A program made the position numbers and the translations under genes. A DNA stretch of 64,000 bases from Hymenobacter armeniacus (lineage in GTDB: Bacteria > Bacteroidota > Bacteroidia > Cytophagales > Hymenobacteraceae): assembly GCF_014699055.1 (NCBI RefSeq), contig NZ_JACXAC010000001.1, forward strand, positions 620,001-684,000. The letters run 5' to 3'. Positions 1-64,000 of the stretch are shown here, piece by piece (the stretch's first letter is position 1; every line of letters begins with the position of its first letter). The notes beneath the pieces are model-generated. The model saw only the letters and a list, made by a program, of their open reading frames with translations, did not search any database and was not told the DNA's origin.

Positions 1-2
1 TG

Positions 3-656
3 TCGGCCCCCGGCCCCTACGACAAGGGCGCCAACACCTACTACAACGTGGAGCCGATTCCGGCCGAGTGGACGCCCGCCCAGGCCGAAAGCTACCTGCG
101 CGAGTACAACGACTACACCCTGCAGATTCTCAACATCCACGAGGCCATTCCGGGGCACTACACGCAGCTCGTGTACGCCAACCGCTCGCCTTCGCTGGTG
201 AAAAGTATTTTCGGCAACGGCGCCATGGTGGAGGGCTGGGCCGTGTACGCTGAGCGCATGATGCTGGAAAGCGGCTACGGCAACAATTCCGACGAAATGT
301 GGCTGCTGTGGGACAAATGGAACATGCGCTCGACGCTAAACGCCATTATCGACCACGCCATTCAGGTGGACAACATGAGCGAAAACGACGTGGTGAAGCT
401 GCTGCGCCGCGAGGGCTTCCAGGAAGAAGCCGAGGCCCGGGGCAAATGGCTGCGGGCCACGCTCAGCCAGGTGCAGCTCAGCAGCTACTTCACGGGCTAC
501 ACCGAGATTTATGCCCTGCGCGAAGAGCTGAAGCAACAGGAAGGCAAAAGCTTCGACCTGAAGTCTTTCAACGAAAACTTCCTGAGCTACGGGAGCGCCC
601 CGGTCAAGTACATTCGGGAGCTGATGCTGCGGCCGGCGGCGGCGCAAAAGCAATAG
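3..656 (+). CDS. DUF885 family protein, C-terminal part (gene begins before the window)
   Basis: The reading frame is open from the first bases of the window, so this is the 3' end of a longer gene; the GTG at 48 is not a convincing start. The visible part has the DUF885 hallmarks: an HEAIPGHY segment, which is a zinc-peptidase-like HExxxGH motif, followed by GAMVEGWAVYAERMM and a helical C-terminus rich in charged residues. DUF885 proteins are usually about 550-600 aa secreted or lipoprotein metallopeptidase-like proteins of Bacteroidota and Proteobacteria with poorly known substrates. Only about 217 residues are present, so signal peptide and length cannot be judged. Confidence 0.85.
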   Translation, partial: SAPGPYDKGANTYYNVEPIPAEWTPAQAESYLREYNDYTLQILNIHEAIPGHYTQLVYANRSPSLVKSIFGNGAMVEGWAVYAERMMLESGYGNNSDEMWLLWDKWNMRSTLNAIIDHAIQVDNMSENDVVKLLRREGFQEEAEARGKWLRATLSQVQLSSYFTGYTEIYALREELKQQEGKSFDLKSFNENFLSYGSAPVKYIRELMLRPAAAQKQ

Positions 657-736
657 GCCGGGGCTGACGGAATTTTTTCGTTTTGCGGTATGTATGGGCC
701 GCGAAACGTTTTAAAATCCGGATTTCGACTTCTTGT

Positions 737-1093
737 ATGTTTGAATTCTTACGAAGCACCGTCGTTGACACCGACGACGAAGGCCTGCGCCGCATCACCC
801 ACGAGCGGATGAAAGTGTTTGCCAAGTTCACCGCCGAAGACTGCCTCACCTGCAAGCTGCTGGGCCCCGGCTTCGCCAAATTTGCCGACGATGAGGAGTA
901 CCAGGGCATCTTGTTCGTACGCCTGGCCTCCGACGAAAACCCCGTGGCCAAGCAGCTCATGAACCAGCGGGCCGCGCCTTTCTTCGTGAGCTACTGCCAG
1001 GGCCGCATTCTGGAGTGCGACACCCGCGAAACCGACGCCGACGTGCGCGCCCAGCTCGACCGCCTGCGCGCCTTCATGCCGCACACGGCTTAG
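737..1093 (+). CDS. Thioredoxin-like protein with CxxC motif
   Basis: 118 aa. The start is placed at the ATG giving MFEFLRST; a longer in-frame extension to 683 has no supporting features. It contains ECLTCKLLGPGF, a CxxC in the position of the thioredoxin active site, then a strand/helix pattern and APFFVSYCQG, which resembles the thioredoxin cis-proline loop. No signal peptide is seen, so it is probably cytoplasmic. The usual WCGPC is replaced by CLTC, so it may be a divergent disulfide reductase or a thioredoxin-fold protein of other function. It stands alone between the DUF885 gene and a palindromic repeat. Confidence 0.7.
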   Translation: MFEFLRSTVVDTDDEGLRRITHERMKVFAKFTAEDCLTCKLLGPGFAKFADDEEYQGILFVRLASDENPVAKQLMNQRAAPFFVSYCQGRILECDTRETDADVRAQLDRLRAFMPHTA

Positions 1094-1099
1094 CCAGCC

Positions 1100-1178
1100 G
1101 TACCCCCAAGCTGCGCTTGGGTCCACCCAAACCGCCCCCCAACAAAGCCCACCGGGCCGCAGCACAGCTGCGGGGTAC
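1100..1178. repeat. Intergenic inverted repeat, GTACCCC-AAGCTG family
   Basis: An imperfect inverted repeat: the left arm starts GTACCCCCAAGCTGCGCTTG and the right arm ends GCACAGCTGCGGGGTAC. The same sequence theme occurs as a near-perfect palindrome at 59337-59438. It lies between two plus-strand genes and could act as a REP-like element or as a 3' end structure for the thioredoxin-like transcript. Confidence 0.6.
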
Positions 1179-1209
1179 AATCCGCTACCTCGGCGGGCTA
1201 CCTTTGGGC

Positions 1210-1977
1210 ATGTTTTTTCTGCTCTCCAAACTTCTCGACGTTGTTTTATTGCCCGCCGTGTGGCTCCTGGCGCTGCTGCTGGCCGCCCTGGTGGCGCTGC
1301 AGCCCCGCCGCCAGCGGCAGTGGCTGGTAGCGGCCACCGTGCTGGCCCTGCTCTGTACCAACAACGCTCTGGTGAACGAGGCCCTACTGGCCTGGGAAAA
1401 GCCACCCGTGCCGCTGGCCGCCCTGCCCGCCCACGCCGATGCCGCCGTGCTGCTCACCGGCATCACCTCCGTCGACAAGTCGCCCCACGACCGGGTGTAC
1501 CTCAACGCCGGCGCCGACCGCCTCACCAACGCCCTGTGGCTGTACCGGGCCGGGCGTGTGCGCCGCATCATCGTGTCGGGCGGCTCGGGCGCGCTGCAGC
1601 AGAAGGCCCACACTGAAGCCGCCGACCTGACCGCCCTGCTGCGCCTGGCCGGCGTGCCCAACGCCGACATCATTCAGGAAGACAGCAGCCGCAACACCCG
1701 CGAAAACGCCCTGTTCACCAAGCGCCTGCTGGCCGGCTACCCAGGCACCGACACGCTGATTCTGGTCACGTCGGCGTTTCATCAGCGGCGCGCGCTGGGC
1801 TGCTTCCGCAAAGTGGGGCTGCAGCCCATCAGCTTCCCAGCCGGGTTCCGCAGCTCCGACCGCAAGGGCACGCCCGACTACTGGCTGGTGCCCAACGCCG
1901 GCGCGCTGGAGAATTTGAACGTGCTGATTCACGAAATCAGCGGCTGGCTGACGTACAAAGCGCTGGGGTATCTGTAG
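1210..1977 (+). CDS. YdcF/ElyC-like DUF218 membrane protein
   Basis: 255 aa, started at the ATG giving MFFLLSKLLDV. Two N-terminal hydrophobic helices (about residues 1-24 and 34-52) are followed by a soluble DUF218 domain: DAAVLLTGI, LTNALWLYRAGRVRRIIVSGG, then EDSSRNTRENALFTKRLL and LVTSAFHQRRALGCF. These are the conserved G, SGG, E-SxxTxENA and TS-FHxxRA blocks of the YdcF/SanA/ElyC family. Members with this topology act at the cell envelope, for example ElyC in E. coli peptidoglycan and lipid-carrier homeostasis; the chemical role is not established. The ORF could be extended to 1015 but that would cross the palindromic repeat. Confidence 0.85.
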   Translation: MFFLLSKLLDVVLLPAVWLLALLLAALVALQPRRQRQWLVAATVLALLCTNNALVNEALLAWEKPPVPLAALPAHADAAVLLTGITSVDKSPHDRVYLNAGADRLTNALWLYRAGRVRRIIVSGGSGALQQKAHTEAADLTALLRLAGVPNADIIQEDSSRNTRENALFTKRLLAGYPGTDTLILVTSAFHQRRALGCFRKVGLQPISFPAGFRSSDRKGTPDYWLVPNAGALENLNVLIHEISGWLTYKALGYL

Positions 1978-2060
1978 AGTCGGGTAGTTGAAATGCCGTT
2001 TCCCTGAACGTTCATTCAGCTAATGGTCAGTATCTTCAGCCTTTCACCTTTTCTTTGGTT

Positions 2061-2348
2061 ATGAAACTCGAACCACTTTTCCTACTGGGCCTGACGCTAG
2101 TGGCTCTAGGCAGTCCTGCTTCCGCTCAAACAACGCCAGCTCCTGCACCCAATACCTCCCTGGGGAGAGGAGCCCCTCACCCCAAACGGGCTGCCGCTTC
2201 CCCGCGCACGGTCACGGTGCCGATGTCAGCCGTGAAACTAGACACCGCTGCCTTTCGTCGCGGACGCCCCGCTGACGCCATTCTACTTCGCGTCCAGGAC
2301 CTTCCACCTTATCGAAAAACTAAAGGAGGAAGTCGTTCGAGAAACTAA
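2061..2348 (+). CDS. Small secreted hypothetical protein
   Basis: 95 aa from the ATG giving MKLEPLFLLGL. Residues 1-21 form a signal peptide ending ASAQ, a typical signal peptidase I site in Bacteroidota. The mature part is proline- and basic-rich with no recognised domain. The 3' end runs into a 25-bp direct repeat that supplies the stop codon; without one repeat copy the protein would end RSSIRSF instead of RSRN. It may be real or a decaying gene. Confidence 0.4.
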   Translation: MKLEPLFLLGLTLVALGSPASAQTTPAPAPNTSLGRGAPHPKRAAASPRTVTVPMSAVKLDTAAFRRGRPADAILLRVQDLPPYRKTKGGSRSRN

Positions 2349-2365
2349 AGGAGGAGGTCGTTCGA
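2316..2365. repeat. 25-bp tandem duplication at the end of a small ORF
   Basis: Two adjacent 25-bp units (2316-2340 and 2341-2365) share the core ACTAAAGGAGGA followed by GTCGTTCGA, with two mismatches. The unit is not a multiple of three, so the duplication changes the C-terminus and brings a TAA into frame. The rest of the gap to 2597 shows no gene or clear signal. Confidence 0.7.
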
Positions 2366-2597
2366 GCATCCGCTCCTTTTAGCAAACCTTACTGTACCAA
2401 GCCAGCTGGGTCCAGCGTCAGTAGCAAAAAGCATATTGTTGCGTGCGTTGAGTTAATGAAATCCGTCTACGAATCACAGTTTACGAAAAGCACGGAGTAG
2501 ATGAGTCTCGTAAACTCCTGCAAAAGCGAGAATCACTCATGATGGGGCACTGCCGTAAGCAACCATTCAAACAATAATCGCCCCTGCCCGCAACTGT

Positions 2598-3995
2598 CTA
2601 TTCGACTTTACGGCCCTCATTACCGGCCTCTTTCCCAACCCAAATAGACTTCTGGTTGACAAACTCCCGGATGCCCAGATACGACAGCTCCCGCCCGTAG
2701 CCGGACTTCTTCACGCCGCCAAACGGCAGCTCCGGCATCGACTTCACCAAACCGTTCACGAACACGGCGCCACTTTCTATCTGGCGGGCCAGGTCTTCGC
2801 CCTTTTTGGCATCCCGCGTCCACACTGCCGCGCCCAGGCCGAAGCGCGAGTCGTTGGCCAGGCGCACGGCATCGGCGGCGTTTTTGGCTTCGAGAACGAG
2901 TGCTACTGGGCCGAAAAACTCTTCGGTGTAGGCGCGCTGGCCGGGTTTGACGTTTGACAGAATCATGGGCCGGAACAGGGCGGTGCCGGGCTTGGCCTGG
3001 CCGCCGTGCAGCTCCACTTTGGCGCCCTGGGCCACCGAGTCGTTCACCTGTTCGGTGAGCTCGTCGGCGAGGTCGGCGCGGGCCATGGGGCCGTACTGAG
3101 TGGCCGGGTCGAGCGGGTCGCCGGGGCGGAAGGCCAGCAGGTGGGTTTTCAGCTGGTTGATGAAGTCCTTGAGCACGGGCTTCTCCACAATGAAGCGCTT
3201 GGCCGCGATGCAGCTCTGACCACTGTTTATCATGCGGCTCTGGGCGGCGGTTTTGGCAGCTAGGGCCACGTCGGCATCGGCCAGCACAAGGAAAGGGTCG
3301 GAGCCGCCCAGCTCCAGCACCATTTTCTTAATGTGCTGCCCGGCAATAGCCGCCACCGAAGCGCCCGCGCCCTCGCTGCCCGTGAGCGTGGCGGCGCGCA
3401 CCCGGTCATCGGCCAGCAGCTTCTCCACCAAATCTGACCCAACTAGCAAGGTGCGGAAGCAGGCCGGCGGCAGGCCCGCGTCGTGGAATATTTTCTCCAA
3501 AGCCAGGGCGCACTGCGGCACGTTGGAAGCGTGCTTGAGCAGGCCCACGTTGCCGGCCATCAGGGCCGGGGCGGCGAAGCGCACCACCTGCCACAGTGGG
3601 AAATTCCAGGGCATGATGGCCAGCACCACGCCCAGGGGCTGGTAGCTGATGAAGCTGCGGCCGGCGTCGGTGTCGATGAGCTCATCGGCCAGGAAGCCCT
3701 CGGCGCGCTCGGCGTAGAAGTCGCAGCAGGTGGCGCACTTCTGGGCTTCGGCGCGGCCGTCGGTCACGGGTTTGCCCATTTCGAGGGCCATGAGGCGGGC
3801 CAGCTCGTCCTGGCGCTCGCGCAGCAGCGCGGCGGCGCGGCGCAGCACGCCGGCCCGGTGCGCCCAGGTGGTGGCTTGCCAGGCGGCCGCCGCGCGGTGG
3901 GCCTGGCCCAGAATGCGCTCGGTTTTGGCCCAGCTGAAGGCCGGGAAGCGGCGCAGGCGGCGCCCGGTGTAGGGGTTGAGGGATTCGATGGGCAT
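2598..3995 (-). CDS. gabD: NAD(P)-dependent succinate-semialdehyde/aldehyde dehydrogenase
   Basis: 465 aa from MPIESLNPYTGRRL; a 22-residue upstream extension looks non-coding. It has the aldehyde dehydrogenase superfamily layout: LGVVLAIMPWNFPLWQ (cofactor and substrate tunnel), LTGSEGAGASVA, LELGGSDPFLVL containing the general-base glutamate, NSGQSCIAAKRF containing the catalytic cysteine, and C-terminal LPFGGVKKSGYGRELS. Sequence style and length match the short GabD/Sad group that oxidises succinate semialdehyde to succinate; another aldehyde substrate is possible. It is a single gene convergent with the small ORF upstream and divergent from the sigma factor. Confidence 0.85.
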   Translation of the reverse strand: MPIESLNPYTGRRLRRFPAFSWAKTERILGQAHRAAAAWQATTWAHRAGVLRRAAALLRERQDELARLMALEMGKPVTDGRAEAQKCATCCDFYAERAEGFLADELIDTDAGRSFISYQPLGVVLAIMPWNFPLWQVVRFAAPALMAGNVGLLKHASNVPQCALALEKIFHDAGLPPACFRTLLVGSDLVEKLLADDRVRAATLTGSEGAGASVAAIAGQHIKKMVLELGGSDPFLVLADADVALAAKTAAQSRMINSGQSCIAAKRFIVEKPVLKDFINQLKTHLLAFRPGDPLDPATQYGPMARADLADELTEQVNDSVAQGAKVELHGGQAKPGTALFRPMILSNVKPGQRAYTEEFFGPVALVLEAKNAADAVRLANDSRFGLGAAVWTRDAKKGEDLARQIESGAVFVNGLVKSMPELPFGGVKKSGYGRELSYLGIREFVNQKSIWVGKEAGNEGRKVE

Positions 3996-4191
3996 GGCGA
4001 GAACTGAAGAAGGGGCGGGGGAGAGTGAAGTGGCCGGCCCGCGGCGCAAATATTCGTTCAACTTACATGGGCTTAGTTCGGTTGCGTATACCGTCGGGGC
4101 CGTATAGCGCTATTTGCGGTGGCTGCGCGTATTTTCGTGCACTTCCGGTGGTGCCGGCTTCGGCTTCATTTTCTCACTTTCAGTCACTCCT

Positions 4192-4752
4192 GTGTCGGAT
4201 ACTCCTTTAATTTCCCTGCCACCCGCCGCCGAGGCGGAGCTCGTCCGGCGCCTGCAGGCGCGCGACGAATCGGCCATGACGCTGTTCTACGACCGATATT
4301 CGGCCGCGCTCTACGGCGTCATCTTCCGCATCGTGAAGGCCGAAGACGAGGCCGAGGACGTGCTGCAGGAAGCGCTGGTCAAAATCTGGCACGCCTTTGC
4401 CAGCTACGACCCCGGCAAGGGCCGCCTCTTCACGTGGGTGCTCAACATTTGCCGAAATCTGAGCATCGACAAAATCCGCTCCCGACAGCACCGCGTAGGT
4501 AGCCGCACTCAGGGACTGGACGATAGTCTGACCGCGCAACGCCAGGCAGCGCCAACGGCCTTCCGCCCCGAGCACATTGGTTTGCAGGAAATCACCCAAA
4601 AGCTGGTTCCCGAACAACGCCAGATTATCGACCTGCTCTATTTCGAGGGCTTCACCCAGAGTGAAGTGGCGGAGGAGCTCAACATCCCGCTGGGGACGGT
4701 GAAAACCCGCGCCCGCACTGCCATCAAAGTCCTCAGCAAACTTATTCGCTAA
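4192..4752 (+). CDS. ECF RNA polymerase sigma factor
   Basis: 186 aa from a GTG giving MSDTPLISLPPAA; the longer ORF from 4114 adds residues unlike the family. Region 2 runs FYDRYSAALYG to GRLFTWVLNICRNLSIDKIR, and region 4 is LVPEQRQIIDLLYFEGFTQ then AEELNIPLGTVKTRARTAI, a clear helix-turn-helix. It resembles the SigK-type ECF group, which is normally held by an RskA-like anti-sigma factor. The next gene, 7 bp downstream, encodes just such a protein, so the two form an operon. Confidence 0.93.
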   Translation: MSDTPLISLPPAAEAELVRRLQARDESAMTLFYDRYSAALYGVIFRIVKAEDEAEDVLQEALVKIWHAFASYDPGKGRLFTWVLNICRNLSIDKIRSRQHRVGSRTQGLDDSLTAQRQAAPTAFRPEHIGLQEITQKLVPEQRQIIDLLYFEGFTQSEVAEELNIPLGTVKTRARTAIKVLSKLIR

Positions 4753-4759
4753 ACCAATC

Positions 4760-5671
4760 GTGGAAAACATCCAAGACTATATAGAATCGGGCATCCTGGA
4801 GCAGTACGCTCTCGGAGAGCTTTCGCCGGCCGAGCAGGCCGCCGTGGAAGGCATGGCTGCCCGGCACCCGGAGGTCCGCGAGGAGCTACAGCAGGTTCAG
4901 CTTGCCTTCGGCGTGTACGCCGAAGCCCACGCCCTGACGCCGCCCGCCGGCATGCGCGAGCGGGTGCTGCACAACGTGATGGCCCAGATTGCCGCGCCCG
5001 CCGCCAATTCGACCCCCAACGCCTCGCTGCGCGCCGACGTCGATGCAGTGGCTCAGAATCCCACTGCGCCTGTTATTTCGACCCAACCCGTTGGCTATGG
5101 CGAGGCCGTGAATCGGACGCTCACGCCGGCGGCTGAGGCCCCGGCGCGCTCCCTGTGGGCCATGGCCGCCTCGGTGGCGCTGCTGCTGAGCCTGGGCGCC
5201 AACTTCCTGCTGTATTCGCGCTGGAAAGACGCCAGCTCCGACCTCGTGGCCCTGCAAAACGAGAAGGCGCGCTTCGCCACCACCACCACGGTGCTGAACC
5301 GGCAGGTGGGCGACCTGCGCCAGGAAAACCAGGTGCTGCGCAACGACGAATTCCGCGCCGTGGCCCTGGCCGGCACCAAAACCGCGCCCACGGCCCACGC
5401 CCGGGTGCTGTTCAACCCGGCCACGCACAAGGTGTACGTCGACGTGAAAAGCCTGCCCGCGCTGCCGGCCGGCAAGCAGTACCAGCTGTGGGCCCTCGAC
5501 AAGGGCAAGCCGATTGACGCCGGAGTGCTGACGGCGGCCACCGCCACCGGCGAAGGCCTGCAGGCCATGAAAGACATTGCCAGCGCCCAAACTTTTGCCA
5601 TGACCGTGGAGCCCGCCGGCGGCAGCGTGAACCCGACCCTGAGCACGATGACGGTGGTTGGGAACATCTAG
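4760..5671 (+). CDS. RskA-like transmembrane anti-sigma factor
   Basis: 303 aa from GTG. The N-terminus (MENIQDYIESGILEQYALGE) is the cytoplasmic anti-sigma domain without a zinc finger. A single membrane helix lies near residues 133-153 (ASVALLLSLGANFLLY), and the outer part carries the RskA fold with ARVLFNPATHKVYVDV and AGKQYQLWALDKGKPIDAG. A coiled region (DLVALQNEKARF to QENQVLRN) precedes that domain. It should bind the ECF factor encoded just upstream at the membrane and release it on an envelope signal. Confidence 0.9.
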   Translation: MENIQDYIESGILEQYALGELSPAEQAAVEGMAARHPEVREELQQVQLAFGVYAEAHALTPPAGMRERVLHNVMAQIAAPAANSTPNASLRADVDAVAQNPTAPVISTQPVGYGEAVNRTLTPAAEAPARSLWAMAASVALLLSLGANFLLYSRWKDASSDLVALQNEKARFATTTTVLNRQVGDLRQENQVLRNDEFRAVALAGTKTAPTAHARVLFNPATHKVYVDVKSLPALPAGKQYQLWALDKGKPIDAGVLTAATATGEGLQAMKDIASAQTFAMTVEPAGGSVNPTLSTMTVVGNI

Positions 5672-5806
5672 CGGCCACTCCTCCCAAAAACGGAAAGCCG
5701 GCTGCTAACTTGCACCGGCTAACCGCTTCCCGAACGTTACCGCCCGTTAGCCAACCCGGCCGATGGGCGGTAATTGTTTATTCATCAAACAGGTAATTCT
5801 GAGTTT

Positions 5807-6346
5807 ATGCACGGCACCATTCTTACCCTGCTCAAGCGCTACGTGCAAACGCAATACGACCACAGCACCTGGGTGAAGCTGATGGAGCTTTCGGGGTTGG
5901 AGCACCTCGAGTTTGACCACAAAACCGCCTACCCCGACGAGCACCTGTACGCCCTGGTGGGCCACGCCGCTGAGATGACGGGGCTGTCGGCCGGCGAGCT
6001 GCACGAGAAATTCGGCGAGTACCTCGTGCCCGACCTCATGTACATGTACCAGAAGCTGCTGAAGCCCGAGTGGAAAACCCTGGACATGCTGGAACACACC
6101 GAACTCACCATGCACCGGCAAGTGCGCCAGGAGCACGCCGAAAACGCCCCGCCCGTGCTCGACGTCACCCGCCTCGGGCCCAACGAGCTGTACATCGACT
6201 ACGTGTCGCCGCGCCGCATGGGCGGGCTGGCCGTGGGCATTGTGCGCGGGCTGGCCGCCTACTACGACGAGGCCGACCGCATCGACGTGATGCCCACCAC
6301 CACCGAAGACGGGCAGCGAGTACGCATACACGTGCGCCGCACCTAA
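5807..6346 (+). CDS. Stand-alone H-NOX (heme NO/O2-binding) protein
   Basis: 179 aa from MHGTILTLLKRYV, the usual length of a single H-NOX domain. The fold signatures are visible: the N-terminal helix MHGTILTLLKRYVQTQYD, the probable proximal heme histidine in TELTMHRQV, and the Tyr-x-Ser-x-Arg heme-propionate motif in YIDYVSPRRMGG. The family binds heme and senses NO or O2, normally signalling through a partner kinase or cyclase. No such partner is adjacent; an AhpD-like peroxidase and a rhodanese follow on the same strand. The TTG at 5774 is a less likely start. Confidence 0.85.
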   Translation: MHGTILTLLKRYVQTQYDHSTWVKLMELSGLEHLEFDHKTAYPDEHLYALVGHAAEMTGLSAGELHEKFGEYLVPDLMYMYQKLLKPEWKTLDMLEHTELTMHRQVRQEHAENAPPVLDVTRLGPNELYIDYVSPRRMGGLAVGIVRGLAAYYDEADRIDVMPTTTEDGQRVRIHVRRT

Positions 6347-6387
6347 CGCACGCCACACCTTTTATTTCTTCCCAACCCCGCCAACAC

Positions 6388-6720
6388 ATGAGCAGCTACT
6401 ATAACCCCGCCGACCTCGCCAAATTTGGAAAAATCAGCGACTGGCAGCCCGAAATGGGCCGTAAATTCTTCGACTACTACGGCGAAGTCTTCAAAGAAGG
6501 TGCCCTGTCGGAGCGCGAAAAGTCGTTGATTGCGCTGGCCGTGGCGCACGTGGTGCAGTGCCCGTACTGCATCGATGCCTACACTTCCGACGCCTTGCAG
6601 AAAGGCGTGGACGAAACCGAAATGATGGAAGCCGTGCACGTGGGGGCCGCCATCAAGGGCGGGGCCACGCTGGTGCACGCCACCATGATGATGAACAAGG
6701 CCAAGGAGCTTTCCATGTAA
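6388..6720 (+). CDS. AhpD-like carboxymuconolactone decarboxylase family protein
   Basis: 110 aa from MSSYYNPADLAKFG. It contains EKSLIALAVAHVVQCPYCID, where the CPYC pair and the following acidic/helical segment make up the AhpD-type redox centre, followed by EMMEAVHVGAAIKGGATLVH. The sequence closely resembles the short family annotated as arsenosugar-biosynthesis-associated peroxidase-like protein. No radical SAM ArsS partner is present here, so that pathway assignment is uncertain. It lies 41 bp after the H-NOX gene and may be co-transcribed with it and with the rhodanese that follows. Confidence 0.85.
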   Translation: MSSYYNPADLAKFGKISDWQPEMGRKFFDYYGEVFKEGALSEREKSLIALAVAHVVQCPYCIDAYTSDALQKGVDETEMMEAVHVGAAIKGGATLVHATMMMNKAKELSM

Positions 6721-6751
6721 CTAGCGGCGCCCGGCCGGTTTTATCGAGTCT

Positions 6752-7285
6752 ATGTCGTTTGCCTTCGTCGCGTCTTCCTGCCTGCTACTGGGCGTTTTCG
6801 GCCTGAGCGGCTGCGGCCCCGATTCTGTGGGGGAGGCGCGGCCCTCGGCGGCCTACCGCCGCATGCTGCAGCTGCTGTACAAGCACACCGTGCCCACGGT
6901 GGCGCCCGCCGCGCTGGCCCGCGCCCTGGCCGGGCCCGACGCCCCGCTGCTGCTCGATGTGCGCACGCCCGCCGAGTACGGCGTGAGCCACCTGCGCGGT
7001 GCCCAACTGGTGCCGTATGACGCGGTGGCCACGCAGGATTTTGCGGGCGTTGACCGCCGCCGCCCGGTGGTGGTGTATTGCTCGGTGGGCGCGCGCAGCG
7101 AGCGCCTGGGCGAGCGGCTGCGCAGCCTGGGCTTCGAGCACGTGAGCAACCTCTACGGCGGGCTGTTTGAGTGGGTGAACGAGGGCTACCCGGTGGTGAA
7201 TGCCCACGGGCCTACCACCGACGTGCATCCTTACTCAGCGCTTTGGGGCGCCTGGCTCAGGCGCGGCCGCAAGACGTATCAATAG
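6752..7285 (+). CDS. Rhodanese-like lipoprotein
   Basis: 177 aa. The N-terminus ends in a lipobox (FGLSGC, cysteine near residue 21), predicting a lipid-anchored envelope protein. A single rhodanese domain follows: LLLDVRTPAEYGVSHLRGAQ, the active-site loop VVYCSVGARSE with its catalytic cysteine, and VSNLYGGLFEWVNEGYPV. Such single-domain sulfurtransferases move sulfane sulfur or serve redox functions. It is 31 bp downstream of the AhpD-like gene. Confidence 0.85.
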   Translation: MSFAFVASSCLLLGVFGLSGCGPDSVGEARPSAAYRRMLQLLYKHTVPTVAPAALARALAGPDAPLLLDVRTPAEYGVSHLRGAQLVPYDAVATQDFAGVDRRRPVVVYCSVGARSERLGERLRSLGFEHVSNLYGGLFEWVNEGYPVVNAHGPTTDVHPYSALWGAWLRRGRKTYQ

Positions 7286-7424
7286 CAGTTCTACCTGCTA
7301 ATATTGGGGGGCGTCAGTCCGTACTCCCCGTTGTCGCGTATGCATTCGCCCGCCTTGGCGCATCGCCTTTTCGATGGTGCCGGGGCCAGCAGGTGCCTGC
7401 GCCGTTTTCATTTCATTGTTTTCC

Positions 7425-8318
7425 ATGCCACGCTCCCCTTACCGGACGGCTTTTTTTTCGCTTCTGCTCAGCACTGGCCTGGCCGGCTGCCAAGCGCCTA
7501 CCAACGAGCAGGCCGCGGGCCGGGCGCCGGTTTCGGCGCAGGCCCTGCAGGCGGTGCTGCCGCATTTCGACCAAAACTGGGCCATGCGCAAGCTGTGGGA
7601 AGACGGCCTGGCCGAAGTGGCCACCTACGACGCCGAGCGCGTGGTGTACAAAAAGCCGCGCCGCTTCGAGTACACCATGATTACGGTGAAGGAGGAATTC
7701 AACCAGCAGTTCAACGTCAAAACCGACGACTACAAGCGCCAGGACTTGTTCCCGGTGATGAAAATCAACCAGTTCTGCGCCATTCCGGCCGACCAGTACC
7801 CGTACCACTACCTGACGTCGCTGTTTTTCCGGCGCGACCAGCCCGTGGCGCTCTACAAAATGACCACCTCCTCGCAGGAGTGGTGCGGCAACACGTTCAA
7901 GTCCATCATCGACGACGGCGTGAACTTCGAAATGTGGTACCACTCGTACTGGGACGGCGAAGGCAGCAGCAACCGCGACCTGCGCCGCGACGTGTTTTTG
8001 GAAGACGCCTTGCCCTACACGCTGCGCAGCCTGAAATTTGATTCCCGGCCCGCTTTCAGCCTGGTGGTGATGGACCTGCAGCAAACCAACCGCGCCAAGC
8101 CGCCGGTGTACTACCAGGCCCGCCTCAGCACGGCCGACGTGCCCGCCGACAAGCAAAACCCGGCCGCCTGGCGGGTAAGCATTCAGCTGGCTCCGGACAA
8201 GGCAAACACCTACCTCTTCGCCAAGGAATACCCCAACCTGCTGCTGCACCAAAGCACCTGGGACGGCCGCACCCTGCAGCTGAAAGGCGTGCGCCGCTAC
8301 GCCTATTGGCCCAAATAA
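7425..8318 (+). CDS. Bacteroidota lipoprotein of unknown function
   Basis: 297 aa from MPRSPYRTAFF; a signal sequence ends in the lipobox STGLAGC. The mature part (MRKLWEDGLAEVATYDAERV, DLFPVMKINQFCAIPADQYP, MTTSSQEWCGNTF) resembles a widespread Bacteroidota lipoprotein family that is often labelled septum formation inhibitor Maf in databases although it lacks the Maf pyrophosphatase fold. I do not assign a biochemical role. The upstream ORF extension to 7374 has no signal peptide and is not used. Confidence 0.6.
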   Translation: MPRSPYRTAFFSLLLSTGLAGCQAPTNEQAAGRAPVSAQALQAVLPHFDQNWAMRKLWEDGLAEVATYDAERVVYKKPRRFEYTMITVKEEFNQQFNVKTDDYKRQDLFPVMKINQFCAIPADQYPYHYLTSLFFRRDQPVALYKMTTSSQEWCGNTFKSIIDDGVNFEMWYHSYWDGEGSSNRDLRRDVFLEDALPYTLRSLKFDSRPAFSLVVMDLQQTNRAKPPVYYQARLSTADVPADKQNPAAWRVSIQLAPDKANTYLFAKEYPNLLLHQSTWDGRTLQLKGVRRYAYWPK

Positions 8319-8366
8319 ATCGGAATTCGGGCTGGGCCGCCGCGACTGCTTGGCTACTGATAATGG

Positions 8367-9716
8367 CTACGGCGCGGGAGCGGGCCGTCGGGCCAGCTCC
8401 CAGGCCAGCACGGCATACATGCCGGCGTATTCCAGCGCCACCAGCCACAGGTTTTCGGCGTAGGCTGGCGTGCGGTAGGCAGCGTAGGAAAGCACTGCCA
8501 GCCCGCCCCACACCAGCGCGTAGCGAAACCGCGTGAACACGCCAATGCCCACCAGCAGCGTGAGGTACCACGGGTGCACCGTGGTGGCCAGCGCGTAATA
8601 GCCCGTGAGCAAGAGCAGCAGCGTGGCCGGCAGCGAAGCCAGCGTGGGCCGCCGCTCGCGCCAAGCCAGGGCCAGGCCCAACAGCCCGCTTAAAAAAGCC
8701 AGGGCCGGCCCGATAACGGCAATTTGATTGTAGGTAGTCAGCCAGTAGCCGATGGGCCGGAGCAGGTAGTACACGCTGGCGTTGAACTCGAAGCTGCGGA
8801 AGTATAGCTTGAGGCTGCGGGCAATGTTCTCGAACAAATCAACCGACAGAAACGGGCCAAAAAGCACCGCCAGCGCACCCAGCGCAATGGCCGCATAGGC
8901 CGCCACGCGCCGGACGCCCAGGCGCCGCACCAGCAGCGGCAGCACCAGCAGCGGCAGCAGCTTGGTGGCCACGCCCAGCCCCAGCGCCCCGGCCGAGGCC
9001 GCCCACTTTTGTCGGCTCAGCAGCCACAGCGCCAACAGGGTGAAGCCAAAAACCACCCCCTCGAAGTGCAGGTTGCCGGTAAGCTCCACGATGACGAGCG
9101 GGTGCAGCAGGTAGTGCAAGGCGCGCCGCGCCGGCCAGCCCAGCACGGGCAGGAGCGCCAGCAGCAGCCAGGCCGTGCCCACCTCCGCCAGCAGCACAAC
9201 CGCGCGCAAACACGCCGCAAACCCTGCCTCGGACGTGGGGAAAAGCCGCGCCGCCGCGCCAAACGCAAACTGGCATACCGGCGGATACACCGAGTAGTAG
9301 TGCGGCGAGTTGAGCTGCCGGTACAGCTGCTGCAGCTCGGGCAGCAGGGCGGCGCGGCGGGCGGCATCGGGCACGGCGCGGCGGGCGCCGTTGGCAATCA
9401 GCTCATCGGGCCGGAAGCGGAAGGGGTTCACGCCGTTGGCGACCAGCAGGCCGTCCCAGCGGAAGCGGTACACGTCGTCGGACAGGGCCGGCTGGGCCGG
9501 CAGCCACAGCAGCCGAAACGCCAGCGCCGCCGCCAGGCCCCAGCGCACCGGCAGCCGGCTGCGCAGCAGCCAGGCATAGGCTGCCAGCGCCACCGCAAAC
9601 AGCCCCAGCAGCTGCCCAAACTGCGGGCGGGGCGTGGCGTAGGCCAGGGCCGCGTAGGCGCCGCCCGAAAGCAGCAGCGCCGCGCATTGCGAAAGCGAAG
9701 GAAACTTAGCGGGCAT
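8367..9716 (-). CDS. Polytopic GT-C-like mannosyltransferase-type membrane protein
   Basis: 449 aa, almost entirely membrane helices (about 11-12). An acidic pair near the first outer loop (LSDDVYRFRWDGLLVANGVNPF) is typical of polyprenol-phosphate-sugar-dependent GT-C glycosyltransferases (GT87/ArnT-like), where the aspartates are catalytic. Its start codon overlaps the stop of the upstream GT2 gene by 11 bp, so the two are translationally coupled and probably build one glycan or glycolipid. Confidence 0.75.
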   Translation of the reverse strand: MPAKFPSLSQCAALLLSGGAYAALAYATPRPQFGQLLGLFAVALAAYAWLLRSRLPVRWGLAAALAFRLLWLPAQPALSDDVYRFRWDGLLVANGVNPFRFRPDELIANGARRAVPDAARRAALLPELQQLYRQLNSPHYYSVYPPVCQFAFGAAARLFPTSEAGFAACLRAVVLLAEVGTAWLLLALLPVLGWPARRALHYLLHPLVIVELTGNLHFEGVVFGFTLLALWLLSRQKWAASAGALGLGVATKLLPLLVLPLLVRRLGVRRVAAYAAIALGALAVLFGPFLSVDLFENIARSLKLYFRSFEFNASVYYLLRPIGYWLTTYNQIAVIGPALAFLSGLLGLALAWRERRPTLASLPATLLLLLTGYYALATTVHPWYLTLLVGIGVFTRFRYALVWGGLAVLSYAAYRTPAYAENLWLVALEYAGMYAVLAWELARRPAPAP

Positions 9717-11166
9717 GGCGCACCGAGTAGTAGAAAATGGCCGCGAAGCCCAGCGTCAGCAGGCTGTGGAAGGGCAGCAGGCCGAAGTCGTCGAAGTAGA
9801 TGCCGGCCCCCAGGCCAAAGGCAAAATACGCGGCCAGCAGGCCTTCGAGGGCCACCAGCGGGCCCATGCCCCCCGTGCGGTAGCGGCGCCGCCGGGCCAC
9901 GGGCGCCGTGCCGGCCTTGGGCGTGCGCACAAACGGGGTGCGCCGGCCCAGCCAGCCCAGTATCACGGCGCGGGCGTTGTGCAGGGCCAGGCCCATCGAA
10001 ACCGACAAAAACAGCAGAAAGAAGCCCGGGTAGCGCCACAGCGGCTTATCGGGGTGGGCCAGGCGCCAGGCCGAATAGTAGTAGTAGATGAGGGGCGTGA
10101 AGCCCACCAGAAACACCGACGCCAGCTGAAATACCACCTTGTACTCCCGAAACTGCGCCCGCACAAACACCAGCGGCACGCTGAGCAGGGCCATGAGCAT
10201 GATGACGACGTACACCGAGCTGTTGAGCAGGTGAAACGAGGCCTGCAGCTTCACGCCCAGCGGCTGCGCCGAGCGCCACACGGGCCCCAGGTGCTTGTGG
10301 GCCGTCTCGGCCGCGCCCTTGGTCCAGCGAAACTGCTGCGACTTGAGGGCGTCCATCACGGCGGGCAGCTCGGCGGGGGCCACTATTTCGGGGCGGTACA
10401 CGAAGCGCCAGCCGCGCAGCTGAGCCCGGTAGCTCAGGTCGAGGTCTTCGGTCAGGGTGTCGGTGTGCCAGCCGCCGGCGTCGTCGATGCAGGCGCGGCG
10501 CCACACGCCGCCCGTGCCGTTGAAATTGATGAAAAAGCCCGCGAACGTGCGGCCTACTTGCTCGATGAGAAAGTGCGCATCGAGCCCGAAAGCCTGCAGG
10601 CGGGTGAGCAGCGACTCGTTTTCGTTGAGGTGGCCCCAACGCGTTTGCACCACGCCGATGCGCGCGTCCTGCAGGAAGTAGGGCACGGTGCGGCGCAGAA
10701 AGTCGGCCTCGGGCACAAAATCGGCATCGAAAATGGCCACGTATTCGCCGTCGGTTTCCAGCAGCCCATCGCGCAGGGCGCCGGCCTTGAATCCCTCGCG
10801 GTTGGTGCGATGCACGTGGCTGATGCGCAGGCCGCGGGCGGCGTGGTGGGCCACGCGTGCGGCGGCCATGGCCACGGTGGCGTCGGTGGAGTCGTCGAGC
10901 ACCTGAATGTGCAGCAATGCAGAAGGGTAATCGAGGGCGGCCGTGGCGTCGATGACCCGCTCCACCACGTTTTGCTCGTTGAAGAGCGGCAACTGCACCG
11001 TCACGCGGGGCCAGGCGGCCGGCGCCGGGGGGGCGGGGGCGGGCGGGGCAGCGTAGGCGCGCCGGGCCAGGCGCGTGAGTTGCCACTGCCCCACGCTAAA
11101 GCCCAGAATAAATAGCAGGCACAGCCCGTAGAGCACCACCAGCAAAAGAGGCAGAACGGGCATCAA
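9706..11166 (-). CDS. Cellulose-synthase-like family 2 glycosyltransferase
   Basis: 486 aa. An N-terminal membrane helix is followed by a GT-A domain: VTVQLPLFNEQNVVERVID, LDDSTDAT, EYVAIFDADFVPE (DxD), VQTRWGHLNENES, TEDLDLSYRAQLRGWR and QQFRWTKG, i.e. the D, DxD, TED and QxxRW motifs of processive GT2 enzymes. Four C-terminal membrane helices follow. This matches the CESA/CsgB-like glucosyl/mannosyltransferases of Bacteroidota that transfer sugar to lipids or make polysaccharide. It is upstream of and overlaps the GT-C gene. Confidence 0.88.
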   Translation of the reverse strand: MMPVLPLLLVVLYGLCLLFILGFSVGQWQLTRLARRAYAAPPAPAPPAPAAWPRVTVQLPLFNEQNVVERVIDATAALDYPSALLHIQVLDDSTDATVAMAAARVAHHAARGLRISHVHRTNREGFKAGALRDGLLETDGEYVAIFDADFVPEADFLRRTVPYFLQDARIGVVQTRWGHLNENESLLTRLQAFGLDAHFLIEQVGRTFAGFFINFNGTGGVWRRACIDDAGGWHTDTLTEDLDLSYRAQLRGWRFVYRPEIVAPAELPAVMDALKSQQFRWTKGAAETAHKHLGPVWRSAQPLGVKLQASFHLLNSSVYVVIMLMALLSVPLVFVRAQFREYKVVFQLASVFLVGFTPLIYYYYSAWRLAHPDKPLWRYPGFFLLFLSVSMGLALHNARAVILGWLGRRTPFVRTPKAGTAPVARRRRYRTGGMGPLVALEGLLAAYFAFGLGAGIYFDDFGLLPFHSLLTLGFAAIFYYSVRHAR

Positions 11167-11200
11167 CGAGAAAGCAACAAAGAGTGGAGTAATCTAAAAA

Positions 11201-11305
11201 CGTTTGTCATCCTGAGCGGAGCGAAGGACCCTATCACGCCTGCGCCATTAATGAGGTTAGTGTTCAGTCGTGATAAGGTCCTTCGCAAGCTCAGGATGAC
11301 AGACG
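11201..11305. repeat. REP-like inverted repeat (GTCATCCTGAGC family)
   Basis: Left arm with GTCATCCTGAGCGGAGCGAA and ACCCTATCACG, right arm with CGTGATAAGG and CTTCGCAAGCTCAGGATGAC, about 30 bp apart. It fills the gap between two convergent-in-order minus-strand glycosyltransferase genes. The core matches the GTCATGCTGAGC palindromes at 30113-30238 and 51678-51784. Confidence 0.8.
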
Positions 11306-11318
11306 TTTGCGTAATGCA

Positions 11319-12017
11319 TTACCAATACCGGAAAATGGTCCATAGAATTTTGTAGCCTGCCCCCAGCGTGCCGCGCACCGTGCCCGACACCTTGCTGGTG
11401 CCAATGCGCTTGCGGTAGCGCACGGGCACTTCCACCACCCGCAGGCCCTGGCGGAAGGCTTTCACCTGCATTTCCACCGTCCAGCCATAGGTTTTGTCTT
11501 CCATGCCGATGGCCAGCAGGGCGGGGGCGAGGACGGCGCGAAACGGGCCCAGGTCGGTGACGTTGCCGCGGTAGCGCAGGTTGAGCAGCCGCGCCGCCAG
11601 CCAGTTGCCGAAGCGCTGCTGGGGCAGCAGGGCGCCTTTTTCGCGCTCGCCCAGGGCCCGCGACCCTATCACGAGGTCGGCCTCGCCGCGGAGCAGCGGC
11701 GCCAGCAAGTCAGGCATCTGGTCGGGGAAATCGGAGTGGTCACCGTCGAGAAATACGACGATGTCGGGCTGCTCGGATTGGGGCTTGCCGAAGACGTAGG
11801 CCATGCCCGCCAGGCAGGCGTGGCCGTAGCCGGGGCGGCGCTCGTGCAGCACGGTGGCGCCCCCGGCCCGGGCCGCGGCGCTGGTGTCGTCGGTCGAGTT
11901 GTTGTCGACCACCACCACTTCCTGCACCAAGCCGGCCGGGATTTCGGCCAGCACCAGGCCGATGGCGTTGGCTTCGTTGTGGGCCGGAATGATGACGCTG
12001 ATGCGGGGCTGGGGCAT
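11319..12017 (-). CDS. Dolichyl-phosphate-sugar synthase-like GT2 glycosyltransferase
   Basis: 232 aa from MPQPRISVIIPAHNEAN. The GT-A core shows VVVDNNSTDDTSAAAR, DIVVFLDGDHSDFPDQMPDLL (DxD) and DLVIGSRALGERE, followed by DLGPFRAVL and YGWTVEMQVKAFRQGLRVVEVPVRYRKR. This is the polyprenol-phosphate mannose/glucose synthase type without membrane helices. It could supply the lipid-linked sugar used by the GT-C protein downstream, although a REP-like repeat separates them. Confidence 0.85.
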   Translation of the reverse strand: MPQPRISVIIPAHNEANAIGLVLAEIPAGLVQEVVVVDNNSTDDTSAAARAGGATVLHERRPGYGHACLAGMAYVFGKPQSEQPDIVVFLDGDHSDFPDQMPDLLAPLLRGEADLVIGSRALGEREKGALLPQQRFGNWLAARLLNLRYRGNVTDLGPFRAVLAPALLAIGMEDKTYGWTVEMQVKAFRQGLRVVEVPVRYRKRIGTSKVSGTVRGTLGAGYKILWTIFRYW

Positions 12018-12197
12018 GAAAAGTGGAAAACAGAAGCGCGCTGCGGCCACTCAAAACGGGGCGGCCGGCGCGATATGAACCACAAAGATGCCGCCGCCGC
12101 CCTTAAGCCGCACGGTGCGGCCCAACGGCTTCGCCTTAATTGACGGCGGCCCCGCCACCGCTAGCGCGGGCGGGGTGGTCTGTTTCCAGTAATTTGA

Positions 12198-13016
12198 CTA
12201 ATGTGCCGGCAGCACCAGCACCGGCAGCTTGCTGGCCACCATCACCTGGGCCGTGACGCTGCGGTGAAACAGGGCGCTCATGAAGCTGCGGTGGCGGGCC
12301 ACGAGCACGACCAGGTCGTAATCGGCCGGCTGGGCGGCTTCCAGGATGGCCGTGGCGGCGTGACCGTCCACCACCGTGCGGCACTGCACCGGCGGCAGGT
12401 CGGCCAGCAGGCTCGTGCGCGTGACCGACTCCAGCACCTGGGGCGGCAGCTCGTCGGGGCCGGTTTCGGGCACCACGTGAAACACGGTGATGTTGGCCCC
12501 CAGGGCTTTGAGCAACTGGTGGGCATTGTCGGCGTGTTCGCCGAGGGCGAACGGGTGGCCATCGACGGCCAGCAGCACGCGGCGGGGCGGGGCCGTGGAG
12601 CCGACGCCGTGGGGCACCACCAGCATGGGGTAGGGGGCGGTGCGCAGCAGGTCGAGCGAGGTGGTTTGCACCAGCTCGTCGGGCGTGTCAGAATAGTCGG
12701 GGCGGCCCAGCACCACCAGCAGCGGGTGGTGGCGGCTGATGGCGTCGGCCACGGCAAAGGCCACGCGGCCGCGGCCCACCTCGGCCACCACGGGCACGGG
12801 CAGGTTGCGGGCCACGCTGTTGAGGGCCAGGTCGATGGCTTCCTGGCTCAGGTTGGAGATGCCGCCCGTGAACAGTTCGGGGTCGAGCACGGAGTCGCGG
12901 CGCACGTGCAGCAGCACCAGGCGCGCGTTGAGCGGATGGGACAGGTTGGTGGCGTAGTCCAGGGCCTTGTTGGCGGCCTGAAAAAAATCGGTCAGGATGA
13001 GCAGCGAAGGGTCCAT
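12198..13016 (-). CDS. Universal stress protein, two UspA domains
   Basis: 272 aa from MDPSLLILTDFFQAANKALD. Two tandem UspA-like domains are visible; each half begins with a strand (LLILTDF; RVLLAVDG) and ends at a nucleotide-loop position (LLVVLGRPD; LVVLVARHRSFMSALFHRSVTAQV). The classic ATP-binding G-2X-G-9X-G(S/T) is not intact; instead the FHRSVTAQ motif shared by most USPs of this window occurs. Such proteins are cytoplasmic stress and dormancy factors. A regulated promoter of the shared type lies upstream (13048-13113). Confidence 0.9.
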   Translation of the reverse strand: MDPSLLILTDFFQAANKALDYATNLSHPLNARLVLLHVRRDSVLDPELFTGGISNLSQEAIDLALNSVARNLPVPVVAEVGRGRVAFAVADAISRHHPLLVVLGRPDYSDTPDELVQTTSLDLLRTAPYPMLVVPHGVGSTAPPRRVLLAVDGHPFALGEHADNAHQLLKALGANITVFHVVPETGPDELPPQVLESVTRTSLLADLPPVQCRTVVDGHAATAILEAAQPADYDLVVLVARHRSFMSALFHRSVTAQVMVASKLPVLVLPAH

Positions 13017-13035
13017 AGTCCAACCAGGAAAAGGG

Positions 13036-13049
13036 TGTGTTCGAACACA
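13036..13049. promoter_or_regulatory. Perfect 14-bp palindrome TGTGTTCGAACACA at the USP core promoter
   Basis: TGTGTTCGAACACA is self-complementary over all 14 bases. It overlaps the TTTG of the predicted -7 element (13048-13051, minus strand) and lies 20 bp before the USP start codon. Its position would suit a repressor operator or an early transcript structure. Confidence 0.45.
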
Positions 13050-13113
13050 AAGGACTAGGGCGCTGACTGCTAAAGCACTGCGCAACATTAGCCAGTCGCT
13101 TGATTATTGTCAT
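13048..13113 (-). promoter_or_regulatory. FNR-like dyad promoter of the USP gene at 12198-13016
   Basis: Distal dyad TTGAT-TATT-GTCAT at 13100-13113 (centre 13106.5). The first T of TTTG on the minus strand is at 13051, exactly 55.5 bp from that centre; the -7 octamer reads GTCCTTTG, so only its TTTG half is consensus. At the proximal position (13078-13091) only a poor match, CTGCGCAACATTAG, is present. The 13017-13339 gap otherwise holds no gene. Confidence 0.55.
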
Positions 13114-13339
13114 GTTTTGCCGGCCGGGCTTGGGGAAAAATTGCAGGAGCAATTCACTTCACTTCCCAGGCCGTGGACAGCAACCGGCAATCCCTCGGGG
13201 CTGCGCGCTGCGTCGCGGGCTTGAAGCACCTGTGCTCACGCTGGAGCAGGCCGGCGCGCGCCACCAAGGCCTGTTCGAAGGGCTGTGAGCGGGGCCGGGA
13301 TTTCCGCTGCCCACCTTCCACTCTAAACCGCACCTGACT

Positions 13340-14848
13340 ATGAAACCGCGTCTTTTTCTGGGACTGCTTTGGGGGCTGAGCTGCTGGGGACAGCTGGCCG
13401 CCGGGCAGCAGCCGATGGTCATTATTCCGCCAAGGGCACTGCCGCCGGTCGATGAGCTGGTGATTAGCAACGTGAACGTGGTGGACGTCGATTTGGGCGA
13501 AATCGAGCCGCACCGAAACGTGGTGATGCGCGACGGCTTCATCATTTCGGTGGGCAAATGGGTGCCCGCCGGCCGGGGTGTGCCCACCGTCGACGGCACG
13601 GGCAAGTACCTGGTGCCCGGCCTCTGGGACGGCCACACCCACGCCCTAGCCTCGGCCGACGACGAACGGGTGGCCCTGCCGCTGTACGTGGCCCACGGCA
13701 TCACCAGCATCCGCGACGTGACCACGGCCCGGCCCCTCAACGACCTGCTGCGCACCCACCAAGCCCTCGAAACCGGCCGCCGCGTGGGCCCGCGCATCGA
13801 GCTGGCTGGCCCCGTGCTCGACGGCTCGGACGATGGGCGCAGCGGGCTGGGCCTCGCGGCCACCCGCGCCGAAGGCCGCGCCCAGGCCGAAAGCCTCATC
13901 AAGGCCGGCTGGTGCAGCCTGCAAACCGGCCCGCTGCTCTCGCGCGACGCCTTTGGGGGCATAGCGACGGTGGCCCAGGAGTGGCGCGTGCGCGTGGCCG
14001 GTGCGGTGCCCGAAACCGTGCCCGTGCGCGACGCCATCGGGGCCGGCCAGGGCGGCATCGAGCACCCCGACAAGCTGCTGCTGGCCTGCTCCAGCCGCGA
14101 GGACGAGCTGGTGCAGGAGCGGGCGCTGGCCCTGGCCGGCCCCCGGCCCCTCGCCACCTTGCAGAGCCGCATCAAAGCCCAGCAGAAGGAGGTGGTGGCC
14201 AGCTTCAGCCCCAGCCGCTGCGCGGCCCTGGCCCAGGCGCTGGTGCAATACCGCACGGCCGTGCTGCCCACGCTGGTGACCCAGGATTTCGACCTGCGGC
14301 GCGACCCCGACCCGCAGGACCCGCGCTTCCGCTCGGTGCCGGCCAGCGTGCGCCAGCAGTGGGCGCTGGCCGCCCGCGAGCGGCCCCACCTGTCGGCCGG
14401 CAAGCTGGCCCGAATCCGCGAGGTCGATTCGTTGCAGCGCAGCATGGTGGCCACGTTCGGGCTGCTGGGCGTGCGCCTGGTGGCGGGGTCCGATGCGGGC
14501 TCGGGCACGCCCAATCTCTTCCACGGCGGCAGCCTGCACGACGAACTGGAGCGCTTGCAGGCCATCGGCCTCACGCCGGCCGAGGCCCTGCGCGCCGGCA
14601 CCGTGAACCCCGCCATGGCCACCGGACACGGGTTTGACATGGCCCGCATCCGCGCCGGCTATTTGGCCGATGTGGTGCTGCTCAACGGCAACCCGCTCGA
14701 CGACATCCACAACCTGCGCCTGATTCAGGCGGTGGTGCTGCGCGGGCGCCTGTTCGACCTGCCTGCCCTGGCCGGGCTGGCCACCGAAGCCGAGCAGGCC
14801 GCCATGCAGCAAAATGTGGCGGCCCAGACGGCCACGGCCATTCGCTAA
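13340..14848 (+). CDS. Secreted amidohydrolase-family protein
   Basis: 502 aa with a signal peptide of about 22 residues ending LAAGQ. The composite domain appears first (ELVISNVNVVDVDLGEIEPH), then the metal-binding GLWDGHTHA, a long TIM barrel, and ARLVAGSDAGSG-type VAGSDAGSGTPNLFHG with the conserved aspartate, ending with PAEALRAGTVNPAMATG and ADVVLLNGNPLDDI. This is the subtype-I amidohydrolase/imidazolonepropionase-like plan common in Bacteroidota exported hydrolases. The barrel middle carries few obvious histidines, so the metal centre may be reduced. Substrate unknown. Confidence 0.8.
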   Translation: MKPRLFLGLLWGLSCWGQLAAGQQPMVIIPPRALPPVDELVISNVNVVDVDLGEIEPHRNVVMRDGFIISVGKWVPAGRGVPTVDGTGKYLVPGLWDGHTHALASADDERVALPLYVAHGITSIRDVTTARPLNDLLRTHQALETGRRVGPRIELAGPVLDGSDDGRSGLGLAATRAEGRAQAESLIKAGWCSLQTGPLLSRDAFGGIATVAQEWRVRVAGAVPETVPVRDAIGAGQGGIEHPDKLLLACSSREDELVQERALALAGPRPLATLQSRIKAQQKEVVASFSPSRCAALAQALVQYRTAVLPTLVTQDFDLRRDPDPQDPRFRSVPASVRQQWALAARERPHLSAGKLARIREVDSLQRSMVATFGLLGVRLVAGSDAGSGTPNLFHGGSLHDELERLQAIGLTPAEALRAGTVNPAMATGHGFDMARIRAGYLADVVLLNGNPLDDIHNLRLIQAVVLRGRLFDLPALAGLATEAEQAAMQQNVAAQTATAIR

Positions 14849-14881
14849 GCGAAAAGTGAACCATCCTTCAATTCCTGTGCG

Positions 14882-15715
14882 ATGAACACCAAACACTCCT
14901 GGCTGCTGGGCTCGGCGGCGCTGGCGGCCGGCTCGGCCGCGGGCCTGCTGCTGAGCCGGGCCGCCGGGGCCCGCCGCCTGCACCACGACGTGGAACGCCT
15001 TTTTGCCGACTCGACGGCTGTGTCCCGTCACATTTACCGCGAGGCGCAGCTGGTGGGCCTGCCCGCGCCGGTGAAGCGCTACTTCCGCCAGGTGCTGCGC
15101 GACGGGCAGCCCTACCTGCGCGGCCTGCGCCTGCGGCACAACGGCCAGTTCAAAACCGACCTGAAGAAGGGCTGGACGCCCATCACCGGCGAGGAATACC
15201 TGACGGCCAGCCCGCCGGGCCTCATCTGGCAGGGCACTACCAGCTTGTTTACGGCCCGCGACGAGTACGAGGACGGGCGCGGCCAGCTCACGGTGAGCCT
15301 GCTGGGCGCGGTGCCCGTGCTGCACGGCAGCGGCCCGCACTACGACCAGGGCGAGCTGCTGCGCTGGCTGACCGAGGCCGTGCTGCTGCCCACCAGCCTG
15401 CTGCCTAATGACGAAATCTGCTGGGTCGACCTCGACGACGACTCGGCCCGGCTGCTGTGCACCCACCACGGGCAGTCGGTGTCGTGCATCATTCGCTTCA
15501 ATCAGCAGCACGAAATAGCAGAGTGCGAGGCCCTGCGCTACCAGGGCGAGGCCGGCTTGCAGCCCTGGATTGGCCGCTTCATGCACTACCGCCACTGGCA
15601 CGGCGTGCGCGTGCCCACCGTGCTCGAAGCCAGCTGGGTCATCGACGGCCACCGCCAGCCCTACGCCCAGTTTGCCGTGCAGGAGCTGGAATACGAGCCC
15701 CTGGAGCCGTTTTGA
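14882..15715 (+). CDS. DUF6544-like protein
   Basis: 277 aa. An N-terminal hydrophobic segment (LLGSAALAAGSAAGLLLS) precedes a soluble domain with GLPAPVKRYFRQVLRDGQPY, RLRHNGQF, PGLIWQGTTSLF, ELLRWLTEAVLLPTSLLP and FMHYRHWHGVRVPTVLEASW. These blocks match a family of unknown function (DUF6544) found next to varied envelope genes. It follows the amidohydrolase by 33 bp and may share its transcript. Confidence 0.75.
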   Translation: MNTKHSWLLGSAALAAGSAAGLLLSRAAGARRLHHDVERLFADSTAVSRHIYREAQLVGLPAPVKRYFRQVLRDGQPYLRGLRLRHNGQFKTDLKKGWTPITGEEYLTASPPGLIWQGTTSLFTARDEYEDGRGQLTVSLLGAVPVLHGSGPHYDQGELLRWLTEAVLLPTSLLPNDEICWVDLDDDSARLLCTHHGQSVSCIIRFNQQHEIAECEALRYQGEAGLQPWIGRFMHYRHWHGVRVPTVLEASWVIDGHRQPYAQFAVQELEYEPLEPF

Positions 15716-15721
15716 GTTGGT

Positions 15722-16465
15722 TTACTCGGCCAGCCACCAGCGCCGGGGCGGGCGCCGGGCCACCAGCCGGAACTTCTGCACGGCGTATTGCTCGATGTGG
15801 GCCAGGGCGTCGGCCACCGAGTCGGTGAAGGTGAGCAGCTGCAAATCGGCGGCGGCCACCATGCCCTGGGCCTGCATGTGGGTGAGCTGGGCCAGCAGCG
15901 GCTGCCAATAGGCGCGCCCCACCACCACGACCGGGAAATCCAGAATTTTGCGCGTCTGGATGAGGGTGAGGGCCTCCATCAGCTCGTCGAGCGTGCCAAT
16001 GCCGCCGGGCATAATCACAAACGCATATGAATACTTCACCAGCAAGACTTTACGGACGAAGAAATAGCGGCAGCTCAGCCACTTGTCGAGGTAGGCGTTG
16101 GGGTGCTGCTCGGCATTCAGCACGATGTTGCAGCCCACCGAGGGGCCACCGGCTTCGCGCGCACCCCGGTTCGCGGCTTCCATGATGCCCGGCCCGCCGC
16201 CGGTGAGCACCGTGAAGCCCTGTCGGCTCAGGCCCGCGCCCAGCTGCCGGGCCAGCTCATAATATGGCGAGCCTGCCGCCACCCGCGCCGACCCGAACAC
16301 CGACACGCACGGCCCCACAAAATGCAGCACCCGAAACCCGCGCATAAACTCCCGCAGCACCGTCCAGAGGAAGCGCAGCTCGCGCCGCCGGCTGCGCGGC
16401 CCGGCCAGAAACCGGCGCTCGTCCTGGTCGGGGCGGCGGGGGGCGGGTGGGGGTGGGGTAGGCAT
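15722..16465 (-). CDS. LOG family protein (TIGR00730 type)
   Basis: 247 aa from MPTPPPPAPRRPDQDERRFL; an upstream extension looks like noise. It has the LOG fold: VSVFGSARV, LTGGGPGIMEAANRGAREAGG, and YAFVIMPGGIGTLDELMEAL, the PGGxGTxxE nucleotide-binding motif, with R and E residues needed for catalysis. Many family members release the base from cytokinin-like nucleoside monophosphates. The N-terminal 60 residues are an extra basic stretch. It is convergent with the DUF6544 gene and divergent from the NRAMP gene. Confidence 0.88.
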   Translation of the reverse strand: MPTPPPPAPRRPDQDERRFLAGPRSRRRELRFLWTVLREFMRGFRVLHFVGPCVSVFGSARVAAGSPYYELARQLGAGLSRQGFTVLTGGGPGIMEAANRGAREAGGPSVGCNIVLNAEQHPNAYLDKWLSCRYFFVRKVLLVKYSYAFVIMPGGIGTLDELMEALTLIQTRKILDFPVVVVGRAYWQPLLAQLTHMQAQGMVAAADLQLLTFTDSVADALAHIEQYAVQKFRLVARRPPRRWWLAE

Positions 16466-16604
16466 CGGCGAAGCAGCGTAAACAGCGAAACCAGGAGGCC
16501 ACGGGCCGCCAAAGGAACAACATTTTAGCAAGAAATCAGCATCGAAATCCTGCACGGTCAGCCGTTCCGCACCAGCCGTTCTCCACCGAATTTATTCTCC
16601 GCCG

Positions 16605-17906
16605 ATGGTCCCTAACGCTTCGCCTGCTCCTGTGCCCGTGGCCGTGCCCCGCCGCCGCCGCCCGCGCCCGGGCTTCTGGAAAAGCCTGGGGCCGGGGCTG
16701 ATTACGGGGGCCAGCGACGACGACCCCTCGGGCATTGCCACCTACTCGCAGGCCGGGGCCGCGTTCGGCCTGGCCACGCTCTGGACGGCCCTTTTCACCT
16801 TCCCGCTTATGGCCGCCATGCAGGAAATGTGCGCCCGCATCGGGCTCGTGACGGCCCAGGGCCTGGCCGGCAACCTGCGCCAGCACTACCCGCGGGCGGT
16901 GCTGGTGGGGCTGCTGGGGCTCACGTTTCCGGCCATTGTGCTCAACATCGGGGCCGATTTGGAGGGAATGGGCGCGGTGGCGCACCTGCTGGTGCCGCAA
17001 GTGCCGGCGTTCCTGTTCAGCATCCTGTTCACGGGGCTGCTGCTCGTGGCCATGGTGCGCTGGCCCTACCGGCGCATCGCGGCCGTGCTGAAGTGGCTGT
17101 GCGCGGCCCTGCTCGTGTACGTGGTGGTGCCCTTTCTGGTGCGGCAACACTGGGCCGACGTGCTGCGCCACGCCGTGGTGCCCGAGCTGCGGCTCACGCC
17201 GGCTTTCGTGGGCATGCTGGTGGCGCTGCTGGGCACCACCATCTCGCCCTACCTGTTTTTCTGGCAGGCCGACATGGAGGCCGAGGAAATGCACCACCAC
17301 CGGGGCCGCGCGGTGGTGGTCGATAAAAGCCTGCTGCACACCATGCAAACCGACGTGAACGTGGGCATGCTCAGCTCCAACGTCATCATGTTTTTCATCA
17401 TGCTCACCACCGGCACGGTGCTGTTTCCGGCCGGCCTGCGCGACATTACCACCGTGGAGCAGGCGGCGCTGGCGCTCCGGCCGCTGGCCGGCGAGCAGGC
17501 CTATTTGCTGTTTGCGGCGGGCATTATTGGGACGGGGCTGCTGGCCATTCCGGTGCTGGCCGGAGCCCTGTCGTACGCCGTGGCCGAGGCCCTGCGCTGG
17601 CGCGGCGGGCTCGACCGCAAGTTTCGGCAGGCGCCCGGGTTCTACGCCACCATGTTCGTGTCGCTGGTAGCCGGCGTGCTGCTCGACGGCCTGGGCATCA
17701 GCCCGATGCAGGCGCTGCTGTACGCGGCCATGCTCTACGGCCTCACTGCCCCGGTCATGATTGCCATTGTGCTGCACCTGGCCAACAACAAGGCCGTGAT
17801 GGGCGAATTCACCAACGGCCTGGCGGCCAATGTGCTGGGCGGGGCCGCGCTGGTGCTCATGAGTGGCGCCGGCCTGCTGCTGCTCCTCTTCCAGCTGGCA
17901 CCCTGA
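16605..17906 (+). CDS. NRAMP-related metal transporter with non-canonical metal site
   Basis: 433 aa, 11 or so membrane helices. The first helix carries ASDDDPSGIATYSQAGA in place of the canonical DPGN, and the sixth carries LGTTISPYLFFWQADME where classical NRAMPs have a Met-Pro-His. Loss of both Asn and Met is the mark of the NRAMP-related branch associated with magnesium or other hard ions rather than iron and manganese. It is divergent from the LOG gene and upstream of D-lactate dehydrogenase and a cation ATPase on the same strand. Confidence 0.85.
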   Translation: MVPNASPAPVPVAVPRRRRPRPGFWKSLGPGLITGASDDDPSGIATYSQAGAAFGLATLWTALFTFPLMAAMQEMCARIGLVTAQGLAGNLRQHYPRAVLVGLLGLTFPAIVLNIGADLEGMGAVAHLLVPQVPAFLFSILFTGLLLVAMVRWPYRRIAAVLKWLCAALLVYVVVPFLVRQHWADVLRHAVVPELRLTPAFVGMLVALLGTTISPYLFFWQADMEAEEMHHHRGRAVVVDKSLLHTMQTDVNVGMLSSNVIMFFIMLTTGTVLFPAGLRDITTVEQAALALRPLAGEQAYLLFAAGIIGTGLLAIPVLAGALSYAVAEALRWRGGLDRKFRQAPGFYATMFVSLVAGVLLDGLGISPMQALLYAAMLYGLTAPVMIAIVLHLANNKAVMGEFTNGLAANVLGGAALVLMSGAGLLLLLFQLAP

Positions 17907-17946
17907 CGGAAATTCTCGCCCTTCTGGCTCTCTTTTTTTCGATTTT

Positions 17947-18966
17947 ATGAACGTCACCGCTTTCAGTGTGCAAGGGTTTGAGCGCAGCTTTTTGCAGCGC
18001 GCCAACCAGGCCCGCCACCAGCTTACGCTGGTCGATACGCCCCTCGGCGCCGACACTGCCCACCTGGCGCAGGGGTCGTTGGCCGTTAGCATCTTCACCC
18101 GCGACGATGCCTCGGCCCCGGTGCTCGGCAAGCTCTGGGATTTGGGCGTGCGCTACCTGGCTGTGCGCGCCACCGGCACCGACAACGTGGACCTGGCCGC
18201 TGCCCGCCAGCTGGGCCTGCGCGTGGCCAACGTGCCCGAATACTCGCCCTACGCCGTGGCCGAGCACGCCGTGACGCTGATGCTGGCCCTGTGCCGCCAC
18301 CTGCGCCAGGCCGACCAGCAGCTGCGGGCCAACGACTTCCGCCTCGACCACCTCATCGGCTTCGACCTGCACGGCAAAACCGTGGCCATCCTGGGCGTGG
18401 GCCGCATCGGCGGGGTGGTGGCGCGCATTCTGCACGGCTTCGGCTGCCAACTGCTGGGCGTGGACGTGCAGCCCAACCCCGACCTGACCGCGCAGTACGG
18501 CCTGCGCTACGTGCCCCTGGACGAGGCCTGCGCCCAGGCCGACATCATTTCGGTGCACACCCCGCTCAACGCCGACACCCAGCACCTCATCGACGACGAG
18601 CGGCTGCACCGGATGAAGCGCGGCGTGATGCTCATCAACACCGGCCGGGGCGGCGTGCTCGATACCGAAGCCGCCCTGCGCGCCCTCAAAAGCGGCCAGT
18701 TGGGCTTTCTGGGGCTCGATGTGTACGAGCGGGAAAAGCCCCTCTTCTTCGCCGACCACAGCCAGGAGCTGCTGCTCGACGACACGTTTGCCCGCCTGCT
18801 CACTTTCCCCAACGTGCTGCTCACCGGCCACCAGGCCTACCTCACCCGCGAGGCCCTCACCAACATTGCCGACGCCACCGTGGCCAGCCTCTCGGCCTGG
18901 GGCCTGGGCCGGCCGGCCGCGCACGAGGTGGCCGCGCCCGTTGCGCAGCAGCAGCTCGCCACCTAA
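17947..18966 (+). CDS. ldhA: D-lactate dehydrogenase-type 2-hydroxyacid dehydrogenase
   Basis: 339 aa from MNVTAFSVQGFER. Catalytic-domain features include AVRATGTDNVDLAAAR and NVPEYSPYAVAEHAV; the Rossmann fold shows VAILGVGRIGGVVARI; the catalytic Arg is in LINTGRGGVLDTEAAL, Glu in LDVYEREKPLFF and His in VLLTGHQAYLTREAL. The sequence fits fermentative D-LDH (pyruvate to D-lactate with NADH), which suits low-oxygen metabolism. It is 40 bp after the NRAMP-like gene and 18 bp before the ATPase, so an operon is likely. Confidence 0.88.
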   Translation: MNVTAFSVQGFERSFLQRANQARHQLTLVDTPLGADTAHLAQGSLAVSIFTRDDASAPVLGKLWDLGVRYLAVRATGTDNVDLAAARQLGLRVANVPEYSPYAVAEHAVTLMLALCRHLRQADQQLRANDFRLDHLIGFDLHGKTVAILGVGRIGGVVARILHGFGCQLLGVDVQPNPDLTAQYGLRYVPLDEACAQADIISVHTPLNADTQHLIDDERLHRMKRGVMLINTGRGGVLDTEAALRALKSGQLGFLGLDVYEREKPLFFADHSQELLLDDTFARLLTFPNVLLTGHQAYLTREALTNIADATVASLSAWGLGRPAAHEVAAPVAQQQLAT

Positions 18967-18984
18967 TCATTTTCCGTCATTGCC

Positions 18985-21678
18985 ATGCCGTTGCTTGCTT
19001 CGCCTCCGCCCGCCAGCGTGCAGCCGCCCACCGCGCCGCTGCCCAAGCCAGTTTCTGGCCTAACCACGGCCGAAGCCCAGCGCCGCCTGCGCGAAACCGG
19101 CCCCAACGTGCTGCTGACCGCCGCGCGCGACACGCTGCTGCGGCTGCTGCTGCGGCAGTTTGCGAGCGTCACGGTGCTGGTGCTGGCGGTGGCGGCGGCC
19201 GTGTCGGTGTTTACCGGCGACTACTTAGAAGGCATTGCCATCGGGGCGGTGGTGCTGCTGAATGCGGCCATTGGCTTTGCGCTGGAGTGGCAGGCCCGCG
19301 CTTCGATGGATGCCCTGCACGCCCTCGATGTGCCCCAGGCCCGGGCCCTGCGCGACGGCCAGCCCCGCCGGATTCCGGCCGCCGAGCTGGTGCCCGGCGA
19401 CGTGCTGCTGCTGGAAAGCGGCGACCTGGTGCCCGCCGATGCCGACCTGCTCGAAGCCCACCAACTGCAGGTGAACGAGTCGGCCCTCACCGGCGAGTCG
19501 CTGCCCGTGGCCAAAGCCCCTGGCGTGGCCCCGGCCGAAGCGCCGCTGGCCGAGCAGCGCCAGCGCGTATTCAAGGGAACGGCCGTGGTGGACGGCAACG
19601 GCCGGGCCCTGGTGGTGGCCACCGGCATGCGCACCGAGCTGGGCCACGTCACGAAGCTGGTGCAGAGCACCCGGCGCCCGCCCACGCCCCTCGAAGTCAA
19701 GCTCGATGTACTGGGCAAGCAGCTCATCATGCTCACGGGCGCGCTCACGCTGGGCTACGTGGGGCTGGGCTGGGCGCAGGGCCAGCCGCTGGGGCAGGTG
19801 CTGAAAACCGGCGTGGTGCTGGCCGTGGCCGCCATTCCCGAAGGCCTGGCCATTGTGGCCACGCTGGCCATGGCCTTTGGCACGCTGCGGCTGGCCCGGC
19901 GGCACGTGCTGGTGAAGCACCTGCCGGCCGTGGAAACGCTGGGCAGCACCAGCGTCATCGTGACCGACAAAACCGGCACCCTCACCCAAAACCGCATCGA
20001 AGTACACTCCGTCTGGCTGCCCGAGGGCCGGGCCGATGTGCCCCCGCCGGCCGGCGCCCCGGGCACCGCCGCATGCGCCGCCACCGGCGTGCTGGCCGGG
20101 CCGGGCTTTGCGCATGTGCAGCTGCTGGCGGCCCTGTGCAACAATGCCACCTACCATCCCACCGACCCCAGCCGCACCACCGGCGACCCGCTCGAAATTG
20201 CCCTCTGGCAGCTGGCCGGCACCCCGGCCGATGGCGCCCTGGCCGCCGCCATCCGCCTGGCCGAGCAAGCCTTCAGCGCCGATACCCGGCTGATGGGCAC
20301 CGTGCACCAACTGGCCCCCGGCCGCTGCCTGGTGGCCGTGAAGGGCGCCACCGAAGCCGTGCTGCCCCACTGCCGCCACCAGTGGACGGCCGCCGGCCCC
20401 ACGCCGCTGTCCGGCGAAGAAAAAGCCCTTTGGTTGGTCAGGGCCGAAGAATTAGCCGCCAATGGCCTGCGCACGTTGGCCTTCGCCAGCGCCGAGTGGC
20501 CCGAGCACCCCGGCCCCGATTTCGTGCGCGACTTGGCCTGGGTGGGCCTGGTGGCGTTTCTCGACCCGCCCCGGCTGGAAGTGGCCCCCGCGCTGGTGGC
20601 CTGCCGCACGGCCGGCATCCGGGTAATCATGGCCACCGGCGACCACCCGGCCACGGCCCGCACCGTGGCCCGGCAGGTGGGCCTGCTCGATAACAATGAC
20701 CCCGGCGACGTGATAACCGGCACCGAGCTGCCCGACCTGCTGCGGCACCCCAACGGCGCGGGCCGCCGCCGGCTGCACCACGCCCAGGTGTTTGCCCGCG
20801 TGAGCCCGGCCCAGAAGCTCGACCTGATTACGATGTTTCAGCAGCACCACCAGGTGGTGGGCATGACCGGCGACGGCGTGAACGACGCGCCCGCCCTGCG
20901 CCGGGCCGACATCGGCATTGCCATGGGCCAGCGCGGCACCCAGGTGGCCGCCGAAGCCGCCGACCTCGTGCTGCAGGACGACGGTTTCGGGTCCATTGTG
21001 GTGGCCATTGAGCAGGGGCGCATCATTCTGGCCAACATCCGCACCTTCCTGCTCTACCTCATGTCGTGCAACCTGAGCGAGGTGCTCATCGTGACCAGCG
21101 TGGCCGTGCTGCACCCCGGCGTGCCGCTCTGGCCGCTGCAAATCCTGTTTCTGAACCTGCTCACCGACGTGTTTCCGGCCCTGGCGCTGGCCCTTGGGGC
21201 GGGGCCGGCCGGCCTGATGGGCCACCCGCCCCGCCCGCCCAAAAAGCCCCTGCTCACCGGCGGCGACTGGCGGCGCACGGGCCTCTACGCCCTGGCGCTC
21301 ACCGTCGGCGGGGTGGGGGCCTTCGGCTTCGCCCGCTGGGAAATGGGCTGGTCGTTCGATGTCTGCAACAACGTGCTGTTCTACCAAATGGCGCTGGTGC
21401 AACTGCTGCACGTGTTCGATTTCGCGGCCGACCACCGCACTTTTCTGCGTTCCGAGGTCACCCGCAACCGCTACGTGTGGGGCGCCTTGGCCCTGTGCGG
21501 CTCGGTGCTGACCGCTACCTACCTGGTGCCCGGCCTGCGCGCGCTGCTGAACATCGGGTCGCTGCCCCCCATGGCGTGGGCGCTGGTGGCCGGCTTTGGC
21601 CTGCTGTCGGTGCTGCTGGTGCAGGTGGGCCGCTGGGTGGCCGCGGCCGGCAAGCACCCGCTGGCAGAAGTGGCCTAA
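18985..21678 (+). CDS. P-type cation-transporting ATPase, P2 (Ca2+-like) class
   Basis: 897 aa. Actuator domain with NESALTGESLPVAK, TM4 motif AAIPEGLAIVATLAMA, phosphorylation site DKTGTLTQNR (Asp about residue 328), nucleotide-domain KGATEAVLP, and hinge MTGDGVNDAPALRRADIGIAMG. TM6 has NLLTDVFPALALAL, a Ca2+-ATPase-like N-TD-PA pattern, and a long C-terminal membrane domain follows. The P2A/P2B class fits, but the ion (Ca2+, Mn2+ or other) is not proven. Such ATPases recur in low-oxygen USP clusters of other bacteria. Confidence 0.88.
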   Translation: MPLLASPPPASVQPPTAPLPKPVSGLTTAEAQRRLRETGPNVLLTAARDTLLRLLLRQFASVTVLVLAVAAAVSVFTGDYLEGIAIGAVVLLNAAIGFALEWQARASMDALHALDVPQARALRDGQPRRIPAAELVPGDVLLLESGDLVPADADLLEAHQLQVNESALTGESLPVAKAPGVAPAEAPLAEQRQRVFKGTAVVDGNGRALVVATGMRTELGHVTKLVQSTRRPPTPLEVKLDVLGKQLIMLTGALTLGYVGLGWAQGQPLGQVLKTGVVLAVAAIPEGLAIVATLAMAFGTLRLARRHVLVKHLPAVETLGSTSVIVTDKTGTLTQNRIEVHSVWLPEGRADVPPPAGAPGTAACAATGVLAGPGFAHVQLLAALCNNATYHPTDPSRTTGDPLEIALWQLAGTPADGALAAAIRLAEQAFSADTRLMGTVHQLAPGRCLVAVKGATEAVLPHCRHQWTAAGPTPLSGEEKALWLVRAEELAANGLRTLAFASAEWPEHPGPDFVRDLAWVGLVAFLDPPRLEVAPALVACRTAGIRVIMATGDHPATARTVARQVGLLDNNDPGDVITGTELPDLLRHPNGAGRRRLHHAQVFARVSPAQKLDLITMFQQHHQVVGMTGDGVNDAPALRRADIGIAMGQRGTQVAAEAADLVLQDDGFGSIVVAIEQGRIILANIRTFLLYLMSCNLSEVLIVTSVAVLHPGVPLWPLQILFLNLLTDVFPALALALGAGPAGLMGHPPRPPKKPLLTGGDWRRTGLYALALTVGGVGAFGFARWEMGWSFDVCNNVLFYQMALVQLLHVFDFAADHRTFLRSEVTRNRYVWGALALCGSVLTATYLVPGLRALLNIGSLPPMAWALVAGFGLLSVLLVQVGRWVAAAGKHPLAEVA

Positions 21679-22000
21679 GCAGCCGATGATACCGCGTGCT
21701 AGTGCCTGCGCCATCCCGCTGCCGGCCCGGCAATAGGCGGGGGGCTCGGCGAGGGCTGCGCTGATGAAAATCAATTAAAAGCCTAACCGTCATCAGGGAA
21801 TCGCTTGGGGAAGTTGCCGAATTTTGAATGACTCACTTCCCGAAGCTTGGGCGACGTGCCATTCATTTCGCACGGTCAGAGCGAATAGGGCCTGCGCTTA
21901 ATTATTCGGTGCCGCCAGCCCGCTTCCGGGCCCGATAGTCCAGCGGCAAACTGTGGCTGGCTGGGCTTTTCCTCCCGCTATTATTCCATCCCTGAATGCT
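21679..22000. other. Intergenic region between the ATPase and the first BON gene
   Basis: 322 bp without a plausible gene. It holds the dyad promoter at 21761-21826. From there to the ATG at 22001 is about 170 bp of leader in which no terminator or riboswitch was recognised. Confidence 0.6.
21761..21826 (+). promoter_or_regulatory. FNR-like tandem dyad promoter of the BON-USP operon
   Basis: Distal dyad CTGAT-GAAA-ATCAA at 21761-21774 (centre 21767.5). A half-conserved proximal dyad CTAAC-CGTC-ATCAG lies at 21783-21796, exactly 22 bp on. The -7 element is GAATTTTG at 21819-21826, whose TTTG starts 55.5 bp from the distal and 33.5 bp from the proximal centre. Confidence 0.65.
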
Positions 22001-23491
22001 ATGCAAACGCTGGAATCTCCGCCGCAGGCTTCGGCCGGCACGGCCGCCGATGCCGACATCACGGCCGCCATCAAACGATGTTATCTGACCAAAAGGGGAG
22101 TAGCGCCGCACCTGATTGAGGTGAGCACCAAAGCGGGCATTGTGGAGCTAACCGGCGCCACCAACAGCCTGCTCTCGCGCCACCGGGCCGAGGAAATTGC
22201 CCTGGCCGTGTGCGGGGTGCGCGGCGTGGTGAACGAATTGGTGGTGAACGGCCCCGACGTGCCCAGCCCCGAGCTGCACCAGCACGTGCAGCAGGCCCTC
22301 GCCGACGACCCCGTGGCCCGCGACTACAACCTGCGCTGCACCGTGTCCGACGGCATGGTCTGGCTCACGGGCACGGTGCGCTCCTGGGCCGAAAAGCAGC
22401 TGGCCCTGCGCGTGGTAGAGGGCGTGCGCGGCGTGCAGCACATCGTGGACGACCAGCTGCGGGTGTGCCGCGAAGGCCCGCCCAAATCCGACGCCGACCT
22501 GACCCGGCAGCTGCTCGAAGCCCTCGACTGGGACATCCGGGTTAACAGAAACCTGGTGCAGGTGCGCACCGCCGACCGGATGGTGCACCTGGCAGGCACC
22601 GTGGGCTCGCTGGCGGTAAAGCGCCGCATCGAGGGCCTGGCCTACGAGCTGGGCGCCAGCCGCGTCGACGGCCGCGACCTGTTGGTGGCCCGCTGGGCCC
22701 TGGGGCCGGGCATGGGCCGGGAGGAAGACCTGGACCGTTCCGACGAGGCCATTGCCCAGGCCGTGCGCGACACCTTCGACCGCGACCCGCGGCTGCGGGA
22801 AGAGCTGCCCCAGGTGGAGGTGCAGGCCCACGCCGGCGCCGTGACGCTGCGCGGCACCGTGGGCAACCTGCGCGCCTGCCGCAGCGCCGCGCACGACGCC
22901 GGCCAGGTGGCGGGCGTGCGCGAGGTGCACAACCTGCTGAAAGTGCGCCCCACCCGGTTCTGGTCCGATGCCGACCTGCGCCAACGCGTGGCCGCGGCCC
23001 TGCAGCGCGACCCTTACCTGCACGGCTTCCACTTCAGCGTGACGGTGCTCAACAGCCGGGCCACGCTCCACGGCTGGGTGAGCAGCCGCTTCGAGCAGGA
23101 GCAGGCCGGCGAGCTGGCCTCGGGCGTGAACGGCGTGGTGGACGTGGAAAACCGGGTGGCCGTGTGGCCCGACGGCCACCACGCCGCACAGGCCCTGGCC
23201 GGCCACCTCACCGGCAGCCTCCGCCCGGCCGAAAAGCCCTTGCCGGCCGCCGAGCTGGTGGCGCGCATTCGCGCCCGCTACGCGTGGTCGGTGTGGCTGC
23301 ACAACCAGCCCATCGACGTGCGGGTGGAAGAAGGCGAAAGCCGCGTCACCCTCACCGGCGCCGTCGATACGGCGCAGGCCCGCGAGCTGGCGGTTCGCGA
23401 AGCCTACGAGCAGGGTGCCACCGAAGTCGACAACCACTTGCGGGTGTGCCCCACGCCAGAGAAACGAACGGTTTTATCGCCCACTATCTAA
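22001..23491 (+). CDS. Six-BON-domain protein (paralogue 1)
   Basis: 496 aa from MQTLESPPQ. Six consecutive BON-like units can be read, each starting with an Asp/Ala-rich helix and ending in a G-V-x-x-V-x-N/D signature: ADITAAIKRCY, LHQHVQQALADD, DLTRQLLEALDWD, IAQAVRDTFDRD, LRQRVAAALQRDPYLHG and ELVARIRARYAWS; examples of strands are IVELTGA, MVWLTGTV, MVHLAGTV, AVTLRGTV and RVTLTGAV. BON domains usually sit in the periplasm, yet no signal peptide or membrane helix is present here, so a cytoplasmic role is possible. It heads the operon with a small ORF and four USPs. Confidence 0.88.
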   Translation: MQTLESPPQASAGTAADADITAAIKRCYLTKRGVAPHLIEVSTKAGIVELTGATNSLLSRHRAEEIALAVCGVRGVVNELVVNGPDVPSPELHQHVQQALADDPVARDYNLRCTVSDGMVWLTGTVRSWAEKQLALRVVEGVRGVQHIVDDQLRVCREGPPKSDADLTRQLLEALDWDIRVNRNLVQVRTADRMVHLAGTVGSLAVKRRIEGLAYELGASRVDGRDLLVARWALGPGMGREEDLDRSDEAIAQAVRDTFDRDPRLREELPQVEVQAHAGAVTLRGTVGNLRACRSAAHDAGQVAGVREVHNLLKVRPTRFWSDADLRQRVAAALQRDPYLHGFHFSVTVLNSRATLHGWVSSRFEQEQAGELASGVNGVVDVENRVAVWPDGHHAAQALAGHLTGSLRPAEKPLPAAELVARIRARYAWSVWLHNQPIDVRVEEGESRVTLTGAVDTAQARELAVREAYEQGATEVDNHLRVCPTPEKRTVLSPTI

Positions 23492-23506
23492 CCTAATGCC
23501 GAGCCA

Positions 23507-23722
23507 ATGCAGACTTCCTCCCCGCCGCCTTTCTTTTTCGCTTTGCGCCGAGCCGGCGCCCAGGATATGTCCATCAGCCCCAGCACGCAGCAGTGCAGCC
23601 AGGAAGCCGATGCCGCCATGGCGTTCGATGACTGGGGCGGCTACTCCCCGCAGCCCGGCAGCCCGCGGCGCGCTACCGCCCCCGGCGCCGAACCAATTCC
23701 CACCCTGGCTGGCCTGCGCTAG
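23507..23722 (+). CDS. Small Pro/Ser-rich hypothetical protein
   Basis: 71 aa, ATG 16 bp after the BON stop and stop 22 bp before the next USP start, which suits an operon member. The sequence is low-complexity and proline-rich (GSPRRATAPGAEPIPTLAG) with no domain. Similar small disordered ORFs sit beside USPs at 41552-41779 and 54324-54599. Coding is supported mainly by position. Confidence 0.4.
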   Translation: MQTSSPPPFFFALRRAGAQDMSISPSTQQCSQEADAAMAFDDWGGYSPQPGSPRRATAPGAEPIPTLAGLR

Positions 23723-23743
23723 CCGCTTTCTTCTACATCCGTC

Positions 23744-24571
23744 ATGAGTGCTTCCATTGTTGTGCTGACTGATTTTCTGGCCGTAGCCAACCGGGCGCTG
23801 TCCTACGCCGCCGGGCTGGCGGTGCCGCTGCAGGCCCACCTGGTGCTGCTGCACGTGCGCCACGATGGCCTCCTGGCCCCGGCCGAATACCGCCGGCACT
23901 ACCTGCAGCGCGAGGAGCGCAAAACGGTGCACGCGCTCTACGAGCTGGCCGCCCATCAGCCCGTGATGACCGACGTCGACATTTCGGACGAATTTCTGTC
24001 CGAGGCCGTGAAGGAATCGGTGCGCCAGCACCACCCGCTGCTGCTGGTGCTGGGCCGGCCCGGCTCGGCCACGGCGCCGCAGGAAATCATCATGAGCGCG
24101 GCCATGGACCTGCTGCGGCAGGTGCCCCATCCGCTGCTGGTGGTGCCCACCGTGGGCTGGCAGGACGCGGCCCTGCCCCGCCGCCTGCTGCTGGCCGTCG
24201 ACGGCGAGCCGTTCCACCTTTTTCCGCACCAGGACGTGCTTCACCGGATGCTGCAGGCCACCCAGGGCACGCTCGATGTGGTGCACGTCACCGTGCCCGA
24301 CCAGGTGCGCCCCGATGCCGCGAAGATGCTCAGCACGTTGCGGCAAACCGGCCTCACCGAGGAACCGCTGCCGCTCGACCGGCTGCACGAAATCAACCAG
24401 TCCGACATCGTCGGCGGCGTGCTCGGCGAAGCCGCCCGCCAGCAGGCCGACCTGCTCGTGGTGGTGGCCCGGCGCCACTGCCTGCTCGGCAGCCTGTTTC
24501 ACCGCAGCGTCACGGCCCAGCTTATTCAGGAAAGCATGGTGCCGGTGCTCGTGTTTCCGGCCGAGGACTGA
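23744..24571 (+). CDS. Universal stress protein, two UspA domains
   Basis: 275 aa. Begins MSASIVVLTDFLAVANRALSYAAGL, with second domain start RLLLAVDGEPFHL. The C-terminal loop is VVVARRHCLLGSLFHRSVTAQ, keeping GS and HRSVTAQ but not the full ATP-binding glycine motif. Close in sequence to the USP at 55666-56493, with a nearly identical opening. First of four USPs in this operon. Confidence 0.9.
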   Translation: MSASIVVLTDFLAVANRALSYAAGLAVPLQAHLVLLHVRHDGLLAPAEYRRHYLQREERKTVHALYELAAHQPVMTDVDISDEFLSEAVKESVRQHHPLLLVLGRPGSATAPQEIIMSAAMDLLRQVPHPLLVVPTVGWQDAALPRRLLLAVDGEPFHLFPHQDVLHRMLQATQGTLDVVHVTVPDQVRPDAAKMLSTLRQTGLTEEPLPLDRLHEINQSDIVGGVLGEAARQQADLLVVVARRHCLLGSLFHRSVTAQLIQESMVPVLVFPAED

Positions 24572-24628
24572 GCCGGCCGCACGGCGCCGCCCCTGGCTTT
24601 CCTGCTTCATCCTCTTACGCTTCCCCGC

Positions 24629-25474
24629 ATGGCCCTCTCTTTTTTGATACTCACCAACTTATCGGAGACGGCCAAAAAAGCAACCCGATACGCCGCCGTG
24701 CTGGGCAAGCCGCTGCACGTGCACCTGGCGCTGCTGAGCCTGTACCAGCCCCCCGTGCTCGACCCCGACCTGCTCACCGTGACGGCTGCCGAGGCCTTCC
24801 GCAGCCAGGCCGAAACCATGCAGGAGCTCCAGGTGGCGGCCCAGGACCTGCCCGCGCCGGCCGAGGTGCAGGTGTCCATCGGCACGCTGCACGATGCCGT
24901 GAGCGAAGCCGTGCACCGCAGCCACCCGCTGCTGCTGGTGCTGGGCCTGAGCGCCGAGCACAACCCACTCGAGCACTTGCTGCACCACCAGGCCCTGCCC
25001 GTGCTGCGCGCCACGCACCGGCCCCTGCTGCTGGTGCCCGAAGCCGCGCCCCCGCCGTGCCTGCCCAGCCGCATTGTCATTGCCACCGATGCCGAGCCGC
25101 TAATGCTCAATGCGTTGTCCCGGAACCTGGCGCCGCTGCTGGCGTCCTGGCCGGCCCACTACACGGTGGTGCACGTGCATGCCCGGCGCGAGCAACTGGC
25201 CATGCCCGGCCAGATGGCCCTGGCCGACGTGCGCGCCAGCGGGCTGCTGCCGCCCGGCACGCCGCTGGAGTTGTACGAAGAGCACCACCTGGCCCCGGCT
25301 TCCGGGGTGCTGCAAGCCGTGGCCGATACCGCGGCCGACCTGCTGATTCTCATTGCCCGGCCGCGCAGCTTTCTGGGGCGGCTGTTCCACCGCAGCATCA
25401 CGGCGCAGGTGCTGCGCCGCAGCCCGGTGCCGGTGCTGCTGCTGCCGGCCGTAGCCGCCGAAATGGTGGATTGA
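24629..25474 (+). CDS. Universal stress protein, two UspA domains
   Basis: 281 aa from MALSFLILTNLSETAKKATRYAAV. Distinct from its neighbours but resembling the USP at 54655-55503 (shared AARYAAKLG/ATRYAAVLGKPLHVH and GLSAEH blocks). The second domain begins RIVIATDAEPLM; the final loop is LIARPRSFLGRLFHRSITAQ. 57 bp after the preceding USP. Confidence 0.9.
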   Translation: MALSFLILTNLSETAKKATRYAAVLGKPLHVHLALLSLYQPPVLDPDLLTVTAAEAFRSQAETMQELQVAAQDLPAPAEVQVSIGTLHDAVSEAVHRSHPLLLVLGLSAEHNPLEHLLHHQALPVLRATHRPLLLVPEAAPPPCLPSRIVIATDAEPLMLNALSRNLAPLLASWPAHYTVVHVHARREQLAMPGQMALADVRASGLLPPGTPLELYEEHHLAPASGVLQAVADTAADLLILIARPRSFLGRLFHRSITAQVLRRSPVPVLLLPAVAAEMVD

Positions 25475-25551
25475 CCCTTCAGGCGTCATCCGTGAAGCGG
25501 GTGTTAGGCCTGAAGCCAGTGCCTTTCGTCTCACTTTAGCCGTTGATTGTC

Positions 25552-26433
25552 ATGGTTCCCAACCTCGTAGTGCTCACTGATTTTTCGCTCGCTGCCGAGC
25601 GGGCCCGGTCCTACGCCGCCGTGCTGGCCGCGCCGCTGAAGGCCGAGCTACACCTCGTCCACGTCTTTTTGCCCATGCCCATCGGCACCGAATACGGCAT
25701 GGTGGTGCCCGTGATGGACGACAAGTACGTGCCCGCCGCCGGCCGCTGCCTCCAGCACGTGGCCGACGTGATGCCCGTGCCCGCCACCGCCGAGATATTG
25801 GAGTCGGACTGGCCCAGTGCCATTGAGGAAGTCCTGGCCAAGTACCAGCCCATGCTCGTGGTGGCCGGGCTCACGGCCACCAGCAATTTCCTCGAAGAGT
25901 GGTTCAGCAACCGCGCCGTGGCCCTGCCGCACCAGATGGGCTGCCCCCTGCTGCTCGTGCCCGAGCACCTGCCCGATGCCGCCCTGCACCCGCCCCACCG
26001 CCTGGCCCTGGCCGTGGAAGACCGGCCCTTCCGGCTGGCGGCCACCACCAAAGTCGTGCGGCCGCTGCTCGACAGCCTCGACCTGGAGCCGGTGGCCGTC
26101 ACGGTTTTGCCGGACGAAGAGCGGACCGGCGGCTGGGATGGCCTGCGCGCCGCCCAGCACAGCGGCCTCACGGCCGGCGCGGCCACCTGCGGCCTGCACA
26201 AAGTGGTGAGCAACCTGCCCGGCTCCGGCATTCTGGAGGCCGTGAGCGACCTGCACGCCGATGCGGTGGCCCTGCTCGACCAGGGCCATGGCTGGGCGCA
26301 CAAGCTCTTCAGCGGCAGCGTCATCAGCTACGTGCTGCGGCACACCCACGTGCCGGTGCTGCTGCTCTCGGCCCAGGTGCTTGACGCCGAGCCGGCGCCG
26401 GTCGAAACCCTTGCATTTACGCCGACCAACTGA
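25552..26433 (+). CDS. Divergent universal stress protein
   Basis: 293 aa from MVPNLVVLTDFSLAAERARS; the TTG at 25543 is an alternative start. The first half is a good UspA domain with LHLVHVF and LVVAGLTATSNFLEEWFSNRAV. The second half is degraded: LALAVEDRPF then LLDQGHGWAHKLFSGSVIS, lacking the HRSVTAQ loop of its paralogues. Its stop overlaps the next start (TGATG), indicating translational coupling. Confidence 0.85.
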   Translation: MVPNLVVLTDFSLAAERARSYAAVLAAPLKAELHLVHVFLPMPIGTEYGMVVPVMDDKYVPAAGRCLQHVADVMPVPATAEILESDWPSAIEEVLAKYQPMLVVAGLTATSNFLEEWFSNRAVALPHQMGCPLLLVPEHLPDAALHPPHRLALAVEDRPFRLAATTKVVRPLLDSLDLEPVAVTVLPDEERTGGWDGLRAAQHSGLTAGAATCGLHKVVSNLPGSGILEAVSDLHADAVALLDQGHGWAHKLFSGSVISYVLRHTHVPVLLLSAQVLDAEPAPVETLAFTPTN

Positions 26434-27335
26434 TGAAACCTGCCCCCGCCATGCCCCTTACGCTCATCGTTTTATCCGGTTTCTACGAGCCCGCCCGGCA
26501 CGCCATCCGCTACGCCGATACGCTGGCCCAGGCCGTGCACGGCCAGTTGGTGCTGCTGCACGTCAACCGCGCCTCGCTCTTCGACCCCTACGAGCTGGTG
26601 GGCGCGGTGGGGGAGAAGTACCACCGCCAGGAGCTGGCCGCCCAAACCGACACCGTGGCCGCCCTGCGCCAGCTGGCCCACACCCTGCACAGCCCCGCCA
26701 CCGTCGAAATGGCCACCGACCTGCTGCCCGACATCGCCCACGAACTGGCCACCCGCTACAGCCCGGCCCTGTTCGTGCTCGGCCAGCCCGACGAGGACCA
26801 CCCCGACCACGAAGGCATGGCTGCCCTGTGCGCCGAGCTGCTGCGGGCCGGCCACTACCCGGTGCTGGCCGTGCCCACCACGGCGCCCACCGACCAGCCG
26901 CCGCACCGCTTCCTCATCGCGGCCGACCGCGAGCCGTTTGCCCTCGGCCCGGCGGCGCAGGCGTTGCGCCCCGTGCTGGCCCTGCTCGGCACGGCCGTGG
27001 TGGTGGCCCACGTGTCGGAAGGCGTGGTGGACGACGACGGCTGCGCCGCCGCCCTGCACGCCGTGCGCCGCAGCGGCCTGGTCGAGTTTCAGACGCCCGA
27101 GCTGCGCGGCTACCTCGACAGCGACTACGCCGAAGGCCTGCTCACGGCCACGCAGGACGCCGCGGCCGACGTGGTGATTACGCTGGTCCGGCAGCGCAGC
27201 TTCATGAGCGACCTGTTCCACCGCAGCGTGACGGCCCGCTTGCTGGAGCTGTGTCCTGTGCCGGTGCTGGTGCTGCCCACCGCCGCCGAAATCCCGCAGG
27301 CAGATGCCTCCGCGGCGGCGTCAGCCCAAGCTTAA
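26433..27335 (+). CDS. Universal stress protein, two UspA domains
   Basis: 300 aa from MKPAPAMPLTLIVLSGFYEPARHA, start overlapping the preceding stop by one base. The second domain begins RFLIAADREPFALG and ends ITLVRQRSFMSDLFHRSVTAR. It is the last gene of the BON-USP operon; no clear terminator was seen after it. Confidence 0.88.
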   Translation: MKPAPAMPLTLIVLSGFYEPARHAIRYADTLAQAVHGQLVLLHVNRASLFDPYELVGAVGEKYHRQELAAQTDTVAALRQLAHTLHSPATVEMATDLLPDIAHELATRYSPALFVLGQPDEDHPDHEGMAALCAELLRAGHYPVLAVPTTAPTDQPPHRFLIAADREPFALGPAAQALRPVLALLGTAVVVAHVSEGVVDDDGCAAALHAVRRSGLVEFQTPELRGYLDSDYAEGLLTATQDAAADVVITLVRQRSFMSDLFHRSVTARLLELCPVPVLVLPTAAEIPQADASAAASAQA

Positions 27336-27374
27336 CGAGCTATAGCCGGCACGAAGAAAATGCTGCCCTAGCCC

Positions 27375-27527
27375 GTGTCTCTGCTGCTGGGCACCAGGGC
27401 GTTTGGCATCAGCATGTGGCGGCGCGAAGTAGCTAACACGCTCATTGTGGCGCTGCCGGTGATGGGCCATCTGGGCGCGGGCTGGCTGGGAGGCTACAAG
27501 CTGCTGCACGCGCGAGCAACCGCTTGA
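27375..27527 (+). CDS. Short hydrophobic ORF, possible gene remnant
   Basis: A 50-codon frame from GTG encoding a piece that looks like membrane protein (TLIVALPVMGHLGAGWLGGY). It has no partner frame or recognisable family and may be a relic of a deleted gene. It lies in the 361-bp gap between the USP operon and ppsA, which otherwise holds only the ppsA control region and a TTGAT-T-ATCAA dyad (27524-27534). Confidence 0.2.
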   Translation: MSLLLGTRAFGISMWRREVANTLIVALPVMGHLGAGWLGGYKLLHARATA

Positions 27528-27557
27528 TTATCAAATTGGGCGATGACCGGCTGGACC

Positions 27558-27623
27558 ATGATTTTAATCAGCCGGCCGATTGAGAAAACGCAGTGCGGTG
27601 GCGCGGTGGCGCGGATAGTTTTG
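27558..27623 (+). promoter_or_regulatory. FNR-like tandem dyad promoter of ppsA
   Basis: Distal dyad ATGAT-TTTA-ATCAG at 27558-27571 (centre 27564.5). At the proximal position (27580-27593) TTGAGAAAACGCAG keeps only the left half-site. The -7 element TAGTTTTG at 27616-27623 is a perfect TAnnTTTG, with TTTG starting 55.5 bp from the distal centre. The ATG of ppsA is 73 bp further on. Confidence 0.7.
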
Positions 27624-27696
27624 GGAAGAATAAAAACCGGCTTTGCGCGGCGCAGGGCGGCGGTTTTAGCCATTTTCAACCCCAACCACTCCCAGT

Positions 27697-30096
27697 ATGG
27701 CACCCGAACCATTTGCCCTGTTTTTTCAGGATTTGACCAATGACAAAGTGGCGCTGGTGGGCGGCAAAAACGCCTCCCTGGGCGAGCTGTACAACCGCCT
27801 GAGCGCGGAGGGCATCAGCGTGCCGAACGGATTTGCCCTCACGGCCAAGGCGTACGAGCTGTTTCTGAACGAGAACAACCTGCGCGAGCCGCTCACCGCT
27901 CTGCTGGCCAAGCTCGACACGCAGGAATTCAGCAACTTGGCCGCCATCGGCAACGAGGCGCGGATGATGTTGCGCGTGTCCCGGCTGCCCGATTCGGTGA
28001 GCCTGGCCATTGCCGATGCCTACCACCAGCTGCGGGCCGGCTACGAGCACGAAATTCAGGTGGCGGTGCGCAGCAGCGCCACGGCCGAGGACCTGCCCAC
28101 GGCCAGCTTCGCCGGGCAGCACGACTCGTTTCTGGACGTGCGCAGCGCCGATGCCGTGCTCGACGCCTGCCAGAAATGCTACGTGTCGCTGTTCAACGAC
28201 CGCGCCATTAAGTACCGGGTGCAGAACGGGTTCGACCACCTGAAAGTGGCGCTGTCGGTGGGCGTGCAAACCATGGTGCGCTCCGATTTGGCCTCGGCCG
28301 GCGTGGCCTTCACCATCGAGCCCGAAACCGGCCACGACAACCTGATTTACCTCACCGCCAGCTGGGGCCTGGGCGAAAACGTGGTGCAGGGCGCTGTAAA
28401 CCCCGACGAGTTCTACCTCTTCAAGCCGGCCCTGCGCACCGACAAGCGCGCTCTGGTGCGCAAGAAGCTGGGCGACAAGGCTAAAACCATGCGCTACGCC
28501 ACCGACGCCGGCACCACCGGTATCAAAAACACCGACACGCCGGCCGAGCGCCGCGCCGCCTTCGCCCTCACCGATGCCGAAGCCGAGCAGCTGGGCCGCT
28601 GGTGCCTGCTGATTGAAAACCATTACGGCATGCCCATGGACATCGAATGGGCCAAGGACGGCCTCAACGGCAGCCTCTACATCGTGCAGGCCCGGCCCGA
28701 AACCGTACACCACGGCCGCCGGGCCTTGCGCCTGCACGAGTACCACCTCACCGAGCGCGGCTCGCTGCTGGCCACCGGCAAGGCCGTGGGCAGCCAGATT
28801 GTGTCGGGCGTGGCGCGGCTTATCGACTCGCCGGCCGACGGCCACCGCCTGCAAACTGGTGACATTCTGGTCACGAACAGCACCAGCCCCGACTGGAACG
28901 CGGTGCTGAAAAAGGCGTCCGTCATCGTGACGAACCAAGGCGGGCGCACCAGCCACGCGGCCATTGTGGCGCGCGAGCTAGGCCTCTCGGCCGTGGTGGG
29001 CACGCTCGATGCGACCCTGAAAATCCGGGACGGGCAGCGCATCACCGTCTCTTGCGCCGAGGGCGACGAGGGCCACATCTACGAAGGCCAATTGGCCTGG
29101 GAAGAGCACGAAATCGACTTGGAGCACCTCGTGCAGCCCCACACCAAGCCCATGCTGATTCTGGCCGACCCTGACCGGGCGCTCACGCTGGCCCGCTACC
29201 CCAGCCAGGGCGTGGGCCTGCTGCGCATGGAGTTCATTATCAGCAACGCCATTCGGGTGCACCCCATGGCGCTGGTGGCCTTCGACCAACTCACCGACCA
29301 GAAGGCCCGCGAGGAAATCATGGCCCTCACCGCCAATTATGCCAGCAAGCCCGAGTATTTCATCGAGCAGCTGGCCCAGGCGCTGGGCTTCGTGGCGGCG
29401 GCATTCTACCCGCGCGAAGTCATCGTGCGCATGAGCGACTTCAAGACCAACGAGTACGCCAACCTGCTAGGTGGAAGGCAGTTTGAGCCGGAGGAAGAAA
29501 ACCCGATGCTGGGTTTCCGGGGCGCGTCGCGCTATTACAGTCCGCAATATCGCGAGGGCTTCCGGCTGGAATGCGCGGCTCTGGAGCGCGTGCGCCACGA
29601 CATGGGCCTGACCAACATCAAGGCCATGATTCCCTTCTGCCGCACGGTGGAAGAAGGCCAGCGCGTGGTGGCCCTGATGGCCGATTTCGGCCTGCGCCAG
29701 GGCGTCGACAACCTGGAAATCTACGTGATGGCCGAAATCCCGAGCAACGTCATTCTGGCCGAGGACTTCGCCACGGTGTTCGACGGCTTCTCCATCGGTT
29801 CCAACGACTTAACCCAGCTCACCCTGGGCCTGGACCGCGACTCGGCCATCGTGAGCGGGCTCTTTGACGAGCGCAACGAGGCCGTGACGCGGCTGCTCTC
29901 GCAGGTCATTCGCACGGCCAAGGCGCACGGCCGGCCCATCGGCCTCTGCGGCCAAGCCCCGAGCGACTACCCGGCTTTCGCCCAGTTCCTGGTCGAGCAG
30001 GGCATCGACAGCATTTCCTTCACGCCCGATGCGCTGCTTAATGGAATGGCGAATATGGTGAAAGCGGAGGAAGTGGTGGCCGATGAGTACCCGTAG
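27697..30096 (+). CDS. ppsA: Phosphoenolpyruvate synthase
   Basis: 799 aa, full family length. N-terminal ATP-grasp part: VALVGGKNASLGELYNRL, VAVRSSATAEDLPTASFAGQ, YIVQARPETV. The swivelling phospho-histidine domain has NQGGRTSHAAIVARELG with the catalytic His, and the PEP-binding barrel has GLLRMEFII, RMSDFKTNEYANL, EIPSNVILAEDF, SIGSNDLTQLTLGLDRDS and GLCGQAPSDYP. It makes PEP from pyruvate and ATP (AMP + Pi released). PpsA genes recur inside low-oxygen USP loci of other phyla. Promoter with perfect -7 element just upstream. Confidence 0.95.
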   Translation: MAPEPFALFFQDLTNDKVALVGGKNASLGELYNRLSAEGISVPNGFALTAKAYELFLNENNLREPLTALLAKLDTQEFSNLAAIGNEARMMLRVSRLPDSVSLAIADAYHQLRAGYEHEIQVAVRSSATAEDLPTASFAGQHDSFLDVRSADAVLDACQKCYVSLFNDRAIKYRVQNGFDHLKVALSVGVQTMVRSDLASAGVAFTIEPETGHDNLIYLTASWGLGENVVQGAVNPDEFYLFKPALRTDKRALVRKKLGDKAKTMRYATDAGTTGIKNTDTPAERRAAFALTDAEAEQLGRWCLLIENHYGMPMDIEWAKDGLNGSLYIVQARPETVHHGRRALRLHEYHLTERGSLLATGKAVGSQIVSGVARLIDSPADGHRLQTGDILVTNSTSPDWNAVLKKASVIVTNQGGRTSHAAIVARELGLSAVVGTLDATLKIRDGQRITVSCAEGDEGHIYEGQLAWEEHEIDLEHLVQPHTKPMLILADPDRALTLARYPSQGVGLLRMEFIISNAIRVHPMALVAFDQLTDQKAREEIMALTANYASKPEYFIEQLAQALGFVAAAFYPREVIVRMSDFKTNEYANLLGGRQFEPEEENPMLGFRGASRYYSPQYREGFRLECAALERVRHDMGLTNIKAMIPFCRTVEEGQRVVALMADFGLRQGVDNLEIYVMAEIPSNVILAEDFATVFDGFSIGSNDLTQLTLGLDRDSAIVSGLFDERNEAVTRLLSQVIRTAKAHGRPIGLCGQAPSDYPAFAQFLVEQGIDSISFTPDALLNGMANMVKAEEVVADEYP

Positions 30097-30112
30097 CTGA
30101 ACGATGAAAGAA

Positions 30113-30238
30113 CGTCATGCTGAGCGGAGCGCAGCGTAGTCGAAGCATCTCGCTTGTGGCAGTAAATCCATCGTTGAAAAAGGGTTAGTGGCGGCACGCG
30201 AGATGCTTCGACTGCGCTGCGCTCCGCTCAGCATGACG
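30113..30238. repeat. REP-like inverted repeat (GTCATGCTGAGC family)
   Basis: Near-perfect 41-bp arms: the left starts CGTCATGCTGAGCGGAGC and ends GTCGAAGCATCTCGC; the right begins GCGAGATGCTTCGAC and ends CGCTCAGCATGACG. About 44 bp separate them. It fills the gap between ppsA and the Mla permease gene and may act as a transcription terminator. Confidence 0.85.
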
Positions 30239-30280
30239 GCCTCTATGCCTCCAACGACAATATAAAATATTCCCAACCCC

Positions 30281-31039
30281 ATGCCCGACACCTCGCTACT
30301 GGCCGAAACCGGCGAAATCACCAGCTTCGCCGGGCGCTTCTTCCGCGAGGGGTTTCGGCCGCGCTACGAGCTGGCCGAGTTGCTGCACCAGTGCTACGTG
30401 GTGGGTTATCAGTCCTTGCCGATGGTGGGCATCACGGGGTTTATCATGGGCATGGTGCTCACGCTGCAAAGCCGGCCCACCATGGCGCAGTTCGGGGCCG
30501 AATCGTGGATTCCGACCATGGTGGGGCTCACCATCATCCGCGAGATGGGGCCGATTATCACGGCGCTGATTTTCGCCGGCAAAATTGGGTCCAGCATCGG
30601 GGCCGAGCTGGGCTCGATGCGCGTGACCGAGCAGATTGACGCCATGGAAGTGTCGGGCACCAACCCGTTTAAGTACCTGGTGGCCACGCGGGTGATGGCC
30701 ACCACGCTCATGCTGCCGCTGCTCACGATTCTGGCCGATGCCATTGGACTGTATGCTTCTTATCTGGGTATCAACATGAAGGGTACGACCACGCTGGCGC
30801 TGTTCGTGAACAACATTCTGAGCGGGTTGACCTTCGGCGACGTGCTGCCGGCCTTCATCAAGACCTTCTTTTTTGGGTTCGCCATCGGGCTCATCGGGTG
30901 CTATAAAGGCTACTTTTCCGACAAGGGTACCGAAGGGGTGGGGCAAGCGGCGAATTCGGCCGTGGTGGTAGCCTCGCTGGTCATTTTCCTGCTCGATTTG
31001 GTGGCGGTGCAAATCACCGGCTTGCTGGGACTTAACTAA
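30281..31039 (+). CDS. mlaE: MlaE-like ABC transporter permease
   Basis: 252 aa, five to six membrane helices with the MlaE family signatures ITGFIMGMVLTLQSRPTMAQFG, IREMGPIITALIFAGKIGSS, ELGSMRVTEQIDAMEVSGTNP and GFAIGLIGCYKGYF. The Mla/MCE system moves phospholipid between inner and outer membrane. Start at ATG giving MPDTSLLAETGE. It forms an operon with the ATPase 12 bp downstream and with MlaD further on. Confidence 0.93.
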   Translation: MPDTSLLAETGEITSFAGRFFREGFRPRYELAELLHQCYVVGYQSLPMVGITGFIMGMVLTLQSRPTMAQFGAESWIPTMVGLTIIREMGPIITALIFAGKIGSSIGAELGSMRVTEQIDAMEVSGTNPFKYLVATRVMATTLMLPLLTILADAIGLYASYLGINMKGTTTLALFVNNILSGLTFGDVLPAFIKTFFFGFAIGLIGCYKGYFSDKGTEGVGQAANSAVVVASLVIFLLDLVAVQITGLLGLN

Positions 31040-31051
31040 CGCCAACCCGCC

Positions 31052-31837
31052 ATGCAGCCCGAATCCATCACCCAGGAAATGCCCCGCCCCGCCGCCGCCG
31101 CCGCCGCGGCCGAAACGGTGCTGACGGTGGATAAAGTCAGCAAGTCGTTTGGCGACAACCACGTGCTGCGCGACTTTTCGCTGGCGCTGCACCGGGGCGA
31201 AAACGTGGTGGTGCTGGGCAAGTCCGGCTCGGGCAAGTCGGTGCTTATCAAGTGCATCATCGGCCTGCTAACGCCCGATGCCGGCCGCATCACAGTGCTG
31301 GGCCAGGACGTGGCCGCCCTCGACCACGCCGCCATGGACCGGCTGCGGGCCAAGGTCGGCTTCCTCTTCCAAAGCAACGCCCTCTACGACTCGATGACCG
31401 TGCGCGACAACCTGCTCTTCCCGCTGCGCCGCCACTGGCTGGCCCACGGCCCGGAGGAAGAGGACGCGCTGGTGCTCCAGGCCCTCGATGATGTAGGCCT
31501 GGCCCAGACCGCCGAGCTGCTGCCGGCCGAGCTCTCGGGCGGCATGCGCAAGCGCATCGCGCTGGCCCGCACCCTCATCCTGCGCCCCGACATCATCCTC
31601 TACGACGAGCCCACCACCGGCCTCGACCCCGTGACGGCCCGCGAAATCGACCACCTCATCCGCGAAGTGCAGCAGAAATACCGCACCTCGGCCCTCATCA
31701 TCTCGCACGACATGAACTGCGTGCGCCTGGTGGCCGACCGCGTGGTGCTGCTCGTGGACGGCCGCTGCTATGCGGAGGGTACTTATGACGAATTAGCCAG
31801 GAATATGGACCCTAAAGTGAAGGAGTTTTTTGCTTGA
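31052..31837 (+). CDS. mlaF: MlaF-like ABC transporter ATP-binding protein
   Basis: 261 aa. Walker A GKSGSGKSV, signature LSGGMRKRIALARTL, Walker B IILYDEPTTGLDPVT and H-loop LIISHDMNC are intact. The N-terminal 20 residues are an alanine-rich tail (PRPAAAAAAAETV). It energises the MlaE permease encoded just upstream. Confidence 0.93.
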   Translation: MQPESITQEMPRPAAAAAAAETVLTVDKVSKSFGDNHVLRDFSLALHRGENVVVLGKSGSGKSVLIKCIIGLLTPDAGRITVLGQDVAALDHAAMDRLRAKVGFLFQSNALYDSMTVRDNLLFPLRRHWLAHGPEEEDALVLQALDDVGLAQTAELLPAELSGGMRKRIALARTLILRPDIILYDEPTTGLDPVTAREIDHLIREVQQKYRTSALIISHDMNCVRLVADRVVLLVDGRCYAEGTYDELARNMDPKVKEFFA

Positions 31838-31852
31838 ATACGCTCAACGATT

Positions 31853-32035
31853 GACCTCACCCCCTGACCCCCTCTCCAAAAGAGAGGGGGCACCGGTATT
31901 GCACTTGTAGCGTGGACTCTGCGAGTCCGCGCCTGCTAGAACATCGACATCCTTCGCCAAGACGCGGACTCGCAGAGTCCACGCTACAAGTCGTCAGGCT
32001 CCCCTCTCTTTTGGAGAGGGGCCGGGGGTGAGGTC
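31853..32035. repeat. Nested composite inverted repeat
   Basis: Two palindromes, one inside the other. The outer arms are CCCCCTCTCCAAAAGAGAGG (31853 side, beginning GACCTCAC) and CCCCTCTCTTTTGGAGAGG (right side, ending GTGAGGTC). The inner arms (31904-31931, 31963-31990) pair CTTGTAGCGTGGACTCTGCG with CGCAGAGTCCACGCTACAAG. A lone copy of the AGATGCTTCGACTGCGCTCA element follows at 32053-32089. It separates mlaF from mlaD. Confidence 0.85.
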
Positions 32036-32123
32036 CCGGCGTCAGGCGAAGCGGTAGAGATGCTTCGACTGCGCTCAGCATGACGTTCCTTTTACTCACC
32101 ACTCACCACTCAACACTACCCCC

Positions 32124-33110
32124 ATGCCCCAACGCCCGACCGGTAACTATGTAAAGCTGGGCCTGTTCGTGGTCGTGGGCCTGGCGTGCCTGCTGGTGAC
32201 GCTGTACTTGCTGGGGCGGCAGCAGAGCTTGTTCAGCCGCGGCTTTGTGGTGCAGGCCGATTTTCGGAACGTGTCGGGCCTGCTCACGGGCAACAACGTG
32301 CGGCTGGGCGGTATCACCGTGGGGACGGTGCGCGAAATCAAGCTGCTGAATGATACTACCGTGCGCGTGGCTATCAACCTGAACCGCGACGCGCAGCCCT
32401 TCGTGCGCCGAAACGCGGTGGCCGCCATCGGCACCGACGGGCTGGTGGGCAACACCATCATCAACCTCACGGCCGGGCGCGGCGCGGCCCCGCCCGTGCA
32501 GCCCGGCGACCAGCTGCGCACCCGCCGCCCCGTGGGCATGGATGACCTGCTGAGCACCTTTGACGTGTCGAACAAAAACCTGGTCAGCATCACCCAGGAC
32601 CTGCGCCAGGTGACCGCCAGGCTCAACGGCAGCAAGGCGCTCTGGGAGTTGCTCGACGACCGCACCCTGGCCGACAACCTGCGCCGCAGCCTGCGCAACG
32701 CCGCCGGGGCCTCTGCCCAGCTCGGCCAGGCCACGCGCGACGTGGCTCAGCTCACCGGCGGGGTGCGGCGGGGGCGGGGGCCGCTGGGCTACCTGCTCAC
32801 CGACACGGCTTTTGCCGGCCGGCTGGGGTACGCCTCGCGGGGCCTGGCCGGCACTTCCGACACGCTGGCGGCCCTGGTCGGCAGCCTGAAAGGGCAGGTG
32901 GCCCACGGCGCCGGCCCCGTGCACACGCTGCTCACCGACACCGCCGCCAGCCGCCAGCTGCGCCTCACCCTGCAGCACGTGGAGCAGGGCACGGCCGGCT
33001 TCAACCGCAGCATGGACGCCCTGCAGCACACCTTCCTGCTGCGCGGCTACCTGCGCCGCCAGCAGAAAAAACAGGCTCGCGAAAAGCAGGCCCGTGCTGC
33101 CATGCAATAG
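32124..33110 (+). CDS. mlaD: MlaD-like MCE domain protein
   Basis: 328 aa. One N-terminal membrane helix (LGLFVVVGLACLLVTLYLLG) anchors an MCE domain: FRNVSGLLTGNNVRLGGITV, VRVAINLNRDAQPFV and AAIGTDGLVGNTIINL. The C-terminal 180 residues are helical and likely form the substrate tunnel or coiled coil (TFDVSNKNLVSITQDLRQV). It is the periplasmic lipid-binding component of the transporter encoded by the two genes upstream. Confidence 0.93.
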   Translation: MPQRPTGNYVKLGLFVVVGLACLLVTLYLLGRQQSLFSRGFVVQADFRNVSGLLTGNNVRLGGITVGTVREIKLLNDTTVRVAINLNRDAQPFVRRNAVAAIGTDGLVGNTIINLTAGRGAAPPVQPGDQLRTRRPVGMDDLLSTFDVSNKNLVSITQDLRQVTARLNGSKALWELLDDRTLADNLRRSLRNAAGASAQLGQATRDVAQLTGGVRRGRGPLGYLLTDTAFAGRLGYASRGLAGTSDTLAALVGSLKGQVAHGAGPVHTLLTDTAASRQLRLTLQHVEQGTAGFNRSMDALQHTFLLRGYLRRQQKKQAREKQARAAMQ

Positions 33111-33171
33111 GCGAATGGGGACAACGGCCGCAGGTGGGCTGGCCGGTTCAGTGCCCGCGCGGCGTTGCTCC

Positions 33172-34128
33172 TCAGGTGGCGATGCGCGCGGCGGGCATGG
33201 TTTTCAGCAGCCAGTGGTAGAGCTTTTCCGCATCGGCCCGGTGGAACAATTCGGTGCCGGGGTTCAGGGTGGCGGCCGTGCCGCAGGCCACGCCCAGGCG
33301 CACGGCCTCGCGCAGGGGCTGCGCGTGCACCAGCGCGTGCACCAGGCCGGCCACCAGGCTGTCGCCGGCGCCCACGGTGCTGCGCCGCTTCACGGCCGGG
33401 GCCGGAATGTGGTCTTCCCACTCGGGCGTAATCAGGCATGCGCCCTGCGCGCCCTGCGACACCACCACAATTTCGCAGCGCCCCGCCCGCATGAGCTGCC
33501 GGGCCACGGTGGGCACGCTGGCGCTGTCGAGCTCGGCCTCGCCGGCCAGGTGGCTCAGCTCGCCCAGGTTGGGCTTGATGAGGTAGGCGCCGGCCTCGAT
33601 GACGGCGTGCAAGGCCGGCCCGGAGGTGTCGGCAATCACCTTAATGCCCATTTCCCGGGCCTGGCGCACCACTTTGGTGAGAAAGGACGGGTGCACGCCC
33701 GCCGGCAAACTGCCGCTGATGACCAGGTACTCGGGCCGGCGCACGAACTGGTGCAGCACCTCCAGCACTTGCAGCTGCTCGCTGGCGGTGAGCGGCGGCC
33801 CCGGCATGCCGAAGCGGTATTGCTGGTTGGTGTTCGTGTCGACGACGACAAAGTTTTCGCGCACCGCGCTTTTGGTCGGAATAACCCGCGAGGCAATGTT
33901 TTCGGCCGCGAGCAGGGCTTCGAGCTGCGCGCCCGTTGGCCCGCCCGCCGGGTAAATGGCCACCGATGGCGTGCCGAGGCGGCGCAGGCCCCGCGACACG
34001 TTGATGCCCCCGCCGCCGGGTTCGGCGACGAGCGGGGCGCAGTGCAGTTTCTGGTCGGGCACAATGCCGGCCACGGCGGTGCTTTTGTCCAGGGCCGGGC
34101 TTAAGGTGAGGGTGGCAACAGCTGGCAT
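33172..34128 (-). CDS. PfkB-family 1-phosphofructokinase-like hexose kinase
   Basis: 318 aa. Opens with ATLTLSPALDKSTAVAG and carries the PfkB signatures GGGINVSRGLRRLG, VISGSLPAGVHPSFL and the ATP/anion-hole motif STVGAGDSLVAGLVHAL with catalytic Asp. This matches LacC/FruK/PfkB kinases that phosphorylate fructose 1- or 6-phosphate or tagatose 6-phosphate. Its neighbourhood (USPs, PRTase) parallels the PfkB gene in the mycobacterial DosR regulon. Confidence 0.9.
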   Translation of the reverse strand: MPAVATLTLSPALDKSTAVAGIVPDQKLHCAPLVAEPGGGGINVSRGLRRLGTPSVAIYPAGGPTGAQLEALLAAENIASRVIPTKSAVRENFVVVDTNTNQQYRFGMPGPPLTASEQLQVLEVLHQFVRRPEYLVISGSLPAGVHPSFLTKVVRQAREMGIKVIADTSGPALHAVIEAGAYLIKPNLGELSHLAGEAELDSASVPTVARQLMRAGRCEIVVVSQGAQGACLITPEWEDHIPAPAVKRRSTVGAGDSLVAGLVHALVHAQPLREAVRLGVACGTAATLNPGTELFHRADAEKLYHWLLKTMPAARIAT

Positions 34129-34269
34129 GAGTGCAAGGAAAAACAGTGAAAAAGGAAAGGTGAACGGGATACTATTTTCGGGGCACCCGTCACCAGGTTT
34201 ACTGCGGGGAGGCTTGGGGGCGTCTGGGCTGCGAACTTGCCGAGGCGGGCCGGCGGCCCGCAGCCCCGC

Positions 34270-35220
34270 TCAGGGGCCAACGGCCGGATTGTTGGGCGCC
34301 AGCCAGTCGACGCCGCGCCGCAGCCACTGCTGGGTTTGGGCTTCGGGCGAGCCGGGGGTGGGGGCGTGGTTGTAGTGCCACTCCGCCCGCGGGGGCAGGC
34401 CCAGCACCATGCCTTCGGGGTAGCCGGTGGCGGGCTCGAAGCGGCCGGGGTGGCCCGTCGCAAGGGTGAACTCGGCGCAGCGGGCGCGCCGCACCTGCTG
34501 CCAGCGTTTTTCGGGTTCGGAGTAGGCCAGGTGGGCGTTTTGGCCCATGAGGGTGCAGTAGGTGCGGCCGTACACCTCGCCCACGTCCTGCACAAAGGCC
34601 AGCAATTCCTCAAACAGGCCGTCGGGGCCCACCCGCAGCTGGGGGAAGTGCAGGCCGCCCACGCCCCGGGTTTCGCCCCGGTGGGGCAGGTAAAAATGCT
34701 CGTCGGCTTCGGCCTTGAAGCGGGCGTAGTAGCCGGCATCGTGGCGGTTGCACACGGCCTGAATCTGGGCATGAAACCAGCGGGCCTGCGCCACGTCCAC
34801 GTACACCGGCGTCAAATCGAGGCTGCCGGCAAACCAGGCCTCGCCCGTGCGGGCTTCGAAGTAGCGCAGGCTCAAATGCGAAATAGGCACCATGGGGCTG
34901 CGCGGGTGCAAGCCCGCCGTGATGCCGGTGGCAAAGTAGCTCCGGTCGTTGAGCTGCAACTGCTTGACCAGCGGCTCGCTCATTTCGTCCCATACTTCCG
35001 AAAAAATCACGCTGCCCTTCTCCAGCACGGCCCCGTGCTGCAGGGCGCGGGCCAGGCCGCCGCCGCCGCCGGGGTGGGTCCATTCTTCGTGCCGAAACCG
35101 GCTGCCGCCCCCGTCCGCCGTTTCCAAGCGGTGGCACAGCCAGTCCTGAAATTGCCGCATCCAGTCGGCGGCCCCCGCACGCGGCCGGAAGGCCGACGGG
35201 GGAATCACGTTGCTTTTCAT
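34270..35220 (-). CDS. hemF: Oxygen-dependent coproporphyrinogen III oxidase
   Basis: 316 aa from MKSNVIPPSAFRPR; the longer ORF start at 35295 is less likely. Conserved blocks: FRHEEWTHPGGGGGLARAL, SLRYFEARTGEAWFAGSLDLTPVY, HRGETRGVGGLHF and TGYPEGMVLGLPPRAEW. It converts coproporphyrinogen III to protoporphyrinogen IX using O2 in heme synthesis. Tandem dyads at 35338-35403 precede it. In Pseudomonas aeruginosa, hemF is controlled by the FNR-type regulator Anr, which makes similar control plausible here. Confidence 0.93.
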   Translation of the reverse strand: MKSNVIPPSAFRPRAGAADWMRQFQDWLCHRLETADGGGSRFRHEEWTHPGGGGGLARALQHGAVLEKGSVIFSEVWDEMSEPLVKQLQLNDRSYFATGITAGLHPRSPMVPISHLSLRYFEARTGEAWFAGSLDLTPVYVDVAQARWFHAQIQAVCNRHDAGYYARFKAEADEHFYLPHRGETRGVGGLHFPQLRVGPDGLFEELLAFVQDVGEVYGRTYCTLMGQNAHLAYSEPEKRWQQVRRARCAEFTLATGHPGRFEPATGYPEGMVLGLPPRAEWHYNHAPTPGSPEAQTQQWLRRGVDWLAPNNPAVGP

Positions 35221-35337
35221 CGTTTTTGCATCTGCGTAAACGGGCGCCGTAACCACTGCAAGCTCCCGCGGGCACCGCTCGTTTGGCCGGGCCAAGAGGC
35301 GGCGGCCTCAAGCCGAATGAGCTAACCGGTAACAGCA

Positions 35338-35403
35338 TAAAGCTGCTTGATTTTCAAGGCCAATGCGCTGATAAGCATCATTCCGCGGCCTGATTCCACT
35401 CAG
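35338..35403 (-). promoter_or_regulatory. FNR-like tandem dyad promoter of hemF
   Basis: Distal dyad CTGAT-TCCA-CTCAG at 35390-35403 and proximal dyad CTGAT-AAGC-ATCAT at 35368-35381, centres 22 bp apart. The aligned -7 octamer on the minus strand is CAGCTTTA (35345-35338), a poor match, with the first T 33.5 bp from the proximal centre. The distal dyad lies 20 bp after the stop of the response regulator gene. Confidence 0.55.
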
Positions 35404-35422
35404 TGAGTCCGCGGTAGGGGCG

Positions 35423-36475
35423 CTACCACTGGGGGTGGCGCAGTTTTTCGGGTTGCAGCACGTGCACGCTTTTCGCCGTGAGCTCAATCAGGCCGTCTTG
35501 TTTGAACTCGCTCAGGGTCCGAATCAGCGATTCCGGCGTGGTGCCAATCACGGCGGCCAAGTCATCGCGCGAGAAATGGATGACGTGGTGTTCGTCGGTG
35601 GTTTGTTCGTGCAGCCGCAACAGCGTATCGGCCACGCGGCGGCGCAACGAGTCGTAGGCCATGCCCAACAGCAGCTGCTCCCGCTCCTCGACCTGCCCCG
35701 CCAGCAGCCGCACAAACTGCTGGCCGACGGCCTGGTGCTGGAAAAGCAGCTGCTCAAAATCTTCTTTGGGAATGTAGAGCAGCGCGGCGTCTTCGAGCAC
35801 CACGGCCGAGTCGGTGTGGAGCCGCTGCTGCAACAGCGGCAGGTAGCCGAAGAACTCGCCGGGGCCGTACACGCCCGTTATCAGTTCCTTGCCCGCGGCC
35901 GTCCGGCGCACGGTTTTCACCCGCCCGCTCTGCACGAAGTAGAGCCGGGCCGCCTCGTCGCCTTCGGCGTAAACGAATTGCTTCTTGCTCACGGGGTGCG
36001 GCCGGCGGTCGGTGGTGAGGCTGTGCAGGTTGCCCACCGCCCGGGCGTCGTTCAAAAATTCGTGCAGGCCCTCGGGGGCACGCAAATTGTAGGACGGCTG
36101 CAGCTGCTGGAAGCGGCTCAGCCGGCTGCTGATGGCGCTCAGCAGCTCGGTTTCCTCAAAGGGCTTGGTGAGGTAGTCGTCGGCGCCGAGCTCCATGCCG
36201 CGGCGCAGGTCGGCGCGCTCGGTTTTGGCGGTGAGGAAAATGAAGGGCACGCCCTTGAGCTGGGGGTTCTGGTTGAAGATGTGCAGCACGCCGTAGCCGT
36301 CGAGCACGGGCATCATGATGTCGCACACCACCAGGTCGGGCGGGGTGGCCAGGGCTTTTTCCACCCCGATTTTGCCGTTTTCGGCGGTCAGCACCTCGTA
36401 GCCGGCCAGCTCCAGAATCTCGGCCGTGTTGTTGCGCACGATGTCGCTGTCCTCAATCAACAAGATGTTTTTCAT
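35423..36475 (-). CDS. Response regulator fused to a CRP/FNR-type DNA-binding protein
   Basis: 350 aa from MKNILLIEDSDIVRNN; the 60 residues upstream in frame are a shadow of the kinase gene. Receiver domain: acidic E8/D9, phospho-acceptor Asp52 (VVCDIMMP), Thr82 and Lys104 (YLTKPFEE). A cyclic-nucleotide-binding-like fold follows (about 152-270) and a winged helix (about 275-345). The recognition helix reads GTTPESLIRT: Glu315 and Arg319 match the E and R that FNR and CRP use to read TGA, while FNR's Ser212 is Ile318. No Cys set for an iron-sulfur cluster exists. It overlaps the kinase gene by 23 bp. Confidence 0.92.
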   Translation of the reverse strand: MKNILLIEDSDIVRNNTAEILELAGYEVLTAENGKIGVEKALATPPDLVVCDIMMPVLDGYGVLHIFNQNPQLKGVPFIFLTAKTERADLRRGMELGADDYLTKPFEETELLSAISSRLSRFQQLQPSYNLRAPEGLHEFLNDARAVGNLHSLTTDRRPHPVSKKQFVYAEGDEAARLYFVQSGRVKTVRRTAAGKELITGVYGPGEFFGYLPLLQQRLHTDSAVVLEDAALLYIPKEDFEQLLFQHQAVGQQFVRLLAGQVEEREQLLLGMAYDSLRRRVADTLLRLHEQTTDEHHVIHFSRDDLAAVIGTTPESLIRTLSEFKQDGLIELTAKSVHVLQPEKLRHPQW

Positions 36476-38063
36476 GGGGCAGGGTAATGGTGACGGTGGT
36501 GCCCACGCCCAGCTCGCTGCGCAGGGCCACGGTGCCGCCCAGCAGCTCCACGTAGCGGCCCACGATGTAGAGGCCCAGGCCGGTGCCGGGCAGGTTGATG
36601 GCGTTGCGGGCCCGGAAAAACCGCTGAAACAGCCGGTCTTGGTCTTCGCGGGCAATGCCCATGCCCTGGTCCTCCACCGCCACGCACAGCCGGCAGCCCT
36701 GAAGGCTGGCGCGCACGGTGACGGTGGTGTTCTCGCAGGAGTATTTGAGGGCGTTGCTGAACAAATTCACCAGCACTTTGCGCAGCAGCGAGGCGTCCAG
36801 CCACAGGGGCGGCAGGCTTGGCAGGGCCAACTCGATGCGCTGGCCGGGCTTGCGCAGGCCCGCGGTTTCGGTGATGGCCTCGTGCAGCAGCGGGGCCAGG
36901 TCGAGCTGTGCGGTGTGCACTTCCAGGCGGCCCTCCTCGATTTTGCCCACCGAGAGGAATTCCTCCAAAATGTCGGTCAGGTGCTTCACCGAGGTGCGAA
37001 TGCGGTCGTAGTGGCGCTGGCGCTTGTCTTGCTGCTCGGCGCCCGCGTACTTTTCGAGCAGCACCACGGAGGTGAGCACGGCCGTGAGCGGCGTGCGAAA
37101 CTCGTGAGAAGCCATGGCCACGAAGCGCGTTTTGAGTTCGCCCAGTTCCTGCTCCTGGGCCAGGGCCTGGCTGAGCTCGCGGGTGCGCTGCTCCAGCTGG
37201 GCCAGGGTGGTTTCCAGGTCGTGGGTGCGGTCGGCCACTTTCTGCTCCAGCTCGGCATTGAGCTGGGCCACGCGCCGGTGCTGGGCGTGCAGCTCCTGCT
37301 CGGCCGTTTTCTTGAGGGTAATGTCGATGACGTAGGCCACGACGAACAGCTCCGCCTCGATGTGGAAATAGCTCAGGCTGACTTCCACGGGGAATTCGGA
37401 CCCGTCGCGGCGGCGGGCCAGCAGGTCGCGGTTGTGCCCCATGGCCCGCATGGTGGGCCGCGCGTTAAACGACTCCCGGAACTGCTCGTGGCGGTGGCGC
37501 GTGGCGTCGGGCACCAAGGCCTCGATGCGCTCGCCGAGCAGCTCCCCGTCGGGGTAGCCAAACAGCTGGCGCGCTTTCTCGTTGGCGAGCACAATGTCGC
37601 CGGCCCGGTTGCACATGATGATGCCGATGGTGGCGTGGCTCACCACGGCCTCGAAGCGGCTCATGCTTTCGGCCAGGCGGTGCTCGGCCAGGTGCAGCGG
37701 GGTGGTGTCGGCGAGGCGCACAAGAAAATAGGGCTGATTTTCAAACCAGAGGCAGGTAAGCTCGACGTGGGCCCAGAAGCACTCCCCCGACTGCCGCTGC
37801 ATTTCCGAGTCGAATTCTTGGTAGCCCTCGCGCAGCACTTTTTCCCGGAGCTCGGCCCATTCATCGGGCGCAAAGCGGGTGCCGCGCAAGGCCCGCGCCG
37901 GCTCGTCGTACAGGGCCTGCGCCGACGGGTAGCCCAGGAGCTGGTAGCCCGCCGTGTTGACGTGCGTGAACCAGCCCTGTTCGACATGGTACAAGCCCAC
38001 AAACTCTTTGCTTTGCTCAAAGAGGATGTCTGTCAGCGGATTACGGTAGCGTTGGGCTGGCAT
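36453..38063 (-). CDS. PAS-domain hybrid-free sensor histidine kinase
   Basis: 536 aa, no membrane helix, so cytoplasmic. Two PAS domains (about 10-120 and 130-250), a coiled coil (LHAQHRRVAQLNAELEQKV), then the H-box ASHEFRTPLTAVL (His about 320), N-box LVNLFSNALKYS and G-boxes DQGMGIAREDQDRLF and GTGLGLYIVGRYV. The second PAS contains RHRHEQF where FixL has its heme-binding His, but the other FixL contacts are not conserved, so heme sensing is only possible. It overlaps and surely phosphorylates the CRP-type response regulator downstream. Confidence 0.92.
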   Translation of the reverse strand: MPAQRYRNPLTDILFEQSKEFVGLYHVEQGWFTHVNTAGYQLLGYPSAQALYDEPARALRGTRFAPDEWAELREKVLREGYQEFDSEMQRQSGECFWAHVELTCLWFENQPYFLVRLADTTPLHLAEHRLAESMSRFEAVVSHATIGIIMCNRAGDIVLANEKARQLFGYPDGELLGERIEALVPDATRHRHEQFRESFNARPTMRAMGHNRDLLARRRDGSEFPVEVSLSYFHIEAELFVVAYVIDITLKKTAEQELHAQHRRVAQLNAELEQKVADRTHDLETTLAQLEQRTRELSQALAQEQELGELKTRFVAMASHEFRTPLTAVLTSVVLLEKYAGAEQQDKRQRHYDRIRTSVKHLTDILEEFLSVGKIEEGRLEVHTAQLDLAPLLHEAITETAGLRKPGQRIELALPSLPPLWLDASLLRKVLVNLFSNALKYSCENTTVTVRASLQGCRLCVAVEDQGMGIAREDQDRLFQRFFRARNAINLPGTGLGLYIVGRYVELLGGTVALRSELGVGTTVTITLPHEKHLVD

Positions 38064-38221
38064 GGGCAGCCGCAGACTGTTGTCTTACGTTGTTAAAAGG
38101 TAGCAATAATCAATTGAATATCTATTATTGAATATATTTTGAGTAATACTAGCTCAGCCGTCTTGTTGCCGTCAAGGGTTCACAATCAGAGCGGAGGTAA
38201 GGGCAAAAAAATATTATATTA

Positions 38222-38986
38222 CTACCATTCCCGGTCGAAGGGCAGAACGTAGCCGACCTGCAGCATCAGCACGTCGTTGTAGGCGCGGGGCTTGGCGGCC
38301 GCGCCGGCGGGGTTCAGCAGCGGCGTCAGGCCCCGGTTGAGGCGCAGGCCAAGGGCGAGCCCGCCGCGGGTTTGGTAGCCCACTCCGCCCACAATGCCCA
38401 CGTCGAGGCTGGTCAGGTCGCCCCGGTCGGTGCTGGTCGCCGACGTGGCCTTGTCCGGCGCGCCGGTGGAGTAGCGGGTCGTGGTGTGCGTTTCGGCGTT
38501 GGCGTGCACCAGGAAGCCCAGTTGGGGGCCAAATTCCATAAACCAGCCGCCCACGTTGATATTCGCCAGCATCGGCACGTCCACGTACGTCAGCACCCGG
38601 GTCTGCTCGAAGGAACACTGCTTTTCGCCCGTGGCCAGGCCGGCGGTGCGTTCGCCCGCAAGACGGTAGCCGCGCAGGTTGAGCAGCAGCTCGGGCTGCA
38701 AGGCCACCGCGCCGTGCTTGGACAGGGGGATGCGCAGGGCCGCGCCGGCGTGGTAGGCCAGGTACCGGCTGTCGAGGCGGGTGGTGTAGTCGGGGCCGGC
38801 CAGCTGCTTCAGGTCGTCGCCGGCCAGCCCGGCGTAGGTGCCGCCGATTTTGAGGCTCACTTTGGGGGGGCCTTTGTCTTGGGCCTGCGCCGCGAGCGGC
38901 AGCGCGCCCAGCCCGAGCAACGCGCCCATTTTCAGCAACGCAAGCGCCCCGGCCCAAGCCGGGCGTCGGGTGGATGTCTTTTTCAT
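38222..38986 (-). CDS. Outer-membrane beta-barrel protein, PorT-like
   Basis: 254 aa. A long basic signal peptide (MKKTSTRRPAWAGALALLKM to LPLAAQAQ) precedes alternating strands such as KVSLKIGGTYAGL, AVALQPELLLNLRGY, VPMLANINVGGWFMEFGPQLGFLV, VGIVGGVGYQTRGGLALGLRLN and a C-terminal MLQVGYVLPF. This is the small OmpA/PorT-like barrel of Bacteroidota. It lies 85 bp after the second BON gene in the same direction and may be co-transcribed with it. Confidence 0.75.
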   Translation of the reverse strand: MKKTSTRRPAWAGALALLKMGALLGLGALPLAAQAQDKGPPKVSLKIGGTYAGLAGDDLKQLAGPDYTTRLDSRYLAYHAGAALRIPLSKHGAVALQPELLLNLRGYRLAGERTAGLATGEKQCSFEQTRVLTYVDVPMLANINVGGWFMEFGPQLGFLVHANAETHTTTRYSTGAPDKATSATSTDRGDLTSLDVGIVGGVGYQTRGGLALGLRLNRGLTPLLNPAGAAAKPRAYNDVLMLQVGYVLPFDREW

Positions 38987-39071
38987 GGCCCATGGAAATG
39001 GATGACGGTGGCGCGCTAAGCGCGGGGCTGGCCCTGGGCCGGCCCCGCACCGTCGCGGGCCTCACATTCTG

Positions 39072-40514
39072 TTAATAGCCGTTGAAAACGGCTTCGCTGG
39101 TGGTGCGAAGCTTGTTGTTGACGCTGCTGGCGCCGCCGGCCAGGGCGCAGTGAATGGCTAGCTGGGCCTGGTGCCAGTTTTCGATGTTGCCGCGCAGCGT
39201 GGCCTGCCCGTTCTTCACGCTCACCTGAAGGTTGAGGTCGTGCAGGAAGGCGTTCCAGTACAGCTCCTGCCGAATGGCTTGCTCAATGGCCTGGTCGAGG
39301 TTTACGGCGTGGGTGAGCGTGCCGTCCTGGCTCCGGCCAAACCAGGCCGGGGCATTGGCCGTGATGTGCAAGTGGTTGTCGACCTGCACCACGCCGCTGA
39401 TGCCGGCCGCCACCTGCTCGGCGTGGGCGGCCTCGAAGTGGGTGGGCACGCTGCCGCTCAGGTTGACGGTGCTGTTGTAGGCCAGCACCGTGATGGGGTA
39501 GCGGCCCACGTAGGGGTCGCGGGTGAGGGCGGCCTGCACGTGGTTGCGCAGCTTCACGTCGTCGAAGGGGCCTGCGGGGCGCACTTTCAGGCGGTTGTTT
39601 ACCCAGCTCACGCCCACCACGTTGCGGGCGTCCTGCTCGGCGGCGCGCTTGGCGGCCAGGCTGTTCACGGTGCCGGTCAGCGTCACGGTGCTGCCCTGCA
39701 CGGTCACCGTGGGCTCGAAGGAGAACACCCGCGGGTCGTACACGAAAGCGTCGCGCACGGCCTGGGCAATGTCGGTTTCGGAGTGGTAGGCGTACTTGTC
39801 CTGCCGCACGTCGTCGCTGGGCACCCAGGGCTCCACGCGCAGGTCCTTGCTGTCCACCGCTTTGGCCGCGCCGGCGCTCCAGGCAATGCCGATGACTTCG
39901 CTGCGCTCCAGGGCGCTGCCTACCACGCCGCTCAGCTTCACGGCGCCGTTTTTCACGCTCACGCTCACCAGGCCGGCGTGCACGCGCACGTTCCAGCGCA
40001 GCAGCTCGCGAATGGAGGCCGCCATCTCGTCGTCGGGCCGGGGCGTGAGGGCCGGCACGTAGGTCAGGTGGTCGTCGACGCGGCGGATGCCCCGCACGCC
40101 CTTCACCACGCGCAGCACCTGCTGGCGCTCGGCGTAGCTGCGCACGGTGCCGCGCAGCTCCACCTCGCCGGTTTTGGCCAGGCACTCGATGGCCAGGCTC
40201 TGGGTGGCGGGGTTGGTGGCCAGGGCTTCCTTGAGGTCGGCCAGCAGCTTGGCGTCGGGCACTTCCGGCGTGCGAATTTCCAACTCGTTCACCACGCCGC
40301 GCACGCCGCGCACCAGCTTGGCAATTTCCTCGGCCCGGTCGAGGGACAATAGGCTGTCCGTAAAGCCTTTGAGCGTGACGATGCCCTCGGTGGTGCTCAC
40401 GTCAATCCAGGTGGCCGACACGCCCTGCCGCCGGCTGTAGAGGCGTTCGATGGCGGCCGTGATGTCGTGGTCGGCCAGCAGTTGCTTGGTGGTGGGAATG
40501 CTTAAGGTGCTCAT
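39072..40514 (-). CDS. Six-BON-domain protein (paralogue 2)
   Basis: 480 aa from MSTLSIPTTKQLLAD. It shows the same six-unit plan as the paralogue at 22001: ITAAIERLYSRRQGVSATWID, AKLLADLKEALATN, MAASIRELLRWNVRVHAGL, IAQAVRDAFVYDPRVFS, LRNHVQAALTRDPYVGRYPI and IEQAIRQELYWNAFLHDLNL, with strands IVTLKGF, EVELRGTV, AVKLSGVV, TVTLTGTV, TVNLSGSV and QATLRGNI. No signal peptide. A regulated promoter with a perfect -7 element lies upstream. Confidence 0.9.
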   Translation of the reverse strand: MSTLSIPTTKQLLADHDITAAIERLYSRRQGVSATWIDVSTTEGIVTLKGFTDSLLSLDRAEEIAKLVRGVRGVVNELEIRTPEVPDAKLLADLKEALATNPATQSLAIECLAKTGEVELRGTVRSYAERQQVLRVVKGVRGIRRVDDHLTYVPALTPRPDDEMAASIRELLRWNVRVHAGLVSVSVKNGAVKLSGVVGSALERSEVIGIAWSAGAAKAVDSKDLRVEPWVPSDDVRQDKYAYHSETDIAQAVRDAFVYDPRVFSFEPTVTVQGSTVTLTGTVNSLAAKRAAEQDARNVVGVSWVNNRLKVRPAGPFDDVKLRNHVQAALTRDPYVGRYPITVLAYNSTVNLSGSVPTHFEAAHAEQVAAGISGVVQVDNHLHITANAPAWFGRSQDGTLTHAVNLDQAIEQAIRQELYWNAFLHDLNLQVSVKNGQATLRGNIENWHQAQLAIHCALAGGASSVNNKLRTTSEAVFNGY

Positions 40515-40593
40515 GGTCGGAAAGGAAAAATGTGGATGGGAGGACGAGGCAACGAGCCCAGCCGCGCCGCCACGGCCGCGCCGGAAACGTGGT

Positions 40594-40659
40594 CAAAATT
40601 ATTCGTTCGCTGGCCCCGGTTGCATGACGATGCTCAGACCGGTGCTTGATTCAGGTCAT
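40594..40659 (-). promoter_or_regulatory. FNR-like tandem dyad promoter of the second BON gene
   Basis: Distal dyad TTGAT-TCAG-GTCAT at 40646-40659, proximal dyad ATGAC-GATG-CTCAG at 40624-40637, centres 22 bp apart. On the minus strand the -7 element is TAATTTTG (40601-40594), a perfect TAnnTTTG with TTTG starting 55.5 bp and 33.5 bp from the two centres. The BON ATG is 80 bp downstream. Confidence 0.75.
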
Positions 40660-40704
40660 TGAACCTTAAGGCAAAGCGGAAGGAATTCATGGTTTCGCCG
40701 AGCC

Positions 40705-41532
40705 TCAGTTGAGGGCCGGCACCAGCAGCAGCGGCAGGGCCCGGGCCTCTATCAACTGGGCCGTGACGCTGCGGTGGAACAAGCTGCCCAGCAGGCTGTG
40801 GTGCCGGGCCACCAGCACCAGCAGGTCGGCGTGCCGCTCCGCGGCGCCCTGCAAGATGCCCTGCGCGGTGTCTGGGTGGTAAACGACGTTGGTCCAGGTG
40901 CCTTCCGGCACCGGGGCGAGGCCGCTGTGGCGCACCGAGTGCACGGCCCGGTGCCTGGCCCCCGCGCCGGGGTCTTTCTGGTCGGTCACGAAGAGAAGCT
41001 CGAGCGTGGCCCCCGGCCGGGCCAGCAGCTCCGGCACGAGGCGCGGGTAGTCGGGCAGCGTGAACTCGTGGCCATCCACGGCCAACAGCAGGCGGCGCGG
41101 CGCAAAGGCGGGCGCGCCGCCGGGCGGCAGCACCAGCAGCGGGCAATGGCTGTGGCGCAGCAGGTCGAGCGCGGTGCTGGTCACGACCTCGATGGGGGCC
41201 GCCCCCGCGTGGGGCGTGCTCAGCACCAGGGCCCACGGCCGCTGCTGGCGCACAATGCCTTGCACCGCCTCGGGCAAAAAATCGCCGAGCACGACGATGC
41301 TGGCGGGCACGGGCTGCTGGCTGGCCAGGTTTTGGAGCGCCAGCAAGGATTTTAGCTCGCGCCGCCGGGTGTGCTGGCCGGGGTGCTCTGCGGGTGTGGG
41401 CTGCGCATCTTGGCGCAGGTGCAGCAGCACCAGCCGGGCCTGCAGGGCCTCGGCCAGGCTGGCGGCGTACGGCATGGCCTGGCCGCCGCCGGGAAACAAA
41501 TCGGGAAGGACGAGCAGCGCGGGCGAGGACAT
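40705..41532 (-). CDS. Universal stress protein, two UspA domains
   Basis: 275 aa from MSSPALLVLPDLFPGGGQAMPY. The second domain starts RRLLLAVDGHEFTLPDYP and ends LVLVARHHSLLGSLFHRSVTAQL, the shared loop of this USP group. It follows a small proline-rich ORF and a degenerate globin-like gene in the same direction. It may be read from the promoter at 42580-42645 or from one not recognised nearer to it. Confidence 0.88.
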   Translation of the reverse strand: MSSPALLVLPDLFPGGGQAMPYAASLAEALQARLVLLHLRQDAQPTPAEHPGQHTRRRELKSLLALQNLASQQPVPASIVVLGDFLPEAVQGIVRQQRPWALVLSTPHAGAAPIEVVTSTALDLLRHSHCPLLVLPPGGAPAFAPRRLLLAVDGHEFTLPDYPRLVPELLARPGATLELLFVTDQKDPGAGARHRAVHSVRHSGLAPVPEGTWTNVVYHPDTAQGILQGAAERHADLLVLVARHHSLLGSLFHRSVTAQLIEARALPLLLVPALN

Positions 41533-41551
41533 GGCGGGCGCAAAAAATAGG

Positions 41552-41779
41552 TTAGAAAGAGCCGGCGTAGGGCCCCAGTGCGTCGGTGTTGCGGGCCAGG
41601 CCAGCGGCCTCGGTCAGCGTGTCGTCGAGCGGGGCGTCGCCGGGCGCAGGCCGCGGAACATCAGATGGCCAGGGTGTTGCATCGGCTTCAGCATCGGCGG
41701 GCGTTACCGGTGGTGCGGCCCCATCGGGCGGAGGCGGGGTGGCATCGGGCGGGGGCTTTATGGGAGAAGGAACCTGCAT
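41552..41779 (-). CDS. Small proline-rich hypothetical protein
   Basis: 75 aa, MQVPSPIKPPPDATPPPPDG then acidic/Ala-rich sequence ending NTDALGPYAGSF. It appears intrinsically disordered and lies 19 bp before the USP start on the same strand. Similar small disordered ORFs lie next to USPs at 23507-23722 and 54324-54599. Coding is likely but unproven. Confidence 0.45.
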   Translation of the reverse strand: MQVPSPIKPPPDATPPPPDGAAPPVTPADAEADATPWPSDVPRPAPGDAPLDDTLTEAAGLARNTDALGPYAGSF

Positions 41780-41993
41780 GGCTGGCCGGGCAACCCCAGT
41801 GCGCCAGACCGCACCGAGCCGAATCAGCAGCGGCAGCCGGCCGGCCGACCTGCCGTTGCCCGCAATTTTTTCTTGTCCCGTTTCCCACGGGTGCTTTCAA
41901 CAACCCTTGCTTGCCGCCCACCACCTGCCGGGCCGCTGCCGCTTGGGCACAACCAGCACCGCTGCAATGCCGGCCGCTCGTCCTGTTTCGCGC

Positions 41994-42404
41994 CTACGCT
42001 GCCGCCAGCGCGGCCGGCTGCTGGGGCGCGTGGGCACCCGTGCCCAGCCGGTGGAACTGCCAGTAGGCCCGCATCGTGGCCAGGTTCAGGACGTGGCCTT
42101 TGGCTTCGGCGGCCACCAGCACGTCGAGGGCCTCGTCGAGGCTTGTTTCCAGCAGGCGGCACCAGCGCTCCAGCTGCGAAGCGGTGAAGAGCGGGGCTGC
42201 GTCGCGCTGCAGGGGCCGGCCGGTGTAGCGGTTGCCCAGCAGGGCTTGTTCCCACCAGGCGCATTCGCCGCCGTCGGGCGCGTGGTGCGGCCGGGGAAAT
42301 GCGCGGCCCAACAGGGCGTCGCCCGCCACCCGGTGCGCAAACTGATGCACGAAACGCCGGCATTGCAGTGGGCTAATGCAGTCGGAAAAGCGGGGAGTCA
42401 ACAC
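41994..42404 (-). CDS. Group III truncated-hemoglobin-like protein lacking the heme histidine
   Basis: 136 aa from a GTG (MLTPRFSDCISPLQ). The sequence aligns by eye with group III truncated globins: FVHQFAHRVAGDALLGRAF, WWEQALLGNRYTGRPLQRDA and FTASQLERWCRLLETSLDEAL, ending with the helical VLNLATMRAYWQFHRLG. In the family the segment YxGxPLxxH contains the proximal His; here it is YTGRPLQRD, an Asp. The distal B10 Tyr also seems absent (FAHRV). It is therefore probably a heme-free globin fold, or binds heme differently. It follows the PRTase gene and has a tandem-dyad promoter. Confidence 0.5.
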   Translation of the reverse strand: MLTPRFSDCISPLQCRRFVHQFAHRVAGDALLGRAFPRPHHAPDGGECAWWEQALLGNRYTGRPLQRDAAPLFTASQLERWCRLLETSLDEALDVLVAAEAKGHVLNLATMRAYWQFHRLGTGAHAPQQPAALAAA

Positions 42405-42579
42405 GACGAAAAAGGGGTTAGGGCCTGCCCGCAGCGGGGGCTAAGCCAGTACGTCCAACAATCAACACGGGCCAACTCACCAGAGAATCAGCCGCCAACC
42501 TCTGTATGTTCAAACTCTCCCAAAGCTGCGAGCTAGAAGCCAAAAGCCCTTCGCCCGCAGCAGGAGTGAGTGCTCGATA

Positions 42580-42645
42580 TAAAAATACAGCGGTGCCGAA
42601 ACGGGTGGGTTGACGACAATCAGCCAGGCCGCTGATTGTCGTCAT
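42580..42645 (-). promoter_or_regulatory. FNR-like tandem dyad promoter of the globin-like gene
   Basis: Distal dyad CTGAT-TGTC-GTCAT at 42632-42645 and proximal TTGAC-GACA-ATCAG at 42610-42623, centres 22 bp apart. On the minus strand TATTTTTA (42587-42580) is the aligned -7 element, one base from TAnnTTTG. The two dyads also form a 13-bp perfect hairpin (42611-42643, GACGACAATCAGC paired with GCTGATTGTCGTC) that overlaps the PRTase stop codon and may serve as its 3' end. Confidence 0.65.
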
Positions 42646-43307
42646 GCTGAGCCTGCGGGGCGCCCGGCAGTTCCGGTGGCCGGGAGCGTCGCCGCGTGCA
42701 AGATGGCCAGCGCTTCCTCGTCCGTCACTTCGCTAAAGTCCTGGTAGTATTGCCCGACGGCCCGGAAATCGAGCGGCGCCAGCAGGCACACCACTTCGTC
42801 GGCGGCGGCCTGCAGCTGGTGCAGCCCCTCGGGCGACGCTACTGGCACGGCCACGATGACGCGCGCCGGCTGCTCTTTCCGCACCAGCGCGATGGTGGCG
42901 AGCAGGGTTTGGCCGGTGGCCACGCCGTCGTCGACGACGACCACCGTGCGGCCGGCCAGCGGCTGGGGCGGGCGGTGGCCCAGGTAAGCCTCCCGCCGGG
43001 CTTTCAGCTTGGCCTGAATGGCGGCCACCCGCTCCGTCAGCCAGGCGTCGGGCACCTCCACGTGGGGGCTGAGCACGTAGCCGTACTCGCTCACGGCCCC
43101 GATGGCAAACTCGGAATTATGCGGGTGCCCCAGCTTCTTAATCAGCACCACGTCGAGGGGCCAGCCGAGGGCCTGGGCGATGACGACGCCCATGGGCAGC
43201 GCGCCGCGGGGCACGGCCAGCACCACGCCGGGCCGGCCGCGCAGGTGCTCCAGCCGCTGGGCCAGCAGCCGGGCCGCCGCCTGGCGATTAGCAAACCGGG
43301 TTTCCAT
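42642..43307 (-). CDS. Phosphoribosyltransferase family protein
   Basis: 221 aa from METRFANRQAAARLLAQRL. The type I PRTase PRPP loop VVVVDDGVATGQTLLA is clear, with GVVLAVPRGALPMGVVIAQAL, VLIKKLGHPHNSEFAIGAV and YYQDFSEVTDEEA near the end. This is the PRTase family found with dienelactone-hydrolase-like proteins in dormancy clusters; in M. tuberculosis Rv2030c a PRTase and an erythromycin esterase domain occur in one protein. Substrate unknown. It is 25 bp after the hydrolase gene. Confidence 0.92.
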   Translation of the reverse strand: METRFANRQAAARLLAQRLEHLRGRPGVVLAVPRGALPMGVVIAQALGWPLDVVLIKKLGHPHNSEFAIGAVSEYGYVLSPHVEVPDAWLTERVAAIQAKLKARREAYLGHRPPQPLAGRTVVVVDDGVATGQTLLATIALVRKEQPARVIVAVPVASPEGLHQLQAAADEVVCLLAPLDFRAVGQYYQDFSEVTDEEALAILHAATLPATGTAGRPAGSA

Positions 43308-43332
43308 CGCAAAAGGGAATTGTATGAAAGCG

Positions 43333-43965
43333 TCAGCTCAGGTACCGCTCGTACCAGGCCGTGGCGGCGGCGGCCACGGCTTCGAGCGCGCCGGGCTCCT
43401 CAAACAAGTGCCCCGCCCCGGGGATGAGCCGCAGCTCGCTGGGCGGCCGCAGGGCCTGCCGGGCCCGTTGGTTGAGCTGGACAACGTCCGTGTCGTGCTC
43501 ACCAACCAGCAGCAGCGTGGGGGCCGACACGCTGGGCAGCACGGACAGCACCAAATCGGGCCGGCCCCCGCGCGACACCACGGCCCGGACCCGGGGGCCC
43601 AGCTCGGCCGCCGCCGCCAGGGCCGAGGCGGCCCCGGTGCTGGCCCCGAACAAGCCCAGCGGCAGCTTGGCCAGGGCCGGCTGCTGGCGGGCCCAGTGCG
43701 TGGCTTCCACCAGCCGGTGCGTGAGCAGGGGAATGTCGAAGCGGGTGGCGTAGGTCTCGTCCTCGGCCGGGGTGAGCAGGTCGAAGAGGAGGGTGGCCAG
43801 TCCGGCCTGGGCCAGGTGCCGGGCCACGGCGCGGTTGCGCGGGCTGAGCCGGCTGCTGCCGCTGCCGTGCGAGAAAATCACCAGCCCCGCGGCTTGGTCG
43901 GGCACTTCCAAATCGCCCGGCAGGATGAGGTCGGAAAGAACGAGCTGAACGGTGTGGGTTTTCAT
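43333..43965 (-). CDS. Alpha/beta hydrolase, dienelactone hydrolase-like
   Basis: 210 aa. Oxyanion strand VIFSHGSGSSRLSPRN, nucleophile elbow GLFGASTGAASALAAAA (Ser), acid in LLLVGEHDTDVV and His in IPGAGHLFEEPGAL. It belongs to the short DLH/YcjY-like hydrolases that are fused to or neighbours of the PRTase family. It is first of a two-gene operon with the PRTase. Confidence 0.9.
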   Translation of the reverse strand: MKTHTVQLVLSDLILPGDLEVPDQAAGLVIFSHGSGSSRLSPRNRAVARHLAQAGLATLLFDLLTPAEDETYATRFDIPLLTHRLVEATHWARQQPALAKLPLGLFGASTGAASALAAAAELGPRVRAVVSRGGRPDLVLSVLPSVSAPTLLLVGEHDTDVVQLNQRARQALRPPSELRLIPGAGHLFEEPGALEAVAAAATAWYERYLS

Positions 43966-44037
43966 GGGGCCGGCGGTGAGGTGAGGGCCTGAATGGCGGC
44001 TAGCGCGGTTTCGGGGTCACTGTATAGGCTGAAAGAG

Positions 44038-44123
44038 GTAGGGGCGGGGCCTGCCCCCGCCCGCCGTAGAATGGACTCGGGAGCTTGGCGCGAACGACGG
44101 GCGGGGGCGGGCCCCGCCCCTAC
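44038..44123. repeat. GC-rich dispersed palindrome (GTAGGGGCGGGGC family)
   Basis: Left arm GTAGGGGCGGGGCCTGCCCC with GCCCG, right arm CGGGCGGGGGCGGGCCCCG with CCCCTAC, about 34 bp apart. One of four palindrome families in the window. It lies in the divergent region. Confidence 0.8.
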
Positions 44124-44145
44124 ATCCGCGGACCCCGATACGGCG

Positions 44146-44211
44146 CTAAATAAACCGGCTGTCCTCGGTGGAAACATGACCGGCATTAGGCAAAAGGGTG
44201 ATTTTGCTTAT
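44146..44211 (-). promoter_or_regulatory. Weak candidate tandem dyad promoter of the hydrolase-PRTase pair
   Basis: GTGAT-TTTG-CTTAT at 44198-44211 and ATGAC-CGGC-ATTAG at 44176-44189 are degenerate dyads with centres 22 bp apart. On the minus strand the aligned octamer is TTATTTAG (44153-44146), a poor -7 match. The geometry agrees with the other promoters, but the bases match weakly. Confidence 0.3.
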
Positions 44212-44335
44212 GGCGTGGTGACTTGCCTGTCAGTAAGTTAGTTGAACCAAGCAAGGGCCGGCGGAGTGCTCCGAAAACAATCTTTCAGCCCCGCCGGAAG
44301 TTGAGGCTTTGCCCAAACCTCTTTTGCGTTTGACA

Positions 44336-45631
44336 ATGGCACCTGCATTTCCCACCCACCCCCTGCGCCAAGCGGCCGACCTCGGCCCCGTACTGGCGGC
44401 CATTGGCGATGCCCGCGTGGTGCTGCTGGGCGAAGCCTCGCACGGCACCCACGAGTACTACACCTGGCGCACGGCCCTAAGCAAGCGCCTGATTAGCGAA
44501 AAAGGCTTCCAGTTTATTGGCGTGGAAGGCGACTGGCCCGACTGCTTCGAGGTGAACGCGGCCATCAAGCAGGACGCCGTGACCTACGGCTCGGCCGCGC
44601 AATTGCTCCAAACCTTCAACCGCTGGCCCACCTGGATGTGGGGCAACTGGGAGATTTCGGCCCTGGTGGAGTGGCTGCACCGCCACAACCTAAGCCAGCC
44701 CGCCGCGCGCCGCGTGGGCTTCTACGGCCTCGACGTGTACAGCCTCTGGGAATCGCTGCAAGCCGTGCTGCACTACGTGGAGCAGCAGGGCGACGGCGCC
44801 CTGACGGCCGCCCGCCACGCGTTCCACTGCTTCGAGCCCTACAGCGCCGACCCGCAGCAGTACGCCCGGGCCGTGGCTTTTGTATCGGAAGACTGCCAGG
44901 ACGAGGTGGCCGGCCTGCTGCGCACCATGCGCCGCCAGGCCGCCGGCCGGGCCTACGCCAGCCTGCCCGAGCGCGAGCAGGCCTTCGCCGCCGAGCAAAA
45001 CGCCCTGGTGGCCGTGAACGCCGAGCGTTACTACAAGGCCATGCTGCGCGGCGGCGGCTCGTCGTGGAACGTGCGCGACCGGCACATGATGGAAACCCTC
45101 GCCCGCCTGCTGGAGCTGCACGGCCCCGGGAGCAAAGCCATTGTGTGGGCGCACAATACCCACGTGGGCGACGCCCGCTACACCGACATGCGCCGCGACG
45201 GCGAGGTCAACATCGGCCAGCTGGCCCGCGAACAATTGGGGCGTGAGCAGGTGTTCAGCGTCGGCTTTGGCTCCTACGAGGGCAGCGTGGTGGCGGGCAA
45301 GGATTGGGGCGCCCCGCGCGAGAAAATGGCCGTGCCCCGCGCCGTGCGCGCCTCCTGGGAACACCAGCTGCACGAGCAGCTGCGGGGCGACAACGCCGTG
45401 CTGCTCTCCGCCGAGCTGCGCAACCACTCCAGGCTGCAGCAGCCGGTGGGCCACCGCGCCATTGGGGTGGTGTACCGGCCGCAGTTCGAGCAGTTTGGCA
45501 ACTACGTGCCCTCCCTCATCCCCGAGCGCTACGACGCCTTCCTGTTCCTCGACCGCACCCAGGCGCTGCACCCGCTGCCCACCACCCCGCAGCCCAACGT
45601 GCCGCCGGACCTGTACCCGTGGGGCGAGTAA
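44336..45631 (+). CDS. Erythromycin esterase-family protein
   Basis: 431 aa from MAPAFPTHPLRQAADLG; the in-frame TTG at 44309 is an alternative start. The EreA/EreB family motifs are visible: VVLLGEASHGTHEYYTWRT with the active-site Glu and His, FIGVEGDWPDCFEVNA, NRWPTWMWGNWE, VGFYGLDVYS, and WAHNTHVGDARYTDM with the second His pair. Family members hydrolyse macrolide esters or other ester/lactone bonds; here the setting (USPs, PRTase) suggests a stress-related role rather than drug resistance. A terminator follows. Confidence 0.9.
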   Translation: MAPAFPTHPLRQAADLGPVLAAIGDARVVLLGEASHGTHEYYTWRTALSKRLISEKGFQFIGVEGDWPDCFEVNAAIKQDAVTYGSAAQLLQTFNRWPTWMWGNWEISALVEWLHRHNLSQPAARRVGFYGLDVYSLWESLQAVLHYVEQQGDGALTAARHAFHCFEPYSADPQQYARAVAFVSEDCQDEVAGLLRTMRRQAAGRAYASLPEREQAFAAEQNALVAVNAERYYKAMLRGGGSSWNVRDRHMMETLARLLELHGPGSKAIVWAHNTHVGDARYTDMRRDGEVNIGQLAREQLGREQVFSVGFGSYEGSVVAGKDWGAPREKMAVPRAVRASWEHQLHEQLRGDNAVLLSAELRNHSRLQQPVGHRAIGVVYRPQFEQFGNYVPSLIPERYDAFLFLDRTQALHPLPTTPQPNVPPDLYPWGE

Positions 45632-45652
45632 GGCCGGTTGGGCCACTGACCG

Positions 45653-45687
45653 AAAGCGCAGGCCGCCGTGGGGCAGCCTGCGCTTTT
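45653..45687 (+). terminator. Intrinsic terminator of the EreA-like gene
   Basis: Hairpin with stem GCGCAGGC/GCCTGCGC, a loop of 12 bases and a run of four T. The three A before the left stem make it weakly bidirectional. It lies about 20 bp after the stop codon. Confidence 0.75.
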
Positions 45688-45743
45688 GGTTGGAGTTTCT
45701 ATGTCGGTTGACTTCGCCCTTTCTCATGGCATCAAGTCAGCGC

Positions 45744-47513
45744 TCAGTGCTGCACTTGTAGCCGCAGCTGTTCCACCTGGCTGCCGTGCAGCAGCCGGCA
45801 CAGGTACACGCCGTTGGGCAGCGCGGCGGTGGGCAGGGTCAGGGTTTGCCAGGCGTCTCCGGTGGGCGCGGGGGCCTGGAGCGTGGCCACCAGCGTGCCG
45901 TACTGGCTGAATACCTGCACCTGCACCGGGCCGGTCGCGGGCAGGCGGTAGCGCAGTAGGGTAGCAGCCCCGGCCGGATTAGGATAAGCTTCCAGGGCCA
46001 CCGGGGCGCTGGTCGCGGGGTCGGTATTTGGGCACCCCGTGTGGCGGCCGTACTTCACCGTGCCGTAATCGACAAGCTTGGGGCCATAGTCGGAGGCCCA
46101 GCCGGTGGCGTAAGCATCGCCCTGGGGGCTGACGGCCAGCGCGGTAGCCGTAGCGGTTTTGTAGCCCGGGTGACTGGCGAGGCCCAGCCACAGTTCATGG
46201 CCCCGCTGCTTGTCGTATTTCACCGTGGCATAAATTGACCGGAAGAGATAAATGGCCGTGCCCGTGATGTATACATCTCCGGAAGCATCCAAGGCAACGT
46301 CAACGGGTATTTCGTCCGTGTCCTCGGGAATGCCGCTCTGAACCTGAGGGCCAAAGTACCGCGCCACCCACCGCTGCTGCCCCGTGCGCGAGCCGTACTT
46401 GACCGTGGCGTAGTGCGGGCTGATGGTGCTGCCGGGCAGGAGGGGGGGCGCATCCGGGGCCCGCAAGCCATCGGAGGAACCGGTCACGTAGGCATTGCCG
46501 GACGGGTCCACGGCGATGGCGACGGCGTTATCGGCAGAAGTGGCCGTTTCGGCGTAGCGGGTCACCCAGAGTGGCTGGCCGGTGCGCTCGTCGTACTTCA
46601 CGGTGGCGTAATCGGCGTTGCCGGCGGCGTTTTGCGAGTTGCCCGTCACGTACACGTTGCCCGCCGCGTCCACCGCCAGGTCCTTGGCCAGGTCGTCGTG
46701 CGCCGGGGTGCCGCCGAAGCGGCTGGCCCACTGCTGGCGGCCCGTGCGCCCGTCGTACTGCACGGTGGCGTAGTCGTAGTCCGCGGCGCAGTAGGAGCTG
46801 CCGGTCACGTACACGTCGCCCGAGTGCGTGAGGGCGATGCCCACGGGCGTGTCGGTGGCGTTGGCGGGGCCGTTGTAGCGGGTGCGCCATTCGGTCCGGC
46901 CGGTGGCCCCGTCGTACTTGATGGTCACGTAGTTCACGCCGCCAGTGGCCTCCACCGAGGAGCCGGTCACGTAGGCGTCGCCGGCGGCATTCACGGCAAT
47001 GCCAACGGCATTGTCGTTGCCATTGGCCGGGCCGTTGTAGCGCGCCAGCCAGCGTTGCTGGCCCGTTCGGGCGCTATACTTGATGGTCAGGTAGTCGAAG
47101 TTGCTGCCGTTGGAAGAATAGCCCGTGACGAAGACGTTCCCGTTTCGGTCCACGGCGAGGGCCGTGGGAACGTCGTCTTGGTGGGCCGGCCCGGAGTAGC
47201 GCGCGGCCCACAGCTGCTGGCCGGTGCGGGCGTCGTACTTCACGGTGACAAAGTCAATCAGCTCGTTGTTTTGGTAGTTACTGACCGTGCCGGTGACGTA
47301 CACGGCGTCGTTGCCGTCCACGGCCATTGCCGTGGCTCGGTCGTCCCCCGATACGTCGCTGTTGTAGTGGGCCAGCCAGGTTTCGGAAACCTGGCAGCTG
47401 GGGGGAGTACACCCGCCCGAAGACCCCGAATCGGGCTGCGATTGGGCGTGGCCGGGCTGCGTGAGCAGCAAGCCCGCGGCTGCCAGCAGGCAGCGAGTAA
47501 AATAGTGGTGCAT
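45744..47513 (-). CDS. Secreted SBBP beta-propeller protein with T9SS sorting domain
   Basis: 589 aa. Signal peptide MHHYFTRCLLAAAGLLLTQP to HAQ. Then seven or so repeats of a propeller-like unit, each containing DGNDAVYVTGT-type calls and a TVKYD strand (for example GNVFVTGYSSNGSNFDYLTI, GDVYVTGSSYCAADYDYATV, GNAYVTGSS), the SBBP pattern. The C-terminus (YPNPAGAATLLRYRLP, LPNGVYLCRLL) is a type A T9SS sorting domain, so the protein is exported across the outer membrane by type IX secretion. Ligand unknown. Confidence 0.92.
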   Translation of the reverse strand: MHHYFTRCLLAAAGLLLTQPGHAQSQPDSGSSGGCTPPSCQVSETWLAHYNSDVSGDDRATAMAVDGNDAVYVTGTVSNYQNNELIDFVTVKYDARTGQQLWAARYSGPAHQDDVPTALAVDRNGNVFVTGYSSNGSNFDYLTIKYSARTGQQRWLARYNGPANGNDNAVGIAVNAAGDAYVTGSSVEATGGVNYVTIKYDGATGRTEWRTRYNGPANATDTPVGIALTHSGDVYVTGSSYCAADYDYATVQYDGRTGRQQWASRFGGTPAHDDLAKDLAVDAAGNVYVTGNSQNAAGNADYATVKYDERTGQPLWVTRYAETATSADNAVAIAVDPSGNAYVTGSSDGLRAPDAPPLLPGSTISPHYATVKYGSRTGQQRWVARYFGPQVQSGIPEDTDEIPVDVALDASGDVYITGTAIYLFRSIYATVKYDKQRGHELWLGLASHPGYKTATATALAVSPQGDAYATGWASDYGPKLVDYGTVKYGRHTGCPNTDPATSAPVALEAYPNPAGAATLLRYRLPATGPVQVQVFSQYGTLVATLQAPAPTGDAWQTLTLPTAALPNGVYLCRLLHGSQVEQLRLQVQH

Positions 47514-47988
47514 GAGCGTACGGGTTTGGTGAATAGAAAAAGGGGTTCAGACTTGCTTTGGGGAATGACTGGCGCTGGGCATTGGGGCACTACGCCCGCA
47601 GCATCAAGCGGCTAAGGGTGGCCGGGTAGCCGGGCGCATCCGGGCGCACTGGCCCGCACGGCGGTAGCTGGCAAGCATCACGGCTACTCATTGGGCAGGG
47701 CAAGAAAGCCGGCAACAAACCGAAACAAAATGATTGAAATCAGACTGTCAATTGATTATGCTTTCTGCTTGCTTGCTCCGGACTGGAAGCCGCGTGCGCT
47801 GAGCTGGCCCTGCAAATGCCGCAGGGGGCTGGAACAGGCGGGCCGCGGCCGACCGCTGTTCCTAATTAGGCAAATGCCTGATGCTAATCATGTTCCGGAA
47901 TTTATCCCCGACGCAGATTTGCGCTTTTCCCACTGGTTGCGCCCCGCTTCACCGCGCCGCTATTTATACCACCTCATTCCCGTGCCCC
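47514..47988. other. Intergenic region between the propeller and a USP gene
   Basis: 475 bp between divergent genes. It holds a lone dyad ATGAT-TGAA-ATCAG at 47730-47743, the USP promoter at 47856-47921, and no plausible ORF. The lone dyad overlaps a TCATTTTG (minus strand) that could be a -7 element of the propeller gene, where bound protein would repress. Confidence 0.55.
47856..47921 (+). promoter_or_regulatory. FNR-like tandem dyad promoter of the USP at 47989
   Basis: Proximal dyad CTGAT-GCTA-ATCAT at 47878-47891 (centre 47884.5); the distal partner CTGTT-CCTA-ATTAG at 47856-47869 is degenerate. The -7 octamer CAGATTTG at 47914-47921 keeps ATTTG and has TTTG starting 33.5 bp from the proximal centre. 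The ATG follows 68 bp later. Confidence 0.6.
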
Positions 47989-48837
47989 ATGCAACAGACG
48001 TTTGTGGTCATGACCGATTTTTCGGACGCCGCCCAAGCCGCCCTGTCCTACACCGCCCGCCTGGCCGCGCTGGTGGAGGGGCGCGTCATCCTGCTGCACA
48101 TCTTTGAAGACCCGCTGGCCGTGGCGCTGGAATCGCCTTTGGTGCTGGCGGCCGGGCGCCTGCGGTTCCGGCCGCAAACCAGCCGCGCCGCCGTGCTGGC
48201 CGCGCTAGCCCACGAAGCCCAGCAGCTGCCCGTGCCGGCCGAAGCCGAAACCGCCGAAGCACCGCTCGGCCCGGCGTTGCACCGCCTGCTGGCCCACCGC
48301 TTTCCGCAGCTGCTGGTGCTGGGCCGCGCCCACGCCCACGCCTGGTTCGAGCACCTGCTCACGCTGTCGCACCAAGCGGTGGTGCTGAAAGAAGCCCACG
48401 TGCCCGTGCTGCTGGTGCCAGAAAATTGGCACCGGCCGGAGCTGCCGCGCCGCGCCGTGGTGGGCGCCGACGGCGCGCCCCTGACCCTGCAGCCCGCCTG
48501 CCTGGCCGTGGCGCCGCTGCTGGCCCGGCTGCGGCTGGCCGCCACCGTGGTGCACGTGGCGGCCCACGCCCACGGCCCCTCCCGCGCCCCCGAGGCCCTG
48601 GAAGCCGTGCGGCAAACCAGCCTCTTCGGCCCGCTGGACGACAACCACGTGTACGACCTGCGCGAAACGGCCCCGGTCGCCGGCCTGCTGCAAGCCGTGC
48701 AGGAGCTGGACGCCGACCTGCTCGTGGTCATGCCCCGGCCCCATTTTTTTCCCGGCAACCTGTTTCACCACGACGTGACGGCCGAATTGCTGCGCACCAG
48801 CCCCGTGCCCGTGCTGGTGCTGCCCGCCGTGGCGTAG
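47989..48837 (+). CDS. Universal stress protein, two UspA domains
   Basis: 282 aa from MQQTFVVMTDFSDAAQAALS; the ORF extends to 47881 but that would run through the dyad, so the shorter start is used. The second domain opens RRAVVGADGAPLTLQ. The final loop is VVMPRPHFFPGNLFHHDVTAELL, a variant of the group's HRSVTAQ motif. Divergent from the T9SS propeller gene. Confidence 0.87.
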   Translation: MQQTFVVMTDFSDAAQAALSYTARLAALVEGRVILLHIFEDPLAVALESPLVLAAGRLRFRPQTSRAAVLAALAHEAQQLPVPAEAETAEAPLGPALHRLLAHRFPQLLVLGRAHAHAWFEHLLTLSHQAVVLKEAHVPVLLVPENWHRPELPRRAVVGADGAPLTLQPACLAVAPLLARLRLAATVVHVAAHAHGPSRAPEALEAVRQTSLFGPLDDNHVYDLRETAPVAGLLQAVQELDADLLVVMPRPHFFPGNLFHHDVTAELLRTSPVPVLVLPAVA

Positions 48838-48927
48838 CGCCCGGCCTGCGTTATGTAAAGGGGAAGTTGGTAAAGACAGTATATTGAATAGAGTATAATC
48901 GGTAAACGGCCCTGCTCAACCAGCCCG

Positions 48928-49761
48928 CTACAGCGTGAAGGTGAGGCCGGCCGTCCACACGGACAGCGCCCGCGAGTCGACGTCGTCGGCGGGCAGGTTC
49001 ACGGGCACCACGTAGCGCCAGCCGGCGGCCAGCTCCAGCTTGCCCACGGTGTAGCGCACGGGCACCGAAAGCTCGTAGTCGACCACGCTGAAACGGCGCA
49101 CGTTGCGCACCTTGGTGGTGCCGTTGCGCTTGTCCAGAGCGGCTTCGGCGAAGGACTGCGTGCCGGCCGCCACGCTCACCAGCGGCTCGATGGTGAGGTA
49201 ATTGTCGGCCCCAAAAACGTGCGGAATCTCAAAAGAGCGGGAGTTTTCTAAGGTCAGAAAGGCGTCGCCCTTGCTGGTGGACTTCCCAAACAAGTACGTG
49301 GCGCTCAGCCGCGAATACACCACGCCCCAGTCCTGGCCCAGGGCCGCGTCGAAGGCGTTGTTGACGTTGGATTTGACCAGCTGGCTGTTGGTGGGAAAGA
49401 AAAACCGCGAGTAGCTCACCGACACGTCCAGCGTGCGGCCGAAGTCGTGGTCCCAACCCACGGTCAGGTCGGTTTCGTCGAGGGCCGCGGGCGTGTTCAG
49501 CAGGTTATACAGGCCCAGCGTGCCGAAGAGGCCGTTTTTGGCGGTGTAAGTAAAGTCGGCGGTGAGGTAGGGGAACGCCACGGCCTGCGAGCGGCCGAAG
49601 TAGGTGGAATTGCTGCCGTAGCCGAGGGCGGCGGAAAAGTTGCGCGTGGGCGCGTCCGTGGCGGCGGTATCGGCGGGTGCGGGGGCGGCCGCGGCGCGGG
49701 GCGTGCCGGCCAGCAGCGCCCCGGCGAGCAGTAGCACCGAACAGGTAGCGGAAAAAGTCAA
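48928..49761 (-). CDS. Outer-membrane barrel protein
   Basis: 277 aa with a TTG start chosen because it gives a clean signal peptide (MTFSATCSVLLLAGALLAG to RAAAA); a TTG at 49785 is the alternative, and no ATG is in frame nearby. The mature part has many amphipathic strands ending in FxF/FT: SAALGYGSNSTYFGRS, FPYLTADFTYTAKNGLF, DVSVSYSRFFFP, YSRLSATYLFGK, LAAGWRYVVPV and a C-terminal TAGLTFTL. Pore or transport role unknown. An intrinsic terminator for the upstream peptide gene lies just before it. Confidence 0.7.
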   Translation of the reverse strand: MTFSATCSVLLLAGALLAGTPRAAAAPAPADTAATDAPTRNFSAALGYGSNSTYFGRSQAVAFPYLTADFTYTAKNGLFGTLGLYNLLNTPAALDETDLTVGWDHDFGRTLDVSVSYSRFFFPTNSQLVKSNVNNAFDAALGQDWGVVYSRLSATYLFGKSTSKGDAFLTLENSRSFEIPHVFGADNYLTIEPLVSVAAGTQSFAEAALDKRNGTTKVRNVRRFSVVDYELSVPVRYTVGKLELAAGWRYVVPVNLPADDVDSRALSVWTAGLTFTL

Positions 49762-49794
49762 AATCGAAGAAGAAAAAAGAAGCAAGGTAAAGCC

Positions 49795-49825
49795 AAAAAA
49801 GCCTCTCCGACAGTTGCGGAGAGGC
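49795..49825 (-). terminator. Intrinsic terminator after the first His-rich peptide gene
   Basis: On the minus strand GCCTCTCCG-CAACTGT-CGGAGAGGC forms a perfect 9-bp stem followed by six T. It lies about 32 bp after the stop of the 60-aa peptide gene and before the barrel gene. Confidence 0.85.
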
Positions 49826-49856
49826 TTGGAATGGGAGGCGGGGCGCCGCCGGCCGG

Positions 49857-50039
49857 CTAGTGCTGGCCGGCGCGCATGCCCTTGTGGCGGTGCTGGCCGC
49901 GGTGGCTGCCTTTCTTGCGGTGCTCGCCGGCGTGGGTGCCTTTCTTCTGACCAGGACGGGGGCCGGGTCCGGGTGCAGTCTGGGCCAGGGCGGCAAACGA
50001 GCACAGGAGGGCCAGGGACAACGTGAGGAAGCTTTTCAT
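49857..50039 (-). CDS. Small secreted Lys/His-rich peptide
   Basis: 60 aa. Signal peptide MKSFLTLSLALLCSFAALAQ, then TAPGPGPRPGQKKGTHAGEH and repeated basic/His motifs such as EHRKKGSHRGQH. It is clearly related to the peptide at 50094-50237 in its signal sequence (LCxFAALAQTAP). Mature part would bind anions or metals; no family recognised. Followed by a terminator. Confidence 0.7.
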   Translation of the reverse strand: MKSFLTLSLALLCSFAALAQTAPGPGPRPGQKKGTHAGEHRKKGSHRGQHRHKGMRAGQH

Positions 50040-50093
50040 GGGAAGTAAAAATGAAAGAGGTTAGCAAAAAGGAGAAGTGAGCGGGACGGCCAA

Positions 50094-50237
50094 TTACTTG
50101 ACTTTGTGGCCGCCGTGGTGGCCATGGTGGCCGTGGCGCCCGCCGTGATGGCCGCCGTGGTGGCCTTTGGGAGCGGTTTGGGCCAGCGCGGCAAAGGCGC
50201 ACAGCAGGGCCAGGGCGGAAAGCGTGAGCTTTTTCAT
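50094..50237 (-). CDS. Small secreted His/Gly-rich peptide (47 aa)
   Basis: Signal peptide MKKLTLSALALLCAFAALAQ, then KGHHGGHHGGRHGHHGHHGG, a run of His-His pairs likely to bind transition metals. ATG at 50237, stop TAA at 50094. A paralogue lies immediately downstream at 49857-50039. Expressed in the same direction as, and downstream of, the histidine kinase gene. Confidence 0.65.
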   Translation of the reverse strand: MKKLTLSALALLCAFAALAQTAPKGHHGGHHGGRHGHHGHHGGHKVK

Positions 50238-50329
50238 GGGAATAGTGGGGGTTTGGGTTAGAAGACGATTCAAACCTACCCCGCCAACATGATGCGAACA
50301 TGATAAGCGCGCAGCCTGCCGCGCCGCCG

Positions 50330-51652
50330 TCAGCCGGCGGCCGGAAACGTGAGCAGAAACGACGTGCCCAGCCCCTCGATGGAGTTGACTTCCAGCCGGA
50401 TGCCGTGCAGCTCGGCGATGGTGCGGGCAATGCTCAGGCCGAGGCCGTAGCTGTCGGCATCGGCGGCAGCGCCCTTGTCGAAGGGCTGGAACAGGCGCGG
50501 CAGCTGCTCGCGGGCAATGCCGAGGCCGGTGTCGCGCACTTCAAGCACATAGCCGCCAGTGGGCGCGGGTCGGCCCAGCAGGTCGATGCGGCCGCCGGCG
50601 CGGTTATACTTGATGGCGTTGCTCACCAGGTTGTAAATCAGGGTAAAGAGCAGGCCGCGGTTGGCGTTTTTGACTTCAAAATCGGGCGCCACGGCTTGGT
50701 GCAGCGTGAGGCCGAGCACGGCCAGGCGGTCCTGCACTTCCTCGCACACTTCGGCCACTAGCGGGGCCAGGGGCACGGTTTCGGCGCGGGCAAACTGGTC
50801 GTTTTCAATCTTCGACATCATCAGCAGCGCCTTAATAATGGTGCGCAGCCGGTGCACGGTGCGCTGCGACTCCACCACGCGCAGCTGGTTTTCGTCGCTC
50901 AGGCTCTCGTCGGCCAGCATGTTGTCGAAGCGGTATTGCAGGGCGGCCAGGGGCGTGAGCAACTCGTGCGAGGCTTCGGCAATGAACTTACGCTCCTTCG
51001 AAAACGAAGCCTGAATGGTGGTCATCATCTCGCGCAGGCTCTCGTCGAGGTAGCGGAAGTCGTCGGTGCTGGTTTCGATGGGCGCGAAGTTGAACGCCGC
51101 CGGGTGCTGCGCATTCTTCAGCCGCTGCCGGATGATGGTGTAAAACGGCTCCAGCAGGTAGCGGAAAAACGCCACGTCGGCCAGTGTGGTCAGGGCCACG
51201 GCCACCAGCAGAATGTACAGCGCATAATGCCGGAAATTCCGCTCCGTTTCGCCGATGCTGCCGGTGCTGCGCCCGATTTCGAGCAGGTAGTTCTGGCCCG
51301 CATCGGCGAAGGAGTAGCTCAGCACACGGTACTCCACAATCTCGTCTTCCACGGCCCGCTTGGCGTCCTCAATGCCGCTGATGCTGGGGCCGGGCGGAAT
51401 GGCTTCCAGGGAAATAAATTCTTCTTTCAGCAGGTTGTAACTGCCGTAGGAAGATTCCTCTTCGGTGATGAAGGCCGAGATGCCGTTGCGCCGAATCAGC
51501 TTGAGCACCTTTTCCTTCTTCTGGGCCAGGCGTTGGTCGGTGCTCAAGCGGGCCAGCCGGCTCATGGCCAGCGGCAGCGCCCCCACCAGCACCAGCAGAA
51601 TGGCCACCCGCGAAAGGGCATTGAAGAGGGAAAATTTGGTGCTGAGCTTCAC
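50330..51652 (-). CDS. Membrane-bound sensor histidine kinase
   Basis: 440 aa. One N-terminal membrane helix (AILLVLVGALPLAMSRL), a periplasmic sensor of about 115 residues, a second helix (YALYILLVAVALTTLADVAF), then the H-box EASHELLTPLAALQYRF, N-box LIYNLVSNAIKYN and G-boxes VRDTGLGIAREQLP and SYGLGLSIARTIAELHG. It is the CusS/QseC-like OmpR-family partner type. The regulator gene lies upstream, with a REP-like palindrome between them. Confidence 0.92.
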   Translation of the reverse strand: MKLSTKFSLFNALSRVAILLVLVGALPLAMSRLARLSTDQRLAQKKEKVLKLIRRNGISAFITEEESSYGSYNLLKEEFISLEAIPPGPSISGIEDAKRAVEDEIVEYRVLSYSFADAGQNYLLEIGRSTGSIGETERNFRHYALYILLVAVALTTLADVAFFRYLLEPFYTIIRQRLKNAQHPAAFNFAPIETSTDDFRYLDESLREMMTTIQASFSKERKFIAEASHELLTPLAALQYRFDNMLADESLSDENQLRVVESQRTVHRLRTIIKALLMMSKIENDQFARAETVPLAPLVAEVCEEVQDRLAVLGLTLHQAVAPDFEVKNANRGLLFTLIYNLVSNAIKYNRAGGRIDLLGRPAPTGGYVLEVRDTGLGIAREQLPRLFQPFDKGAAADADSYGLGLSIARTIAELHGIRLEVNSIEGLGTSFLLTFPAAG

Positions 51653-51677
51653 GGAGAGCAGTTAATAAAATCGAAAA

Positions 51678-51784
51678 GAACGTCATGCTGAGCGCAGTCG
51701 AAGCATCTCTACCGCGCAAGTAATCCAATCGCCAGGATTTACTACTGCGGTAGAGATGCTTCGACTGCGCTCAGCATGACGTTC
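51678..51784. repeat. REP-like inverted repeat inside a two-component operon
   Basis: Perfect arms of about 37 bp: left GAACGTCATGCTGAGCGC to GCATCTCTACCGC, right GCGGTAGAGATGC to GCGCTCAGCATGACGTTC. It occupies the gap between the response regulator and kinase genes, where it could limit kinase expression relative to the regulator. Same family as 30113-30238. Confidence 0.85.
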
Positions 51785-51807
51785 TACATTGGTGCAAAAG
51801 CAACCCC

Positions 51808-52482
51808 CTACAGCCGCGCCCGGTACCCGATGCCGCGCACGGTTTCGAGCCAATCCACGTCGGCGTGCTGGCCGAGCTTTTTGCGCAGGTTCTTGATGTG
51901 GGCGTCGATGTAGTTGGAATCGAAGCCCGACTCCGGCAGATTGCCCCAGATGTGCTCGGTGAGCTGCAGGCGCGTCATCACCCGGTTTTTGTGCAGCACG
52001 AGGTAACTCAGTACGTCGAATTCCTTCACCGACAGGCTTACTTCCTGCCCGCCAAAGAGCAGCCGGCGGGCCTGCAAATCCAGCTCAAACGGCCCCACGG
52101 CCGCCAGCGGCTTGTGCAGCCCGAAGCGCCGCCGCGTGATGGCGTGCATGCGGGCCAGCAGCTCGGGCAGCGAGAAGGGCTTGGCCAGGTAGTCGTCGGC
52201 GCCCAGCTCCAGGCCGCCGATGCGGTCTTTGACGGCCCCGCGTGCGGTGAGGATAACGAAGGCGGCCGTCAGGCCCTGCTGCTTGGCCTCGGCCAGCACG
52301 GTCAGGCCGTCGCCGTCGGGCAGGCCCAGGTCGAGGAGCACGAAGTCGAAGGGCGTGTCGGCCAGCTGCACGCGGGCCTCACGGGCGGTGCGGGCCACGG
52401 TGCAGGCAAAGCCCTGCTGATAGAGGAAAAGGCCCAGCTCGCGGGCCAGCGTGCGTTCGTCTTCGACGATGAGAACGGTCAT
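51808..52482 (-). CDS. OmpR-family response regulator
   Basis: 224 aa from MTVLIVEDERTLARELG. Receiver with DFVLLDLGLPDGDG (phospho-Asp), LTARGAV and DYLAKPFSLPELL, then a winged-helix domain (FELDLQARRLLFGG to ETVRGIGYRARL). It is like CusR/QseB regulators that act on metal or antimicrobial stress. A small His-rich peptide gene starts just upstream and overlaps no coding part. Confidence 0.92.
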   Translation of the reverse strand: MTVLIVEDERTLARELGLFLYQQGFACTVARTAREARVQLADTPFDFVLLDLGLPDGDGLTVLAEAKQQGLTAAFVILTARGAVKDRIGGLELGADDYLAKPFSLPELLARMHAITRRRFGLHKPLAAVGPFELDLQARRLLFGGQEVSLSVKEFDVLSYLVLHKNRVMTRLQLTEHIWGNLPESGFDSNYIDAHIKNLRKKLGQHADVDWLETVRGIGYRARL

Positions 52483-52504
52483 GGGAAATCCAAAAGGGCG
52501 CGAT

Positions 52505-52789
52505 TTAGTGGTGCCGGCCGTGGCCACCGCCGTGGCGCGGGCCGCGGGCGCGGCGGGCCGCCCGCGCCGCCTGCCGGTCGTTGGGCTGGCCGTTGGCGTT
52601 GAGGCGGCGCGGCTTGGCCTGGTGGCCGGCGCGCGGCACGGCCTTGACGGGCGCTTCGCCCGGGCCCTGGCCGGGCTGCTCGGTTTGCGGCGGCAGGGCT
52701 AGCTGAATCACGGCAGGTTGCTTCGCTCGGGCAGCGCTTGCTGATAATAAAGTGCTTAGCAGTAGTATAATGCAGAAAGAATATTTCAT
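52505..52789 (-). CDS. Small secreted protein with His-rich tail
   Basis: 94 aa. Signal peptide MKYSFCIILLLSTLLSASAA, then a basic region and C-terminal GPRHGGGHGRHH. It is 22 bp before the response regulator start in the same direction, so regulator and peptide share a transcript. Third small His-rich exported protein beside this two-component system. The 260 bp upstream to 53049 show no gene. Confidence 0.65.
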   Translation of the reverse strand: MKYSFCIILLLSTLLSASAARAKQPAVIQLALPPQTEQPGQGPGEAPVKAVPRAGHQAKPRRLNANGQPNDRQAARAARRARGPRHGGGHGRHH

Positions 52790-53049
52790 AAAAATTTACG
52801 CTGGATAACTGGCGAAATAAAAGGGATAGTACTTCCTAGAACCGTAGCTAAAACACCTATTGTGCGACTGTCAACATGGGGAATGCGAGCAGGCGCTAGT
52901 CGCAAGGAGAAGCCCTCGGGGACCTTTCAGCGCAAAGGTATATTCCGTGCATGAGGCCAACATGATAACCTCCAGGCGGGACTTAGTAGGGCGAGGCCGG
53001 CAGCTCGCGCCCGTCGGTGCTCGCCAACCGTGGAAGTAAGCGGGTGCCG

Positions 53050-53736
53050 CTACGCTGTCTGTATCATCTCACGTTGTGGATGAAAATGAACCACATACAG
53101 CCCCATTACCCAGCCCACCGAGCCTAGCCAGCCGGCCAGCACATCGCTCGGATAGTGCGCGCCGAGGTACACCCGCGCCGCGCCCATGGTGCCGGTCCAG
53201 CCCGCGCCCAGGGCCACCGCCGGCCAGCGCCAGCGCGAGGGCCAGAGCAGCACCACCCCGCTGGTAACCAGCGCGGCCGAGGCAATGGCGTGCCCGCTCG
53301 GGAAGGAGTAGGCAGTGGCCCGAAACGGGGATTTCATCAGCGGGCGCCACTCGGCGGGGCGGGTGCGGCGGAGCAGGGTTTTGCCGGCCAGCTCCAGCAG
53401 CCACGCGCCGCCCATGCCCGCGCCCACCAATCCGGCCTGCCAGCGGCGGTGCGTCAGCAGCAGCCCGCCCGTCAGGGCGAGGCCCACGGCGCCCATGCCC
53501 ACCGGGCCGCCCACGCGCGACAGCCGCGTGGTGGCGGCGTCGAGAGTGGCGGTGCGGTGGGCTTGCAGCCAGGCAAACAGTTTTTCGTCGGGGGCAAAGC
53601 CTTTTTGGCTTCGGATGTGTTCGGCCAAGCGGATGCAGGCCAGCCAGGGCAGCGCCCAGCCCAGGGCAAACAGGGCCGCGCGGGGCCACCAACTGGTTGC
53701 CGGCTGGCCGCGCGGGGCAAGGAAAGTGAATGTCAT
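53050..53736 (-). CDS. PAP2-superfamily phosphatase
   Basis: 228 aa, six membrane helices. The three acid-phosphatase motifs are intact: KTLLRRTRP, YSFPSGHAIAS and RVYLGAHYPSDVLAGW with the catalytic His. It probably dephosphorylates undecaprenyl pyrophosphate or a phosphatidyl lipid at the membrane. Isolated from neighbours by about 180 bp. Confidence 0.92.
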   Translation of the reverse strand: MTFTFLAPRGQPATSWWPRAALFALGWALPWLACIRLAEHIRSQKGFAPDEKLFAWLQAHRTATLDAATTRLSRVGGPVGMGAVGLALTGGLLLTHRRWQAGLVGAGMGGAWLLELAGKTLLRRTRPAEWRPLMKSPFRATAYSFPSGHAIASAALVTSGVVLLWPSRWRWPAVALGAGWTGTMGAARVYLGAHYPSDVLAGWLGSVGWVMGLYVVHFHPQREMIQTA

Positions 53737-53915
53737 GGCAGGCTTTAAACGGCCTTCTCAGCACCTGCGCTACACAGAACGGTCGTGCTCATGTGGCGTG
53801 CGCGAAGTCATAACCGCTTTTACAGCCCAACGCGAGTCCACCCAGCGGGTTGCTCCCGCGGCGAAGCGGCTTCACCGGCGCGACCGTCCGTTAACCGCGG
53901 CCCTATTCATTCACG

Positions 53916-54275
53916 CTACTTACTGCCCGCGCTGCGTGGTTGCTGGGCAACCGGCTGTTGAGCAGAGGCTTCGAGCGGGGCCAGCAGCTGCACCAGTTCC
54001 GATACCTGCGCGTCGTCGTCGCTGCCGTAGGCGTTGATGAGCACGCCCTTCGCGCCGCTGTCCGACTCGATGGCGTAGACCACGCACTCGTCGGCCGGGT
54101 TCGATTCGCCCTCGAACCGGTACACTTCCCGGATGTGAAACCGGTCCGGATTCAGGCCGATGTCCAGGCTGGGGTCGGGCTGTTGCGGGCCGGTCAGGTT
54201 GAAGTCGTGCACGTAGCCGCGGCGGGCCAGGTCGCGCAGGGCCGCGCTTTCCGAAGCATAGGTTTGGGGCTGCAT
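53916..54275 (-). CDS. Small PRPP-synthetase-like Bacteroidota protein
   Basis: 119 aa. GYVHDFNL, REVYRFEGESNPADE and VVYAIESDSGAKGVLINAYG are blocks of a short Bacteroidota family that databases often call phosphoribosylpyrophosphate synthetase, although it is far too short for that enzyme. The function is unknown. It is the last gene of the minus-strand BON-USP operon. Confidence 0.6.
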   Translation of the reverse strand: MQPQTYASESAALRDLARRGYVHDFNLTGPQQPDPSLDIGLNPDRFHIREVYRFEGESNPADECVVYAIESDSGAKGVLINAYGSDDDAQVSELVQLLAPLEASAQQPVAQQPRSAGSK

Positions 54276-54323
54276 GGCATTGAAGGTTGGGGGAGAGAAG
54301 CTGATGAAAAACCAAAGGGCTAT

Positions 54324-54599
54324 CTACAAACCGGTTTGCTCGTTCTGCAGGTCGAACACGTCGCCGCCGGCGTAGCGCGAATCTTCCACGGCGTAGGCGG
54401 CGTGCAGCTGGGCTTCGGGGCCGCCTTCGGCAATGAGGGCCGCGGCGGCTTCGCGGGCCGGGTCGGGGGGCGGCGCGGGCGCCTCGGCCGGGCGGCCGAA
54501 GGTGCCATAGCGCGGGGTGCCGGCGTGGGCCTTGATGGCCGGTTCGGCGTGTTGCGCCGGTTGCGGCCGGTATTGTTCAGAATTGGGCGTCGCTTTCAT
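54324..54599 (-). CDS. Small disordered hypothetical protein
   Basis: 91 aa, MKATPNSEQYRPQPAQHAEP, low complexity until the ordered C-terminus AYAVEDSRYAGGDVFDLQNE. It lies 55 bp after the USP gene and 48 bp before the PRPP-like gene in the same direction. Third small ORF of this sort next to a USP in the window. Confidence 0.55.
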   Translation of the reverse strand: MKATPNSEQYRPQPAQHAEPAIKAHAGTPRYGTFGRPAEAPAPPPDPAREAAAALIAEGGPEAQLHAAYAVEDSRYAGGDVFDLQNEQTGL

Positions 54600-54654
54600 G
54601 GCGAAAATAGCTGAAGTGGAAACAACTGATAGCTGATTGAAAAACAGGACTTCC

Positions 54655-55503
54655 TTAGTCGGACTCCTCCACTGGCAGCAGCAGCACCGGTTTCGGGCTG
54701 TGGCTGATGACCTGGGCCGTGACGCTGCGGTGAAACAGCCGTCCCAAGAAGCTGCGCGGCCGGGCAATGAGCACCACCAAATCGGCCCGCGTGTCGGCGC
54801 AGGCCTGCAGGATGCCCTCGGCGGGCGGGTAGTGCACCCGCTGGTAGAAGGCCACGGGCGTGTTTTCGGGCAGGAGCATGCTGGCCCGCACCCTGGCCCG
54901 CACCAGCTGCTCCGCAAATTCGAGCGACTCGTCTTCCTCGGCCAGGTGGGCCACGGTGTAGGTGGCCGTGCAGGCGGCCAGCAGCGGCGCCAGGTGCCGC
55001 GCGGCCGAATTGGGGGTGAAAGGGTCGGCATCGAGGGCCACCAGCACGCGCTTGGGCAGCACGGGCGCGGGCGCGGCCTCGGGCACCAGCAGCAGGGGCA
55101 GGTGCGTGGCCCGCAGCACGGGCAGTATCTGGTTGTGAAGCAGGTGGTCGAGGAAGCCGTGCTCGGCGCTCAGGCCCATAGCCAGCAGCAGGGGCTGGTG
55201 CTGCCGCACGGCGGTGGCCACCGCGTCGGCCATGGGGCCGGCGGCTTCCTCCACCACGGCCGGGCTGGGCAGCTTCCGGGCAATGGCCCAGAGGCCGTCG
55301 AGGCGCTCGTTGCGCTCCTGGGCGGCTTCGCGGGCTTCCATCATGGCCAGTTCCGGCGCCAGTAGCACCGGGTACACATTGAGGGTGGCAAGGTTGAGCA
55401 GCGTGACGTGGGCGTGCAGCGGCGCGCCCAGCTTGGCGGCGTAGCGGGCCGCCCGCTCGGTTGTGGCCGACACGTTGGCGAGTACCAGGATGGAGGGAGT
55501 CAT
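54655..55503 (-). CDS. Universal stress protein, two UspA domains
   Basis: 282 aa from MTPSILVLANVSATTERAAR. The second domain begins RVLVALDADPFTPNSAARHL; the loop is VVLIARPRSFLGRLFHRSVTAQV. It is a likely counterpart of the USP at 24629 in the first cluster. It follows another USP after a 162-bp gap that contains a dyad with an atypical 5-bp spacer (55568-55582). Confidence 0.9.
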   Translation of the reverse strand: MTPSILVLANVSATTERAARYAAKLGAPLHAHVTLLNLATLNVYPVLLAPELAMMEAREAAQERNERLDGLWAIARKLPSPAVVEEAAGPMADAVATAVRQHQPLLLAMGLSAEHGFLDHLLHNQILPVLRATHLPLLLVPEAAPAPVLPKRVLVALDADPFTPNSAARHLAPLLAACTATYTVAHLAEEDESLEFAEQLVRARVRASMLLPENTPVAFYQRVHYPPAEGILQACADTRADLVVLIARPRSFLGRLFHRSVTAQVISHSPKPVLLLPVEESD

Positions 55504-55665
55504 GGCGATGAGTTGACAGAAAAAAGGGGCGGCGCTGACGTACGCGGTGGCGCCAGGGGCGGGCAGAATGATTGAACATCATGTTGCTGGAGCAGGGGCG
55601 TCTTCGCAGCGCCCGTGCCGTACCGTTTCGGGGCCGCTCAACCACCCGGCCCCCTACCCACTCCC

Positions 55666-56493
55666 TCAGTCCTCGGCCGGCAGCACCAGCACCGGGATGG
55701 GGCTTGCCTGCACCAGCCGGGCCGTGATGCTGTGGTGGAACAGGCTTCCCACGAAGCTGTGGTGCCGGGCCACCACCACCAGCAGGTCGGCTTCCAGCCG
55801 CGCCGCTTCGGCCAGAATGCCGGCGGTTACCTGTGGGTTGTAGCGCTCGTGCAGGTGCAGGGGCGCGTCGAGGGTGTCTTCCACGAGGTCGTTTTGGGTC
55901 ACGGTTTCGAGCAGGGCGCTGGCGGTGGGGCGGGCGTGCTCGTCGTCGGTGATGTGGATGATTTCCAGGGTGCCCTGCAAGGCTTGCAGCAGGCGGTAGA
56001 TGGTGTGGTGCTGCGCCCCGACGTTGAACGGCTCCCCATCGACGGCCAGCAGCAGGCGGCGGGGCGGAAACTGGTCCCAGCCCGCGGCCGGCACCACCAG
56101 CAGCGGGCAGGCCACGCGGCGCAGCAGGCCCGTGGCCGTGCGGGCCACCAGTTCCACCGGCGCGCCCTCAAAACCGGGCTGGCCCATCACCACGAGCAGC
56201 AACTCCCGCTCGCGGGTGATTTCGCGCACGGCGTCGGAAAGCGGGTCGTCGGAAATGTCGACTTCAGCGGGCACGGGCTGGTCCGAAGCCAGCTTTTCCA
56301 GCGCGTAAAACGTTTTTTGCTCGCCGGCCAACGTGTGGTAGGCGGCAAACTCGTTGGGCGCCAGCAACGAGTCGTGCTGCGCGTGCAGCAGCAGCAAGTG
56401 CGCTTTTAGGGGCACCGCCAGCCCGGCCGCGTACGACAGCGCCCGGTTGGAAACGGCAAAAAAATCGGTGAGGACGACGATGCAGGGCGACAT
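55666..56493 (-). CDS. Universal stress protein, two UspA domains
   Basis: 275 aa from MSPCIVVLTDFFAVSNRALS; the ORF has an earlier ATG at 56505. Very similar to the USP at 23744 (same opening and the ARHHSFVGSLFHHSITARL end). It follows the BON gene by 36 bp, so it is co-transcribed. Confidence 0.9.
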   Translation of the reverse strand: MSPCIVVLTDFFAVSNRALSYAAGLAVPLKAHLLLLHAQHDSLLAPNEFAAYHTLAGEQKTFYALEKLASDQPVPAEVDISDDPLSDAVREITRERELLLVVMGQPGFEGAPVELVARTATGLLRRVACPLLVVPAAGWDQFPPRRLLLAVDGEPFNVGAQHHTIYRLLQALQGTLEIIHITDDEHARPTASALLETVTQNDLVEDTLDAPLHLHERYNPQVTAGILAEAARLEADLLVVVARHHSFVGSLFHHSITARLVQASPIPVLVLPAED

Positions 56494-56529
56494 GGCAAAA
56501 GGCAAAGAAGGGTGGAACCCAGGGGTGGT

Positions 56530-57987
56530 TTAAGCGTGCGCGGGGATGCTCACTTTCAGCTCGTTGTTCACAAAGCGCGCCCCGGCCTCGTAGGCTTCGA
56601 AGCCGGCCTGCTCGCGGTCGAACCAGGTATCGACGGTGCCGGTGAGGGTGGCCACGCCGTTTGCCACCTGCACGTGCACGTCCTGATGGTAGAGGCCCGC
56701 CGACCACTGGTGGCGCCGCCGGATGCGCTCGGCCAGGGCGTGGTCGGGGTCGGGCTGCGGGGTGGGGCGCAGGCCCTGGGCGGGCGGGCCGTAGGGGCGC
56801 AGGCCGGTGGCGCAGGTGGCGCCGGTCACTTCGAGGCGGTTCACCACCTCGGCCACGCCGGTGATGCCGGCGGCCACGTCGGCGGCGTGCTCCTGCTCGA
56901 AGTGGTTGCCCACGCGCCCGTCGAGGTACGCTTTGCCGTTGTACACCATGGCTTTAACCTCGTAGTCGCCCACGTAGGGGTCGCGGGCCAGCGCGTCCAG
57001 CACGTTCTGCCGGATTGCCGCGTCGGGCTCGTGGTGCGGGGGGCGCACTTTCAGGCGGTTTTGCACGTCCCACACGCCCACCACGTGGCGGGCGTCCTGC
57101 TCGGCGTCGAGCTTGGCGCGCAGGTTGCTCACCGTGCCGGTGAGCGTCACGTAGCCGTGGTACACGTGCACCTCGGGCTCGTACGAGAGCACCCGCGGGT
57201 CGTAGCGGAAGGTGTCGCGCACGGCCCGGGCAATTTCTTCGTCGGTGCGCGGGGCGAACTTCTCGCGTCGCAAATCGCCCACCACGGCCCAGTAGGCCAC
57301 AAACAGGTCGTGCGCGTCTACCTGGCTGGCGCCCGCCTGGTAGGCCACGCTGATGATGCGCTCCTTCTCGGCCGCCGAGCCCACCGTGCCCGACAGGTGC
57401 ACTTCCCGGTTGGCGGTGTGCACCTCCACCAGCGTGCTGTTCACCCGAATGTCCCAGTCGAGGATTTCGCGGATTTCGGCGGTGATTTCCTCGTCGGTAT
57501 TCACGTTTTTGCCGCCGCGCACCCGCAGGTGAGCTGCGTCGATGCGGCGCACCCCGCGCACGCCGCGCAACACGCGCAGCACCAGCTGCAATTCGAGCCA
57601 GGTTTGCACGGTGCCGCTCACCTTCACGGTGCCGTCGGCCACGAGGCAGGTCACGTTGTAGTCGGCGGTGGCGGGGTCGTGGGCCAGGGCGCGCTCCACG
57701 CGGCGGCGCAGGTCGGCGTCGGGCAGCTCGGGCGTGCGGATGTTCAGCTCGTTTACCACGCCGCGCACCCCGCGCACGGCCAGCGCAATTTCCTCGGCGC
57801 GCTGCCGCGACAGCAGGCTGTCGGTGAACCCCGTCAGCTCCACGATGCCGTGCTGGGTGCCGACGTCGATGAGGTGCGCCGACACCCCGCGGCTGCTCAA
57901 CAACAGCGTTTCGATGGCGGCCGTGATGTCGGCGTCGGCTACTTTTTCCTGCGCGGCGGGCGGGGTGGGGTGTTCAATGGTTTCCAT
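56530..57987 (-). CDS. Six-BON-domain protein (paralogue 3)
   Basis: 485 aa from METIEHPTPPAAQEKV. Six BON-like units starting DITAAIETLLLSSRGVSA, LRRRVERALAHDPATADY, ITAEIREILDWDIRVNSTL, IARAVRDTFRYDPRVLS, IRQNVLDALARDPYVGDY and LAERIRRRHQWSAGLYHQDV, with strands IVELTGF, TVKVSGTV, EVHLSGTV, YVTLTGTV, KAYLDGRV and VATLTGTV. No signal peptide. It belongs to a putative six-gene operon of membrane peptide, BON, USP, USP and two small genes. Confidence 0.9.
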   Translation of the reverse strand: METIEHPTPPAAQEKVADADITAAIETLLLSSRGVSAHLIDVGTQHGIVELTGFTDSLLSRQRAEEIALAVRGVRGVVNELNIRTPELPDADLRRRVERALAHDPATADYNVTCLVADGTVKVSGTVQTWLELQLVLRVLRGVRGVRRIDAAHLRVRGGKNVNTDEEITAEIREILDWDIRVNSTLVEVHTANREVHLSGTVGSAAEKERIISVAYQAGASQVDAHDLFVAYWAVVGDLRREKFAPRTDEEIARAVRDTFRYDPRVLSYEPEVHVYHGYVTLTGTVSNLRAKLDAEQDARHVVGVWDVQNRLKVRPPHHEPDAAIRQNVLDALARDPYVGDYEVKAMVYNGKAYLDGRVGNHFEQEHAADVAAGITGVAEVVNRLEVTGATCATGLRPYGPPAQGLRPTPQPDPDHALAERIRRRHQWSAGLYHQDVHVQVANGVATLTGTVDTWFDREQAGFEAYEAGARFVNNELKVSIPAHA

Positions 57988-58034
57988 GGGCTGACGGTGA
58001 TTAGCAAAACAGAAGGAACCAAGCCACGCCCGGC

Positions 58035-58154
58035 TCAGGCCGTGGCCCGGGGCGGACGCGGGCGCCCGCCCGCCGACACCGCCAGCGTGATGAGCGTGGC
58101 CAGCAAAAGCACCGCGCCAATGAGGTTCAGAATGGCTTGAATGAGAATGCCCAT
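58035..58154 (-). CDS. Small membrane peptide, 39 aa
   Basis: MGILIQAILNLIGAVLLLAT forms one membrane helix, followed by a basic tail (GGRPRPPRATA). It starts 63 bp downstream of the -7 element at 58217-58224 and ends 47 bp before the BON start, so it likely opens the operon. Its role is unknown. Confidence 0.5.
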   Translation of the reverse strand: MGILIQAILNLIGAVLLLATLITLAVSAGGRPRPPRATA

Positions 58155-58216
58155 GGCGTAGGGGGTGGAGGCAGTGGAACCGCCGTCATGGCCCGGCCGA
58201 AGCGGCAGGCCTGGTG

Positions 58217-58282
58217 CAAATTTCCACCAGACGCGCTGGCAAGGCATTGAATTTTATCAGCGCATTGCCTGATTTTAATCAC
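58217..58282 (-). promoter_or_regulatory. FNR-like tandem dyad promoter of the third BON-USP operon
   Basis: Distal dyad CTGAT-TTTA-ATCAC at 58269-58282, proximal dyad TTGAA-TTTT-ATCAG at 58247-58260, centres 22 bp apart; both keep TGA and TCA. On the minus strand GAAATTTG (58224-58217) is the -7 element with TTTG starting 55.5 bp and 33.5 bp from the two centres. Confidence 0.75.
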
Positions 58283-58337
58283 CGCCTCCGCCTTCGCAGG
58301 CAGAAGAAAGGCCCAATAGTGCCCAGCTTGCTGTGCA

Positions 58338-58403
58338 ATGATTACGAACAGGCAACTCCCTGATACACATCAGGCGCCGGGCCGGGCACCGCGCAGATAT
58401 TCA
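58338..58403 (+). promoter_or_regulatory. FNR-like tandem dyad promoter of the DUF4239-like gene
   Basis: Proximal dyad CTGAT-ACAC-ATCAG at 58360-58373 is a perfect palindrome; distal ATGAT-TACG-AACAG at 58338-58351 has one core mismatch. Centres are 22 bp apart. The aligned octamer GATATTCA (58396-58403) is a poor -7 element. The ATG at 58431 is 28 bp further. It is divergent from the promoter at 58217-58282. Confidence 0.6.
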
Positions 58404-58430
58404 CGGCGTGAAGCAATTTTCTAAGACGCC

Positions 58431-59306
58431 ATGATGCCGTTCGTTGCCCGACTGGATTTGCCTGGCCAGCCCGGTAGCCTCCTGCTGGGCAGCGAGTCAT
58501 TCGGCGCTTTAAGCCGGGAACTGATGAGAGAATACTCGCTGCTGTACCGCACCGACTCGCGCCTGCTGGTGCTCCTCTTGTTCGGCCTGCTGCTGCTCCT
58601 GACCCGGGCCGGCCTGTGGGAGGGCCGGCGCCGCAAGCCCTACGCCACCAGCACCAACGAGCAGTCGGTGGCCGTGGCCTCGCTGCTGGCCTTGCAGGGC
58701 CTGCTGCTAGCTTTCTCGTTTTCGATGGCTTCCGACCGGTTTCAGGTGCGGCGCGATGCGCTGGTGGCCCTGGCCGCGAGCTTTCGCACGGCCGTGCTGC
58801 GGGCCAACCTCTACCCCGAGCCCGAGCGCACCGGCTTTCGGCGGGAGCTGCACCGCTACCTGGACGCGCGCATCGCCTTCGGCGAGGCGCCGTACGATTC
58901 GGTCATTATCAAAGGCACCTTGGTGCAGGCCGACACGGCCATCAACCAGGTGTGGCGCCGGGTGGCGCGGCTGTCCTTCGACCGTCGCTACGACATGGCC
59001 ACCGACAAAATGGTGGACGCCCTGAACGAGGTGACGGCCCACGCCATTGCCCGGCAGGCCTCGCTGCGCGCCCACGTGCCCGATGCCGTGGTGTACATGC
59101 TGTTCATCATTGCCCTCATCACCGCGTTTTTTTCGGGCTACGTGAGCGCCAACCGGGCGCGGTTCGACTGGCTGGCCGTCGTCACCTTCCACCTGATGGT
59201 GGCGCTGGTGGTGTTCATCACGCTGGAGCTCGACCGGCCCCGGCGCGGCATCATCCGGCCCTCCGACGTGCAGGAAATCCTGGTCGACCAGCTGCACCTG
59301 TTTTAA
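58431..59306 (+). CDS. DUF4239-like membrane protein
   Basis: 291 aa. Two N-terminal membrane helices (LLVLLLFGLLLLLTRAGL; VAVASLLALQGLLLAFSFSM), a soluble domain of about 120 residues and two C-terminal helices (VVYMLFIIALITAFFSGYV; LAVVTFHLMVALVVFITLEL) ending DRPRRGIIRPSDVQ. The topology and closing motif fit DUF4239 (bestrophin-like) proteins. Function unknown. It has its own dyad promoter. Confidence 0.75.
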   Translation: MMPFVARLDLPGQPGSLLLGSESFGALSRELMREYSLLYRTDSRLLVLLLFGLLLLLTRAGLWEGRRRKPYATSTNEQSVAVASLLALQGLLLAFSFSMASDRFQVRRDALVALAASFRTAVLRANLYPEPERTGFRRELHRYLDARIAFGEAPYDSVIIKGTLVQADTAINQVWRRVARLSFDRRYDMATDKMVDALNEVTAHAIARQASLRAHVPDAVVYMLFIIALITAFFSGYVSANRARFDWLAVVTFHLMVALVVFITLELDRPRRGIIRPSDVQEILVDQLHLF

Positions 59307-59336
59307 AGCGGTTTGGGCGGGTCGAAGCCGGGCGCA

Positions 59337-59438
59337 GCGTACCCCGAAGCTGTGCTTCGGCTCGCGTAAGGGCTTCAGGCACTTTTAGGGAAGCCTCTGA
59401 TTCGGGTGTCGTTCTGCCGAAGCACAGCTTCGGGGTAC
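59337..59438. repeat. Near-perfect palindrome of the GTACCCC-AAGCTG family
   Basis: The arms pair GTACCCCGAAGCTGTGCTTC (left) with GAAGCACAGCTTCGGGGTAC (right), 56 bp apart. Copy of the element at 1100-1178. It lies between the convergent DUF4239-like gene and the antiporter gene, a likely bidirectional 3' end. Confidence 0.85.
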
Positions 59439-59484
59439 AGGCGCACAGCTCTACCAAAAGCGGTTGCAGCTAAAGTGGCCCGCT

Positions 59485-61506
59485 TCAGGCCGGTTCCAGC
59501 ACCTGCATTTCCTGCAGCAGCTGCTGCACCCGGTCGGGCTTGCCAAAGACGTAGAGCGTGTCGTGCAGTTGAATGATGCCGTCCTCGTGCACCACTTCCA
59601 GCATGCGGCCCTCGCGGCAAATGCCCATCAGGCAGAGGCCAAAGCGCCGCCGCAGCTCGGTTTCGGAGAGTTCGGCGCCCCCCAGGCAGGTGTGGGGGTC
59701 GGCCTCGACGGGCACGGTGGCCACCTCGGCCCCGGCCAGCCCCACGTGGATGCTGGCCCATGCCGCCCGGCTGATGGAGTGCGGCCGCAGCATGGCGTGG
59801 CTGCCGTGCCGCAGCTCGCCGATGACTTCCTCGATGGTGGGCAGCGGCACCAGGAAGCGGGCCAGCACGTGGGCCAGCACTTCCATGGAGGTTTCCTGCT
59901 CCTGGGCAATGACTTCGGTGGCGCCCACGTGGTAGAGGTTGCGGCGCTCGTACACGTAGAGGCTGCGCACCAGAATGCAGCCCACGGGGTTGAGCCGCCG
60001 AATGGCCGCCACGGCCCGCAGCGAGGCCGCCGGGTCGGAAATGGCCACCACGATGACCCGGGCCCGGGCCACGCCCAGGTGCTCGAGCACGTGCTCGTGG
60101 GTCACGTCGCCGTAGAGGATGCGCTCGCCGCGCTTCAGGCCGCGGTGCATCTTGTCGGGGTCGGCTTCGAGGATGATGTAGGGGACGTGGGCAAACTTGG
60201 CGGCCCGCGCCAGGTTGCGCCCGTTCAGGCCGTAGCCCACGATGACGAGGTGGTCGAGCAGGGGCGGCGCTTCCACGGCCACGGCCGGCACGGCGGGCTT
60301 GGGGCTTGTGTGCAGGCGCTGCTCCAACTCCAGGGGCCAGGGCAGGCGCATCACCCAGTTCACCACGGGCCGGGCCAGGGCCAGCACGCCGGGCGTGGCG
60401 CACATGGTGAGCACCGAAATGGCCAGGAAAATCTGGTAGCTGTCGGGCTTGATGAGGCCCGCCTGCAAGCCCGCCCGCGAGAGCACAAAGGCGAACTCGC
60501 CCACCTGCGCCAGGGCCATGCCCGTGAGCAGCACCTCGTTCACCGGCGCGCGCAAAAAGACCGTGGCCACCGGCGTGAGCAGCATTTTCAGCAAGATGAC
60601 CCCGAGGGTGAGCAGCACAATCTGGACCGGGTGGGCCAGCAGCACGTGCACGTCGAACAACATGCCGATGGACACGAAAAAGAAGCTGGCAAACACTTCC
60701 CGAAACGGCAGCACGCTGCTCACGGCCTCGTAGCTGTACTCGGATTCGGAGATGATGAGGCCGGCCAGAAACGCGCCCAGCGCCAGCGAAAGGCCCGCCT
60801 GCTGCGTGAGCACGGCCACCCCCAGGCAAGTGCCGATGACGGTGAGCAAAAACAGCTCGCGGCTGCGGGTGCGGGCCACGGCCAGCAGCACCTTGGGCAT
60901 GAGGTAGCGCGCCCCGAGGCCCACCACGGCCACCACGGCCAGGATTTTGGCCACCATCAGCAACAGGGCCAGCGCGGGGCTGCCGGTGGCCTGGCCGCTC
61001 AGCAGCGGGATGAGCAGCATCATGGGCACCACGGCCAGGTCCTGAAACAGCAGCACCGCCAGCACCATCTGCCCGTGCACCGATTCCACTTCCATGCGCT
61101 CCTGCATGAGCCGCAGCACAATGGCCGTGCTGCTGAGCGAGAGCAGAAACCCCCAGAAAACCGACGAGCTAAACGAATTGCCCGCCGCCATGCCCAGCAC
61201 CGCCACGGCCGCCACCGTGAGGCCTACCTGCAGGGTGCCGCCCAGGAAAACCGCCCGCTTGATGCGCCCCAGGCTCTGCACCGAAAATTCGAGCCCGATG
61301 GTGAACATGAGCATGATGACGCCCATCTCGGCCACGCTGTCGACCTTGGCGGGCAGCTTCACCAACCCCAGCGCGTAGGGCCCGGCCAGCATGCCCGTCA
61401 CCAGAAACCCGATAATGGACGGCAGCTTGAAGCGGTTGAACAGCAAGGTCACGCCCACCGACAGCAGCAGGATGACCAGTAAATCGTAGAGCAGCGAATA
61501 GTTCAT
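59485..61506 (-). CDS. CPA2-type cation:proton antiporter with TrkA domains
   Basis: 673 aa, KefB/YbaL-like. Twelve or so membrane helices (start LLYDLLVILLLSVGVTLLFN; conserved VMLFTIGLEFS-type MLMFTIGLEFSVQSLG and VLLFQDLAVVPMMLL), then a TrkA-N domain (LVIVGYGLNGRNLARAAKFA, ILYGDVTHEHVLEHL) and a C-terminal TrkA-C domain (LSETELRRRFGLCLMGI). It exchanges K+ or Na+ for protons under NAD(H) or other ligand control. Transcribed alone from an unrecognised promoter. Confidence 0.93.
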   Translation of the reverse strand: MNYSLLYDLLVILLLSVGVTLLFNRFKLPSIIGFLVTGMLAGPYALGLVKLPAKVDSVAEMGVIMLMFTIGLEFSVQSLGRIKRAVFLGGTLQVGLTVAAVAVLGMAAGNSFSSSVFWGFLLSLSSTAIVLRLMQERMEVESVHGQMVLAVLLFQDLAVVPMMLLIPLLSGQATGSPALALLLMVAKILAVVAVVGLGARYLMPKVLLAVARTRSRELFLLTVIGTCLGVAVLTQQAGLSLALGAFLAGLIISESEYSYEAVSSVLPFREVFASFFFVSIGMLFDVHVLLAHPVQIVLLTLGVILLKMLLTPVATVFLRAPVNEVLLTGMALAQVGEFAFVLSRAGLQAGLIKPDSYQIFLAISVLTMCATPGVLALARPVVNWVMRLPWPLELEQRLHTSPKPAVPAVAVEAPPLLDHLVIVGYGLNGRNLARAAKFAHVPYIILEADPDKMHRGLKRGERILYGDVTHEHVLEHLGVARARVIVVAISDPAASLRAVAAIRRLNPVGCILVRSLYVYERRNLYHVGATEVIAQEQETSMEVLAHVLARFLVPLPTIEEVIGELRHGSHAMLRPHSISRAAWASIHVGLAGAEVATVPVEADPHTCLGGAELSETELRRRFGLCLMGICREGRMLEVVHEDGIIQLHDTLYVFGKPDRVQQLLQEMQVLEPA

Positions 61507-61702
61507 GGCGCGCAGCTTTGGGCAGGCGCGCTACCGGGCTCGGCGCGCCCACAGGTTGGGGAGGCAGGCCATTGCCGGGCATTCATCCACACACAAACCG
61601 CTTCACTTCCGAAACGGCATCCAACAGCCTATGAAAACATTGTAGATAAGTAGAGGCTATACATCATAAGCTATAAATCAGAACATTCACGGCGCAGCTC
61701 GG

Positions 61703-61994
61703 CTAGGCCGGACTCAGCGTTTTGCGCTTGGCGGGGGCGGGCAGGGGAGCGGTGCCAAGCTTCTGAAAGGACTTGTGCAGCTGCTTCACCAGAAACTTGG
61801 CCGCCGCGCGGGTGGCCTTGCGGTTGCGCACGTTGCTATTCGTTCAATAGCTTGGTGAACTTATGGCTCAGCTTGCGCACGGTGTTCACCAGCGGTTTTT
61901 CGAGCTTACGGGCGTATTTGGCGTTGAGTCCGCTCAGGTTGGCCTGGATGTCATTGGCCAGCCGAATCTGCAATTGGTGCGGGTCGGTTTTCAT
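61703..61994 (-). pseudogene. Frameshifted small basic protein gene
   Basis: From ATG at 61994 the frame reads MKTDPHQLQIRLANDIQANL and ends KFTKLLNE at a TAG (61836-61838). The next frame continues the same style directly, SNVRNRKATRAAAKFLVKQL to KRKTLSPA, ending at 61703. Dropping the single base at 61838 restores one basic, helical protein of about 96 aa. It may be a pseudogene, a sequencing error, or a pair of small genes. Confidence 0.5.
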
Positions 61995-62126
61995 CGGGAA
62001 TGGGCATTAGGGAGGAGCTGCAACCTGGCCGGAGCTCGGCTTGGAAGCAACTGGGGTAAGATAAAAAAGCTGGACAGCGTCGACCATGAGCAAAATCAGC
62101 CCTGTGCTTGATTACAATCTTGGCCT

Positions 62127-62192
62127 ATGACAACAATCGAAACCTCAATTGATTAAGGTCATGGTTTGCGGCGTGGCCCGGGCTGAAATTGT
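62127..62192 (+). promoter_or_regulatory. FNR-like tandem dyad promoter of the efflux adaptor gene
   Basis: Distal dyad ATGAC-AACA-ATCGA at 62127-62140 (one core mismatch), proximal TTGAT-TAAG-GTCAT at 62149-62162, centres 22 bp apart. The aligned octamer GAAATTGT at 62185-62192 is a weak -7 element. A further partial dyad TTGAT-TACA-ATCTT lies at 62108-62121. The ATG is 45 bp beyond the octamer. Confidence 0.5.
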
Positions 62193-62236
62193 GGCCAAAA
62201 CACGGTGCCCCGGCACAACCGGCCGCCTGCTTGTCC

Positions 62237-63334
62237 ATGAATCTCAACTGGTACTCCCGGCTTGGTCGGCTAACTGGGCTGCTGCTGCTGGTGGCCGGCT
62301 GCCGCGACAAAGCCGAGCGGGTGAAGCCCGTGTGGTCGGCCATTTCAGAGTCGGTGTACGCGGCCGGCACGGTTAAGAGCGGGCGGCAGTACCAGGCGTT
62401 TGCCACCGTGGGCGGGGTTATTCATGCGGTGCTGGTGCGCGAGGGCGACTCGGTGCGGGTGGGCGCGCCGCTGCTCTCCATCGCCAGCGACGTGCCCCGG
62501 CTAACCCAGGAAAACGCCGCCCTGGCCGCCCGCTACGCCGACCTGCGGGCCAACCAAAGCCAGCTCGATGAAGCCCGCCAGCGCATTGCCCTGCAACGCC
62601 GCACCATGCAAAACGACCTGTTGCAGCTCACCCGCCAACGCCAGCTCTGGCAGCAGGCCATCGGCACCAAGCTCACGCTGGAGCAGAAAGAGCTGGCCTA
62701 CGCCGCCTCCAAAACGGCCTATGAGTCGGCCGTGCTCAGCTACCAGACGCTCAGGCGGCAACTCGACTTTGCCGCCGCGCAGGCCCGCAACAACCTCCAG
62801 ATTGCCCGGCAGCAGGCCGGCGACTACCTGTTGCGCAGCAAAATCGACGGCGTTGTCTACCAGCTCTACCGCGAAAAGGGCGAGGCCGTGACGCCCCAAA
62901 CGCCGCTGGCCCTGCTCGGCGACGCCCGCCACTTCGTGCTCGAAATGCAGGTCGATGAAACGGACATCGTGCAAGTGCGCCCCGGCCAGCTGGTGCTCGT
63001 GACGCTGGATAGCTACCAAAACCAGGTATTTCAGGCGCGCGTCACCCGGGTTTCGCCCATGATGAACACCGGCAGCCGCACGTTTGAGGTCGATGCCGCC
63101 TTCGTGCGCCAGCCGCCGGTGCTCTACCCCTTCGTGAGCTTTGAGGCCAATATCGTGCTGCAAACCAAGCCTAGGGCGCTGCTCATTCCGCGCCGCCTGC
63201 TCCTGAACGACTCCACGGTGCTGAAAAGCAACGGCCAGCCGGCGCGGGTAAAAACCGGCCTGCGCGACTATCAGCAGGTGGAAATCCTGGCCGGCCTCTC
63301 GCCCTCCGACGAACTCATCGACCCCGCCCCATGA
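62237..63334 (+). CDS. HlyD-type efflux adaptor lipoprotein
   Basis: 365 aa from MNLNWYSRLGRLTGLLLL; the lipobox is LLVAGC. Membrane-fusion features: VIHAVLVREGDSVRVGAPLL (lipoyl-like), a long helical hairpin (NAALAARYADLRANQSQLDE to RNNLQIARQQAGDYLL), GVVYQLYREKGEAVTPQTPL and a beta-barrel part (VDETDIVQVRPGQLVLVTLD). Likely adaptor for the ABC permease whose start overlaps its stop (ATGA). Upstream extension to 62189 not used. Confidence 0.88.
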   Translation: MNLNWYSRLGRLTGLLLLVAGCRDKAERVKPVWSAISESVYAAGTVKSGRQYQAFATVGGVIHAVLVREGDSVRVGAPLLSIASDVPRLTQENAALAARYADLRANQSQLDEARQRIALQRRTMQNDLLQLTRQRQLWQQAIGTKLTLEQKELAYAASKTAYESAVLSYQTLRRQLDFAAAQARNNLQIARQQAGDYLLRSKIDGVVYQLYREKGEAVTPQTPLALLGDARHFVLEMQVDETDIVQVRPGQLVLVTLDSYQNQVFQARVTRVSPMMNTGSRTFEVDAAFVRQPPVLYPFVSFEANIVLQTKPRALLIPRRLLLNDSTVLKSNGQPARVKTGLRDYQQVEILAGLSPSDELIDPAP

Positions 63335-64000
63335 AACTGCCCCTGCTCTACGACGTGGCCCTAGCCCTGCTGCGGGCCCGCGGGCGCCAAACGCTGGTGG
63401 CGGCCATCGGCGTCACGTTCAGCATCACCATGTTTATCGCGCTGCTCAGCTTTATGTCGGGCCTCAACCAACTGCTCGACGGGCTGGTGCTGAACCGCAC
63501 GCCCCACGTGCGCCTCTACAACGAGGTGAAGCCCGACCCGCAGCAGCCCGTGGACCGCTTCACCGGCCCTGGGCCGCACAATTTCATCCGCTCCATCAAG
63601 CCCGCCGACGAGCTGCCGCGCATCCACAACGTGGCGGCCATCCTGGCCGCGCTGCGCCGCGACCCGCGCGTGCGCGGCGTGGCCCCCAAAACCCAGGCCC
63701 AGGTGTTCTACAACGTGGGTACCATCGACCTCACCGGCACCGTTAGCGGCATCGACCCCGAGCCGGAAACCCGGCTGTTTGCCTTCGGCGACTACGTGGT
63801 GGCCGGCAACCCCGCGAGCCTGCAAACCGTGCCCAACAGCATCATCCTGGGCAAAGCCGCCGCCGACCTCATGCTGGTGGGCGTGGGCGACGTGGTGCAG
63901 CTCACCACCGTGAAGGGCAACCGCGTGCAGCTTAAGGTGGTCGGGCTGTTTCAGTCAGGCCTGCTCGAAGTCGATAAAGTGCAGAGCTACACCTCGCTGG
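63331..64000 (+). CDS. MacB-like ABC transporter permease, N-terminal part (runs out of the window)
   Basis: About 223 residues visible from MKLPLLYDVALALLRARGRQ. One membrane helix (TLVAAIGVTFSITMFIALLS) precedes a large outer domain with RRDPRVRGVAPKTQAQVFYN, IILGKAAADLMLVGVGDVV and KVVGLFQSGLLEVDK, the MacB periplasmic plan. Start overlaps the adaptor stop by 4 bp (ATGA). With the adaptor it should form an export pump or lipoprotein release system; the ATPase is probably downstream. Confidence 0.85.
   Translation, partial: MKLPLLYDVALALLRARGRQTLVAAIGVTFSITMFIALLSFMSGLNQLLDGLVLNRTPHVRLYNEVKPDPQQPVDRFTGPGPHNFIRSIKPADELPRIHNVAAILAALRRDPRVRGVAPKTQAQVFYNVGTIDLTGTVSGIDPEPETRLFAFGDYVVAGNPASLQTVPNSIILGKAAADLMLVGVGDVVQLTTVKGNRVQLKVVGLFQSGLLEVDKVQSYTSL

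Follow-up and report, generated by a model that had tools for sequence, protein, structure and literature searches.

We analysed a window of 64,000 nucleotides from the genome of Hymenobacter armeniacus, on the reverse strand of which the genes of a PAS kinase and of a response regulator overlap. The regulator gene adjoins hemF and lies among BON, Usp and PEP-synthase genes; this copy is not beside cbb3 genes. The two genes, the predicted recognition helix and the predicted TGAN6TCA dyad sites are collected in Table 1. A matrix scan gave no scoring dyad ahead of the kinase-regulator operon itself. Within 42611-42644, each dyad is the perfect inverted repeat of the other, and this mutual inversion could let the site serve as a hairpin, too, where the gene 42642-43307 ends.

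Table 1. Genes, recognition helix and predicted dyad sites in the window
Position	Strand	Feature	-7 element	Associated gene or basis
13079..13112	.	Dyad with degenerate partner; scores both ways, weaker		Between Usp gene 12198-13088(-) and amidohydrolase gene 13340-14848(+)
21762..21795	+	Tandem dyad, second copy degenerate		Before BON-domain gene 21953-23491
27559..27592	+	Tandem dyad, second copy degenerate	TAGTTTTG	Before PEP-synthase/PPDK-like gene 27697-30096
35369..35402	-	Tandem dyad, 22-bp spacing	CAGCTTTA (-7-like, at the fixed distance)	Predicted promoter of hemF 34270-35295 (Pfam HemF)
35423..36475	-	Response regulator ORF (350 aa): receiver, cNMP-binding fold, CRP-type HTH		Pfam, AlphaFold2 model
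35498..35536	-	Predicted recognition helix, residues 314-326 (PESLIRTLSEFKQ)		Sequence, alignments, AlphaFold2 model
36453..38063	-	PAS-HisKA-HATPase kinase, FixL-like PAS; 23-nt overlap with regulator gene		Pfam, structure matches
40625..40658	-	Tandem dyad	TAATTTTG	Predicted promoter of BON-domain gene 39072-40514
42611..42644	-	Tandem dyad	TATTTTTA	Next same-strand gene is small ORF 41994-42404, no Pfam match
44177..44210	+	Degenerate dyad pair; weakest, uncertain		Before erythromycin-esterase-like gene 44309-45631
47857..47890	+	Dyad with degenerate upstream copy	CAGATTTG	Before Usp-like gene 47881-48837 (by sequence; true start probably further in)
58248..58281	-	Tandem dyad	GAAATTTG	Predicted promoter of gene 56530-57987 (BON-like by sequence)
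58339..58372	+	Dyad with degenerate upstream copy; weaker		Before bestrophin-like gene 58431-59306
62128..62161	+	Dyad pair, one degenerate; weaker		Before HlyD-like gene 62189-63334

An earlier note on this DNA had read the ORF at 35423-36475 as a receiver joined to a CRP/FNR-type output, and Pfam bore out this architecture: Response_reg at residues 4-115 (E 3.7e-26), cNMP_binding (PF00027) at 162-247 (E 1.3e-22) and HTH_Crp_2 (PF13545) at 280-346 (E 3.6e-17), the latter two above cut-off. In alignments of 13 and 25 fusions, the receiver residues D9, D52 and K104 were invariant and T82 nearly so. By its phospho-acceptor Asp and conserved Lys, the protein is a predicted two-component response regulator; by its cNMP-binding fold and Crp-type HTH, it is also a predicted member of the CRP/FNR superfamily. 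The AlphaFold2 model (mean pLDDT 88) has residues 314-326 as the second helix of the HTH, and the numbering of E315, I318 and R319 in the note was exact, PESLIR beginning at residue 314. Foldseek matched the fused regulator to CRP/FNR structures with E-values of 2e-15 to 3e-13 over ~190-235 columns, at a low TM-score (0.28-0.32 by query). The VIA-align matches listed were receiver domains and do not inform on the output half. The lack of an FNR-type Fe-S cysteine set, also claimed in the note, was confirmed in that the sole Cys of the fused regulator is C51, inside the receiver. The NCBIfam Fnr model gave 67 bits (cut-off 228) and the FixK model (Caulobacter) 66 bits (cut-off 300); among the NCBIfam matches listed, neither kinase nor regulator was above cut-off, the general PAS-domain model excepted. 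The fused regulator is not a FixK, which is a stand-alone CRP-type regulator, given the receiver that it carries, nor a FixJ, which joins a receiver to a LuxR-type HTH, unlike the Crp-type output found here.

A second full-length copy of the regulator, 79% identical and with its own kinase, is located on contig C5. By gene order and Pfam it adjoins a cbb3 cluster, its neighbours being a globin, a heavy-metal ATPase (FixI-like), FixS, a CcoN-FixO fusion, FixP, FixG, FixH and HemF. Among relatives, 55 fusion stretches (≤20 kb) included 21 with a cbb3-cluster gene, a weak FixI match being excluded, and 17 with CcoNO itself; of 80 named fusion loci, 33 had a cbb3-cluster gene. Universal stress and ATPase genes form two islands of similar make-up, at 12198-57987 of the window and C5:213000-243000; both contain a kinase-fusion pair, and the window island has BON-domain genes in addition. 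Four loci (L089, L095, L255 and L327) have a second regulator match close to the fusion, which would fit a pair that is easily duplicated; part of these matches may cover a receiver alone.

The TGAN6TCA dyad is present in 35 copies in the window, compared with a shuffle mean of 5.2, and none of 100 shuffles reached 35. Scoring with a matrix built from 40 sites in other genomes gave 13 window matches above 13 bits, some of them overlapping, and none above 6 bits in ten block-shuffled windows. The H. armeniacus genome contains 13 pairs of dyads exactly 22 bp apart, against 0 in a reversed control. This spacing also recurred elsewhere. In 34 fusion-gene stretches that were not selected for dyads, 45 pairs were at 22 bp and 20 at the other 59 spacings combined (shuffles 0), and in 21 stretches of families f7 and f6 the counts were 13 and 14 (shuffles 0). 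Five stretches came from genomes without a fusion, three having been selected for the tandems already known there; these five had 7 pairs at 22 bp and 3 otherwise (shuffles 0 at 22 bp). The 80 named loci, which may have species in common with the first genome set, had 60 pairs at 22 bp and 53 at other spacings, 12 of these at 23 bp.

The tandems also stand at a fixed place relative to a promoter element. In 88 oriented tandem flanks (7 tandems without a nearby gene start and any near a stretch end were dropped, and some tandems were counted in both directions), A was found at +25 in 70%, and T at +28, +29 and +30 in 81, 82 and 72%, respectively. This pattern is the TAnnTTTG -7 box of the Bacteroidetes, whose distance from the dyad before it is fixed at 23 bp. 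Within the 80 named loci, TAnnTTTG stood at distance 23 in 36 cases and at distance 45 in 61, the mean for other distances being 0.82. Where a composite promoter (a tandem with a correctly placed AnnTTT) was lacking, in 13 f7 loci, a single dyad preceded TAnnTTT by 23 bp 56 times, with a mean of 1.7 at other distances. In the H. armeniacus genome, the strict TAnnTTTG at the fixed place gave 1 match and the reversed control 2, and a dyad with the strict TANNTTTG at any of a range of distances from it was found 4 times, against 6 in the control. The looser AnnTTT at the fixed place gave 16 against 4 and, with a tandem, 11 against 0; the reversed-pattern control is a rough one, and shuffles are better. 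CRP and FNR, as class II activators, occupy position -41.5. In Flavobacterium psychrophilum, TAnnTTTG is placed at -12 to -5 (PMC9723704). From this placement and the fixed distance between dyad and box, the dyads would be centred at about -41.5 and -63.5 relative to the expected start, whose position is borrowed from F. psychrophilum.

Of 395 genomes from the phylum, 56 encode a full-length fusion, every one of them in the class of the window; these were picked by eye as matches over nearly the whole query with E ≤ 1e-30, so that weaker fusions would escape. Named relatives are from Hymenobacter (64-70%), Spirosoma, Larkinella, Chitinophaga, Mucilaginibacter, Pedobacter, Reichenbachiella and others. 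In a tree, 57 fusions formed one clade apart from seven standalone relatives with support of 0.81 (one arbitrary outgroup), the seven standalones grouping with support of 0.51 only. The composite promoter was found in 39 of the 56 fusion genomes and in 9 of the 339 others (Fisher p 8e-32; kinship ignored, as in the other counts), and at least three tandems in 30 of 56 and 15 of 339 (the latter counted by eye). Computation also places the tandems in clusters around the fusion genes: 58 of 215 lie within 55 stretches (≤20 kb) around fusions in 53 genomes, stretches that make up 0.45% of the sequence (from rounded genome sizes), where 1.0 would be expected. Twelve of the 56 fusion genomes have no tandem dyad and 17 no composite promoter. 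Two genomes, G391 (29 tandems) and G099 (18), have unusually many, several clustered near the fusion gene, and would suit regulon definition.

These associations support, by circumstance, the earlier suggestion that the fusion reads the dyads. The note had also stated that genomes with the dyads and no fusion would refute it, and nine such genomes carry the composite promoter (G273, G320, G017, G150, G383, G051, G108, G271 and G306), three of which (G051, G108 and G320) have one match apiece. We thus rejected tandem dyads as a signature of the fusion only. We likewise rejected a single dyad with a -7 box as a marker of the fusion, since single-dyad promoters of the same geometry are widespread in fusion-less genomes (29 in G271 and 32 in G306). 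Six of the nine (G150, G383, G271, G306, G273 and G320) have a standalone CRP/FNR-like gene in the same locus as such dyads, a coincidence that comes partly from selection, four of the five fusion-less stretches having been chosen at or near a standalone gene. In G150, G383 and G271, the standalone FNR-like protein shares the stretch with cbb3 genes and tandem dyads; in G306, its gene adjoins a tandem dyad, with no cbb3 genes within the 15 kb examined; and in G320 and G273, the composite promoters are 141 and 57 bp from standalone CRP-like matches. The stretch of G017, which was chosen at its tandems, showed no standalone CRP/FNR-like gene. The proteins of G150, G383, G271 and G306 carry CxxC...C at the N-terminus and an Ile where the fusion has I318. 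The operator is thus older or wider than the fusion. These genomes show that the operator is shared; they are not evidence that the fusion leaves it unused.

H. armeniacus itself has two standalone FNR-like proteins, C6:750145 (L039:7146-7850) and C4:1004799 (L040:6800-7504), and the dyads of its genome may be readable by several proteins. Both are CRP-type by Pfam, have an N-terminal CxxC-x8-CC, keep the E and R of the recognition helix with T at the equivalent of position 318, and are encoded 0.3-2.3 kb from tandem dyads; it is possible that they are Fe-S sensors of the same network. An alternative is that these two proteins are the readers, sensing oxygen via Fe-S, whilst the fusion controls something else or modulates them. 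The helix residues, the cysteines, the nearby tandems and the fusion-less genomes with such a gene in the locus all fit this explanation. Set against it are the tracking of the composite promoters with the fusion, the clustering of more than a quarter of the tandems at the fusion gene, and the T of these two proteins at the equivalent of position 318, which is I in the fusion as well as in the G150, G383, G271 and G306 standalones. On balance we consider it unlikely that the standalone proteins are the readers in place of the fusion, and think that Cys-bearing FNR-like paralogues probably read the same sites as well.

The input to the fusion was examined through the PAS domain of the kinase. 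Amongst 14 solved structures that matched it, seven were FixL (best 1d06, E 1.6e-12), six DosP or other haem-PAS proteins and one another kinase. Of 55 and 80 fusion loci, 48 and 72, respectively, have a kinase gene ≤600 bp upstream of the fusion and in its orientation. We compared a set of 50 kinases (48 partners of fusions and both kinases of the H. armeniacus genome) and the 72 kinases of the named set at two positions, which we take to be those of the proximal haem ligand and the distal Arg of FixL. The first was H in 47 of 50 and 63 of 72; the second was R in 38 of 50 and 31 of 72, with M or L in 22 of the named kinases. Several kinase families carry a motif almost identical to that of FixL (MPEPDRSxHDxYI...IIGIGRE). 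Aligned to the FixL stretches, the window kinase keeps both positions and so qualifies, on its residues, as a putative FixL-type kinase; beyond the His and Arg its PAS is less FixL-like than the PAS of other families. As this PAS resembles FixL, the proposal in the earlier note that input comes from the overlapping kinase gains support.

A His at the haem position is no proof of haem, and PAS domains are versatile. The fusion could therefore read the dyads whilst its kinase responds not to oxygen but to another cue, such as redox state, NO, light or an energy signal, via a haem-less PAS, an explanation to which the substitutions at the distal-Arg position lend some weight, as do the universal stress and BON proteins amongst the window targets. 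The prevalence of the His in both kinase sets, the near-identity to FixL in several families, and the cbb3, globin and HemF genes adjoining the second copy all count against a cue of this kind, which we regard as quite unlikely.

The earlier note had drawn a finer argument from the recognition helix. Residues of this helix have defined roles in FNR and CRP, and I318 stands where FNR has a serine (Ser212); its replacement was proposed to leave free the first base of the half-site, before TGA. At the inner flanks of the 13 tandems of the genome, this base was C in 15, A in 4, T in 4 and G in 3 of 26 cases. The variation was thus real, the strict TGA being the constant part by which the dyads had been found. 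E315 and R319 were invariant in the alignments of 13 and 25 fusions. Residue 318 was I in most fusions, S in family f4, part of f7 and one congener, and T or N in a few; a helix pattern that caught 69 of the 80 named loci, overlooking 11, gave 62 I, 6 S and 1 V. We infer that the flank sites compared below belong to the fusions. Six Ser-type genomes, with all 39 of their tandems, had T at 6 of 78 inner tandem flanks; seven Ile-type genomes, with 75 of their 77 tandems (the two left out are from G186), had it at 28 of 150. In a second, overlapping set, using all four flanks near the fusion and leaving out the genomes with T or N at 318 (G158, G178 and G146) and five no-fusion loci, the values were 9 of 76 and 32 of 140. 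In 13 f7 loci, all with Ile at 318, the base was A or C at 109 of 112 flanks and T at 1 of 112. Since T is not regained with Ser and Ile is not enough to free the base, we rejected Ile318 as the source of the free first base, an explanation that, for all the invariance of E315 and R319 and the constancy of TGA, is now very improbable.

The explanation that we favour, and consider probable, is that a FixL-type kinase drives a FixJ-FixK-like receiver-CRP fusion for the control of low-oxygen genes. The PAS would bind haem and oxygen; at low oxygen, the kinase would be freed and would transfer phosphate to the receiver of the fused regulator. The phosphorylated regulator would then bind as a CRP-type dimer to the TGAN6TCA near -41.5, the class II position, and activate transcription and, at tandem sites, a second dimer would occupy the dyad near -63.5. 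The targets would be low-oxygen genes: those for the cbb3 oxidase and its assembly, for HemF and PEP synthase, and for BON and universal stress proteins.

Several parts of this scheme are familiar from other regulators. The receiver is closely alike to that of OmpR/PhoB-type response regulators, and the output is CRP-type instead. With CRP, the fusion shares the fold of its output half and, by prediction, a class II position; the receiver is an addition. E. coli FNR and the FnrN type have in common with the fusion the TGA half-site, the recognition-helix residues E and R and, as predicted for the fusion, a class II position; the fusion differs in having no cysteine set, in a first half-site base that is mostly not T and in an activity presumably set by phosphorylation. 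The alphaproteobacterial FixL-FixJ-FixK and hFixL-FxkR-FixKf systems have, like the pair here, a haem-PAS-like kinase and a two-component step (PMC4999443, PMC7888657). They also have a CRP/FNR-type output without Fe-S cysteines, cbb3 (fixNOQP) and fixGHIS-type genes, which here are neighbours and likely targets, and an FNR-type protein that may share operators; the last two steps are in one protein here, whereas receiver and CRP-type proteins are separate there. The fusion system differs further in its phylum, its tandem 22-bp operator and its TAnnTTTG -7 box. Among the titles and abstract beginnings listed in searches of the open-access literature, none described a Bacteroidota FixL partner with a receiver-CRP fusion. 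In F. psychrophilum, cbb3 and haem genes are up under oxygen limitation, and the words Crp and Fnr are absent from the main text of that study (PMC9723704).

A more far-reaching version is that the Bacteroidota evolved their own short-circuit of FixL-FixJ-FixK. Receiver phosphorylation would join two CRP-type dimers on dyads spaced by exactly two helical turns (-41.5 and -63.5), the operator being interchangeable with that of an FNR-type regulator which senses oxygen directly, such that regulators were swapped and promoters kept. We offer this only tentatively and consider it doubtful as a whole; the joining of the dimers by the receiver is its weakest step, because tandem sites occur without the fusion too.

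The probable FixL-type kinase and its receiver-CRP fusion are together a candidate for the system that regulates cbb3 oxidases by oxygen across a large group of environmental Bacteroidota. The promoter rule (TGAN6TCA, N10, TGAN6TCA, N23, TAnnTTTG) is precise enough for regulon prediction from sequence. FixK is proposed to derive from FnrN by cluster loss and to have taken over FnrN sites (PMC4999443). What we observe in the Bacteroidota looks like a natural case of one operator with two kinds of regulator, a Cys-bearing FNR-like protein and a kinase with its fusion, which parallels the proposal made there for FnrN and FixK in the alphaproteobacteria (PMC4999443).
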